A stretch of DNA of 41,088 nt from Oscillospiraceae bacterium. GTDB taxonomy: Bacteria > Bacillota_A > Clostridia > Oscillospirales > CAG-272. Shown here in pieces: positions 1 to 41,088 of this stretch. The stretch lies in NCBI GenBank assembly GCA_015063335.1, contig SVUH01000013.1:1-41088 (forward strand). The letters run 5' to 3'. Made by a program: the position numbers and the translations under genes. Under the pieces are notes generated by a model. The model searched no databases and was not told the origin of the DNA. It saw nothing but the letters and a program-made list of their open reading frames with translations. The first letter of the stretch is position 1. Each line of letters starts with the position of its first letter.

Positions 1-828
1 TCCTTCGCGGCGGTAGTTCTTGCAAATGTCGTTTGCAAGTGTTATTCCTTTCTGTCGGTTCGCTTCGCTCTCGTCCTGAAGAAATCTGCGCTCCATCATA
101 GAGATAGGGAGCTCCTTTTCAACACGAACGGCTGCACACGCCTTTGCGGTGGTCGCCACGTACTGCTTTCCGAGCTTCAGCGCGGACAGGCTGTTGACGA
201 GTGCCATATCGGTGATACCGCCGGTGAAGAAGTTATCCAGCACGTAGAACATTCTGTCGTTTGCGATGCTTCCGATCACGAGATCCTTGCCTGCATCGAG
301 CTGACTGTATTTATCGTAAAATGCCGTGCCCTTGATCTGTTCCATTCTGCCGCGGTGGTAGGCAACGAGCATTGCCCAGTCGAGGTCGGCTTTGATCTCA
401 ATGGAGTCAAGCTCACGCATGTCAATCGACACGATGTAGAACTTGGATTTTTCAAAATCGCAGATCAAAGTCAGCGGTTGTCCGGGTTCAGTTCCCATAT
501 AGAAGCCCTTACCGAAGTCACACATCTCGCGGCTCTTGGGAGCGATGTCGCCAACGATGCCAGACTTTGAACCGTGGTAGAGCAGGATTCGTCCTTCTTC
601 AAGTGCGATTTCCTCGGCTGCGTTTCTGATCTTGTCGAGGATCATCTGATAGACGGGAACGCCCTGCGCCTTGCAGTATTCGTAAAGGGTTGTCTGCGCC
701 AATTTGGTGGGGATTGCACGACCGTTCTCCCAGCGGTTGATGGTCGCAAAGGTCACACCCAGCTTCTCGGCGAAGTCGGCTTGGCTCAACTCCAAATATT
801 CTCTTATACTCTTGATTAGCTTTTGCAT
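1..828 (-). CDS. HTH (XRE) - DUF3990 fusion protein, partial at window edge
   Basis: The frame is open from an ATG at 828 to the window edge (276 codons, 3' end missing). The start is fixed by GGAGG 8 bases upstream. Residues ~1-60 form an XRE/Cro helix-turn-helix (SQADFAEKLGV, then TFATINRWENGR). From residue ~97 the protein reads LLYHGSKSGI and then CDFGKGFYMGTEPGQ. This H-G-S ... D-F-G-K-G-F-Y signature is typical of DUF3990, an ADP-ribosyltransferase-like fold often found in toxin-antitoxin or defence contexts in Clostridia and Bacteroidetes. Seen: domain order, motifs, promoter and RBS. Known: the HTH is DNA-binding and DUF3990 resembles NAD-binding ART folds. Inferred: a self-regulated ART-like effector carried on an integrated element. 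The substrate is unknown, and a partner antitoxin may lie left of the window. Confidence 0.8.
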   Translation of the reverse strand, partial: MQKLIKSIREYLELSQADFAEKLGVTFATINRWENGRAIPTKLAQTTLYEYCKAQGVPVYQMILDKIRNAAEEIALEEGRILLYHGSKSGIVGDIAPKSREMCDFGKGFYMGTEPGQPLTLICDFEKSKFYIVSIDMRELDSIEIKADLDWAMLVAYHRGRMEQIKGTAFYDKYSQLDAGKDLVIGSIANDRMFYVLDNFFTGGITDMALVNSLSALKLGKQYVATTAKACAAVRVEKELPISMMERRFLQDESEANRQKGITLANDICKNYRREG

Positions 829-844
829 TTTATGCCTCCGCTTC

Positions 845-886
845 ATATAACAAGTATTATCATTTCCATTATACCAAATGTTATAT
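845..886. promoter_or_regulatory. Possible autoregulatory operator flanking the -10 box
   Basis: A perfect 8-base inverted repeat, ATATAACA (845-852) and TGTTATAT (879-886), lies on either side of the -10 box. One arm is in the -35/-10 spacer and the other just past the start site. The arm centres are 34 bp apart, about three helical turns. XRE regulators commonly repress their own promoters through such sites. Binding by this protein is an inference. Confidence 0.45.
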
Positions 887-896
887 CGTCTGTCAA
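868..896 (-). promoter_or_regulatory. Consensus promoter of the HTH-DUF3990 gene
   Basis: Read on the minus strand, TTGACA (896-891) and TATAAT (873-868) are separated by exactly 17 bases, about 40 bases upstream of the start codon. Both hexamers are perfect sigma-70/sigma-A consensus. Confidence 0.85.
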
Positions 897-968
897 CAAT
901 TATTATATTCTTTTATGTAAACTTTTTTGCAAAACAACGGCGGAAAGAAAGAATATAATCACTCTCCC

Positions 969-997
969 TTGAACTCTCGGCGGCTTTGTGGTATAAT
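969..997 (+). promoter_or_regulatory. Rightward promoter at element end
   Basis: TTGAAC (969-974) and TATAAT (992-997) are separated by 17 bases. No convincing gene follows before the hairpin at 1164-1206. It could drive a short RNA of roughly 200 nt, or read across the joined ends when the element is circular. Confidence 0.5.
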
Positions 998-1258
998 GAT
1001 GCTAACAACTTAATCCGTTGCGGCGGATTTGGCGAACAGAATGTGGATTGCCTCGGGGCATATGGGGGCGAATTTATCTAAAACTTTTTCTAAAAAATCT
1101 TTAGAAATTGTTTTAGAAGCGGAAATTCTTACACCGTCTACGGCTTCGGATTTTGGGAATGACAAAACGCCGAAAACCCTTGATTTTACTGGGTTTTCAG
1201 CGTTTTCTATCATCGGATAAATTCGTTTATTTTGCGATAACGTCGGAAGTTTTCAAAA
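998..1258. other. Gene-poor right end of the integrated element
   Basis: These ~260 bases hold short open frames on both strands that lie on top of each other, have no clear RBS and match no family I recognise. The only strong structure is the hairpin at 1164-1206. I treat the stretch as terminal non-coding DNA of the element. Confidence 0.4.
1164..1206. terminator. Bidirectional terminator-like hairpin
   Basis: The arms AAAACGCCGAAAACCC (1164-1179) and GGGTTTTCAGCGTTTT (1191-1206) pair at 15 of 16 positions around an 11-base loop. The A/T-rich flanks would give a short U-run in either direction. It would stop transcription from the 969-997 promoter about 200 nt downstream. Confidence 0.55.
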
Positions 1259-1316
1259 GTCTTGAAAACCGTTTGCCTTCACGGGCGCGTGAGTTCGAAT
1301 CTCACACCCTCCGCCA
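1259..1316 (+). other. 3' fragment of tRNA-Ser(UGA): probable attachment site
   Basis: The sequence holds an anticodon loop CTTGAAA (anticodon TGA at 1263-1265), the 3' anticodon stem ACCGT, a variable arm, a perfect T arm (GTGAG-TTCGAAT-CTCAC), the acceptor 3' strand ACCCTCC, discriminator G and encoded CCA. The 5' half is absent: the bases before 1259 do not pair with the anticodon stem and no GGAGGGT acceptor strand lies upstream. A native-looking terminator follows directly. This is the pattern left when an element integrates into the 3' end of a tRNA gene. The intact tRNA copy should lie at the other (left) end, outside the window. Confidence 0.8.
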
Positions 1317-1317
1317 T

Positions 1318-1353
1318 AAAAACGGCAAAGTTCAGTGGAATTTTGCCGTTTTT
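1318..1353 (+). terminator. Terminator of the tRNA-Ser(UGA) fragment
   Basis: AAAAACGGCAAA (1318-1329) pairs with TTTGCCGTTTTT (1342-1353), two bases after the CCA end. It ends in a T5 run. Its position marks this flank as the original chromosomal DNA downstream of the tRNA. Confidence 0.75.
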
Positions 1354-1393
1354 AAGTTGTATTCGCCTAAGGTTCAGATTATGGGGGAGAATC

Positions 1394-1720
1394 ATGTATC
1401 AATTTAAGGAACTATATACGTTAGACTTTTCAAAAGTTAATCATATTTACGATATCCATCAAATAATTAAAGATGAGCTTGATTTTCCCGACTATTACGG
1501 TATGAATTGGGATGCTTTTTGGGATTGCTTGACAGATATGATAGGTGATCCGATCCATATCGAACTGATTGGCATGGAAAGAGTTCAAAATAAATTTCCT
1601 CGCCATGCTCAGATCGTGTTGGAAACATTAAAGGATTTTAAGCATTTGGATAATGATGATTATAAAGATCAAATAAAAATCGAGATCGTTATCGGTGAAG
1701 CACGGTATGAAATTACTTAA
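1394..1720 (+). CDS. Barstar family protein (RNase inhibitor-like)
   Basis: 108 residues, the usual size for barstar-family inhibitors. The region FPDYYGMNWDAFWDCL (residues ~35-50) matches the barstar helix-loop that plugs the barnase active site, including the W-D pair and the Y-Y-G-x-N start. The ATG at 1394 is chosen because GGGGGAG sits 4 bases upstream; longer in-frame extensions would run into the tRNA fragment. Family members bind and inhibit cytoplasmic barnase-type ribonucleases. No barnase-like gene is next to it, so it is an orphan here. It lies just outside the proposed attachment site on the chromosomal side. No own promoter is obvious. The partner is unknown. Confidence 0.85.
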   Translation: MYQFKELYTLDFSKVNHIYDIHQIIKDELDFPDYYGMNWDAFWDCLTDMIGDPIHIELIGMERVQNKFPRHAQIVLETLKDFKHLDNDDYKDQIKIEIVIGEARYEIT

Positions 1721-1732
1721 CGTCTAAAAAAC

Positions 1733-1773
1733 AAAAAAGCATACGCTATCAATTTGATAGCGTATGCTTTTTT
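1733..1773. terminator. Strong bidirectional terminator between barstar and fakA
   Basis: A perfect stem of about 19 bp (AAAAAAGCATACGCTATCA with its complement) and a 3-base loop sits between two converging genes. A6 and T6 tracts on the two sides suit termination in both directions. Confidence 0.9.
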
Positions 1774-1784
1774 GTTTTATTCAA

Positions 1785-3437
1785 TCACTTTTCAACCGAA
1801 ATGATATAGCTATATATCGGCTGACCGCCGTTTATGACTACAACCTCGGCAGAGGGAACAGCGGCTTTGATGATCTCGGCAGCCTTTGTCTGGCCATCCT
1901 CGTCGACCTCCTCGCCGCAGAACAGCGTGATATACGAAGCTCCGCCCATATCGGCAGCAAGTTTCTCAAGGCACTCGGCAGGAGTATTTGCAACGTATGC
2001 GATATTTCCGTCAATCATGCCTATCATCTGACCGTTTTCAATATGCTCACCGTCAATGGTTGTATCTCTTACCGCGTGTGTAACGGACATACTCGTTACG
2101 TTTGCGAGAGCCTCTTCCATAGCGGCGGTGTTGGACTCAAGGTCTCCGTCGGGATCGAACGCAAGCATAGCGCAAATTCCCTGAGGAACGCTGCGCGTCG
2201 CGAGAACGGTAACCTTTTTATCCTTGATAAGCTTTGATGCCTGAACGGCAACAAGATAAATATTCTTATTATTGGGAAGAATGAATACGTTTTCAGCGGG
2301 AGTTGCGTTTACTCCGTCGATTATATCCTGCGTAGAGGGGTTCATCGTCTGTCCGCCGAATATAACGTTATCAACGCCAAGGTCAACGAACGTTTCGCGT
2401 ATTCCGTCGCCCATGCAAACGCTTACGAAGCCGAAGGGCTTTTCGGGAGCGGCAATTACGGGCTTAGGTTCTTCCTTTTTATCCTGCTTATCGGAAACGA
2501 TAGCAGAGTGTTGATTGCGCATGTTTTCGATCTTTACAGTTGCGAGCATACCGAACTCACACGCCTTTTCAAGGACCTTGCCGGGACGGTCGGTATGAAC
2601 GTGGACCTTGATGATGGTTTCGTCCTCGACGAAAACGACGCTATCGCCGATCTTGCCCACGAGCTTGTGGAAAGCCTCGGCGTGTCCCTCTCCCACGAAC
2701 TGCTCGTATTTTTCGACGATGCATTCGGTGCAGTAGGGGAACGTAATAGACTCTGTATCAAAGCTTGAAAAATCCGCCTCTGCGACCTCGTCAGCATCGT
2801 CTATTCTTTCTACGGGCGCATTGTTGAGTGCGGAGAGCATTCCGTTGAGGGCGGTCATAAAGCCGTAGCCGCCTGCGTCAACGACGTTTACCTCCTTAAG
2901 AATAGGGAGCTGGTCGGGGGTGTGAGAGAGCGCATCCTCGCCGATATCAACGATGTAAGAGAACAGTCCGCGAACGTCGTCGCTTGCGAATTTGCCCTCG
3001 GCAACAGCTTTCTCAGCCTCCTCGGAGCAACGGCGCATTACGGTAAGGATAGTACCCTCGGTGGGGTTCATGACTGCTCTGTAAGCTTCCTCCGTACCCT
3101 TTTTGAACGCTCTTGCAACGTCGGAGGTATCAGCCTCCTCGCAGTTTGCGAATGCCTTGGACATTCCGCGGAAGAAAAGGGAGAGTATTGCGCCCGAGTT
3201 TCCTCTTGCGGCGCGGAGAATGAGAGAGGCGATCTTTTTAGACAGATCGGATACGTTCTTTTGCGCGAAATCGTCGTCAAGCTTTCTTACAGCGTCGAGC
3301 GTGAGCGACATATTGATACCCGTATCTCCGTCCGGGACGGGGAATACATTCATGTTGTTTATTGCCGTCTTGTTGTTATCAAGCGCGTTTGCCGCCGATA
3401 TAAACAGCGCGTATAGAGATGGTCCGTCAAGCTTCAT
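1785..3437 (-). CDS. fakA: Fatty acid kinase FakA (DAK2/YloV family)
   Basis: 550 residues, the normal length for FakA/YloV. The N-terminal ~200 residues are a DhaL/DAK2 kinase domain with the metal-ATP motif FPVPDGDTGINMSLTL near residue 30 and a glycine-rich RAARGNSGAILS segment. The C-terminal part (from ~residue 310) is the FakB-interacting half typical of the family. FakA phosphorylates fatty acids bound to FakB, giving acyl-phosphate for PlsY/PlsX. The start has GAGAGG 8 bases upstream. It begins 5 bases after the fakB stop, and its RBS lies inside the fakB end, so translation is probably coupled. It is the last gene of the marR-ligase-fakB-fakA operon and ends at the 1733-1773 hairpin. 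Confidence 0.9.
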   Translation of the reverse strand: MKLDGPSLYALFISAANALDNNKTAINNMNVFPVPDGDTGINMSLTLDAVRKLDDDFAQKNVSDLSKKIASLILRAARGNSGAILSLFFRGMSKAFANCEEADTSDVARAFKKGTEEAYRAVMNPTEGTILTVMRRCSEEAEKAVAEGKFASDDVRGLFSYIVDIGEDALSHTPDQLPILKEVNVVDAGGYGFMTALNGMLSALNNAPVERIDDADEVAEADFSSFDTESITFPYCTECIVEKYEQFVGEGHAEAFHKLVGKIGDSVVFVEDETIIKVHVHTDRPGKVLEKACEFGMLATVKIENMRNQHSAIVSDKQDKKEEPKPVIAAPEKPFGFVSVCMGDGIRETFVDLGVDNVIFGGQTMNPSTQDIIDGVNATPAENVFILPNNKNIYLVAVQASKLIKDKKVTVLATRSVPQGICAMLAFDPDGDLESNTAAMEEALANVTSMSVTHAVRDTTIDGEHIENGQMIGMIDGNIAYVANTPAECLEKLAADMGGASYITLFCGEEVDEDGQTKAAEIIKAAVPSAEVVVINGGQPIYSYIISVEK

Positions 3438-3442
3438 ATGTT

Positions 3443-4297
3443 TTACCTCTCAGTTCCAAGATAGAAGATAGCGAGCGTGCCGGGGCCTGAGTGGCAACCG
3501 ATAACGACACCAGTGTAGTCTATAAATACTTCCTTTACTCCAAGTTCTTCTTTGGCTCTTGCCGCTAAGTACTCAGCGTCCTCAATGCAGTCGCCGTGGC
3601 AGATCCACATAACAGAGGTATCCGTTACAGATGCTTTCATTTTGTCGAAGATCGCGTCGAGCGAGTTCTTTCTTCCTCTTGCAGTGCCACGCTTGATAAG
3701 ATGTCCCTCGTTGTCAACGTGCATGACGGGCTTTATTCCGAGCACCGTTCCGACAGCTGCCGTAGCTGCGCCGACTCTGCCGCCGCGCTTCAAGAACATA
3801 AGGTCGTCAACGGTGAACCAATGGCAAAGATTGAGCTTTATAGATTCGATATAGTCGCGAAGCTCGTCAATGGTTGCGCCCTCTGCCTTTTTCTTAGTTG
3901 CAAGATATACGAGCAGGCCCTGGCCGAGAGAGGCGCAAAGGGTGTCAACAGCATATATCTTTGCATCGGGATACTTTTCGGAAAGCTCCTCTGCTGCAAG
4001 CTTACCTGCGTTGTATGTTGTGCTGAGTCCTGAGGAGAAACCGAGGTAGATAATATCTTTTCCGTCTCTGACGGTAGGCTCCATAGCCTCGGTAAAGGAA
4101 TCGAGATTTACGGCAGACGTGGTTGCCATTCCCTTATCACGGAGAAATGCATAAAATTCCTTGGGATCGACCTCACGGTTAAGCTTTGTTTCTCCATTCA
4201 TTATAACTAACAAATCAATGATCTGAACTCCCAGCTCATTCGCCTTTGCGGGCGAGATATCTGTGCCGGAGTCTGAAAAAATTACATAATCGCGCAT
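3443..4297 (-). CDS. fakB: DegV family fatty-acid-binding protein FakB
   Basis: 284 residues, normal for DegV/FakB. It begins MRDYVIFSDSGTDIS and contains TTSAVNLDSF, YLGFSSGLSTTYNAG and FLKRGGRVG, the conserved fatty-acid-binding and head-group loops of the family. FakB carries the fatty acid that FakA phosphorylates. The ATG at 4297 is chosen because AAAGGA lies about 10 bases upstream; a TTG six codons earlier has no such site. The gene sits between an acyl ligase (24-base gap) and fakA (5-base gap), which supports the FakB role over other DegV functions. The chain-length preference cannot be read from the sequence. Confidence 0.88.
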   Translation of the reverse strand: MRDYVIFSDSGTDISPAKANELGVQIIDLLVIMNGETKLNREVDPKEFYAFLRDKGMATTSAVNLDSFTEAMEPTVRDGKDIIYLGFSSGLSTTYNAGKLAAEELSEKYPDAKIYAVDTLCASLGQGLLVYLATKKKAEGATIDELRDYIESIKLNLCHWFTVDDLMFLKRGGRVGAATAAVGTVLGIKPVMHVDNEGHLIKRGTARGRKNSLDAIFDKMKASVTDTSVMWICHGDCIEDAEYLAARAKEELGVKEVFIDYTGVVIGCHSGPGTLAIFYLGTER

Positions 4298-4321
4298 TTG
4301 TATTATTCCTTTCAATAGCGT

Positions 4322-6055
4322 TTATTTTACAAGATGTCGTTTTATCTTCTTGGACGTAGTTTTCTCAAATTCCTTATCACGGACCTCGATCTTCTTTATC
4401 TGCTTGTGAGAGGGCAGACGGTGATTGAGCTGGTGTATTGCTTTTTCGATCAAGGCGTAGATCTCGTTTGCCGTTGCGTCACGCGAGAACTTCGTAAGAT
4501 CGGGGTAAACGACAGCTACGAGATTTACCGTAGAGCCGCTTTGTCTTCCGACGACTACGCTTTCCGCAATATAATCTATATCGCTGAGGTATTCTTCAAT
4601 TTCCTCGGGGAAGATGTTCTTACCGTTTTCAAGGACTATTACTGACTTAAGACGTCCCGTTACATAGAAATAACCGTCGTCGTCCATATATCCCATGTCT
4701 CCTGTGCGGAACCAGCCGTCCTCGGTGAATGCCGCTTCGTTTGCCTCGGGATTGTTGTAGTATCCGAGCATTACGTTATCGCCCTTTATCTGTATCTCTC
4801 CCTCGATGTAGCCGTGAGCGCCGTAGCCTGAGCCGTCTATACGGCCCTGACAGCAGGGAACTGCGGGACCTACCGAGCCGATCTTGCGGGCATAGTAGGG
4901 AGTAACGAAGGTAAGGGGAGCGCACTCGGTGATACCGAAGCCCTCGTATACGGATATACCTATATCGTCAAAAAACTCTATCATTCTGGGATTGAGCGCT
5001 GCGCCGCCGCAGATTATCTTCTTAAGTCTGCCGCCGAATGCGCCTGTGACGTCCTTAAAGAGAGCGTCGCGCTTGTCAACTCCCATTCTTCTGAGAGCAC
5101 GAGAGGAGTTGATTCCAAGCTTTAATTTGTTTTCCTGTCCTGTCTTCTTTGCCTCTGCCCAGATCCTCTTATACATCGTGTATACGAAAAGGGGAACGAG
5201 AACAAGTCCCGTAGGCTTAAAGAGCTGGAAGTTTTTAAGAACCTTGGTAAGGGAGTCGTTTATGCATATCTGCGCGCCGTAGTCAAGCTCTGCAAGCATA
5301 ACCGCAAGCTCGTAGGTATGGTGAATAGGGAGTACCGAAACGATAACGTCATCGGGGCCAAAGTCAACGGTCTCACACGCGGACGTAACCACCGAGAAAA
5401 TATTTTTCTGAGAGAGCATAACGCACTTACTCGTGCCCGTAGTTCCCGACGTAAAGAGCATTTCTGCCATCTTTTCTCTGTTTTCTACGGGAGAGATTGC
5501 GAATTTGCCCGCATCTACGTCAGCCTTACCGTCAGCGCGAAGCTTTCTGTATGCCATAGTCTTGGGAGCTTCAAGCTCCTCGGGAGTGGGATCTACGGGA
5601 ATGAAGAGCTCAAGGCAGGACTTTTCCTTGATCTCAGCAGTGAACTTGCCGTTGAAGTGATCGGAATAAACGATCGCATCGGCGTCAACGCTTTCAAGAA
5701 GACCGATGATCGAGCTTATTTCAAGCTCCTTATCCATGGGAATAGCCACGCCGCCCGTAACGAGGACTGCAAGGTATGTTGCGATCCATGCCACAGAGGT
5801 TTCTCCGATTATCGCTACCTTTTTGCCTGCAAGTCCGTGCTTGGTAAGACCTGCGGCTGTTCTGACTACTCTGTTATAAAATCTCACGTAAGAAATGCTG
5901 TAAAGCTGCTTGCTTTTATTATAGTAGGTAAATGCGGTCTTGTCACCGTGCTTCGCTATTATGCGGCACAGATCGTATGCGTCCAAAACTCTTTCGTATT
6001 TTCTGGGAGTTTTGGGTGCCGTAATTGCTTTTATTATCTTTTTCTTATTTGCCAT
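4322..6055 (-). CDS. AMP-forming long-chain acyl-CoA/ACP synthetase
   Basis: 577 residues of the ANL superfamily. The phosphate-binding motif MLFTSGTTGTSK is at residues ~199-210. YEGFGITECAPLTF, GWFRTGDMG and GRLKSVIVLENGKNIFPEE follow, with the catalytic lysine near the C-terminal KTTSKKIKRH. It activates a carboxylate to acyl-AMP and then to a thioester. The Y-E-G-F-G-x-T-E motif and the neighbouring fakB/fakA genes favour a long-chain fatty acid substrate. Whether the acceptor is CoA or ACP cannot be decided here. It starts 37 bases after marR, so it is the second gene of that operon. Confidence 0.88.
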   Translation of the reverse strand: MANKKKIIKAITAPKTPRKYERVLDAYDLCRIIAKHGDKTAFTYYNKSKQLYSISYVRFYNRVVRTAAGLTKHGLAGKKVAIIGETSVAWIATYLAVLVTGGVAIPMDKELEISSIIGLLESVDADAIVYSDHFNGKFTAEIKEKSCLELFIPVDPTPEELEAPKTMAYRKLRADGKADVDAGKFAISPVENREKMAEMLFTSGTTGTSKCVMLSQKNIFSVVTSACETVDFGPDDVIVSVLPIHHTYELAVMLAELDYGAQICINDSLTKVLKNFQLFKPTGLVLVPLFVYTMYKRIWAEAKKTGQENKLKLGINSSRALRRMGVDKRDALFKDVTGAFGGRLKKIICGGAALNPRMIEFFDDIGISVYEGFGITECAPLTFVTPYYARKIGSVGPAVPCCQGRIDGSGYGAHGYIEGEIQIKGDNVMLGYYNNPEANEAAFTEDGWFRTGDMGYMDDDGYFYVTGRLKSVIVLENGKNIFPEEIEEYLSDIDYIAESVVVGRQSGSTVNLVAVVYPDLTKFSRDATANEIYALIEKAIHQLNHRLPSHKQIKKIEVRDKEFEKTTSKKIKRHLVK

Positions 6056-6092
6056 GATAAAATCCTTTCTCTGTAAAAAACAGTATGGGGCA

Positions 6093-6536
6093 TCAGCATT
6101 TGTTCTCGGACCGTTTGAGGTTTTCGCAAATTTCCCCGAAAACCCTGTAAAAGGTCGTTATATCTTCTGTTGAAATTTTGCCGCTGACGTATTTATTTAT
6201 GTCAAGGGCAATGCTATTTATATCAGCCGCGATACGCTTTCCCTCATCGGTAAGCATAACTCTTTTTTTGTAGTTTGAGCATTCGGGACCTTCAAGGACG
6301 TATCCTTTTTCCGAAAGCTCGCTTATTATTCTCGATATCTGAGATTTGTCAAGCTCGCACTTTTTTGCGATCTGTGTTCTTGTAAGACCGTTGGGTGAAG
6401 AATTCAGCTTGCGAATACACATCGTATGCGCGCTGCTGAGTCCATAGCTTGACATGTACTTATTTTTTAGCTTTGTGATACTTTTGGATGCGTTAGTCAT
6501 AAGAGCGGAAAATTCGTCTAATCTATCCTGCTCCAC
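6093..6536 (-). CDS. MarR family transcriptional regulator
   Basis: 147 residues with a winged helix: LTRTQIAKKCELDKSQISR is the recognition region (residues ~53-72) and SNYKKRVMLTDEGKR the wing. The start is GTG at 6536, supported by AGGAGG 9 bases upstream; no ATG gives the conserved N-terminus. MarR proteins are dimeric repressors often released by small ligands. As the first gene of a fatty-acid activation operon it is probably a local, perhaps acyl-responsive, regulator like FabT in role, but the ligand is not visible in the sequence. Confidence 0.9.
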   Translation of the reverse strand: MEQDRLDEFSALMTNASKSITKLKNKYMSSYGLSSAHTMCIRKLNSSPNGLTRTQIAKKCELDKSQISRIISELSEKGYVLEGPECSNYKKRVMLTDEGKRIAADINSIALDINKYVSGKISTEDITTFYRVFGEICENLKRSENKC

Positions 6537-6571
6537 CTATATTTACCTCCTTTGCATTATAATACAATTAT

Positions 6572-6600
6572 ATAATACCACATTTTTGTTGAGTTGTCAA
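6572..6600 (-). promoter_or_regulatory. Promoter of the marR-ligase-fakB-fakA operon
   Basis: On the minus strand TTGACA (6600-6595) is followed after 17 bases by TATTAT (6577-6572). An AT-rich partial palindrome with 6-base arms (ATTATA ... TATAAT, about 6556-6576) overlaps the -10 box and could be the MarR operator, although it is AT-rich enough to occur by chance. Confidence 0.75.
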
Positions 6601-6718
6601 CAATTTTTTGCAACTTTGTATATATTGTATATAACTGGCGGAAAAAACAGGCAAACCGACAAGGTCTTGGCAGTATAGTATTTTGCAATTTCTATTGGAA
6701 ATATTTATAATTGCTTTA

Positions 6719-6755
6719 AAAAACACCGCCTTGCTTTTTAGCAATGGCGGTGTTT
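6719..6755 (-). terminator. Terminator of the BspA-like lipoprotein gene
   Basis: AACACCGCC and GGCGGTGTT form the main stem, extended by TTGC/GCAA around a short A/T loop. On the minus strand it ends in a T run. It lies 14 bases after the stop codon. Confidence 0.85.
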
Positions 6756-6768
6756 ATATAGAATGTAA

Positions 6769-7809
6769 TCAGTTAGAAGCCGCAGGCGCTTCGTAGGCAA
6801 TACCTGCGATGTTAGCATATTCAGCAGCGGTTGAGCCCTCGGGAGCGATTACCTTTACCTTGGTGGATTTAACGAACAGGCGAGCATCGGGATCGGGAGC
6901 GCCGTCCTCGGTGTTTCCTATTTCTACCTTGTCGCCAAGGAAGGTAACGGTTGCGAGGTTAGCGCATTCAGCGAACGCGCCTGCCTTGATAGCCTTGACC
7001 GATGCGGGAACAACGATATCAGTAAACGCTGCGCAACCGAAGAATGCGTTCTCTCCGATTACCTCAAGGGTGGTGGGGAGAACCAAGTTCTCAAGAGAGG
7101 AGCAACCGGAGAACGCGCTCGTATCAATGGACTTGATCACGCAGTTCTCTGCAAAGGTAAGCTTCTGGAGCTTAGCGCAACCGTAAAATGCGCTGTTTCC
7201 AATGCTCTCTACCGTTGCGGGGAGAGATACCTCGGTAAGCTCGCCACAGCCGTAGAACGCTCCGTCGGAAACAGAGGTCAAAGCGGATGCGATAGACATC
7301 TTCTTAAGCGCGGTGCAACCGAAAAATGCGTACTTTCCTATCTCAGTAAGAGCGGAATTTTCTGCGAACGTAACAGATTCAAGACTTGTGCAGCCCCAGA
7401 ATGCATTTTCACCTATGGAAACGACGGTTGCGGGCACGGTTACGCTCTTAAGAAGGTCGCAGCCGTAGAAAGCCGAAGCCGATATGTATTCAAGAGAATT
7501 GGGGAGAGTTACCGCGGATATGGTAGATGCGGACTTAAATGCGGAATCCGCAATTCCCGTAACGGGTCTGCCGCCAATATCGTCGGGGATAACAACAGCC
7601 TTATCGGCAGCTCCCGCGTAAGTATAACCGGTAATTTCATAGTTACCGTCTTCATTAACCGCATAAATAAAATCGCCGTACACGAGGTTGGTCTGTCCAG
7701 CTCCCGCGCCTGCTGCCGCGTTAATATCGATCTGTGTATTAGAGCCCGAGCAGCCGACAACGCTCAAGACAATAACGGCAACCAAGGCAATTGCCAGAAA
7801 TTTTTTCAT
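6769..7809 (-). CDS. BspA-like leucine-rich repeat lipoprotein
   Basis: 346 residues from an ATG at 7809 (GGAGG 11 bases upstream). A lipoprotein signal peptide (MKKFLAIALVAVIVLSVVGC) puts the lipidated cysteine at residue 20. A Ser/Gly/Ala-rich linker follows, and then repeated ~23-residue units of the type AFYGCxxLxxVxVPxxVxxIGxxAF (LRR_5/BspA family) from ~residue 80 to 300. Such proteins are surface-anchored in gut Firmicutes and often bind host or bacterial ligands; the ligand is unknown. It has its own consensus promoter and terminator, so it is a single-gene unit, divergent from recG. Confidence 0.88.
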   Translation of the reverse strand: MKKFLAIALVAVIVLSVVGCSGSNTQIDINAAAGAGAGQTNLVYGDFIYAVNEDGNYEITGYTYAGAADKAVVIPDDIGGRPVTGIADSAFKSASTISAVTLPNSLEYISASAFYGCDLLKSVTVPATVVSIGENAFWGCTSLESVTFAENSALTEIGKYAFFGCTALKKMSIASALTSVSDGAFYGCGELTEVSLPATVESIGNSAFYGCAKLQKLTFAENCVIKSIDTSAFSGCSSLENLVLPTTLEVIGENAFFGCAAFTDIVVPASVKAIKAGAFAECANLATVTFLGDKVEIGNTEDGAPDPDARLFVKSTKVKVIAPEGSTAAEYANIAGIAYEAPAASN

Positions 7810-7846
7810 ATTGGTATAAACCTCCAAATACAATTATTCGCATAAT

Positions 7847-7875
7847 ATTATACCTCAAATTGGTGCGAATGTCAA
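7847..7875 (-). promoter_or_regulatory. Promoter of the BspA-like lipoprotein gene
   Basis: TTGACA (7875-7870) and TATAAT (7852-7847) on the minus strand are 17 bases apart, both perfect consensus, 38 bases upstream of the start codon. Confidence 0.85.
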
Positions 7876-7946
7876 TATCTAAAATGTGTCTTTGTTGATT
7901 TTTTTGTTAATCGGCGGTAAATTTTAGTTATGTTGACGGCTAACGC

Positions 7947-7976
7947 TTGACAGAACGTGCCTTTGGGGAGTATAAT
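7947..7976 (+). promoter_or_regulatory. Promoter of recG
   Basis: TTGACA (7947-7952) and TATAAT (7971-7976) are 18 bases apart, 30 bases before the recG start. A second TATAAT-like box lies ten bases further on. Confidence 0.75.
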
Positions 7977-8006
7977 TAGTATAATGACAAAGAATGGGGG
8001 AAAGGT

Positions 8007-10136
8007 ATGTCCGGACTTGACGTTGACGTAAAAAAGCTTTACGGTGTCGGCGCGGTGCGCGCGGCAGCGTACTCTAAAATCGGAATACGGACGGTGGGCG
8101 AGCTGCTCGAGCATTATCCGCGCGGATATGAAAACAGGGGCGACGTGCGCCTTCTTTCGGATACCTCCGAGGATTCAAAGGCGTCCGTTCTGCTTACGGT
8201 CGCTACACAGCCGAGGATAGCGAGACTCAAAAAACGCATGAGTCTCTTGAAATTCCGAGCTTACGACGAAAGCGGCTCGTGTGAGATAACCTATTTTAAT
8301 CAGGACTTTTTGAAAAATGCGTTTCCGATAGGCGCAGAGTTCAGGTTTTACGGTAAGGTCGGCAGAACCAGAAACGGATATACCATGTCCTCCCCCGCCT
8401 ACGAGCTTTACAGCGAGGAGACTATGCTCCCCCCGCTCGTTCCCGTATATCCTCTTACAGACGGGCTGACTGGTAAGCAGATAAGCAAGGATATAAGGGC
8501 GGCGCTCTCGATGGCGTCGTACACCGATGCGGACGAGGATCCGTTGCCCGAGGCAATACGTTCAAAATATTCTCTTTGCGTAGAGTCGTACGCAAGGCGG
8601 CAGATACACGCGCCTGAGAGCTTCGCGGCGCTTGCCAAGGCTAAAAAAAGACTTATTTTCGACGAGCTTTTGTATTTTGCGCTTGGCGTCAGCATGTCAA
8701 GCGGAAAGAGCGCAAAAAAGCAATCAGCGATTCCGTGTGAGAATACTGACGTTTCGGTGCTTCTCTCTCTGCTTCCTTACGAGCTTACGGGCGCGCAGAA
8801 GCGGGCAATATCCGAGATCGCCTCTGATATGTCAAGGGACGTCGCCATGAACCGAATGGTCGTCGGTGACGTCGGCTGCGGAAAGACGGTCGTTGCCGCC
8901 GCGGCGATATGTATAGCGGTAAAGAGCGGTAGGCAGGCGGCGCTTATGGCACCCACCGAGATACTTGCCACCCAGCACTTTTACGACTTGAGTGATCTTC
9001 TCGGCAAGCTCGGAATACGCTGTGAGCTGCTTGTCGGCTCGCTTACGGCGGCTCAAAAGAGAAAGGTCAGAGAGCGAATTGCGCTCGGAGAGAGCGAAGT
9101 TCTTATCGGTACGCAGGCGCTTATTTCGGACGAGGTCGAGTTTGCACGTGCGGGACTTGTGGTCGCTGACGAGCAACATCGCTTCGGTGTCGGTCAGAGG
9201 GCGATCCTCGCGGAGAAGAATAAGCATTCTCACATGCTCGTTATGAGTGCAACGCCTATTCCTCGCTCGCTTGCCTTGGCGGTTTACGGAAATCTTGACG
9301 TATCGAGAATTGACGAGATGCCAAAGGGCAGACAGAGGGTGGACACCTACGTTGTTGACGAAAGCTACCGAGAAAGACTTAACGGTTTTATCTCAAAGCA
9401 GGTCGAGTCGGGCGGTCAGGTGTATATCGTGTGTCCCGCAGTCGAGGACAGGCTTGAGGACGAGGCGGATCTACTCATGAACGAGATCGACTCCGACGGT
9501 GGCGTAAAGTCCGCTCCGCCATTAAAATCGGCAATAAGCTATGCGGCAAGCCTTGAGGAGATATTCCCGCAGTACCGAGTCGCATTTCTCCACGGCAAGA
9601 TGAAGGGCAAGGAAAAGGACGCGGTCATGGGCGAATTTGCAAAGGGCGAGATACAGATACTCGTTTCGACCACGGTCATAGAGGTTGGAGTCAACGTGCC
9701 GTCAGCGAGCCTTATGATAGTAGAAAACGCCGAGCGCTTCGGTCTCTCACAGCTTCACCAGCTTCGCGGTCGAGTGGGCAGAGGCAACCGTAAGTCCTAC
9801 TGCGTGCTCGTTTCGGAATCAGCAAGCACCGAGGGTAGGGCAAAGGAAAGACTTATGACTATGAAGGACTGCTACGACGGCTTTGATATCGCTGAAAAGG
9901 ACCTTCTGATGCGCGGTCCGGGTGACTTCCTAAAGGGAAGCGGAGAGGAAACGGTGCGGCAGAGCGGCGGTGTAAAATTCCGTCTCGCAGAGCTTTGCGA
10001 CGATGCGGCACTTTTGAAAATTGCCTTTGACGAGGGTAAGGCGCTGCTTGCAAAGTCTCCCGATCTTTCGGCATATCCCGCACTTGCTACAAGGGTAAAG
10101 AAGATGTTTACCCTTGAGGAGGGAACTATAAATTAG
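8007..10136 (+). CDS. recG: ATP-dependent DNA helicase RecG
   Basis: 709 residues, close to the usual 680-700. The N-terminal wedge/OB region starts LDVDVKKLYGVGAVRAAAY. The Walker A motif VVGDVGCGKT is at residues ~285-294, followed by MAPTEILATQH, the DEQH box in VVADEQHRFGVGQ, MSATPIPRSLAL, and the helicase C-terminal motifs VSTTVIEVGVNVP and QLRGRVGRG. RecG remodels stalled replication forks and Holliday junctions in the cytoplasm. GGGGGAAAGG lies just before the ATG. It is followed after 57 bases by a PlsC-like gene on the same strand, probably co-transcribed. Confidence 0.96.
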   Translation: MSGLDVDVKKLYGVGAVRAAAYSKIGIRTVGELLEHYPRGYENRGDVRLLSDTSEDSKASVLLTVATQPRIARLKKRMSLLKFRAYDESGSCEITYFNQDFLKNAFPIGAEFRFYGKVGRTRNGYTMSSPAYELYSEETMLPPLVPVYPLTDGLTGKQISKDIRAALSMASYTDADEDPLPEAIRSKYSLCVESYARRQIHAPESFAALAKAKKRLIFDELLYFALGVSMSSGKSAKKQSAIPCENTDVSVLLSLLPYELTGAQKRAISEIASDMSRDVAMNRMVVGDVGCGKTVVAAAAICIAVKSGRQAALMAPTEILATQHFYDLSDLLGKLGIRCELLVGSLTAAQKRKVRERIALGESEVLIGTQALISDEVEFARAGLVVADEQHRFGVGQRAILAEKNKHSHMLVMSATPIPRSLALAVYGNLDVSRIDEMPKGRQRVDTYVVDESYRERLNGFISKQVESGGQVYIVCPAVEDRLEDEADLLMNEIDSDGGVKSAPPLKSAISYAASLEEIFPQYRVAFLHGKMKGKEKDAVMGEFAKGEIQILVSTTVIEVGVNVPSASLMIVENAERFGLSQLHQLRGRVGRGNRKSYCVLVSESASTEGRAKERLMTMKDCYDGFDIAEKDLLMRGPGDFLKGSGEETVRQSGGVKFRLAELCDDAALLKIAFDEGKALLAKSPDLSAYPALATRVKKMFTLEEGTIN

Positions 10137-10193
10137 AGCGTAGCGGACAGCGGCAAAACATTTCGGAAAAGTTATTATAACTACGAGGGTAAT

Positions 10194-11018
10194 ATGTATT
10201 ACAGACACAACCTGGATTATAAATATCCCGAGCGCAGTGATGAGCACATGATAGTGGTCAAGCATTTGCGTGACACAAAATTTGACGTAAATTATCCGTA
10301 TCTTGATAAAAGCTTTCTCTATAAGGTAAAGAGAGCCGTTTATTGGCTTTTGGTAACCGCAATAGTTTTTCCTCTTATGCGTCTTACGCACGGACTTCGT
10401 ATTTACGGCAAGGAAAATCTTAAAAAACATAAGGCGGAGCTTAAGGGTGGCGCGATCTCAATCTCAAACCACGTGTTCTATTGGGATTATCTTGCCGTCC
10501 TAAAGGCAATACGTCCGCGCCTTGCATATTTTCCAGCGTGGAAGACCAATTTCGAGGGCTCGAACGCAACGCTTATCCGTTGGTCAGGCGGAATTCCAAT
10601 TCCTACCGACGACCTGCGCGCTATGGTCAAGTTCAACCGAGCCATAGAGGAGGTGCTTACGAGCGGTAAGTGGCTGCACTTTTATCCAGAGGGCTCTATG
10701 TGGCTGTTTTATCCCGACATCAGACCGCTTAAAAAGGCGGTGTTCTCATACGCCGTCAAGTTTAATAAGCCTATATTGCCTATTACCATGTCCTTCCGCC
10801 CGAGAAAGGGAATAATGAAGCTTTTCTCAAAAAAGCCGAGAGTCGATTTACATATCGGTGAGCCGCTTTTCCCGAACAAGGATCTGCCCAAAAGAGAGGC
10901 AGAGGAGGAACTGCGCGCAAGAGCCTACCATATAATGCAGGTCATGAACGGAATAAACCCGGGTGACCCCACCTATAACGTAGATCAGGATATATCGAAC
11001 TACAAAAAAACCATGTGA
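10194..11018 (+). CDS. PlsC-like lysophospholipid acyltransferase
   Basis: 274 residues. Acyltransferase motif I is present as NHVFYWD (H-x4-D, residues ~89-94), the phosphate-binding motif as FYPEGS (~161-166), and a further motif as KPILPITMSF. A hydrophobic segment (residues ~45-65) should dock it on the inner membrane face. The family transfers an acyl chain to lysophosphatidic acid or related lipids. The exact acceptor is not certain: these Clostridia forms are divergent from E. coli PlsC. The RBS is only a weak GAGGG 4-5 bases upstream. A terminator hairpin follows 5 bases after the stop. Confidence 0.82.
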   Translation: MYYRHNLDYKYPERSDEHMIVVKHLRDTKFDVNYPYLDKSFLYKVKRAVYWLLVTAIVFPLMRLTHGLRIYGKENLKKHKAELKGGAISISNHVFYWDYLAVLKAIRPRLAYFPAWKTNFEGSNATLIRWSGGIPIPTDDLRAMVKFNRAIEEVLTSGKWLHFYPEGSMWLFYPDIRPLKKAVFSYAVKFNKPILPITMSFRPRKGIMKLFSKKPRVDLHIGEPLFPNKDLPKREAEEELRARAYHIMQVMNGINPGDPTYNVDQDISNYKKTM

Positions 11019-11023
11019 AAAAG

Positions 11024-11063
11024 AAGCTTCAAAGCCGTGATATGACGGATTTGGAGCTTTTTT
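11024..11063 (+). terminator. Terminator of the recG-acyltransferase unit
   Basis: AAGCTTCAAA (11024-11033) and CCGT pair with ACGG and TTTGGAGCTT (11050-11059), followed by a T run. Confidence 0.8.
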
Positions 11064-11074
11064 CCTTAAAAGGA

Positions 11075-11103
11075 TTGACAAAGCGCAATTGTTGTGATAT
11101 AAT
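11075..11103 (+). promoter_or_regulatory. Promoter of the mntP riboswitch transcript
   Basis: TTGACA (11075-11080) and TATAAT (11098-11103) with a 17-base spacer, just upstream of the riboswitch. Confidence 0.85.
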
Positions 11104-11109
11104 AGCCGT

Positions 11110-11202
11110 CGATGAGGGAGTAGCGAGCGCGAAAAACGCGCAGCAAGTCAACATACTGACCAAACGGTCTGGCTTGCTTTAATTCGCGAGACTCATGTAT
11201 CG
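11110..11202 (+). ncRNA. yybP-ykoY (Mn2+) riboswitch aptamer
   Basis: Two conserved blocks of the yybP-ykoY class are visible: GAGGGAGTAGC near the 5' side and GTCAACATACTG in the second leg. A basal P1 helix closes between GATGAG and CTCATG. The blocks are joined by short hairpins (GCGCG-AAAAA-CGCGC). The class binds Mn2+ and controls manganese exporters; the gene downstream is mntP, which fits. Exact boundaries are estimated by eye. Confidence 0.85.
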
Positions 11203-11238
11203 GTGCTTTTGCCGTGCATGGAGTTCCTTTGTCTGACG

Positions 11239-11270
11239 CCAAGTACGGTATGCCGCACTTGGATTTTTTA
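11239..11270 (+). terminator. Riboswitch expression-platform terminator
   Basis: CCAAGT (11239-11244) and ACTTGG (11257-11262) form a stem, extended inward by GCG/CGC-type pairs, and are followed by a T-rich run just before the mntP RBS. Mn2+ binding would be expected to prevent this hairpin and allow mntP transcription. Confidence 0.75.
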
Positions 11271-11286
11271 TTTCGAGGAGAGAAAA

Positions 11287-11886
11287 ATGACAGTTAATTT
11301 TCCGACAGAGTTTGCCTTTTATTTTAACAGCGCGCTCATAGGAGTGGGACTTGCCATGGACGCTTTTTCCGTTTCACTGGCTAACGGACTTAACGAGCCG
11401 TCCATGAAAAAGGGCAAGATGTGCGGCGTTGCGGGAATGTTCGCGTTCTTTCAGGCGCTCATGCCCGCGATAGGGTGGGTATGCGTTCATACCGTGGTTC
11501 AGCATTTCGAGGCGTTTGAAAAATTTATTCCGTGGATAGCACTCGCACTTCTCGGAGCTATCGGTGGAAAGATGCTCTACGAGGGAATTACCTGCGAGGT
11601 CGCGGAGGAGTGCAAGATCAAAAAAATCGGATTTTTGGCGCTCGTGGTGCAGGGGATAGCAACCTCGATCGACGCCTTGTCGGTAGGCTTTACCATTTCC
11701 GAGTACGACTGGTTTTCGGCACTGCTATGTGCGGTTATAATTGCTCTTGTCACGTTCGTTATCTGTCTTGGCGGAATTGCTATCGGCAAAAAAGCGGGAA
11801 CAAAGCTTGCGGGTAAGGCAGGTATACTTGGCGGCGCAATTCTCATATTTATCGGACTTGAAATATTTATTACGAGTTTGTTTTAA
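11287..11886 (+). CDS. mntP: Manganese efflux pump MntP
   Basis: 199 residues with six predicted membrane helices. Two similar halves carry the family's acidic signatures: GVGLAMDAFSVSLANGL near the N-terminus and GIATSIDALSVGFTIS in the second half. MntP exports Mn2+ across the cytoplasmic membrane. The ATG at 11287 is chosen because GAGGAGAG lies 4 bases before it; an upstream in-frame ATG at 11203 would place coding sequence over the riboswitch terminator. It is a single gene controlled by the Mn2+ riboswitch and ends at a strong terminator. Confidence 0.93.
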   Translation: MTVNFPTEFAFYFNSALIGVGLAMDAFSVSLANGLNEPSMKKGKMCGVAGMFAFFQALMPAIGWVCVHTVVQHFEAFEKFIPWIALALLGAIGGKMLYEGITCEVAEECKIKKIGFLALVVQGIATSIDALSVGFTISEYDWFSALLCAVIIALVTFVICLGGIAIGKKAGTKLAGKAGILGGAILIFIGLEIFITSLF

Positions 11887-11889
11887 TAG

Positions 11890-11929
11890 AAAAATGCATC
11901 GGTCTCATTTGAGTCCGATGCATTTTTTT
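11890..11929. terminator. Bidirectional terminator between mntP and the hydrolase gene
   Basis: AAAAATGCATCGG pairs with CCGATGCATTTTT around a 12-base loop, between converging genes. Confidence 0.88.
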
Positions 11930-11931
11930 AC

Positions 11932-13008
11932 TTATTTAGTGCAATATTCGTCGTAAAATGACAGCATTTGCGTAATTAGAGCGGTATCAAGCTCAAAGTA
12001 AAGAGCTTTATTGAGGTTTGCGCTCATAAACTCCGTTTTCGTTGTGTCGTTGTATTTCAGCCCATTCGATTCCACGTACTCCTCGTAGCTCTCCTCAAGA
12101 TTTCTTCGGTATTCGCGAGAGGCATCGGAGTAGAACATATTTGAATGCCCTCTGTTCTCGTACAGAACGAATTCAAATCTTTCATCGTCCGAAAATTCTG
12201 CGTAAAACTTGTCGTAGCCATATTCGGTGGGAACAGTTGCGTCGTCTGCACTGTGTACTATCATTACTCCCGCGTCGGTGGTTTCCATACTCTCAACTGC
12301 CGAAAGGTCAGCATATTTTTTTGTGAATTTGAGCCGCTCGTAGAGAGAGACGTAGGGCGTTGTCAGTGATGCTGTGCTGCCTACGTATTTTTCGCCCTGA
12401 TAAAGTATCAGATCCTCGGATTCGTTAAAGCCTGCAACGACTATCGCCGCCTCTATTTCGGGATAGAGCCCGAGAACGCTTGCCGTAGAATAAGCGCCCC
12501 AGCTGTGTCCGAAAAGTGTCAAGGGAAGTCCTTTATATTCGGGTGCTTGCATGACGTATTTTATAGCATGCTCAAGGTCGATTATTCCTTGTGGAAAGCC
12601 CTCGACCGAGCTTCCGTCGGTATCTCCGTTTGCCGTCGCATCGTATGCAAATACGTAATACCCACCGCGTGCGAACGCATCTATCAAGGGAAGATATGGG
12701 GTGTGTCCGCCCCCGCCGAGTCCGTGAGCAACGATTATCACGCCTTTGTGTGTCATATCCGCACGTGAGTATTTAAATGCGGCAAGCTCTTTGTCGTCAT
12801 TTACCGCTATTTGCGCCTTTTCAACGATGAGCCCGTCAAAGTCCTCGGCGGAGAGCGTATTCCAAGGCGAGGGATCATAGCGCACGCCGAATATGGACTC
12901 GTAAATGATAAAGGTAGCCGTTGGCATTAGGACAAGCGGCACGCATATTACGATACATATAAAAGAGATGAGTATAGGTTTTAATATTTTTCTTTTTCTA
13001 ATTTTCAT
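11932..13008 (-). CDS. Membrane-anchored alpha/beta hydrolase
   Basis: 358 residues. One N-terminal membrane helix (residues ~10-37) precedes an extracytoplasmic alpha/beta-hydrolase domain. The oxyanion region is VIIVAHGLGGGG (~90-101), the nucleophile elbow GHSWG (~168-172), the acid probably Asp in VHSADDATVP, and the base His in NRGHSNM. It belongs to the serine aminopeptidase S33/Hydrolase_4 type group; the substrate is unknown. The start has GAGGAGG 5 bases upstream. It is a single-gene unit with its own promoter at 13041-13069. Confidence 0.82.
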   Translation of the reverse strand: MKIRKRKILKPILISFICIVICVPLVLMPTATFIIYESIFGVRYDPSPWNTLSAEDFDGLIVEKAQIAVNDDKELAAFKYSRADMTHKGVIIVAHGLGGGGHTPYLPLIDAFARGGYYVFAYDATANGDTDGSSVEGFPQGIIDLEHAIKYVMQAPEYKGLPLTLFGHSWGAYSTASVLGLYPEIEAAIVVAGFNESEDLILYQGEKYVGSTASLTTPYVSLYERLKFTKKYADLSAVESMETTDAGVMIVHSADDATVPTEYGYDKFYAEFSDDERFEFVLYENRGHSNMFYSDASREYRRNLEESYEEYVESNGLKYNDTTKTEFMSANLNKALYFELDTALITQMLSFYDEYCTK

Positions 13009-13040
13009 ATTAACCTCCTCATATAATATCTTACAGTAAA

Positions 13041-13069
13041 ATTATAACACAAGTATTTTTCTATTTCAA
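13041..13069 (-). promoter_or_regulatory. Promoter of the alpha/beta hydrolase gene
   Basis: TTGAAA (13069-13064) and TATAAT (13046-13041) on the minus strand with a 17-base spacer. Confidence 0.75.
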
Positions 13070-13120
13070 TACGTATTTTGCGGTAACGCAAAAAAATTTT
13101 GGTAAAAATTAAATATGTAC

Positions 13121-13149
13121 TTGATTTATGTAAATACATGTGTTAAAAT
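13121..13149 (+). promoter_or_regulatory. Promoter of the 13185 lipoprotein gene
   Basis: TTGATT (13121-13126) and TAAAAT (13144-13149) with a 17-base spacer, 36 bases before the chosen start. Divergent from the hydrolase promoter. Confidence 0.65.
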
Positions 13150-13184
13150 ATAAATACAAAATACTTTTTAAGAAAGGCATAGTT

Positions 13185-13943
13185 ATGAAAAAAAGAATTG
13201 CCCTTATTGCTTTGAGCTTGTTGCTCGTTCTTACCAGCTTTAGCTTCGTTTCGTGCGATAACTTAAAAAAGGTTGATAGCATTGACGGTCTTACTCCTGG
13301 CGAGGCGTACGAAAAAGCGCTTGTGTTGCTTGAGGACGTTGACCGTTACGACGTTCACCTTGACATGAAGTCGCAGGCCAAGATCCTCTTTGTTCCCGTT
13401 TATACGATCGAGGTCGAAAACTTCTGCTATTACTCCTACGACGGAAAAAATCAGCACTATGAGATTCCAGATGGATCTCTTGAAATGCTTGAGGAGCACG
13501 GACTCTCTGACGTAATGTCGGGCTTTGACGAGGCTATCTGGTACGTTGACGGCATTTGCTACGTAAAGAACGGCAATGTTAAGGAAAAGTTTGAAAGCAG
13601 CTATAATCCCATTCAGCGTAGCGACTATGAAACGGCAGTGTCGAATATTCTAAGAAAGCACAGAGGTGAAACGCAGTGCTACCGTGACGGTGACCGCTAT
13701 TATTTCACCGTTGAAATTACCGATCCTGCACAGATGGAGCTTAACATGGGAACCGACAACGAGCTATATACCGTATATCTTACCGAGGACGGCTACGTTG
13801 ACGAGATCATATTCGAGGGAACGATGAAGGGATTTGTGCACCTTACCATAGCGGCAGACTACTCATACGAGGACGCGCCTAAGGTAACTCCTCCTTCTGA
13901 CGCACATAATTACGTTACCAAATCCTCCTCTTATGGCTATTAA
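13185..13943 (+). CDS. Lipoprotein of unknown function
   Basis: 252 residues. A clear lipoprotein signal peptide (MKKRIALIALSLLLVLTSF, then SFVSC) puts the lipidated cysteine at residue 24. The mature part is rich in Asp, Glu and Tyr and reads like a beta-rich fold (alternating strands such as VYTIEVENFCYYSYDGKN, DRYYFTVEITDPAQ). This recalls LolA/LppX-like or DUF lipoproteins of Clostridia, but I do not recognise a family. The ATG at 13185 is chosen because AAGAAAGG lies upstream and because the upstream in-frame GTG overlaps the -10 box. Single gene with its own terminator; extracytoplasmic, membrane-anchored. Confidence 0.8.
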   Translation: MKKRIALIALSLLLVLTSFSFVSCDNLKKVDSIDGLTPGEAYEKALVLLEDVDRYDVHLDMKSQAKILFVPVYTIEVENFCYYSYDGKNQHYEIPDGSLEMLEEHGLSDVMSGFDEAIWYVDGICYVKNGNVKEKFESSYNPIQRSDYETAVSNILRKHRGETQCYRDGDRYYFTVEITDPAQMELNMGTDNELYTVYLTEDGYVDEIIFEGTMKGFVHLTIAADYSYEDAPKVTPPSDAHNYVTKSSSYGY

Positions 13944-13956
13944 TAGCTGAATACAT

Positions 13957-13990
13957 AAAAAGAGCCTTTCAACCGAAAGGCTCTTTTTTT
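13957..13990. terminator. Bidirectional terminator
   Basis: AAAAGAGCCTTTC pairs perfectly with GAAAGGCTCTTTT around AACC, followed by T7. It serves the lipoprotein gene and probably the converging flavin reductase gene. Confidence 0.9.
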
Positions 13991-13996
13991 GTGTTT

Positions 13997-14581
13997 TTAT
14001 TTGCCTTGCGGCTTTTTGTGCTTCTTTTTCGCAACTGAAAAGCCAAAGCTGCCAAGGCGCTTTCCAAGTCCGAAATAGTCTCCGTGCGCGTATGCCGCGA
14101 GGTGCGCACGCTGAAGATTGAGCTTGCCCTTATCGTCGATAAGCGACTCGTCAACGTCAACCGCGACTATGTCGGCAAGGAACATATGGTGCGTTCCCAT
14201 GGGGATAATGTCCGTAACGTGGCATTCGAGCGAAAGCGGACTTTCGGCGATGAGAGGACAGTCAATTTCACTTGCCGCCTCACGAGAAAGCTTGCATTTT
14301 TCGAATTTGTTGACCTTAGCGCCCGTGTAAACACCGCACCAATCGGCGGATCTGACAAGCTCCTCGGTCGTAAGATTTATGGCAAAAACGCCGCTTTTCT
14401 TTATTATCTCATAGGAATGACGGCTGGGTCTTACGGAAATGTACGTCTTGGGTGGGTTGGTGTTGACGATGCCCGTCCAAGCGATAGTAATTATATTGTC
14501 CTTCTCTCCGTCCGAGCAGGTGACCATAGCGGGCGGCACGGGAGCGAGAAGCGCGCCCCCCTTCCATTTGATTTTTGACAT
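13997..14581 (-). CDS. Flavin reductase-like / flavoredoxin family protein
   Basis: 194 residues with the FMN-binding split-barrel signature: ALLAPVPPAMVTCSDGEKDN near the N-terminus, NPPKTYISVRPSRHSYEIIK, GVFAINLTTEELV and MGTHHMFLADIVAVD. Members bind FMN and act as flavin reductases or flavoredoxins in the cytoplasm. The C-terminus ends in a basic tail (AKKKHKKPQGK). AGGAG lies about 7 bases before the ATG. It lies 77 bases beyond the last polysaccharide gene on the same strand, with a possible TATAAT at 14625-14620 but no clear terminator between them, so some read-through from that operon is possible. Confidence 0.85.
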   Translation of the reverse strand: MSKIKWKGGALLAPVPPAMVTCSDGEKDNIITIAWTGIVNTNPPKTYISVRPSRHSYEIIKKSGVFAINLTTEELVRSADWCGVYTGAKVNKFEKCKLSREAASEIDCPLIAESPLSLECHVTDIIPMGTHHMFLADIVAVDVDESLIDDKGKLNLQRAHLAAYAHGDYFGLGKRLGSFGFSVAKKKHKKPQGK

Positions 14582-14658
14582 AAGTGCTCCTTTTGATGTG
14601 CTGTTAAGATCTCAAGGGAATTATAACAACTCAAATCCTATTTTTAGGTATCTGGTCA

Positions 14659-15828
14659 TTATTTATCCTCCAATTCTTTTAACAGCTTTTCGATTTGCTG
14701 TCTCTTTTTCTTTTCTATGGAAACGTTTGCTTTTAGATCTCGTGCCGCGCTCTTTGAGTCTTGGCCGAACAGCAAACGAAGCCATCTTTTTATCTGATAA
14801 AAGGGTGTCAGCCATTTCTTCGTTTGAATGGTAGGATATTGCAGACTCAGCTGTGCGTACGGCAAAAAGATTTTTGACCGCAGATATTTAACACGGCCGC
14901 CTTTTTTTGCTTGGTTTACAGCCGCACGGTTTTCTGTGTCTGCATACATTCCTGCATATAGGATATAGTCTTGTATATCTTTGGCAAGGCTTGTCATATC
15001 GGCCTTGTCAAACCAAACGAGTGAGGCTTCCTCGCATGCCTTGGCGAACGTCAATAGCTTGCCGTTCTTCAAAAGCTGGTAACACGCCTCTGACCTATAT
15101 TGTGGGTGCTTTTGCAAAAGATAAACATCTAAAAACGGTCTTACGCCACAGCCTCCGATTTCAAAATGCTTTTGCATGTGCGCTATGTGATAAAAATAAA
15201 ACATTTCATTCGTCATGGTCTTTTGGCAGGATCGACTTTCCGAGACAGCTTCCCAAACTCCATACAAAATATCGTTTGAGTATTGGGGGTGTTCATTTTC
15301 TACTAAACTGTGATGCAGCTCTAAGTGAATACCGCTCGGTGAATATAAGGATACGTCGTGAGAGGAGTCGACTGCTTGCGCCTGATATTCTAACTCTTTT
15401 ATTAATATTTCTTGTGCTAGATCCAAATCAGTCTTGCTAATTAAAATATCAATATCGCAGCTTGTTCTCATCCATGGCTCGGGGTAATATTGCCGAATTA
15501 CGCTCCCTTTTAACGGAATAAAGGGAATTTTTGATTTTTCTAAGGTCTTGCATATCTGCTCGAGCTCATAATTCTGATACTCATAGCGGTACACTGCAAG
15601 ATCCCGTTCCTTTAAGAAGCGTTCTTTAGCCTCCGTGCCGTCGGGCAACAAGCCGTTTTTATCAAGCGCGTCTCCAATGAGGTGCGCCAGATCGTGCCGC
15701 TTGGAAAGCTTAAACAGCAGAGGCAACACATCGGGCGTTATTGAATTTTTCACATCGTCGCAAAGTTCGCTACCGTTTATTTCAAAACGAAGCAATGCGA
15801 AAAAAGCTTTTTCAACCGTTAGTTGCAT
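14659..15828 (-). CDS. Nucleotidyltransferase family protein (NTP_transf_5-like)
   Basis: 389 residues. The region PFIPLKGSVIRQYYPEPWMR followed by SCDIDILI (residues ~107-137) matches the PF14907 type, with the D-x-D pair expected to hold metal. The rest is helical, and the C-terminal ~40 residues are Lys/Glu-rich. Members lie in polysaccharide and lasso-peptide type clusters; their reaction is not established. The ATG has AAGGAGG 5 bases upstream. It is the last gene of the polysaccharide operon, 33 bases after the epimerase gene. Confidence 0.75.
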   Translation of the reverse strand: MQLTVEKAFFALLRFEINGSELCDDVKNSITPDVLPLLFKLSKRHDLAHLIGDALDKNGLLPDGTEAKERFLKERDLAVYRYEYQNYELEQICKTLEKSKIPFIPLKGSVIRQYYPEPWMRTSCDIDILISKTDLDLAQEILIKELEYQAQAVDSSHDVSLYSPSGIHLELHHSLVENEHPQYSNDILYGVWEAVSESRSCQKTMTNEMFYFYHIAHMQKHFEIGGCGVRPFLDVYLLQKHPQYRSEACYQLLKNGKLLTFAKACEEASLVWFDKADMTSLAKDIQDYILYAGMYADTENRAAVNQAKKGGRVKYLRSKIFLPYAQLSLQYPTIQTKKWLTPFYQIKRWLRLLFGQDSKSAARDLKANVSIEKKKRQQIEKLLKELEDK

Positions 15829-15861
15829 GCTGCCTCCTTGCTTTTTAATGATTGAGATTTT

Positions 15862-16935
15862 TTATATATTATAAAATTCCTTATACCATTCGGCAAATCT
15901 GCGAATTCCTGTGCGAAGGGGCGTCGCGGGCTTAAAGCCGAGGTCTGCCTCAAGCGCGGAGGTGTCAGCGTACGTCACGGGGACGTCACCTGCCTGCATG
16001 GGTACGAGCTCCTTGTGAGCCTCAAAATCATAGTCCTCGGGCAATACCTTCGCGCGAATAAGCTCCTGCTGCAAAATATCTACGAAGTCAAGCAAATTCT
16101 CGGGGCTGCTGTTTCCGATATTATATACCTTGTACGGCGGCAACGGCAAACCGTCCTCACCGTTTTTCTTTTCGGGCGCGTGCTGCATAACGCGCTTTAC
16201 GCCCTCAACGATATCGTCTACGTATGTAAAATCACGCTTGCAATTACCGTAATTGAAGATCTGGATCTTATCGCCCTTCAAGAGCTTATTGGTAAATCCG
16301 AAGTATGCCATATCGGGACGTCCTGCAGGTCCGTAGACGGTAAAGAAGCGAAGTCCCGTAGAGGGAATATTATAAAGCTTGCTGTATGAATGAGCCAGCA
16401 GCTCGTTAGACTTTTTGGTTGCCGCGTAAAGGGAAACGGGATTGTCCACCTTGTCGTCCGTTGAATACGGTACTTTTTTGTTTGAACCGTACACCGACGA
16501 GCTTGATGCATACACCAGATGCTCCACGGTGTTGTGTCGGCACGCCTCCAAAATATTATAAAATCCGATCAAATTCGATTCTATATATACGTCGGGATTG
16601 GTGATGGAATATCTTACACCTGCCTGCGCCGCTAAATTGACGACGACAGCGGGCTTATATTCTGCAAAAATGCTATCAATTAGCGCCTTGTCGGCAATAT
16701 TTCCGCGAACAAAGGTCCATTTACAATCCGCTTTCGCGCTGACTGCCTTTTCAATTTCCGAAAGTCTATATTCCTTGATTGAAATGTCGTAATAATCGTT
16801 CATATTATCAATACCGATAATATGTATGCTTTGATAGGAGCGCAGGAGCTCCAGAACGAGATTGCAACCGATAAATCCTGCGGCGCCCGTTACAAAAATA
16901 GTTTTATTATTTAGATCCACGTTCGGCTTTAACAT
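15862..16935 (-). CDS. UDP-glucuronate 4-epimerase-like NAD-dependent epimerase
   Basis: 357 residues, extended SDR. The NAD site is VTGAAGFIGCNL (residues ~14-25), the catalytic Ser/Thr region ASSSSVYG, and the Y-x3-K motif is in SLYAATKKSNE; LRFFTVYGPAGRPDMA is typical of UDP-glucuronate 4-epimerases. This reaction interconverts UDP-GlcA and UDP-GalA. The neighbouring galacturonokinase-like gene supports a uronate substrate. The start overlaps the preceding gene by 7 bases, with AAGGAG 11 bases upstream. No UDP-glucose dehydrogenase lies in the window. Confidence 0.85.
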   Translation of the reverse strand: MLKPNVDLNNKTIFVTGAAGFIGCNLVLELLRSYQSIHIIGIDNMNDYYDISIKEYRLSEIEKAVSAKADCKWTFVRGNIADKALIDSIFAEYKPAVVVNLAAQAGVRYSITNPDVYIESNLIGFYNILEACRHNTVEHLVYASSSSVYGSNKKVPYSTDDKVDNPVSLYAATKKSNELLAHSYSKLYNIPSTGLRFFTVYGPAGRPDMAYFGFTNKLLKGDKIQIFNYGNCKRDFTYVDDIVEGVKRVMQHAPEKKNGEDGLPLPPYKVYNIGNSSPENLLDFVDILQQELIRAKVLPEDYDFEAHKELVPMQAGDVPVTYADTSALEADLGFKPATPLRTGIRRFAEWYKEFYNI

Positions 16936-17663
16936 ATCCCCCTATACTCCTTTTGTACCTTTTCATAGCTTTCCAAATTGCCTATGTCATAACGCTTTCC
17001 GGGCATTTCCATAGCATGTACCTCCGTCTGCGTACAAAGCCAAGCAATGTAGCTTCCGGGAGCGTCTACGCCACAACCGTTCTCAATGCCCTTTTTAACA
17101 AGACGCGCATCCTCTCTAGTGTAATAATAGAAGGGGGGACACGCCCAGTTCGATTTAGGCTCTGCGGGTTTTTCGGTCAAACTGAGAATTTTATCATTTT
17201 CGTCCACTTCCGCAACTCCGCACTTTTTGAGCTTTTGCTCCGATGCCTCAAAGTAGCGCATAATGCAAGACGTTCCCTTATCCTTGGCGTAGACTATAAA
17301 CCTTGTCAGAGAGAAATCCAAGAGGTTATCTCCTGCAATAACCAGCATATCGTCGTCAATAGAAAGCTCGTCAATTGCGAACTGAATGTCACGTACCGCA
17401 CCAAGGCGGGTTTCATTTGTGCTTGTGCCGTCATCAACAATCGTGATTTTTTGTTTTTTGTCCGCTGCCCAATTTTCAAAATGACAAGCAAATTTATGGT
17501 TGGAAATGACAATATATTCATTCACTAAACCAAGTGAATCAATATCTTCGATCAACCAATCAAGGATCGTTTTGTTCTGCACTGTCAATAAGGGCTTGGG
17601 GAAATTTTCGGTCAAAGGATATAATCTCGTTGCATATCCTGCCGCCAAAATCAAACATTTCAT
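16929..17663 (-). CDS. Sugar-1-phosphate nucleotidyltransferase
   Basis: 244 residues. The N-terminal signature MKCLILAAGYATRLYPLTE (G-x-G-T-R-like loop with Y-A-T-R) and FPKPLLTV mark a nucleotidyltransferase of the RmlA/GlmU/UGPase type; VIAGDNLLDF carries the metal-binding Asp. It makes an NDP-sugar from a sugar-1-phosphate. The start at 17663 overlaps the kinase stop (ATGA), with GGAG upstream; a longer in-frame start has no such support. Placed between a GalA-1-kinase-like gene and a uronate epimerase, it is probably the uridylyltransferase for GalA-1-P or GlcA-1-P (inference). Confidence 0.82.
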   Translation of the reverse strand: MKCLILAAGYATRLYPLTENFPKPLLTVQNKTILDWLIEDIDSLGLVNEYIVISNHKFACHFENWAADKKQKITIVDDGTSTNETRLGAVRDIQFAIDELSIDDDMLVIAGDNLLDFSLTRFIVYAKDKGTSCIMRYFEASEQKLKKCGVAEVDENDKILSLTEKPAEPKSNWACPPFYYYTREDARLVKKGIENGCGVDAPGSYIAWLCTQTEVHAMEMPGKRYDIGNLESYEKVQKEYRGIC

Positions 17664-18832
17664 AATTTTACTCCATCTGCCGTATCGCAAATATGTACTG
17701 AGAATTTTCCTTTTAATGCGGGGAACGCCTTTAAATATTCGTTCGTCACCTTTTCTTCTATGTTCTCGGCGAACGAGGGATCGATCATTGCCATACAGCA
17801 GCCCTTAAAGCCCGCACCGCTAAAGCGACCGCCGTAAATGCCGTCGGTGCGAAGCATGATCTCATAGAGCAATTTCAGCTCATCCGAGCCCGTCTCGTAG
17901 TTGTAGATAGAAGAACGTCCGCTTTCAAATGAAAGCTTGCCGAAAGCTTCAATATCTCCGTTGCGCCATGCCTCGGCGCCTGCTTCTACACGTTTAAATT
18001 CCGTGTACCAATGCTCCGCACGCTTGCGCCAGTTTTCGGGGAGTCTGTCTTTGTATTGTAAATACGTTTCGTAGGGCACGTCGCGAAGAAAGGTCTCACT
18101 AAATTTGCCGTATTCCATACCGCTGAACGCCTTTAACGCATACGCGGCACTGCGACATTCGTCCACGCGCATATTAAATTTACTGCCGGCAAGTGTTCTT
18201 TCCACACCCGAGAAGAAGACCGCGATTTTATAGGGCTTCATGCTCGGATGGGTGGGGATCAGCTCGTAGCTGTCATCCTTGGTGTCAAGGTACAAAAGCT
18301 TATCCTTCTTTGAGAAGACCTCGCAGGACTGGTCGAGCTTTCCGCAGGAAACGCCCACGTACTTGTTTTCAGCCGCCTGTGCCGTAAGTATCATTTCAAG
18401 CTCGGAGAGGTGAATACCGTTCACCTCGCAAAGCGCGGACAAAAAGGCGATAGTCACCGCGGCAGAGGATGAAAGACCTCCTATTGGCAGAGAGCCCTCG
18501 ATAACACCGCAGAGCCCCACCTTCAAGGGATATTTTTGCGATAGCATCAACGTCGCGCCACGCAAATAGTCTGCCCAATCATTTTCTTTTTGATCGGGTA
18601 CGGACTGCACGTGCCATTGAGCACGCTTGTTAAATTGCAAGGACGTCAATTCAATTACGCCGTTTTGCTTCGGCGCGTACGCAATATGAATGCCCTTGTC
18701 AATTGCAAAGCCCGTTATTTTGCCGTACTGATGGTCGCTGTGCGCACCGATCGGGCAAACGCGGTAGGGGCAGAACGCCACGGCCGTCGGGTCTTTTTTA
18801 TAGGTTTCATTAAATCTTTGAATACTTAACAT
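17660..18832 (-). CDS. Galacturonokinase-like GHMP kinase
   Basis: 390 residues. The galactokinase signature is altered to CPYRVCPIGAHSDHQYG (residues ~21-37): the usual G-R-x-N-L-I-G-E-H is replaced by P-Y-R-x-C-P-x-G-A-H-x-D-H-Q, as I recall from plant galacturonokinase. The ATP loop is LPIGGLSSSAAV and the C-terminal GHMP motif GGRFSGAGFKGCC. Predicted reaction: D-galacturonate + ATP to GalA-1-phosphate. The ATG at 18832 overlaps the upstream stop (TGATG) with GGAGAAAG in front; an upstream TTG is less likely. The nearby nucleotidyltransferase and epimerase complete a UDP-GalA supply unit. The family resemblance is from memory, not a search. Confidence 0.75.
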   Translation of the reverse strand: MLSIQRFNETYKKDPTAVAFCPYRVCPIGAHSDHQYGKITGFAIDKGIHIAYAPKQNGVIELTSLQFNKRAQWHVQSVPDQKENDWADYLRGATLMLSQKYPLKVGLCGVIEGSLPIGGLSSSAAVTIAFLSALCEVNGIHLSELEMILTAQAAENKYVGVSCGKLDQSCEVFSKKDKLLYLDTKDDSYELIPTHPSMKPYKIAVFFSGVERTLAGSKFNMRVDECRSAAYALKAFSGMEYGKFSETFLRDVPYETYLQYKDRLPENWRKRAEHWYTEFKRVEAGAEAWRNGDIEAFGKLSFESGRSSIYNYETGSDELKLLYEIMLRTDGIYGGRFSGAGFKGCCMAMIDPSFAENIEEKVTNEYLKAFPALKGKFSVHICDTADGVKL

Positions 18833-20022
18833 CAATACTTTCTCCAAACCATTTTATCTACTACGCCAGTGTAGGACTGAATGATCTTTACGACCTTTGT
18901 AGAAACGTTTTCTTCTACGTAATCGGGTACGGGAATGCCGTGGTTTTCATCGCTTGTCAGCTCCACGGCGGTATCGACTGCCTGCAAAAGATGCTTTTCG
19001 TCAATGCCCGCAAGCACGAAGCACGCCTTGTCAAGCGCCTCGGGGCGTTCTGTGCTTGTACGGATACATACGGCGGGGAAGGGCTTTCCGATGCTCGTAA
19101 AGAAGGAGCTTTCCTCGGGAAGTGTGCCGCTATCCGAAACGACGGCGAACGCATTCATCTGCAAATTGTTGTAATCGTGGAAGCCCAAGGGCTGGTTCTG
19201 AATTACGCGCTCGTCAAGGTTAAATCCGCTTGCCTCCAAGCGCTTTCTGCTTCTTGGGTGGCAGCTATACAAAATGGGCATATCGTATTTTTTCGCCAAT
19301 TTGTTTATTGCCGTAAAGAGAGAAACGAAATTCTTTTCCGTGTCAATGTTTTCCTCTCTGTGCGCTGAGAGAAGAATATATTTCTTTTTCTCAAGTCCGA
19401 GGCGAGAGAGCACGTCGCTCGCTTCTATCTCGGATAGGTTGCTGTGCAAAACCTCAGCCATAGGAGAGCCCGTAACGTACGTTCTTTCCTTAGGCAATCC
19501 GCATTCCGCCAAATAGCGGCGAGCGTGCTCGGAATATGCTAAATTTACGTCGGAAATAATATCGACGATACGGCGATTGGTTTCCTCGGGTAGGCATTCG
19601 TCCTTGCAACGGTTTCCTGCCTCCATATGGAATATCGGAATATGCAATCTCTTTGCGGAAATAGCGGAAAGACAGCTGTTCGTGTCTCCCAGGATCAAAA
19701 GCGCGTCGGGCTTGCAAGCCGCCATAAGCTTATACGAGCAGTTGATGATGTTGCCGACGGTCGCGCCAAGGTCGTCGCCGACCGCGTCCATATATACCTC
19801 GGGATCGGCAAGCTTCAGGTCCTTGAAGAATACGCCGTTAAGGTTATAGTCATAGTTTTGACCCGTGTGCGCCAAAATGCAGTCAAAGTATTGGCGGCAT
19901 TTGTTTATAACGGCAGCAAGACGGATGATTTCAGGTCGCGTGCCAACGATGATCAACAGCTTGAGCTTGCCGTTATCCTTAAATTTTACGTCGGAATAAT
20001 CCAATTTAATTTTAGTTTCCAT
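18832..20022 (-). CDS. capG: UDP-N-acetyl-hexosamine 2-epimerase, CapG-like
   Basis: 396 residues of the non-hydrolysing UDP-GlcNAc 2-epimerase (WecB-type) fold. Motifs are IVGTRPEIIRLAAVI (residues ~25-39), LLILGDTNSCLSA, FHMEAGNRCKDECLPEETNR and VSDSGTLPEESSF. The close order capE-capF-capG argues that it converts UDP-N-acetyl-L-pneumosamine to UDP-N-acetyl-L-fucosamine, the last step of that pathway, rather than making ManNAc. It lies 30 bases after capF and overlaps the next gene by 1 base. Confidence 0.85.
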   Translation of the reverse strand: METKIKLDYSDVKFKDNGKLKLLIIVGTRPEIIRLAAVINKCRQYFDCILAHTGQNYDYNLNGVFFKDLKLADPEVYMDAVGDDLGATVGNIINCSYKLMAACKPDALLILGDTNSCLSAISAKRLHIPIFHMEAGNRCKDECLPEETNRRIVDIISDVNLAYSEHARRYLAECGLPKERTYVTGSPMAEVLHSNLSEIEASDVLSRLGLEKKKYILLSAHREENIDTEKNFVSLFTAINKLAKKYDMPILYSCHPRSRKRLEASGFNLDERVIQNQPLGFHDYNNLQMNAFAVVSDSGTLPEESSFFTSIGKPFPAVCIRTSTERPEALDKACFVLAGIDEKHLLQAVDTAVELTSDENHGIPVPDYVEENVSTKVVKIIQSYTGVVDKMVWRKY

Positions 20023-20052
20023 ACTATTATACCTCGCACGTGCTGTGACTGT

Positions 20053-21255
20053 TTATTCTACGATTTCAAAAAATGTGTCGGGATGGTTAGGATCAAATTG
20101 CTCATTTGCCCACATTACAGTTACCAAATTTTCTGTATTTGAAAGGTTTATAATATTGTGGGTGTATCCGGGTAGCATGTGTACTGCTTGAATTTTTTCA
20201 CCGCTTACCTCAAAATTCAACACTTCGTCTGTGCCGATCTTGCGCTGTTGTATGAGACCGTGTCCCGCAACAACAATGAAAAACTCCCATTTCGTATGAT
20301 GCCAATGCTGTCCCTTTGTAATACCGGGCTTGGAAATATTGACGGACACCTGTCCGCATTTTTCCGTCTTCAAAAGCTCCGTAAAGCTTCCGCGCGCGTC
20401 AACGTTCATCTTAAGATCAAAGGCGGCTTTTTCTTTTGGCAGATAGCTCAAATAGGTCGAGTACAGCTTCTTTGCAAAGCTGCCGTCGGGTATCTCGGGG
20501 ATAACGAGCGTTTCGCTCTGTGAGCGAAAAGTGTGCAATAAATCAACGATCTCGCCAAGTGTGACCTTGTGCGTGGTAGGAGCAAAACAATATTTGCCCA
20601 TATCACTTTGGACGGGCGTTAATCCGTCGTAATTACAACGATGTCCTTTCCCTTCGAGTAGGTCAAGCATTTCTGTTACTAAATCGTCTATATACAGAAG
20701 CTCAAGCTCGGTCGCTCTGTCGTTGACAGTAATCGGCAAGTCGTTCGCAATGTTGTTGCAGAAGGTTGCCACAGCACTGTTATAATTCGGTCTGCACCAC
20801 TTGCCGAAAAGGTTTGGGAAGCGGTAAACATATACATGTCCGCCACCTTGGCGCTCATAATCGAAGAACAGATCTTCTCCTGCCTTCTTGCTTTTTCCGT
20901 ACTCACCGTCAGAATATCTGCCGATAAGTGTGGCTTGAATAGAAGATGCAAGCATTACTGTGCAGTTGTTATTGTACTTTTTTAAGGTATCGAGCAGAGT
21001 TGACGCAAAGCCGAAATTGCCCTGCATAAATTCTTCCGTGCTTTTCGGGCGGTTTACCCCCGCAAGATTAAATACAAAATCCGCGTGCTCGCAATATGTG
21101 TCCAAATCGGACTGCGACGAATCAATATCGTATTCGAATATTTCTTCAATGGCAAGGGACGGACGGGTCTTATCCTTTCCGTCTCTTAAATTTTTTAAAG
21201 CGGCACATAGGTTTCTTCCAACAAAGCCTTTTGCGCCCGTAACAAGAATTTTCAT
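20053..21255 (-). CDS. capF: CapF-like bifunctional UDP-FucNAc pathway enzyme
   Basis: 400 residues, the full length of CapF. The N-terminal SDR domain has VTGAKGFVGRNL (residues ~5-16), FNLAGVNRP and YGKSKKAGE (Y-x3-K). The C-terminal cupin (residues ~270-400) has KGQHWHHTKWEFFIVVAG with the metal-binding histidines. In CapF the cupin acts as 3-epimerase and the SDR as NADPH-dependent 4-reductase on the CapE product. It starts 9 bases after capE. Confidence 0.9.
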   Translation of the reverse strand: MKILVTGAKGFVGRNLCAALKNLRDGKDKTRPSLAIEEIFEYDIDSSQSDLDTYCEHADFVFNLAGVNRPKSTEEFMQGNFGFASTLLDTLKKYNNNCTVMLASSIQATLIGRYSDGEYGKSKKAGEDLFFDYERQGGGHVYVYRFPNLFGKWCRPNYNSAVATFCNNIANDLPITVNDRATELELLYIDDLVTEMLDLLEGKGHRCNYDGLTPVQSDMGKYCFAPTTHKVTLGEIVDLLHTFRSQSETLVIPEIPDGSFAKKLYSTYLSYLPKEKAAFDLKMNVDARGSFTELLKTEKCGQVSVNISKPGITKGQHWHHTKWEFFIVVAGHGLIQQRKIGTDEVLNFEVSGEKIQAVHMLPGYTHNIINLSNTENLVTVMWANEQFDPNHPDTFFEIVE

Positions 21256-21264
21256 GGCTTTTCC

Positions 21265-22302
21265 TTATTTTTTCAATTCGTCTTTAATGTATTGCAATGC
21301 CGCAATTTTCGCCTTTGTTTCTTCTACCGTTAAAAGCTGTGTATTGTTGGAGTTAAATTCCGTCAAGGGATTACGCTCTACGTCACCACGATTGAAGTAT
21401 TTGTCATAATTCAAGCCGCGTTTGTCGCAAGGCACGCGATAAAAGTTTCCAAGGTCAATTGCGTTTGCGCATTCTTCGTTTGTCAACAACGTTTCGTACA
21501 TTTTTTCACCGTGACGAATACCTATTACCTTGATATTGTTCTTATCTCCGCCAAACAGCTCGCATACAGCCTCTGCCTGTGTTTGAATGCTGCAAGCAGG
21601 AGCTTTCTGCACAAGAATATCACCGCTTTCACCGTGTTCAAATGCAAACAAAACAAGGTCAACTGCTTCTTCCAAAGACATAATAAATCTTGTCATTGTA
21701 GGATCGGTAATGGTTATGGGCTTGTTTGCCTTGATTTGTTCGATCCAAAGAGGAATAACACTACCGCGAGAACACATTACGTTTCCGTAACGGGTACAGC
21801 AAATTTTTGTTTTTTCGGGAGAAATCGTGCGAGATTTTGCAACGATAACCTTTTCCATCATCGCCTTGCTTGTTCCCATTGCGTTTACAGGATACGCCGC
21901 TTTGTCGGTTGAAAGGCAAACCACATTTTTAACACCCGCCTCAATTGCTGCCGTTAAAACGTTTTCTGTTCCGATAACGTTGGTCTTTACCGCTTCGATC
22001 GGAAAAAATTCGCAAGAGGGAACTTGCTTTAATGCCGCCGCATGGAATATGTAATCGACATCGTGCATAGCATTTCTAACCGACTGAATATCTCTTACGT
22101 CGCCAATGTAGAATTTAATTTTATCTGCCACCTCGGGCATTTTTGCCTGAAACTCGTGACGCATATCGTCCTGCTTCTTTTCATCACGTGAGAAAATACG
22201 GATCTCACCTATATCTGTTTTTAAAAATCTATTAAGCACGGCATTGCCGAACGAACCCGTACCACCTGTGATCAGTAACGTTTTACCTTTAAACAACGAC
22301 AT
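21265..22302 (-). CDS. capE: CapE-like UDP-GlcNAc 4,6-dehydratase / 5-epimerase
   Basis: 345 residues, the size of single-domain FlaA1/CapE dehydratases. Visible features: LLITGGTGSFGNAVL (NADP site, residues ~8-22), HAAALKQVPSCEFFP, STDKAAYPVNAMGTSK, in which the usual SDR tyrosine position is methionine (M-x3-K) as in CapE/FlaA1. It turns UDP-GlcNAc into the 4-keto-6-deoxy L-arabino intermediate. The start follows the pyruvyl transferase stop by 1 base, with GGAG upstream. With capF and capG it forms a complete UDP-L-FucNAc module. Confidence 0.88.
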   Translation of the reverse strand: MSLFKGKTLLITGGTGSFGNAVLNRFLKTDIGEIRIFSRDEKKQDDMRHEFQAKMPEVADKIKFYIGDVRDIQSVRNAMHDVDYIFHAAALKQVPSCEFFPIEAVKTNVIGTENVLTAAIEAGVKNVVCLSTDKAAYPVNAMGTSKAMMEKVIVAKSRTISPEKTKICCTRYGNVMCSRGSVIPLWIEQIKANKPITITDPTMTRFIMSLEEAVDLVLFAFEHGESGDILVQKAPACSIQTQAEAVCELFGGDKNNIKVIGIRHGEKMYETLLTNEECANAIDLGNFYRVPCDKRGLNYDKYFNRGDVERNPLTEFNSNNTQLLTVEETKAKIAALQYIKDELKK

Positions 22303-22303
22303 A

Positions 22304-23410
22304 TTAATTTACTCCTATTTTATCAATGCTTTCTCGCATATATTTTTTTGATTCATTTACTTTGGATTGCATTAATTTGTTGACAGCGTTATAGTCAATA
22401 ACGCTGTGGGCGTTTTCAAAATTTCTGTCTCCGATTTTGAATTGCTCTAAAAGATCAATGAGCCGCTCTCTCTTTGCCAAACCCTCTTCCGAATCACATC
22501 CCAACAGTGTAAATTGCTTTTGGAATAAAATTGAAAAAGCCAAACCGTGAAATGAGTTTGTGAAGACATACTCGGCATTAGCGATATGATTCAAAAACTC
22601 CTCGGGAGAAAGGCCGAATTCCTTTTTAAAGCCGTTCAAGGAGTTTTGCCTGTTGTAAGGCAGGATAACGACCTCAAGGCCCCTACTCTTGGCAAACTCC
22701 GCGATCTTTTTCTTCTCAGCTTCGGGATATCCTATCAAGGCATACACTAAGCAATACTTTCTCTTTTGCGGTCTTTCCCTTACAAAATCATTCCAATAGT
22801 TATTCAAAAGGAATACTGGATCAAGCACTTGCATCGCATCCAGACCCATAGAATTAACGATGGAAACGCCGCTCTGCTCGCGTATACCGATCGCGCGGTA
22901 TTTGGATAGATCAGCCTTCATTTTTGACAAGATAAGATCATCGTTTATTTCCGAAATTCCAAAGCTTGAGCCGTAGGATATTCGCGGCTTCTCATCGGGA
23001 AGAAAATCGAACATATAATTCGACGAAAAGACCTTGTGATACGGATTCCATATCTGATCTCCTCCGCTGACGAAAAGGTCGTAGTCCTCAAGCTCACTTA
23101 AGAGCTTCTCCTCGGAGTCGTAATACTTGCTTATTTGCAGATTCCTTTTGCGAAACGCCTTGAACTTTTCCGCCTTTTCTTGCATGCTTTTCTTTTTTAA
23201 GAGGGTAACCGCCTTATAGCGGACTCTCTCGCAAAGAGTTGGCGTTTGGGCGACCGATGCATAGTGCGACGACTTTCCGTTTACCATTCTTTTTATGTGT
23301 AAAAGCTCTGCGGTGTGCCCCTCTATCTCAAGATATTTTTGAGTGGCGTATGCCTGGAGCACAGTTCCGTAGTTTTCTGATTCAAAAAAAGTTAAAATCG
23401 CGATCTTCAT
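22304..23410 (-). CDS. Polysaccharide pyruvyl transferase family protein
   Basis: 368 residues. MKIAILTFFESENYGTVLQA at the N-terminus, VSGGDQIWNP, YGSSFG and FTNSFHGLAFSILF (residues ~275-290) are typical of the PF04230 (CsaB/WcaK) family. These enzymes transfer pyruvate from phosphoenolpyruvate to a sugar hydroxyl as a ketal, which adds negative charge to surface glycans. Some family members may have other roles, so the substrate is open. It is 11 bases downstream of the poly-G gene and 1 base from capE. Confidence 0.85.
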   Translation of the reverse strand: MKIAILTFFESENYGTVLQAYATQKYLEIEGHTAELLHIKRMVNGKSSHYASVAQTPTLCERVRYKAVTLLKKKSMQEKAEKFKAFRKRNLQISKYYDSEEKLLSELEDYDLFVSGGDQIWNPYHKVFSSNYMFDFLPDEKPRISYGSSFGISEINDDLILSKMKADLSKYRAIGIREQSGVSIVNSMGLDAMQVLDPVFLLNNYWNDFVRERPQKRKYCLVYALIGYPEAEKKKIAEFAKSRGLEVVILPYNRQNSLNGFKKEFGLSPEEFLNHIANAEYVFTNSFHGLAFSILFQKQFTLLGCDSEEGLAKRERLIDLLEQFKIGDRNFENAHSVIDYNAVNKLMQSKVNESKKYMRESIDKIGVN

Positions 23411-23421
23411 AACTTTTCCTT

Positions 23422-24386
23422 TTACTTGTTTTTATAATTCCGATAATATTTAAACCAACAAGCCCACGCACGTATTAAGGTTATAAGCTTGGTATTTTTT
23501 ATTGGTCGCTTTATGTAGTAATACATGAAATCTTTGAAGGAAAGCTTCTCCTTGCTTTTTGTTCTTCGATCCGTAGGATCTTTATAAGCCAAATCGGAAG
23601 AAATAACTCCCAAATTATTATAATTTACGTCTGTTATTCCATTCATCTCAAATATTTCATGCGTTCGACTAAGCCATTTTCGAGATGTTATGCCGACACC
23701 ATCTACAAATTTGTTGTAATATTTAAATACTGGTGCAGAGTCATTGATCCTATAATGTATTACATCGTATCCTGCTACAATTGAACGAATATTTGAATTT
23801 ACTTCAAAAGCCCAAGCATCTTCTTTCTTTACCAAAAGCTTTTCCAAAAAGTCTTTTCGGTAAAGAATAATCATCATATTTGTCCGTCCTTTGTTGAAAC
23901 GGTTTGCTTTCCTGTATGCTAGTTCACTGTCAAATTCTTTAGGATAGCTACTTCCTCGTTTGATTGGGTGGAAATAGATCCCACCCCATTTAGGCTTCTT
24001 TTTCATTCGTTCAAACGCATCTAAAAAAGCTTTCTCATTGACTTCTTCGTGCACGAAGTAATCTTCAAGGCTGAAAAGAATGTAATCGCTTTCAATTTGC
24101 TTTAAGGCATATTGAAGCCGTTCTGTCCAAGTTTTTCCCCTACCTGTATTAATTGTTTTAACGGTCATAAAGTCACAGTTAAAATTTTTTTCTTCGGTCA
24201 TTAGATAACAGTTTTGGGGATGATTTTTCCAGTTTTTATGGATTAGTTTAAAATAAGGTGACCATGCGTCTTCATATAGGTCGCAACTTAATATGAGTAG
24301 GGATATTTCTTGGAGGTTATGCTCCCCCCCCCCCGGGGGAGGGAATTGTCGAGATTTAAGCCGTTACATTTTTTGAAGTTTTTCAT
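23422..24386 (-). CDS. Glycosyltransferase-like protein, out of frame at a poly-G tract (probable phase-variable gene)
   Basis: The conserved part is open in one frame from the G tract to 23422: it reads ISLLILSCDLYEDAWSPYF, then NHPQNCYLMTEEKNF, and later LFSLEDYFVHEE, where the acidic residues could be the DxD-like metal site of a GT-A fold. The first in-frame ATG after the tract (24201) has no RBS and cuts off the first strand. An ATG at 24386 starts a frame (MKNFKKCNGLNLDNSLP) that enters the tract one base out. With 11 G it stops after 32 codons; with 12 (or 9) G it joins the conserved frame as a 321-residue protein with a short Gly run. The upstream coding bases, as well as those before MTEEK, read as normal protein. 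Function: probably transfers a sugar to the surface glycan (family by resemblance only). Confidence 0.7.
24324..24334. repeat. Homopolymeric G/C tract (C11 on + strand)
   Basis: Eleven C on the + strand, followed by five G, so the minus strand reads C5 then G11. This is the only homopolymer of this kind in the window and it lies in an AT-rich neighbourhood. It sits at codons 18-22 of the glycosyltransferase-like gene. Confidence 0.9.
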
Positions 24387-24430
24387 TTTCTATATTTGTT
24401 TTTCGCCTTTCTATTGTTTTTTTCATTCAT
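24383..24430 (-). CDS. Possible 15-codon coupling ORF between SDR and glycosyltransferase
   Basis: An ATG at 24430 overlaps the SDR stop (TAATG) and has GGGAG 7 bases upstream. It codes for MNEKNNRKAKNKYRK and ends in a TGA that overlaps the ATG at 24386 (ATGA). It could pass ribosomes from the SDR gene to the glycosyltransferase start, which has no good RBS of its own. It may equally be chance or scar sequence. Confidence 0.3.
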   Translation of the reverse strand: MNEKNNRKAKNKYRK

Positions 24431-25260
24431 TATAAATCTCCCATCAAGCCCAAGCTTCTGCCGCCGTCAACAGCCAAATTCTGACCGGTAATGAAATCGG
24501 CTTCCCGTGAAGCTAAAAACGCGACGCCGTGTGCAATATCCTCGGGACGGCACAACTGATCCAAAACGTTTTTGGAAGCAGAGGAGCTGAGCTTTTCGTC
24601 AGTTGCATTTTCTCTCGGCACAAGCCCTGGAGAAACGCAATTTACCGTAATTCCGTACTGCCCAAGCTCAATTGCCTGGGATTTCATAAGTCCAAACAAT
24701 CCAGCCTTTGCGGCTGCATATTCCGCATGCTTTGTTTTTCCCTGCATGCCTACGATAGACGAAACATGAATTATCCTACCGTGCCGGGATCCTTTCATAT
24801 ATTGAACTGCTTCGCGGGATGCCAGTATGGCACCGCGCAGATTAACAGCCATAAGCCCGTCGATGTTTTCAATGGACTGTTCGTGCAAATATCTCTTTTC
24901 CGTACGGGCGCTGTATCCGGCATTATTAACTAATACGTCGATCTTACCGTGCGTAGCAGCTACCTCTTTCATTGCTCGCTTAATAGAAGCCTCGTCTGCA
25001 ACGTCCATGACGGCATAATCAACGTCTAAGCTTTTCTCTTGAAATTGCTTTTGCAAGGAAATCAGCTTTTCTTCCGATCTGCCCGTTAAAACGACCGTTG
25101 CACCTTCTATTGCGAAACGTTGACAGATAGCTTCTCCTATTGATCCGGTAGCGCCTGTAACGAGCACCACCCGATCCTTAAATCGTTGCTGCTTGTCTAC
25201 GTATACGTACTGAGTTTCTTTTTTTACAACAATACGTTGTTTCTTTAAAAAATCAAACAT
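24430..25260 (-). CDS. SDR family oxidoreductase
   Basis: 276 residues. A ~27-residue N-terminal extension (MFDFLKKQRIVVKK ...) precedes a classical SDR: VVLVTGATGSIGEAI (cofactor site), LVNNAGYS (NNAG), VSSIVGMQGKTKHAEYAAAK (Ser ... Y-x3-K), and a C-terminal ITGQNLAVDGGRSLG as in FabG-type enzymes. It reduces or oxidises a carbonyl/alcohol with NAD(P)H. Its start overlaps the MenD-like gene by 8 bases, so the two probably act in sequence on the same metabolite. Substrate unknown. Confidence 0.85.
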   Translation of the reverse strand: MFDFLKKQRIVVKKETQYVYVDKQQRFKDRVVLVTGATGSIGEAICQRFAIEGATVVLTGRSEEKLISLQKQFQEKSLDVDYAVMDVADEASIKRAMKEVAATHGKIDVLVNNAGYSARTEKRYLHEQSIENIDGLMAVNLRGAILASREAVQYMKGSRHGRIIHVSSIVGMQGKTKHAEYAAAKAGLFGLMKSQAIELGQYGITVNCVSPGLVPRENATDEKLSSSASKNVLDQLCRPEDIAHGVAFLASREADFITGQNLAVDGGRSLGLMGDL

Positions 25261-26965
25261 TTTTACCTCGTAAGATCGTTTTTAAAATGTTCTTTACAGA
25301 GCTTTCCTTTTCCTCAAATTGCGCATATGATTTTTTTAAAACCTGCGCGTCTTGCTCCTTGTCAGTGAATACCTCAATAAAGATGGGTCTTTCCGTTGCT
25401 TCGTTCATGCGAATGAGCGCCGCACTGAGGTCCTGCTCATTGCGGACTGCAATATATTCAAAGCCGCGGGATTCTACCCAGCCCTTTGCTGTTGCATCGT
25501 GTCCTGCCGCAATGTTCTGATCTAATGTTGATACGTTCTTTATTCCTACGGTGTAGTGAAACAGCGTTGCTCCACTGTTATTGCTTAAAATTATTCGCAT
25601 ATTAGGGGAGATATAATTATTCCAAAGCGAATTCATATCGTAGAAAAAGCTTAAGTCTCCGATCAACAAAAATGCTTTTTTGTCATTATTGCAAGCCATT
25701 CCCATATATGCCGATGCCGATCCGTCTATGCCGTTTGCGCCGCGGTTGCAGTATACCTCTATCGAAGGATCAAGGTCAAAATGCGAAACCAAACGCACGC
25801 TTGTGCTGTTTGCGATATGAAACGCAGAGCCCTTGGGAAGCGCATTTACTAATTCTCTTACAGCATAAAAATTGCAGTAGGGAAGTTCAATATTATTAAA
25901 GTCTATTCCCGCAGTTTTGCTTTGCCAAAGCTCTAAGTAGGCGGAATCCACTTGCGCCTTACTTCCTGTCTTGACCATTTTTTTCAAAAATTCTATTGGA
26001 GATGCCTCAAATACCTCCTTAATACTGAATAAGGGGTCTTGCAGGCTTCCGTCAGCATTTACGCACCAGTGGTCAAACATTCCCTTGCAGCTTTTCAAGT
26101 GACTACGCACGTATGATAAATATCCGCTGTTTAAGGTGATCACGATCTCCGGCAACAGTGTGCTTTTAAAGCTTTCCGCTGAGGTTACCCTTGAGAGCGA
26201 AAACGTTGAGACGGCGCCCTTGCAATGTAAATTTGACAAGGGATCAACGGCAATGATCGCGCCGTACATAGAGGAAAATTCCTCAACAATGCGAATATCC
26301 TCGTCTGTTAACGACGGTGACTGACCGTACAGCACCAACACTCTTTTGTTTTTCAATTGTTCTGCGTATGAGGTCCAGTCGTCGTAGAGATAATGGCGTT
26401 TTATTTTTTTGACCTTGGGTAATTCGGTAGTATTGAAAACAGACAGTCCCTTTTCAATGGGAATGTTAATTTGTACCGGCGCTCCGCCGTGATGATTCAA
26501 TTCGAGAATTGCTTCGTTGATCATTCTGCCGCACGTATATTCGTCGACCTCGTCTTTTATCATAGGAAGCTGTACGATCTTTCTTGTTACCTTTTCAAAG
26601 CCGTCAGTCTGAGGAAGCATCTGCTCCTCATCTTGATTCAAATAGTAAGGATTTCGGTCCGCAGAAATGACCAGTAGCGGCAGCTTTTGATAAAACGCTT
26701 CCGTTACCGCAGAATAATAATTGCAAACAGCAGTACCAGACGTGCAGCAAATCGCAACGGGTTCTCTGTAACGCTGTATCAAGCCTATCCCAAAAAAGCC
26801 GGCGCTTCTTTCATCTACAATGGAATACGTTTCGAAAAACGGATCAACCTCCAAAGAGTGCGCTATCGGAACGTTTCGGTTGCCGGGGGATAATACGACC
26901 CTGCGAATATTATGCTGTTTAAGTAAAGAAACTAAAATTTGTACACTTTTTATGTCTGAATACAT
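25253..26965 (-). CDS. MenD-like thiamine diphosphate enzyme
   Basis: 570 residues with the three-domain layout of ThDP decarboxylase/carboligases. The N-terminus has VVLSPGNRNVPIAHSLE and IVDERSAGFFGIGL (residues ~23-65), matching the MenD S-P-G-x-R and D-E-R-S-A regions with the catalytic Glu. The C-terminal part has RGANGIDGSASAYMG and LIGDLSFFYDMNSLWNN, the ThDP/Mg2+ motif (G-D-x-S-F ... N-N). True MenD joins a 2-oxoglutarate-derived unit to isochorismate, but no menaquinone gene is present here. In this operon it more likely makes a branched or extended building block for the glycan (inference). Confidence 0.8.
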   Translation of the reverse strand: MYSDIKSVQILVSLLKQHNIRRVVLSPGNRNVPIAHSLEVDPFFETYSIVDERSAGFFGIGLIQRYREPVAICCTSGTAVCNYYSAVTEAFYQKLPLLVISADRNPYYLNQDEEQMLPQTDGFEKVTRKIVQLPMIKDEVDEYTCGRMINEAILELNHHGGAPVQINIPIEKGLSVFNTTELPKVKKIKRHYLYDDWTSYAEQLKNKRVLVLYGQSPSLTDEDIRIVEEFSSMYGAIIAVDPLSNLHCKGAVSTFSLSRVTSAESFKSTLLPEIVITLNSGYLSYVRSHLKSCKGMFDHWCVNADGSLQDPLFSIKEVFEASPIEFLKKMVKTGSKAQVDSAYLELWQSKTAGIDFNNIELPYCNFYAVRELVNALPKGSAFHIANSTSVRLVSHFDLDPSIEVYCNRGANGIDGSASAYMGMACNNDKKAFLLIGDLSFFYDMNSLWNNYISPNMRIILSNNSGATLFHYTVGIKNVSTLDQNIAAGHDATAKGWVESRGFEYIAVRNEQDLSAALIRMNEATERPIFIEVFTDKEQDAQVLKKSYAQFEEKESSVKNILKTILRGKNV

Positions 26966-26977
26966 ACTATTTCTCCA

Positions 26978-28045
26978 TTACTTATTCTTCATCAATTCTT
27001 TGTATTGCTTTGTTCTTGCCGCGTAGCGCTTTTTGGAAAGCAGATAGAAGGTAAGGGGAAGCTTGAATCTAAAGCAAAACGTATATAGCTTATAGATTCG
27101 TCCCATCGAGTCCGTGTCAACCTCTTTCCAATTACAGATCTCTGCGGATTCCTTCATTATCTGTCTTATGGTCGAAATCCGTTCGCGTAATTTTCTGACA
27201 TTGTTCGGCTTTGTTTCATTGTCGGCACACTCAAACGCCGTCAATGCGGCGCGCAGGCGCATTTGCTTATGAAAATCATATCGCGTATAGCCGTTTACGA
27301 CCTTGTCGAGATACTCAACCCAAGGCTTTAAGAGACCCCACATATTTTTTGTATATCCCTTGGACAAGGACTCAAAATTCATGCGGTTATGATATAAATA
27401 TCTGTCACCAAGATAATAGTAACTATCCGCATGTATCGTACATTCAAAGGTGAAGGGAAGGTCCTGACAACGGCGGAAGCGGGGATCGAACTTAATGCCG
27501 TGCTCGTCTATCAGCGCCTTGCGGTAAATTCTTAGCCAGTTGCACCAACGAAGCGTGCTTTCGCTCTTGTTTTCATCAAAGCTTGCCAAGACTCTCGGGA
27601 AAATAGTCTTTTCCATCTCGGCTCTGTTGTAAAATCCGGGAGCAAAATAGATCTGTTCCTTTTTGGACTCGTCGCGATACACGTTGCAGAATACGATGTC
27701 CGCGCCGTGTTCCTTTGCCTTTTCGTACATTTCCTCGTACATGGAAAGCTCCAACCAGTCGTCAGAGTCGACAAATCCCACGTATTCGCCCCTTGCTACG
27801 TTAAGGCCTGCCTGTCTTGCTGCCGCCAAGCCTGCATTTTGTTGGTTTATCAAAACAACTCGGCTGTCAAACGCAACGTATTTATTGCATATCTCGTCCG
27901 AGCCGTCGGTAGAGCCGTCGTTAACCAAAATGATCTCAATATCCTTAAGCGTTTGACCTATGACTGTATCAAGGCACTGCTCCAAATATTCCTTTACGTT
28001 ATAAACGGGAACGATAACGCTCACCAAAATTTTGTTATTTTCCAC
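26978..28045 (-). CDS. Glycosyltransferase family 2
   Basis: 355 residues. The N-terminal GT-A domain is typical: LVSVIVPVYNVKEYLEQCLD (residues ~7-26), IEIILVNDGSTDGS, and VGFVDSDDWLE with the D-x-D motif. The C-terminal ~140 residues are basic and helical. It transfers a sugar to the growing lipid-linked repeat unit on the cytoplasmic side. Sugar specificity cannot be read. The start overlaps the preceding gene by 11 bases. Confidence 0.88.
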   Translation of the reverse strand: MENNKILVSVIVPVYNVKEYLEQCLDTVIGQTLKDIEIILVNDGSTDGSDEICNKYVAFDSRVVLINQQNAGLAAARQAGLNVARGEYVGFVDSDDWLELSMYEEMYEKAKEHGADIVFCNVYRDESKKEQIYFAPGFYNRAEMEKTIFPRVLASFDENKSESTLRWCNWLRIYRKALIDEHGIKFDPRFRRCQDLPFTFECTIHADSYYYLGDRYLYHNRMNFESLSKGYTKNMWGLLKPWVEYLDKVVNGYTRYDFHKQMRLRAALTAFECADNETKPNNVRKLRERISTIRQIMKESAEICNWKEVDTDSMGRIYKLYTFCFRFKLPLTFYLLSKKRYAARTKQYKELMKNK

Positions 28046-29162
28046 TTACGGCTCCTTTTTCCAGCTTCTGAAACAGTGTTTCATACTGTACGATTTTTTT
28101 GTCGTTGCTTAAAAGCTCCTCGGGCATTCCATTTATATTAAACTGCTTTATTTTATCGGGATCGGATAATATTTCCCGCATTTTCTGCAAGATCGAATTT
28201 TCGTCGTTGCTTACTATGTACCCGTTATATCCATCTTTGAGTTGTTCGTTTATCCCCGAAAACTCTGTTGCGATCACGGGCTTTTGCATCATCTTCGACT
28301 CGTTAACGACGCCGCACAGCCCCTCGTAATAGGACAGCACCGCCACGAGGTCCGCACCCTTATAGTAGACGAACGGATCGTTCGTTTCTCCGCAAAGGAT
28401 CATCGTCTGCGAGAGCCCTGCGTCCGCTATTTGGCGAGATAGCTCCTCGCGGTCAGGCCCGTTTCCGACCACGTACCAGCCAAAAGCGTCGCCAAACTCC
28501 TCGTGGAGCGCCTTGCAAACGCGCACCATGCGAAAGAGTCCCTTTGCCTTGTCCGCAAGACGGCAGACAGTCAAGATTTTGAGCTTGCCCTCACCGCTTG
28601 ACATGATCTCGGGGACGGGACCGATATTTTCGGGAACGTCGGGCAATATGTTATAGATAGTCAGCGCCCTGTCCGCATACTGCGGATAGCATTTGCAAAA
28701 CGACTGTGTGGTGTATTCGGATACGCCGACGTAGGCGTCAAACGCACCACCGTAGCGCTCCATATAAGAGGCGGTCTTGCCGTACGAGCCGGTTTTCTCG
28801 ACGTCGTTTCTCAAAAGCTGATAATACTGCTTTGCGCGGATCTTTTTGAATAATATCTTGGGGTCGTATCCAAACAGACCGCTGATTACAACGTCGTATT
28901 CGTTTTTCTTTAAGCCCATCTCGCGAACGCGGCACTTGAGCGTTTCGACGACCTGGGTGCATTTGCTCATAGGCTTGCCGTTTGATTTCTTTAAATGAAT
29001 TCGATTGATCTTGGGACTCAACTCGTGCTCAAGCGTACCGCCGTCCCACCTTAACAAGAGCGTAACGGCATGCCCCTTTTCCACAAATTTGTTGAGAAGA
29101 CGTACGGTCGAGCGTTCCGCCCCGCCTATATTCAATTGGCTGTAATAATAAAGTATTTTCAT
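28035..29162 (-). CDS. Glycosyltransferase family 4
   Basis: 375 residues, GT-B fold. The N-terminus MKILYYYSQLNIGGAERSTV is the usual acceptor-domain start of GT4 enzymes. KILTVCRLADKAKGLFRMV marks the donor domain, and ALSYYEGLCGVVNESKMM holds the E-x7-E motif. It adds a sugar with retention of configuration. The ATG at 29162 (AGGG in front) is preferred over a GTG two codons earlier. Confidence 0.86.
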   Translation of the reverse strand: MKILYYYSQLNIGGAERSTVRLLNKFVEKGHAVTLLLRWDGGTLEHELSPKINRIHLKKSNGKPMSKCTQVVETLKCRVREMGLKKNEYDVVISGLFGYDPKILFKKIRAKQYYQLLRNDVEKTGSYGKTASYMERYGGAFDAYVGVSEYTTQSFCKCYPQYADRALTIYNILPDVPENIGPVPEIMSSGEGKLKILTVCRLADKAKGLFRMVRVCKALHEEFGDAFGWYVVGNGPDREELSRQIADAGLSQTMILCGETNDPFVYYKGADLVAVLSYYEGLCGVVNESKMMQKPVIATEFSGINEQLKDGYNGYIVSNDENSILQKMREILSDPDKIKQFNINGMPEELLSNDKKIVQYETLFQKLEKGAVSGK

Positions 29163-29180
29163 AAACACCCTATTTTCGTT

Positions 29181-30371
29181 TTATTTGATTTCATTTAAGA
29201 AGCTTATTATTCGCTGCGTCTGTGCTGCTGATGATTTTTTCTCTCTTACAAAGCGGAAAGCAGAGGTTGCTTTTTTAAGGCGCTCATCAAAGGGAATATC
29301 CAATACCGAATCCAAATCACGAGCCAAAGCATCGGCGTCATTCGAATCGCAGGTATAGCAATACTGATAATATTCCTCGGGAATTCCTTCAAGACGGGTT
29401 AAGACTGCGGGAGTTCCGGATGTAAAATATTCGAACGTTTTAGAGGGAAAGGAATACCTCGTCAGCAGATGATCTGCTTTTCGGGGATTGATCAGAAGGG
29501 TAGATTCTCTTTCCATAGACAATATTTCACTATTCGGTAAGCTTCCCATATATTTTATGCGGTCGCATTTCTTAGCGTATTCATTTATCGTTTCTACCGC
29601 GCTTCCGCTACCGCACAAAACAAGATCAACGTTTTTGTGCTGCATACGCAAAAAGGCGTCCAAAAGCGTTTCTATTCCGTTTTCGGGAATCAAATATCCC
29701 GCGTAGAAAATCTGCTCGTTTCTTTCGCTTCGGTTTATTTGCTCCTCGGTGATGCGAATGTCGGGCAAGCCCTCTACTACAATATAAGGCTTGTTCTTCG
29801 GATTGGTTTTTTCGTTCATATGCTTGGAGAAAAATACGTATCCGTCCATTCGATTGTTGAGCGTTGTGTTAACGGTTCTCTTTATCAATTGCTGTATTTT
29901 TCCACCCGTCAAAATTCTATACTGAGGGATCTCCGAGCAAATAGTGACGATCTTTACTCCTTTTTTTGAAAACAGGAAAGGGTAAAGCAAAGCCAAATTC
30001 GTTGCGTAGGTTAAGACAATGCGTTCTTCTCCCTTAGTATCTCTCAACCACTGCTTAACGAGTCCTTTGATCTCGTCAAACGCTGAGAGGCTCGGGATAG
30101 TTCCGCCACGCTTTTTCCAAACGTAGCTTAGCTCCATTCCGCAAAAGGTGTCCGTATTCTGCCTTGCGGCTGTATCATCCATATACGACAAGATAGAAAC
30201 TATTTTAACGTTCTGAGGATCTACGCACGTCGATATGTTACTGAGCAGCTGTGTTTCGTATTTGTGAGCCGCGATCGACATATCCTTATCCGTGCGCGAA
30301 AGCTCTAAAAACAATTCCTCGGTGCAAAAATATCCAAGATATAAAATTTTTAAATTTTTATCGTTGTTCAT
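29181..30371 (-). CDS. Glycosyltransferase, GT-B fold
   Basis: 396 residues. The donor-domain pattern is present (IFYAGYLIPENGIETLLDAF, VLCGSGSAVETI, and RYSFPSKTFEYFTSGTPAVL, where the late Glu sits at the nucleotide site), but the N-terminal half is divergent. It resembles GT4 proteins that act in exopolysaccharide clusters. It overlaps the polymerase gene by 14 bases. Confidence 0.78.
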   Translation of the reverse strand: MNNDKNLKILYLGYFCTEELFLELSRTDKDMSIAAHKYETQLLSNISTCVDPQNVKIVSILSYMDDTAARQNTDTFCGMELSYVWKKRGGTIPSLSAFDEIKGLVKQWLRDTKGEERIVLTYATNLALLYPFLFSKKGVKIVTICSEIPQYRILTGGKIQQLIKRTVNTTLNNRMDGYVFFSKHMNEKTNPKNKPYIVVEGLPDIRITEEQINRSERNEQIFYAGYLIPENGIETLLDAFLRMQHKNVDLVLCGSGSAVETINEYAKKCDRIKYMGSLPNSEILSMERESTLLINPRKADHLLTRYSFPSKTFEYFTSGTPAVLTRLEGIPEEYYQYCYTCDSNDADALARDLDSVLDIPFDERLKKATSAFRFVREKKSSAAQTQRIISFLNEIK

Positions 30372-31611
30372 TAACTGATGTTCCGTTCTTTGTTTTTGTT
30401 AAAGCATGATTGTCCGCGATATAAATGACGTAGGGGAAGAATAAGAACAAAGCTATTGACAGCTCTTGCGAGTAGGGATTGAAAAATGAAAAGAAGATGA
30501 AAATGAGCATTAAGAGCTTTATTGTTTGCTTGCTTTGATTCTTGTAAATTTCAAACGGGAATTTCCAGAAAACGTAGAAATACAGTACTGAAGTCAGCCA
30601 TCCGTATTTTCCGATCATATCAAATACGGCCGAATGACCTCCGCCGCCTCTCTGCCCACAAAGAAGCGAGCCAATGATCGGATACTGATAAATCAATTCA
30701 AACGAATCGCTGTAGTTAGAGAAGCGCTCGTCTACCGTAACGCCGCTTGCGTTACCGTCTAAGAACAGCATCTTGAATTCGGAGATTTTTTGACCGTAGG
30801 CGGGGTTCTCGCCGAATATTTTCGATAAGGTGTCGAAAAATATTTCCACAAGATCTTGGTAAAATATCGCAAATACCAATATGCTTCCGAAGAATATGAT
30901 GCAACGGACGGGAGTGATCCTTTTGAACATTATTACCAGGCCACAGCCCGCAACTAAGCAGAAGTTAGCAATCATATATCCCGAAAAGGTGGTCATTATA
31001 ACGATTAATACGAAAGCAATCAAAAACAAAGTATCCATAATCGGATTCAGCTTTATTTTCTTAATTATTTTATATAAGAGCATCGGAGCAATCAAAACGC
31101 ACATATAAATATAGCCGTATAATCCTACGTTTTTGTTTGCTTCAAAGCGTCCCTCCAACCATTCGGAGTTCGCTATACGTGCTGCATAGGGGTCGTTGAT
31201 GAGCGCGTACGTGGTCGTGCAACAGAAAATGATCATTCCAATCAAACAAGCACCTATCAATATTTGGAGAAACGTTTTGTCTGTTTGCATATAGTATGCT
31301 GCCATCGCTCCACATATCAGCATAATGATAAACTGCAAGTTTCTTATAATTGCAGTGGTAACCGGAAATACAAACAAGCTGTACAAAATCATTAGCGCGG
31401 CGCACAGAAAGCCTATAAGGCAAAATTTGCCGATTTTATTGAATAGGGAAGTGTCACGAAACAGTACAAACAGAAACCACAGCGCTGCGCACCCTACCGC
31501 CAATACACGGTAGATCGTACCAACCTGCACGGGTGGAATAAATATCCATAAAACCACGTACAGAGCACAAAGTTTTTCAAGATTTATTAATTTAAATATC
31601 TTGCTTAGCAC
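30358..31611 (-). CDS. wzy: O-antigen polymerase-like membrane protein (Wzy-type)
   Basis: 417 residues with about 10-12 hydrophobic segments and a larger extracytoplasmic loop (residues ~270-330: EIFFDTLSKIFGENPAYGQ, then GQRGGGGHS), as in O-antigen ligase/polymerase (Wzy_C-like) proteins. It would link repeat units outside the membrane. The start is GTG at 31611, one base after the flippase stop. Wzy sequences diverge widely, so the call rests on topology, length and a flippase neighbour. Confidence 0.75.
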   Translation of the reverse strand: MLSKIFKLINLEKLCALYVVLWIFIPPVQVGTIYRVLAVGCAALWFLFVLFRDTSLFNKIGKFCLIGFLCAALMILYSLFVFPVTTAIIRNLQFIIMLICGAMAAYYMQTDKTFLQILIGACLIGMIIFCCTTTYALINDPYAARIANSEWLEGRFEANKNVGLYGYIYMCVLIAPMLLYKIIKKIKLNPIMDTLFLIAFVLIVIMTTFSGYMIANFCLVAGCGLVIMFKRITPVRCIIFFGSILVFAIFYQDLVEIFFDTLSKIFGENPAYGQKISEFKMLFLDGNASGVTVDERFSNYSDSFELIYQYPIIGSLLCGQRGGGGHSAVFDMIGKYGWLTSVLYFYVFWKFPFEIYKNQSKQTIKLLMLIFIFFSFFNPYSQELSIALFLFFPYVIYIADNHALTKTKNGTSVNEQR

Positions 31612-31612
31612 T

Positions 31613-33103
31613 TTATATATTTTCCTTTTTTTGTTTTTTCTTAACTAATACATCCTTTAGGCTGTCAAGAATATATGTAAAGCTTTCATTTTTGAAAATT
31701 ACTGAGCCTAATACGTAATACACTACGCCGAAGGTGACGCAAATGATAATAGTCCAAATATCCGCAAGTCCAATCTTCAAAAGTAGATTGGAAAGGAAGA
31801 GGCAAGCAACGCCCATTGTACCCGACAACAAGAGGTTGGGCAAAAGGTCTGCCATTTGCTCCTTAAACGAATAAGCTATGAGCTTTTTGTTGGGTATTAC
31901 GTTGACGACGGACGCGAGAAGCGACATGGCAACTGGAGCGAGCGCGATCCAGATAATACCGTAGTGCATTGCGATAAGCACGAACAAAAGTCCAAAGCCT
32001 CTTTTGAGAATATCAAGCTTCAAAATGATGTCGCTTCTGCCTACGGCGCGTATCGCCTGCAAATTTGCCGTTTGAACGGGCTGCAATACGTAATAAAAGC
32101 AGGCTATCTGCAAATACGGCACGCACGCGATCCATTTTTCCGTCAGCAAAAATGTGACGATAGGTGTGCCGAGAGCGGCAAGACCTATAAGCATCGGCGC
32201 CATAATGTACGTCGAAAGACGTATCGACGTTCTGACCATATTTTTAAGGCGAGGCTTATCGTCCTGATATTTTGCGTATGCGGGGAAGAGAACCGAGCTC
32301 ATTGAGGAGTTGATTCCCGTTACGATAAGCTCGGGATATTTTCTTGCCTTCGTGTAAAGTCCCAGGTCCTCCGCCGAATACTTTTTTCCGATTATAAGGC
32401 CTGAGATCTGGTCGTATCCGACCTTTATAAAGCCCGATACAAGAAGCTTCCAACCGTACTGTATGAGGCCCTTTAATCTCGTCCAGGAGAACTCAAAGGT
32501 GGGCTTCCATTTTATCACGAAGAACAAAACTATGCAGTTTATGAGGGTAGCTCCGAGCGCCTGAGCAACGAGCGCCCAAACGCCGTATCCCGCGTACGCC
32601 ATCCAGATACCGATGACTGCGGAAATGATAGTGCCGATAAGCGAGCCCCAAAACGCCTTTTTAAACTGCATGTGCTTTGAAACGTATGCGTTTTGAATTG
32701 TGGTGACGGCGGATATCGGTATTCTCAGCCCCAGGATGCGCAGCACGAGCGCCAAATTCGGCGAATTATAAAACGCTGCGATCAGTGGCGCACAAAAGAA
32801 TAGAATGAGATACAGGGCAATGGATAATGCACCGTTAAAATAAAATACGGAGGAAAAGTCGATAGAGTCCGAGTCCTTCTTTTGTATTAATGCGGTGCCC
32901 AAGCCGTATACAACGAACACGTTGGCAAGTGTAATGAAAATGCTCACCAACGATATTTCTCCGTAATCCTCGGGTAACAGCAGTCGAGCCAAAATAATGG
33001 AAACGACGAACGAAGCGCCGTCCACCGAGAGAACCTCAATGAATTTCCATACCAACCCGGAAAAGACGGATTTTTTTATATTTTCTTCTTTCTTTTCTTT
33101 CAT
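31613..33103 (-). CDS. wzx: Oligosaccharide flippase (Wzx-type, MOP superfamily)
   Basis: 496 residues with about 12-14 membrane helices. The N-terminus SGLVWKFIEVLSVDGASFVV and LLLPEDYGEISLVSIFITLA are typical of polysaccharide transporters of the Polysacc_synt family. It flips the undecaprenyl-linked repeat unit to the outer face. The C-terminal tail is Lys-rich. It overlaps the previous gene by 4 bases. Confidence 0.88.
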   Translation of the reverse strand: MKEKKEENIKKSVFSGLVWKFIEVLSVDGASFVVSIILARLLLPEDYGEISLVSIFITLANVFVVYGLGTALIQKKDSDSIDFSSVFYFNGALSIALYLILFFCAPLIAAFYNSPNLALVLRILGLRIPISAVTTIQNAYVSKHMQFKKAFWGSLIGTIISAVIGIWMAYAGYGVWALVAQALGATLINCIVLFFVIKWKPTFEFSWTRLKGLIQYGWKLLVSGFIKVGYDQISGLIIGKKYSAEDLGLYTKARKYPELIVTGINSSMSSVLFPAYAKYQDDKPRLKNMVRTSIRLSTYIMAPMLIGLAALGTPIVTFLLTEKWIACVPYLQIACFYYVLQPVQTANLQAIRAVGRSDIILKLDILKRGFGLLFVLIAMHYGIIWIALAPVAMSLLASVVNVIPNKKLIAYSFKEQMADLLPNLLLSGTMGVACLFLSNLLLKIGLADIWTIIICVTFGVVYYVLGSVIFKNESFTYILDSLKDVLVKKKQKKENI

Positions 33104-34041
33104 TTCTTCTTGCTTTTTTTCTTAAAAATTTTTCGCAAAAGCCAATCCACGGCTTCCGGGAACGTAATGCGGTATTGATTTTTAAACTCTCGTAATACTT
33201 TCTTGTTTAACGGTACTTCTTCCAAAGTAACGTGTCTTTTACCGTCTAAACGAGAATAATCTACCTTTTTGCCCGTATCTTGACAATGCGTTCCGCTACC
33301 GTCCTCACCAATATTTAAAGTCAAAGTTTCTTTAGGATAAATTGCATACATGTTTTGCTTGGACTGCGCGTAGCAAAAACGAATTGCCCACGAATCACGC
33401 TCTCCGCTCATTTGGTGGCGTAGCATTCTGTACAGGTCATTTCCGCCTCGATTAAACTGCTTGCGCTTCTTAAACGATTTTTTTAATTTATCAAAATCTT
33501 TTACTTCCCAATCAATAGTTTCCCATCTATCGATCCAACAACCCCACGCTTGACTGCAAGAGCGGTAGCTTAGATAAATATCGTGCGGATAATTTTTTAA
33601 TGCTTTTAACGGATAAGTAAACCCTGCGATAGAAAAAATCGTCTTATCCTTTTCAAAAGTATCCAAACAATCATTCATGTACGTAAGAAAATACGGATTG
33701 GTAACTACATCGTCTTCGATAACAATACAGCGACCGTATTTGGACATAACCTCGCTAACACCCGTAATGATCGACTTAGCTAATCCTTTATTCTTTTCGG
33801 AAATATTAAGCGTCACAGAGCGAAATCTCCCTAAGCTTTGCTCTTTCGTTATCAATTCGATGACCTGCTTGTTTTTCTCCACCGCGCTTTCCTTTTTGGG
33901 ACCATCGCAGAAAATAATCAGATCGCTGTCCCTTGCCAGATCGTTTCCCGCTAATGCGTTAAGCGTCTTTTCGGCGTGATCGGGCCTTGCGTATACGAAT
34001 AAAACCACGGGTGCATACTGACTCGTTGTTAAGTTTTCCAT
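33100..34041 (-). CDS. Glycosyltransferase, GT-A fold
   Basis: 313 residues. VVLFVYARPDHAEKTLNAL at the N-terminus, DLIIFCDGPKK, and CIVIEDDVVTNPYFLTYMND (residues ~103-122) give the nucleotide-binding core and the E-D-D metal motif, similar to GNT-I-like or GT2-like enzymes. SCSQAWGCWIDRWE is the acceptor-side signature seen in this sugar-transferase group. GAGG lies 6 bases upstream of the ATG; the gap to the preceding gene is 2 bases. Confidence 0.82.
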   Translation of the reverse strand: MENLTTSQYAPVVLFVYARPDHAEKTLNALAGNDLARDSDLIIFCDGPKKESAVEKNKQVIELITKEQSLGRFRSVTLNISEKNKGLAKSIITGVSEVMSKYGRCIVIEDDVVTNPYFLTYMNDCLDTFEKDKTIFSIAGFTYPLKALKNYPHDIYLSYRSCSQAWGCWIDRWETIDWEVKDFDKLKKSFKKRKQFNRGGNDLYRMLRHQMSGERDSWAIRFCYAQSKQNMYAIYPKETLTLNIGEDGSGTHCQDTGKKVDYSRLDGKRHVTLEEVPLNKKVLREFKNQYRITFPEAVDWLLRKIFKKKSKKK

Positions 34042-34043
34042 GT

Positions 34044-35300
34044 TTACCTCTTATAGCGTTCCTGCATGTCGGTATAGATCTCTTTGTATTTTAAATAAAC
34101 CTCTTCAAAGGTTTCAAATTTCTTTGCTCGTTCTGCGGCATTTTGAGATAGGCTCAGCGCCAGATCATCATTTTGCCAAATGCGATCTATCTCATACGCA
34201 AGTATTTCAGATTCTTCAAATCTGTAAAACAAAGCTTCTTTTCCTTCTTGCGCGAACTGCATTGCTCCGCCTACGTAAGAGCATACGCAAGGCACGCCCA
34301 AGTACATGGCTTCCATCATGCTGTTCGGTCCATTCTCAATAAAGGACGACAACACGAACGTGTGTGATGATTTCAGCGTATTTACCATACCGTTAACGTC
34401 CTGCGGGCCGAGCGCCTCGATGGCGTCAAGAATGCCCAGCGACTTTGCCTTTTTGTATAAGTAATAGGGGTAGCCGATCTTTCGCTTCTTTGCAAGCACG
34501 TTGTGACCTACAACGCGAAGCTTCGCATCGGGATATTTCTTGCGAAGAAGCGCGAGCGCCTCGATAGCCTTGTGCATACCCTTGAGCGGTACCGCCATGC
34601 TGCTGACCATGATAGTATGTCTGTCGCACCCTTCCAGCGTCCAACGATCCTGAGAAAACTCCTTGCGGATCGCATAATCGACCTTATAGTAGCCTAAGTT
34701 GGGATTCATCATTTTTGAATAAGTATAGTCCCACCGCGTACATCCGACCACCGCATCCATTTTTTGCATTTGGCGAATTTCGGATTTTGCTCGCCACTTG
34801 TTTCTGGCATGCTGCAGTTTCATTGGAAGATACGATCTTATATTCCATGGCATAAGGCAGGCGCCCCAGGAGGGAACGTTTATTCCGCCGTAAAAATAAT
34901 CGGAGTTTATTTTTGAGATCAATCCTTGAATGGACGAAAGCTTTGGCTTATCTGACTGCTCGACAAAGCTCAACGTTCCTGCAAACTCGCTTCCGTGCAT
35001 ATGAATGACGTCGGGATCGATCTTATCCAAAAGCTCCTTGCAGATCGCGCGGTGCTTCTTGCCGGGGTTCTTCATTCGGTCCATGTAGGTCTCGGGCACG
35101 AGGTAGTATTCGAGCCCGGGTAATGATTTGTGCAAAACCTCTGCTCCCGTCCACGGAGAAATAATTGTTAATTCTATTTCGGGATCTGCTGCCAAAAGGC
35201 GCGCCGGCTCGTCAAGCCACCCACCGCCTATGCCGGCGGATTTTCCCATTGCTTGTAACATAACGGGCATAATCCCATGTGTAACCCACAAAACCTTCAT
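34044..35300 (-). CDS. Glycosyltransferase family 4
   Basis: 418 residues, GT-B fold. MKVLWVTHGIMP at the N-terminus, VIHMHGSEFAGTL, IMVSSMAVPLKGMHKAIEAL at the start of the donor domain, and SSFIENGPNSMMEAMYLGVP with the E-x7-E motif. Retaining transferase acting on the lipid-linked repeat unit. Gap of 10 bases from the preceding gene. Confidence 0.85.
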   Translation of the reverse strand: MKVLWVTHGIMPVMLQAMGKSAGIGGGWLDEPARLLAADPEIELTIISPWTGAEVLHKSLPGLEYYLVPETYMDRMKNPGKKHRAICKELLDKIDPDVIHMHGSEFAGTLSFVEQSDKPKLSSIQGLISKINSDYFYGGINVPSWGACLMPWNIRSYLPMKLQHARNKWRAKSEIRQMQKMDAVVGCTRWDYTYSKMMNPNLGYYKVDYAIRKEFSQDRWTLEGCDRHTIMVSSMAVPLKGMHKAIEALALLRKKYPDAKLRVVGHNVLAKKRKIGYPYYLYKKAKSLGILDAIEALGPQDVNGMVNTLKSSHTFVLSSFIENGPNSMMEAMYLGVPCVCSYVGGAMQFAQEGKEALFYRFEESEILAYEIDRIWQNDDLALSLSQNAAERAKKFETFEEVYLKYKEIYTDMQERYKR

Positions 35301-35310
35301 TTACGTTTTC

Positions 35311-36450
35311 CTATCTGCTAATTATTTTGTTGATTTCTTCAAGATAAGCATTTACAACTATCGTACGGGAGAACTCATTTGATACCTTTTCGCGTCCGCG
35401 CTCACCCATTAGCTTTCTTTCTTCGTTTGGCATTGATAAGAAGTCCTCTATTTTTTCAACCAATTCCTGCGTGTTACCTCCGCGGTAAATAAAGCCTGTT
35501 TCCTTATCGTTTACAGTTTCACGGCAACCGGGATTATCGGTTGTGATCAAAGGTCTTCCCGACGCCGCGCTTTCCAAGAGCACGTTGCTCATACCCTCTC
35601 CGTAAATAGAAGGGTGAATTGTTGCGTGCGCTCTCGCGATAAACGGTTTAACGTCCTTTTGGCTTCCTCGGTAAATAACAGTGTTGTTTTTACCGAGCTC
35701 ATCGAGCTCCGTTTCGTAATGCGACTCTGTCGGCTCTATAAAACCAAGCATGTTAAACTCAACGTTACTATATTTGGCTTTGATCGTTTTAGCTGCGGCG
35801 ATATAATCATCGACACCCTTGTCACGCAGTATCCTGCCAATATAGTTAAAGACAACGGGTTCACCGTCTTTGCCGTTTCCACCGTCGGGATATTTCTGCA
35901 AGGGGTAGCGAACGGTATCTACACCCGAGCCCGGGATAAGGCGATAATGTCCTTTTACCATGCCGTTATCGACGGCAAGCGCCATATTCGTTGAATTTTG
36001 GAACATAATGCAATCCGCGCTGCGATAAGCCATTTTGAATAGTCCCATAATAAACGCACGCATTGGACCTTTTTTGTTCAAAACGCTTCCGAATCCCGTC
36101 ACGTTATTGATATACGGGATCTTCAATTGCTGAGCAGCAATGCTTGCGTATACGTTGGGCTTCGCCGTATATGTTAACACAACCTTGGGACGATATTTTT
36201 TGAACAGCCTTTTGTAGTGGCAAAGCAGCTTGAAATCCGCAAAAACGTTTGTTCCTCTGCGATCGATCTCGGGATCGTCGTATATGTATTGAATATGCTT
36301 CAAAAGCTCAAACTTTTCTCCGTACGGACAAGAGATCAATACTTCGTATCCCTCGTTGATAAGCGCTTCGATCAATTCCTTGCGAAAACAATAAATATCG
36401 TCGTCGTTATTTGTCAAAACGGCAATCAATCCTTTGGCGTGTGTGCTCAT
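35311..36450 (-). CDS. Glycosyltransferase family 4
   Basis: 379 residues, GT-B fold. FNYIGRILRDKGVDDYIAAA starts the donor domain and SIYGEGMSNVLLESAASGRP carries the E-x7-E motif, with TTDNPGCRETV after it. As the first transferase after the phosphoglycosyl transferase, it may add the second sugar. The ATG at 36450 is chosen because AGAGG lies 6 bases upstream; the stop of the sugar transferase is 1 base away (TAAAATG). A 24-residue upstream extension in frame lies inside the previous gene and is unlikely. Confidence 0.86.
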   Translation of the reverse strand: MSTHAKGLIAVLTNNDDDIYCFRKELIEALINEGYEVLISCPYGEKFELLKHIQYIYDDPEIDRRGTNVFADFKLLCHYKRLFKKYRPKVVLTYTAKPNVYASIAAQQLKIPYINNVTGFGSVLNKKGPMRAFIMGLFKMAYRSADCIMFQNSTNMALAVDNGMVKGHYRLIPGSGVDTVRYPLQKYPDGGNGKDGEPVVFNYIGRILRDKGVDDYIAAAKTIKAKYSNVEFNMLGFIEPTESHYETELDELGKNNTVIYRGSQKDVKPFIARAHATIHPSIYGEGMSNVLLESAASGRPLITTDNPGCRETVNDKETGFIYRGGNTQELVEKIEDFLSMPNEERKLMGERGREKVSNEFSRTIVVNAYLEEINKIISR

Positions 36451-36451
36451 T

Positions 36452-37195
36452 TTAAACCTCTGTTGTTTCGTTGATTGTATCTGTGCTGAGTGTATCCTTG
36501 TATTCTTTTCCCAATACCGCAAATACTGTCATAAACATGATTTTTATGTCTTTCCAAAAATCAAATGTTTTTAAAGCGTGCAAATTATATTTCATTTTTG
36601 CAGGAATAATCTTATTTACATACACGTTATCTGCATCATCTTTTGCGGCATCCAGGAGCTTACTCTCGTCCTTGTAGCGAATGCTTGCCTCAGAGGTGAC
36701 GCCTGCGGGAAGCAAAAGCGTTGCTTTCATTTCATCGGTATATTGGTCTACGTATTTTTTTACTTCCGGTCGTGTTCCCACAAACGTTAACGTTCCGCGT
36801 AATATATCAATCAATTGAGGGATCTCGTCAAGGCGTGTCTTTCTTAAAAGCTTGCCCACACGAGTAATTCGGTTGTCGTTACTAACGGTGATCTGAGTTC
36901 CAATCTTATCTGCATTTACGACCATCGTTCTGAATTTGAAAATGCGAAATTTTTTACCGTATTGAGTAATGCGCTCTTGGCGGTAAAAAACCGGTCCGTG
37001 TGAGTCGATTTTGATTATGAGTGCCAAAATCAAAAAGATAGGCCACAAAACGCTCAACATAATAAGCGATACGAAAATATCAAATGCGCGCTTGAAAAAC
37101 AATCCGCATTTTTTCTTTTTTAAAATATCGTAATACGCCCGAACATCTTCCGTTTGCATATCCTGCGGAAGCTTTTCCCAGTCTAACAGTTTCAT
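36452..37195 (-). CDS. Initiating phosphoglycosyl transferase (bacterial sugar transferase)
   Basis: 247 residues. A membrane segment (residues ~37-62) follows FFKRAFDIFVSL, and the catalytic domain has FRIFKFRTMVVNAD, LRKTRLDEIPQLIDILRG and FVGTRPEV, all classic for the monotopic PglC/WbaP-type family. It moves a sugar-1-phosphate from an NDP-sugar to undecaprenyl phosphate and so starts each repeat unit. The DegT aminotransferase directly upstream (4-base overlap) suggests that the first sugar may be an amino-6-deoxy sugar; this is an inference. Confidence 0.92.
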   Translation of the reverse strand: MKLLDWEKLPQDMQTEDVRAYYDILKKKKCGLFFKRAFDIFVSLIMLSVLWPIFLILALIIKIDSHGPVFYRQERITQYGKKFRIFKFRTMVVNADKIGTQITVSNDNRITRVGKLLRKTRLDEIPQLIDILRGTLTFVGTRPEVKKYVDQYTDEMKATLLLPAGVTSEASIRYKDESKLLDAAKDDADNVYVNKIIPAKMKYNLHALKTFDFWKDIKIMFMTVFAVLGKEYKDTLSTDTINETTEV

Positions 37196-38397
37196 TTGTT
37201 TATGCTCTCAATGATCCTTACGAAGTTTTCGATTATGTAGCTTACTTCCTCATCCGTTAATTTTGTATGCAAGGGAAGTGTGATCTCATTTGCAAACAGG
37301 TTATAAGCATTGGGGAAATCTTTAATATCAAATCCCAAATTCTTATAGGCTGTGTGCATAGGCAACGGCTTGTAATGCACGTTACAAGCAATACCTGCTT
37401 CCGCCATCTTTATAATAATTGCATTACGCTGTTCAAGCGTAATATTCGGTACGCGAGTAATATACAAATGCCCGGAGGATTCATAATTGTCTGTATAGTG
37501 AGCTAATGTTTGCACACCGAGAGGCTTAAATGCCTCGTCGTACTTTTCAATAATTTCCTTGCGGCGTTTTAACATATTCGGATATCTTTCCAACTGGGCT
37601 AAGCCTATGCCGCCCATAACGTCCGTCATGTTGCATTTGTACCATGTGCCGACAATGTCGTATTCCCACGCACCAAGCTGTGTTTTCGCAAGTGCGTCCT
37701 TGCTTTGTCCGTGAAGGCTGAACAATTGCAGCTGACGGTATATCTCCTCGTCGTCAATGCCGGGTATCGTTCGCCAAGTCAGCGCGCCGCCCTCGGCGGT
37801 CGTCAAATTCTTTACTGCATGGAAGGAGAAGGAGGAGAAGTCTGCAACACTTCCGATGGGCTTTCCATTCCACCAAGCGCCAAAGGCGTGAGCGGTATCT
37901 GCCATGATAGCGATTCTGCCGATGGCTTTTTGAAGCTTGTTTTTGGGATTGAATAATTGTTTCTTTGCTTCAACGATAGCAAAAAGACGGTTATAGTCGC
38001 AAGGCACTCCGCCGATATCTACCGGGATAATCGCCTTTGTCCGTTCGGTAATTGCCTCAGCTACCTTTTCATAATCCATTTCGGGGGAATTTTTTTGTGA
38101 ATCTACCAAAACCAAGGTTGCTCCGACGTGACAAACAATGGATGCCGATGCTGTATAAGTATAAGCGGGGACTATGACCTCATCTCCCTCGCCGATGCCC
38201 AATACTCGCAAAGCCATTTCTGCACACGCAGTCTGGGAATTTAAGCAAACGGCGCGGTTTACTCCGCAAAAATCCGCTATTTTGCGTTCAAATTCTTTTA
38301 CCTTGGGTCCTGTTGTGATCCAGCCGGATCTCAGTGCCTTGGCAACCTCTTCAATTTCAAATTCAGACATATCGGGCGGTGAAAATGGAATGTTCAT
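37192..38397 (-). CDS. DegT/DnrJ/EryC1/StrS family aminotransferase
   Basis: 401 residues. SGWITTGPKVKEFE, VCLNSQTACAEMAL, DEVIVPAYTYTASA, IMADTAHAFGAWW and SFSFHAVKNLTTAEGG, in which Lys of HAVKN is the PLP lysine. It makes an amino sugar by transamination of a keto-sugar nucleotide. The ATG at 38397 has GGAG 8 bases upstream; a TTG two codons earlier is less likely. First gene of the polysaccharide operon, about 50 bases after its promoter. Confidence 0.9.
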   Translation of the reverse strand: MNIPFSPPDMSEFEIEEVAKALRSGWITTGPKVKEFERKIADFCGVNRAVCLNSQTACAEMALRVLGIGEGDEVIVPAYTYTASASIVCHVGATLVLVDSQKNSPEMDYEKVAEAITERTKAIIPVDIGGVPCDYNRLFAIVEAKKQLFNPKNKLQKAIGRIAIMADTAHAFGAWWNGKPIGSVADFSSFSFHAVKNLTTAEGGALTWRTIPGIDDEEIYRQLQLFSLHGQSKDALAKTQLGAWEYDIVGTWYKCNMTDVMGGIGLAQLERYPNMLKRRKEIIEKYDEAFKPLGVQTLAHYTDNYESSGHLYITRVPNITLEQRNAIIIKMAEAGIACNVHYKPLPMHTAYKNLGFDIKDFPNAYNLFANEITLPLHTKLTDEEVSYIIENFVRIIESINK

Positions 38398-38445
38398 AAT
38401 CAAATCTCCATATTTTCAAATAATATATATTATAATACATTATAT

Positions 38446-38474
38446 ATTATACACTCTAATTTTCGCATTGTCAA
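38446..38474 (-). promoter_or_regulatory. Promoter of the polysaccharide operon
   Basis: On the minus strand TTGACA (38474-38469) and TATAAT (38451-38446) are 17 bases apart, both perfect. A short palindrome (TCAAG-A-CTTGA, 38472-38482) overlaps the -35 box. I find no other promoter this strong between 15829 and 38397. Confidence 0.8.
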
Positions 38475-38586
38475 GACTTGAAAGTCAATTAATAAAAATA
38501 AACATTTTTTTGTTCTTTTTCGACAAAAAATATGGGTTTTTGTGTAAGCGTTCTGTGGCTTGAAGGGTAAAAATCAGCGCTCATGG
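38475..38586. other. AT-rich spacer upstream of the polysaccharide promoter
   Basis: I see no gene or strong structure here apart from runs of A and T. Confidence 0.5.
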
Positions 38587-38616
38587 AACGCAAAAAAGCA
38601 CACCTTTCGGTGTGCT
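38587..38616 (-). terminator. Terminator copy 1 (repeat of the tRNA-Ser terminator)
   Basis: AACGCAAAAAAGCACACC followed by TTTCGGTGTGCT. On the minus strand this is a GCACACC/GGTGTGC hairpin followed by T6. The same ~30-base block occurs at 39022-39051 with one base changed in the loop. Confidence 0.7.
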
Positions 38617-38801
38617 GATCACGGCAACGCCGTGCATGGAATCCGTCGAAGACGGAATGGAATCAACGCGAAGCGTTGAATGGCATCAAGACGCAGAAGG
38701 CTTCGTTTGATACGCGCTTCGCGCGATGCCATACGCGACTGTGCCGCAATTCCATACAACGAGCAAGCGCGGTGATGCCATACCAAGCCTGCGGCTTGGA
38801 T
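38617..38801. repeat. Array of small GC-rich hairpins
   Basis: At least five perfect short palindromes follow each other: CACGGC-AAC-GCCGTG (38620-38634), TCCGTC-GAA-GACGGA (38642-38656), CAACGC-GAA-GCGTTG (38664-38678), CGCGC-TTC-GCGCG (38713-38725) and CCAAGCC-TGC-GGCTTGG (38783-38799). Between them TGGAAT/ATTCCA and TGGCATC/GATGCCA recur in opposite orientation. It resembles a REP-like or non-autonomous palindromic element. Open frames across it have no RBS and are probably not genes. Confidence 0.6.
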
Positions 38802-38841
38802 AAAAATAAGGGATATCCCGAGTGGGATATCCCTTATTTTT
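38802..38841. terminator. Perfect 18-bp palindrome with terminator shape
   Basis: AAAAATAAGGGATATCCC (38802-38819) and its exact complement (38824-38841) surround GAGT. The ends give T runs in both directions. On the minus strand it follows the tRNA-like CCGCCA end. Confidence 0.8.
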
Positions 38842-38856
38842 GGCGGAGAGATTTGA
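38841..38856 (-). other. Degenerate tRNA-Ser 3' end copy
   Basis: The minus strand reads TCAAATCTCTCCGCCA. The end of tRNA-Ser(GCU) is TCAAATCTCTCC-TTCTCC-GCCA, so this copy lacks six bases. It has the same orientation as the real tRNA and is also followed by a terminator-like hairpin. No further tRNA sequence is attached. Confidence 0.5.
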
Positions 38857-39003
38857 TCACTGTTGCCGTTACCGCATCGCGCGTCGCAAAGGTATTTGCT
38901 CGCGTTCTGCGACGTCTGCCACTCCTTATTCCTCGCTTCATCTCGCACTGCGAGCGCTCGGAAACGTCCCTCCCGCCGTTTGCCTTGCAACCGGCGCTCG
39001 AGG
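38857..39003. other. Non-coding segment between tRNA-end copies
   Basis: About 150 bases, GC-richer than the surroundings, with short inverted repeats (for example GAGCGCTC at 38961-38968). Overlapping open frames on both strands have no RBS and match no family I recognise. I see no gene. Confidence 0.45.
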
Positions 39004-39076
39004 AATCTCTCCTTCTCCGCCAACGCAAAAAAGCACACCTTTTGGTGTGCTTTGCGTTGGCGGAGAAGGAGAGATT
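39004..39076. repeat. 73-base palindrome covering the tRNA-Ser 3' end and terminator
   Basis: A 26-base arm (39004-39029) is the exact reverse complement of 39051-39076. The right arm is the last 19 bases of tRNA-Ser(GCU) plus 7 bases of flank; the left arm is the same in mirror. The centre is the GCACACC/GGTGTGC terminator hairpin. So the tRNA end, including CCA, has an inverted copy just beyond its terminator. Confidence 0.85.
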
Positions 39077-39149
39077 TGAACTCTCGCGCCGGTATTACCG
39101 GCCTACACCCTTAGCAGGGGCGCCTCTTCGGCCTCTTGAGTACTTCTCC
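39058..39149 (-). tRNA. tRNA-Ser(GCU)
   Basis: 92 bases. The acceptor GGAGAAG pairs with CTTCTCC, followed by G and encoded CCA. The anticodon loop CTGCTAA gives GCU (39113-39115). A long variable arm (GCCGGTA-ATACCGGC) is typical of serine tRNAs. The T arm is GAGAG-TTCAAAT-CTCTC. It has a consensus promoter at 39184-39212. Confidence 0.95.
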
Positions 39150-39183
39150 ATTTTTTGGACGTCTGTCCAAGCCCGTATGTAAT

Positions 39184-39212
39184 ATTATACCCTAACTTGC
39201 GCTTTTTGTCAA
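39184..39212 (-). promoter_or_regulatory. Promoter of tRNA-Ser(GCU)
   Basis: TTGACA (39212-39207) and TATAAT (39189-39184) on the minus strand, 17-base spacer, about 35 bases before the tRNA 5' end. Confidence 0.85.
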
Positions 39213-39276
39213 TACGTTTTTTATATCTTTTCAAAAAGTTTTTGGCAGGGCGGGGAACACGGTTTTATTACACGTA

Positions 39277-39876
39277 TTATTCGTATATTGCCCTTGGGCC
39301 TCCTATGTATTTCGGGCGTGTGCGGGCGCAAATTATTCTTGCCTCGCCTATTTTTTCGGTGGAAATTCTTACGGGTACTGCAACTGCTCTCAAATGCATT
39401 CCTATAAGCGTACCGCCTACGTCAATGCCTGCGTGAGCTCTTACCGATTCGACTGCGACGGGCGAGTCAAGCGTATCGTAGGTGACGGTTGCGAAGCTTC
39501 CGCCTGCCTTAGGCGCAGGACGGACGCAAACTACCTCAAGTCCGTATTTTTCGGCGCACTCCGCTTCAAGAATAACGGCTCTGTTAAGGTGCTCGCAGCA
39601 CTGTGCGGCAAGATATATACCTTTTTCTTTGAGGACGGGATAAATTCCGTCAAAGATCGCCTTTGCTACCGGCTTTACAGATGCATGCCCGATAGTATTG
39701 CCCGTAACCTCAGAGGTAGAACAGCCCACCACGAAAATATCCCCCTTGCGAAGCCCTGCTACGTTTACGAGCTCCTCTGTTGCGCGTCTTGCCTCGTTCG
39801 TTATCTCTATAAGCTTTTCCTCAAGCTCAGCGGACATTTCTGCCGTTCCGTCGGCATTATATTTAACATTTTTCAT
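39277..39876 (-). CDS. YwlG/TIGR01440 family protein (DUF436)
   Basis: 199 residues. FVVGCSTSEVTGNTIGHASV, LAAQCCEHLNRA and RAHAGIDVGGTLIGMHL are the conserved blocks of the UPF0340/YwlG family, found across Firmicutes. Its biochemical function is not established. GAGG lies 6 bases before the ATG. It follows the S1-domain gene after a terminator hairpin and is probably expressed partly by read-through. Confidence 0.9.
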   Translation of the reverse strand: MKNVKYNADGTAEMSAELEEKLIEITNEARRATEELVNVAGLRKGDIFVVGCSTSEVTGNTIGHASVKPVAKAIFDGIYPVLKEKGIYLAAQCCEHLNRAVILEAECAEKYGLEVVCVRPAPKAGGSFATVTYDTLDSPVAVESVRAHAGIDVGGTLIGMHLRAVAVPVRISTEKIGEARIICARTRPKYIGGPRAIYE

Positions 39877-39886
39877 ATCTTACCTC

Positions 39887-39938
39887 AAAAAAAGGCTGCT
39901 GCGCTCGTTTCGCCAAAAGGCAACTCGGCGCAACAGCC
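39887..39938 (-). terminator. Terminator of the S1-domain gene
   Basis: On the minus strand GGCTGTTGCGC pairs with GCGCAGCAGCC (one G-U) around a 23-base loop, followed by T7. Confidence 0.8.
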
Positions 39939-39952
39939 AAAGTATTTAGAAA

Positions 39953-41083
39953 TTATTCAGCGTCAGCCACTGCTTCTTCTGCAACAGCTTCCTCGGGCAT
40001 AGCCTCTGCTTCTGCCTGCGCCTCGTCGAGAAGTGCGCGGATAGAAAGGCTAACCTTGTGGTTCTCCTCGTCGATAGCGGTGATCTTTGCATCAACTACC
40101 TGACCAAGCTCGAGAACGTCAGCGGGCTTGCCGATCTTCTCCTGAGCGATCTGGGAAATGTGGATAAGTCCGTCAACGCCGTCAACGATCTCTGCAAATG
40201 CACCGAAGGGCATCATGTTTACGATCTTAACGGAAGCAACGTCACCTACTGCGTACTTGGACGTGAAGATGTACCAAGGATTGTCGCAATCCTTCTTGTA
40301 TCCGAGAGAGATGCGCTTCTTCTCAGCGTCAAAGCTCTTAACGAATACCTCGATAACCTGACCAACCTCAAGAACACTTGCGGGGCTGGAGATAGGCTTC
40401 CAGGAAAGCTCAGTCTTATGTATCATTCCGTCAACGCCGCCGAGATCTACGAACGCGCCGTAAGCGGTCATGCTCTTAACAGCACCGGTAAATACCTTGC
40501 CCTCTTCCATAGCAGCCCAGAAAGCAGCCTCCTGAGCGCGTCTTTCCTCTCTCTGAACGAGGCGGATAGAGCCGATAGCCTTTTTACCCTTGATCTCGAT
40601 GACCTTAAGGCTTACCTCAGTACCCTTAAGAGCATCAAGGCTCTCGTCCTTCGGTACGCCGGTCTGGGATGCGGGAACAAATACGCGGTTAGCGTCAACA
40701 ACGACGGAAACGCCGCCCTTGACTACTTCAACTACCTTACCGGTAAGAACGTCGCCGTTCTCAGCCGCAGCGGCGATCTTCTGCCAGTTACGGTCAGAAT
40801 CAACGCGCTTCTTGGAAAGCTCTGCAAAGCCCTCGATATCGCTTACGCGGATAACGAACGCTTCGATCTGGTCGCCGGGCTTGTAAGCTTCGGTGAGCTT
40901 AACGCTTGCGTCGTCCGTGATCTGCTCAGCCTTGATAAGGCCGGTAACCTGTGCGCCGAGGTCGAGATAAAGCTCTGCATCGGTAACAGACGTTACGGTT
41001 CCGGTTACGGTGTCTCCTGTATTTAAAGTTTTGATTTCTGTCGCATCAAACAGTTCTGCAAAATTTTCATTCATTTCGCTCAT
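39953..41083 (-). CDS. S1-domain RNA-binding protein (RpsA/YpfD-like)
   Basis: 376 residues, complete at the window edge: the ATG at 41083 is preceded by only 5 bases, so its RBS is outside. Four S1 repeats of ~70 residues are visible: GDTVTGTVTSVTDAELYLDL (~23-42), GDVLTGKVVEVVKGGVSVVV, GKVFTGAVKSMTAYGAFVDL and GDVASVKIVNMMPFGAFAEI. The C-terminal ~25 residues are Glu/Ala-rich. Firmicutes S1 homologues of this size are thought to bind mRNA or the ribosome; they are not always equivalent to E. coli S1. A 322-codon open frame on the other strand is only its shadow. Confidence 0.9.
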   Translation of the reverse strand: MSEMNENFAELFDATEIKTLNTGDTVTGTVTSVTDAELYLDLGAQVTGLIKAEQITDDASVKLTEAYKPGDQIEAFVIRVSDIEGFAELSKKRVDSDRNWQKIAAAAENGDVLTGKVVEVVKGGVSVVVDANRVFVPASQTGVPKDESLDALKGTEVSLKVIEIKGKKAIGSIRLVQREERRAQEAAFWAAMEEGKVFTGAVKSMTAYGAFVDLGGVDGMIHKTELSWKPISSPASVLEVGQVIEVFVKSFDAEKKRISLGYKKDCDNPWYIFTSKYAVGDVASVKIVNMMPFGAFAEIVDGVDGLIHISQIAQEKIGKPADVLELGQVVDAKITAIDEENHKVSLSIRALLDEAQAEAEAMPEEAVAEEAVADAE

Positions 41084-41088
41084 GGTTT

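Follow-up and report, generated by a model that had tools for sequence, protein, structure and literature searches.

To our knowledge, most known cases in which surface sugars are switched by strand slippage come from Gram-negative pathogens, with a few from commensals. Among the closest described systems are the poly-G loci of Campylobacter, located in capsule, lipooligosaccharide, and flagellar-glycan genes (PMC6321876, PMC8437040, PMC3068675). As described in excerpts of these reports, they resemble the locus considered here in having G tracts of similar length in glycan genes and a change of frame as the switch, and some relatives here likewise carry several tracts per genome. Unlike here, the phylum is a different one and length variation has been shown, whereas we infer it; many of our tracts also share C-Gn-TA flanks (a C before the G run and TA after it), and some lie near promoters. 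The pilus switch of Bifidobacterium breve (bbr_0113 and bbr_1889; PMC9187656) is found, like our locus, in a Gram-positive gut commensal. According to the excerpted text, its tracts are G10 and G11, the G11 tract slips strongly, and slippage fuses two frames into one surface protein; the differences are that these are pilus genes of an actinomycete and that slippage was measured there by maximum depth sequencing.

The polysaccharide locus and its G11 tract

The window (the whole stretch of 41,088 nucleotides that we analyzed) contains a surface-polysaccharide locus in which a homopolymeric G tract separates a possible start codon from a predicted glycosyltransferase domain. The features concerned are as follows.

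15862..38403, minus strand: surface-polysaccharide locus (open reading frames and domain matches)
24430..25260, minus strand: upstream short-chain dehydrogenase (adh_short_C2; domain match)
24383..24430, minus strand: 15-codon frame whose ATG overlaps the dehydrogenase stop (TAATG) and whose TGA overlaps ATG 24386 (ATGA) (sequence)
24288..24386, minus strand: short frame that opens at ATG 24386, crosses the tract, and stops at codon 33, with 32 residues, the putative OFF-state leader (sequence)
24324..24334, minus strand: G11 homopolymer, the proposed slippage tract, with C5 before and AG after (sequence)
23422..24321, minus strand: conserved frame of the predicted GT-A glycosyltransferase, 299 residues after the tract (sequence, homologues, and predicted fold)
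23422..24201, minus strand: 259-residue open reading frame from ATG 24201 (MTEEK...), as recorded in the protein database (open reading frame list and database)
22304..23410, minus strand: downstream polysaccharide pyruvyl transferase (PS_pyruv_trans; domain match)

The locus also encodes an initiating sugar transferase (Bac_transf), a flippase-like protein, GT1 and GT2 glycosyltransferases, sugar-nucleotide enzymes, and a DegT-type aminotransferase, together with a weak O-antigen ligase match below the family cut-off. The tract gene, with its predicted GT-A fold, lies inside this locus and was counted as a surface-structure gene. Elsewhere in the window, a leucine-rich repeat (LRR) protein (6769-7833, minus strand) resembles the adhesin HupY/LrrG, far below the curated cut-off.

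On the minus strand, CCCTCCCCC is followed by the G11 run at 24334-24324 and then by AGCATAACC. A scan of the whole window found this to be the sole G or C run of at least 7, and no A or T run of at least 8. Overlapping G8 matches numbered 4, against 0.27 expected, and this count was reached in 0 of 100 shuffles, by which a chance origin was rejected; the tract is long enough to slip and beyond chance, as in slipped-strand contingency loci. Its flanks include the C before but AG rather than TA after, which places it outside the C-Gn-TA class. No promoter-like site was found on the minus strand within 24050-24650, and a promoter at the tract was accordingly rejected; the RNA fold of the tract region was not unusual (z -0.45).

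Re-derivation from the sequence reproduced the tract, the out-of-frame ATG 24386, and the stop at codon 33 on which the original prediction was built. The conserved frame (HNLQEISLLILSCDLYEDAW...) can be followed upstream as far as a TAA that precedes the tract by 32 bases, with no ATG, GTG, or TTG in between, and it has no in-frame start codon upstream of ATG 24201. When tract lengths from 9 to 13 were written out, 9 and 12 connected ATG 24386 to the domain, giving the continuous protein that had been predicted for these lengths (320 and 321 residues, respectively), and 10, 11, and 13 left the domain without a start. Tract length would set expression by frame only, with one of the three length classes joining ATG 24386, the predicted start, to the domain.

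The structure of the 299-residue frame was predicted at a pLDDT of 88.8. The best structural matches of this predicted fold in the PDB were SpsA, TarP, and TarS (E-values of 1.7e-7, 3e-7, and 7.8e-7, respectively), the latter two being teichoic-acid enzymes; query-normalised TM-scores to GT-A enzymes were only about 0.4-0.5. From this model, the product is predicted to be a GT-A glycosyltransferase. Pfam gave no match for the 259-residue open reading frame, NCBIfam none for the 299-residue frame, and the PDB none by sequence, while TIGR04440 was weakly matched by 1 of 14 alignment members (E 0.013). Three elements of the predicted fold are missing, wholly or for the most part, from the open reading frame that starts at ATG 24201 (strand 6-11, helix 14-30, and most of strand 37-42), and this shorter product is therefore unlikely to function by itself.

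Homologues and the start of the gene

A protein database search found 13 homologous proteins. One of them (P0002) is the window's own 259-residue form, which occurs on 7 contigs as one member sequence; no longer form was among the matches listed in this search of proteins, and the gene is known from these contigs in its OFF (short) form only. Among the seven closest homologues, identity to the conserved frame was 63-76% for six and 52% for the seventh. The original prediction that this frame continues above ATG 24201 held for the 299 open codons after the tract, but conservation did not extend to the leader: the 22 residues before HNLQ had no counterpart in the 10 full-length homologues (P0003-P0005, P0007, and P0009-P0014), whose starts lie 4 to 14 residues ahead of the conserved IS/VT strand, i.e., at about the tract position. 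There is also no clear Shine-Dalgarno sequence ahead of ATG 24386. Since the 15-codon frame overlaps both the dehydrogenase stop and ATG 24386, translational coupling through it could possibly stand in for a clear ribosome-binding site.

Two homologues, P0006 and P0008, are recorded as starting at the MTEEK methionine like P0002, which makes 3 of the 8 closest family members (including the window) known from this start only. The same locus was found in a goat-caecum Clostridia bacterium (L001, from genome G001), where the dehydrogenase and the downstream gene order are kept. There, the gene lacks the tract and has its own ATG after GGAGG; about 32 codons further along, a single additional base breaks its frame. 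The extra base (L001:9995-10130) lies in a short G3A5 stretch away from G tracts, and the remainder of this orthologue is intact. Judging from this locus, the only one read, the MTEEK start of P0006 goes with an indel unrelated to the tract. L001 counts against a switch because it indicates that the gene can break in other ways. Homologues that lack the tract and start at MTEEK had been named beforehand as evidence against switching; the missing long leader and the records of P0006 and P0008 agree with that expectation in part.

Other searches for relatives of the gene returned little. There were no matches among plasmids (near and protein modes) or viral contigs, and one distant match (24.6%) among phages. 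A search of genome contigs gave no match with a single protein and one locus, L001, with alignment A2. Whole-genome searches with A2 gave matches in 2 of the 395 genomes of the family to which G001 belongs, in 1 of the 21 genomes of the G001 genus, and in none of the 30 genomes of the G033 genus, the last in a search with no positive control.

Long G tracts in related genomes

By RecG identity to the window, the nearest genome was G033 (74%), followed by G094 (65%) and G001 (60%), all of which belong to the 395-genome family set. An H-G11 match was present in 63 of these 395 genomes, with 130 places listed. Eighty-nine distinct tracts were taken in and 41 places left out, namely 35 that lie roughly 100 bases or less from the start of a contig and 3 each of G160 and G020 further in. 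After 23 of the 89 tracts, many of them contig-end poly-G and probably artefacts, had been dropped for lying at most 100 bases from an end of their stretch, 66 interior tracts of at least 11 Gs were retained, with lengths of 11 (46), 12 (13), 13 (5), and 14 (2). Poly-G of up to 53 bases was also seen at contig ends of several family genomes (L052, L054, L058, L065, L067, L115, and others); these are probably sequencing artefacts and call for caution in counting tracts.

Among the interior tracts, with two that adjoin N runs omitted, a C stood before 48 of 64 and TA after 24 of 64. In the same loci, C preceded 47-50% of the G4, G5, and G6 runs and TA followed 4.3, 3.6, and 0% of them, respectively; for the seven runs of length 8 to 10, the ratios were 86 and 43%. 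TA is the telling flank, since short runs already have the C in about half of cases but TA in hardly any. C-G9-TA occurred 23 times (14 in G152), C-G10-TA 20 times, and the backwards pattern 0 times in 43 genomes, which were picked mainly for long tracts, with G081 and G217 added, so that these counts are not family rates. Enrichment of C-G10-TA across the phylum was rejected (7 matches, in 7 of 398 genomes, vs 4 for the backwards control). Exact-G9 interior runs served as a control, taken from loci that covered 30 of 34 places in one set and 9 of 9 in another; here C stood before 7 of 21, TA after 2 of 21, and both flanks occurred in 0 of 21. Given these last two results, the C-Gn-TA class is local to some lineages. 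It is richest in G115, G316, G152, and G232, none of which is among the 30 genomes of the genus of G033, and the strongest examples (G115, G316, and G095) are family members outside those 30. Within that genus, 3 of the 30 genomes have an interior tract of at least 11 Gs, located in a promoter spacer (G033), at a ribosome site (G370), and between genes (G337), and none of these 3 tracts interrupts a glycan gene.

Tracts of at least 9 Gs within coding regions were assigned a frame from the longest open frame on each side. Sixteen glycan genes were interrupted, comprising GT2 (5), Caps_synth (1), a weak Galactosyl_T match (1), Acyl_transf_3 (6), and hexapeptide transferases (3). Their frame states were as follows.

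In frame (4): L211:6943, L178, L208:6660, and L175
Out of frame (12): L211:5823, L211:4614, L209:8501, L210:7778, L209:13000, L210:9010, L084, L176:1503, L089, L209:10293, L211:11530, and L208:9443

This proportion is near the one third expected under free drift of lengths. In L084, L178, and L209:13000, the sequences before and after the tract matched one and the same family, while in the remaining glycan genes a match was obtained on one side only; L208:6660 has just 17 codons past the tract, and L211:5823 was assigned to GT2 by resemblance alone. L081 and three tracts in L212, where the frame ends near the tract, were left out of the 16. Three acyltransferase genes (L176:1503, L209:10293, and L211:11530) share the window's layout, in which a leader (some 10 to 43 codons in these genes) is followed by the tract and then by the domain. 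In G115, one GT2 paralogue has G10 in frame (L211:6943), and two have G11 out of frame after the same left flank (L211:4614 and L209:8501, with 93 and 85% identity to the former over 200 nt upstream, respectively); with the tract at one shared site, these paralogues come nearest, by sequence, to showing a single switch in its two states. Among non-glycan genes, a MaoC-like gene (L118) and an MT-A70 gene (L150) carry in-frame tracts, and a protein kinase with LRR domains (L167, from G232) is split out of frame by C-G9-TA.

Further tracts were seen in less readily assigned genes. The 14 C-G9-TA tracts of G152 (L168, L173, and L196-L207) all lie in one genome, and in L200, L203, and L206 the tract stands, by eye, just behind a lipoprotein-like signal sequence, with no Pfam match downstream. 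In G232 (L179, L186, L190, and L193) and G024 (L134 and L181), C-G10 or C-G11 occurs some 10 codons after the start of very short frames that, by eye, have sequences like ribosome sites, and several of these frames resemble one another within one genome; they are possibly phase-variable small peptides.

A near-perfect TTGACA-TATAAT (sigma-70) pair was present on the G strand at most 60 bp from 13 of the 66 tracts, compared with 85 of 4000 positions drawn at random from these loci; among the exact-G9 runs, 2 of 21 had such a pair nearby. The positions of these tracts were as follows.

Inside the -35/-10 spacer: L050, L104, and L158 (spacers of 19, 19, and 20 bases, respectively)
Upstream of the -35 box: L079, L092, L097, L106, L116, L129, L130, and L133
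Downstream of the -10 box: L071 and L120

The tract of G033 is a G11 run between TTGACA and TATAAT, and that of L071, in the same genus, is a G12 run 5 bases ahead of a TTG start, at the ribosome-site position. The genes downstream of the promoter tracts and of other intergenic tracts were the following.

Glycan, surface, and related genes: chain-length determinant with ATPase domain (L079), initiating sugar transferase (L116), LRR_5 (L106 and L130), SLH (L133 and L152), camelysin-like (L134 and L163), CBM9 protein (L097), and ABC transporter (L050)
Genes without a surface domain: DUF362 ferredoxin-like (L092), DUF4190 (L120), secretion ATPase (L121), and AAA ATPase (L151)
Genes without a family match: L104, L129, and L158

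A TTGTGCA-n-TGCACAA palindrome, possibly an operator, was noticed beside the G tracts of L107, L129, L130, and L163, and by eye also of L066, L068, L077, and L106; it was counted at 4 of 66 tracts and 7 of 4000 random positions, the pattern having been chosen after the data were seen.

Interpretation and relation to known systems

The original prediction called for a comparison of tract length and frame in relatives, and this comparison revealed G tracts that recur within glycan genes and close to promoters of surface genes, with paralogues found both in and out of frame. Because of this family-wide pattern, we regard slipped-strand phase variation as the best reading of the window's tract, with moderate confidence, and the tract probably belongs to a group of hypermutable on/off switches in the family. 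Replication slippage would alter the length of the G11 tract; one in three length classes would set ATG 24386, if it is used, in frame with the GT-A glycosyltransferase, which would add or decorate a sugar of the surface polysaccharide. Since a single length class joins ATG 24386 to the enzyme, cells would thereby switch that sugar step on and off, and the sequenced population would be OFF. The family comparison favours this phase-switch interpretation, while several observations stand against it: only the OFF form is seen (7 contigs), with no second length of the tract, L001 is tractless and broken by another indel, the start is weak, the leader is not conserved, the TA flank is missing, the three interior tracts in the genus of G033 hit no glycan gene, and exact-G9 runs, too, can lie near promoters (2 of 21).

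One alternative is a decaying gene that has lost its start region, with the native ATG and ribosome site having lain at the tract position, so that the gene would be a young pseudogene and the tract a non-switching by-product. Homologues do begin at about that position, the MTEEK-only records of P0006, P0008, and the window can be read this way, as can the break elsewhere in tractless L001, and all 7 contigs carry the short form. We nevertheless consider decay unlikely, given that what is left of the frame is uninterrupted and well conserved, that the 11-G run is beyond chance in the window, and that similar tracts in the family are located in glycan genes and close to promoters of surface genes, some of them in frame. 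A regulatory tract in an untranslated leader, whose length tunes initiation (as a poly-G ribosome site) or transcription, would require translation from a downstream non-standard codon. No ATG, GTG, or TTG exists in the conserved frame between the tract and the domain, the minus strand has no promoter-like site in 24050-24650, and the fold is ordinary; these points make such a role improbable, even though the G12 run of L071, the tracts in promoter spacers or near a -35 box in other relatives, and the tract's position about where homologues begin would all suit it.

An error of sequencing or assembly, affecting the tract length or the tract itself, is the least probable of the explanations weighed here, and we give it little credence. 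Contig-end poly-G in family genomes such as G020, G093, G372, and G389 is suggestive of such errors and presumably a product of two-colour sequencing; the window's tract, by contrast, is internal, 16.7 kb from the nearer window end and with coherent gene order on both sides, and the same short protein occurs on 7 contigs, though these may share reads. Length calls are described as error-prone in G tracts in one report (PMC9187656).

Beyond the window, we think it reasonably probable that this family of uncultured gut Clostridia has a poly-G contingency repertoire with a C-Gn-TA signature, of which the window's tract is a member. The repertoire would work in two modes, namely frame switches in glycan genes (glycosyltransferase, acyltransferase, and capsule-synthesis genes) and tracts in the spacer or upstream of promoters of surface genes (capsule operons, S-layer, LRR, and camelysin-like genes). 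If true, it would explain within-species surface variation that is flattened by metagenome assemblies, and it would matter for how phages and the immune system recognise commensals. The switch reading predicts mixed tract lengths at the named loci, testable in existing reads.

Poly-G and poly-C switches in promoter spacers occur in Neisseria and similar bacteria. The tracts between the -35 and -10 boxes in L050, L104, and L158 are alike in position, whereas the window's tract is outside any recognisable promoter. Akkermansia muciniphila is likewise a gut commensal with a phase-variable capsule and, according to the excerpted text, has long mononucleotide repeats at the end of an acyltransferase gene in its capsule locus cps1, but the switch demonstrated there is an invertible element and the organism belongs to Verrucomicrobia (PMC13343947). 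Phase variation in Clostridia is represented by the invertible promoters of Clostridioides difficile, which act by site-specific inversion and not by homopolymer slippage; the passages of the 2025 review that describe them contain no poly-G phase variation in Clostridia (PMC11868660). The original prediction knew of no described case in the capsule operons of Clostridia, and no poly-G phase variation in this class was among the matches listed from the open-licence literature, as far as titles and the starts of abstracts tell. GnT hotspots, in which G runs followed by T are mutation hotspots, differ, in the excerpted account, in giving T-to-G substitution rather than slippage, and the window's tract is followed by A (PMC12344412); by analogy, such behaviour may bear on the growth of C-Gn-TA tracts. 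Overall, the kind of switch proposed here is already known, while the group in which it occurs and the C-Gn-TA signature appear to be new.
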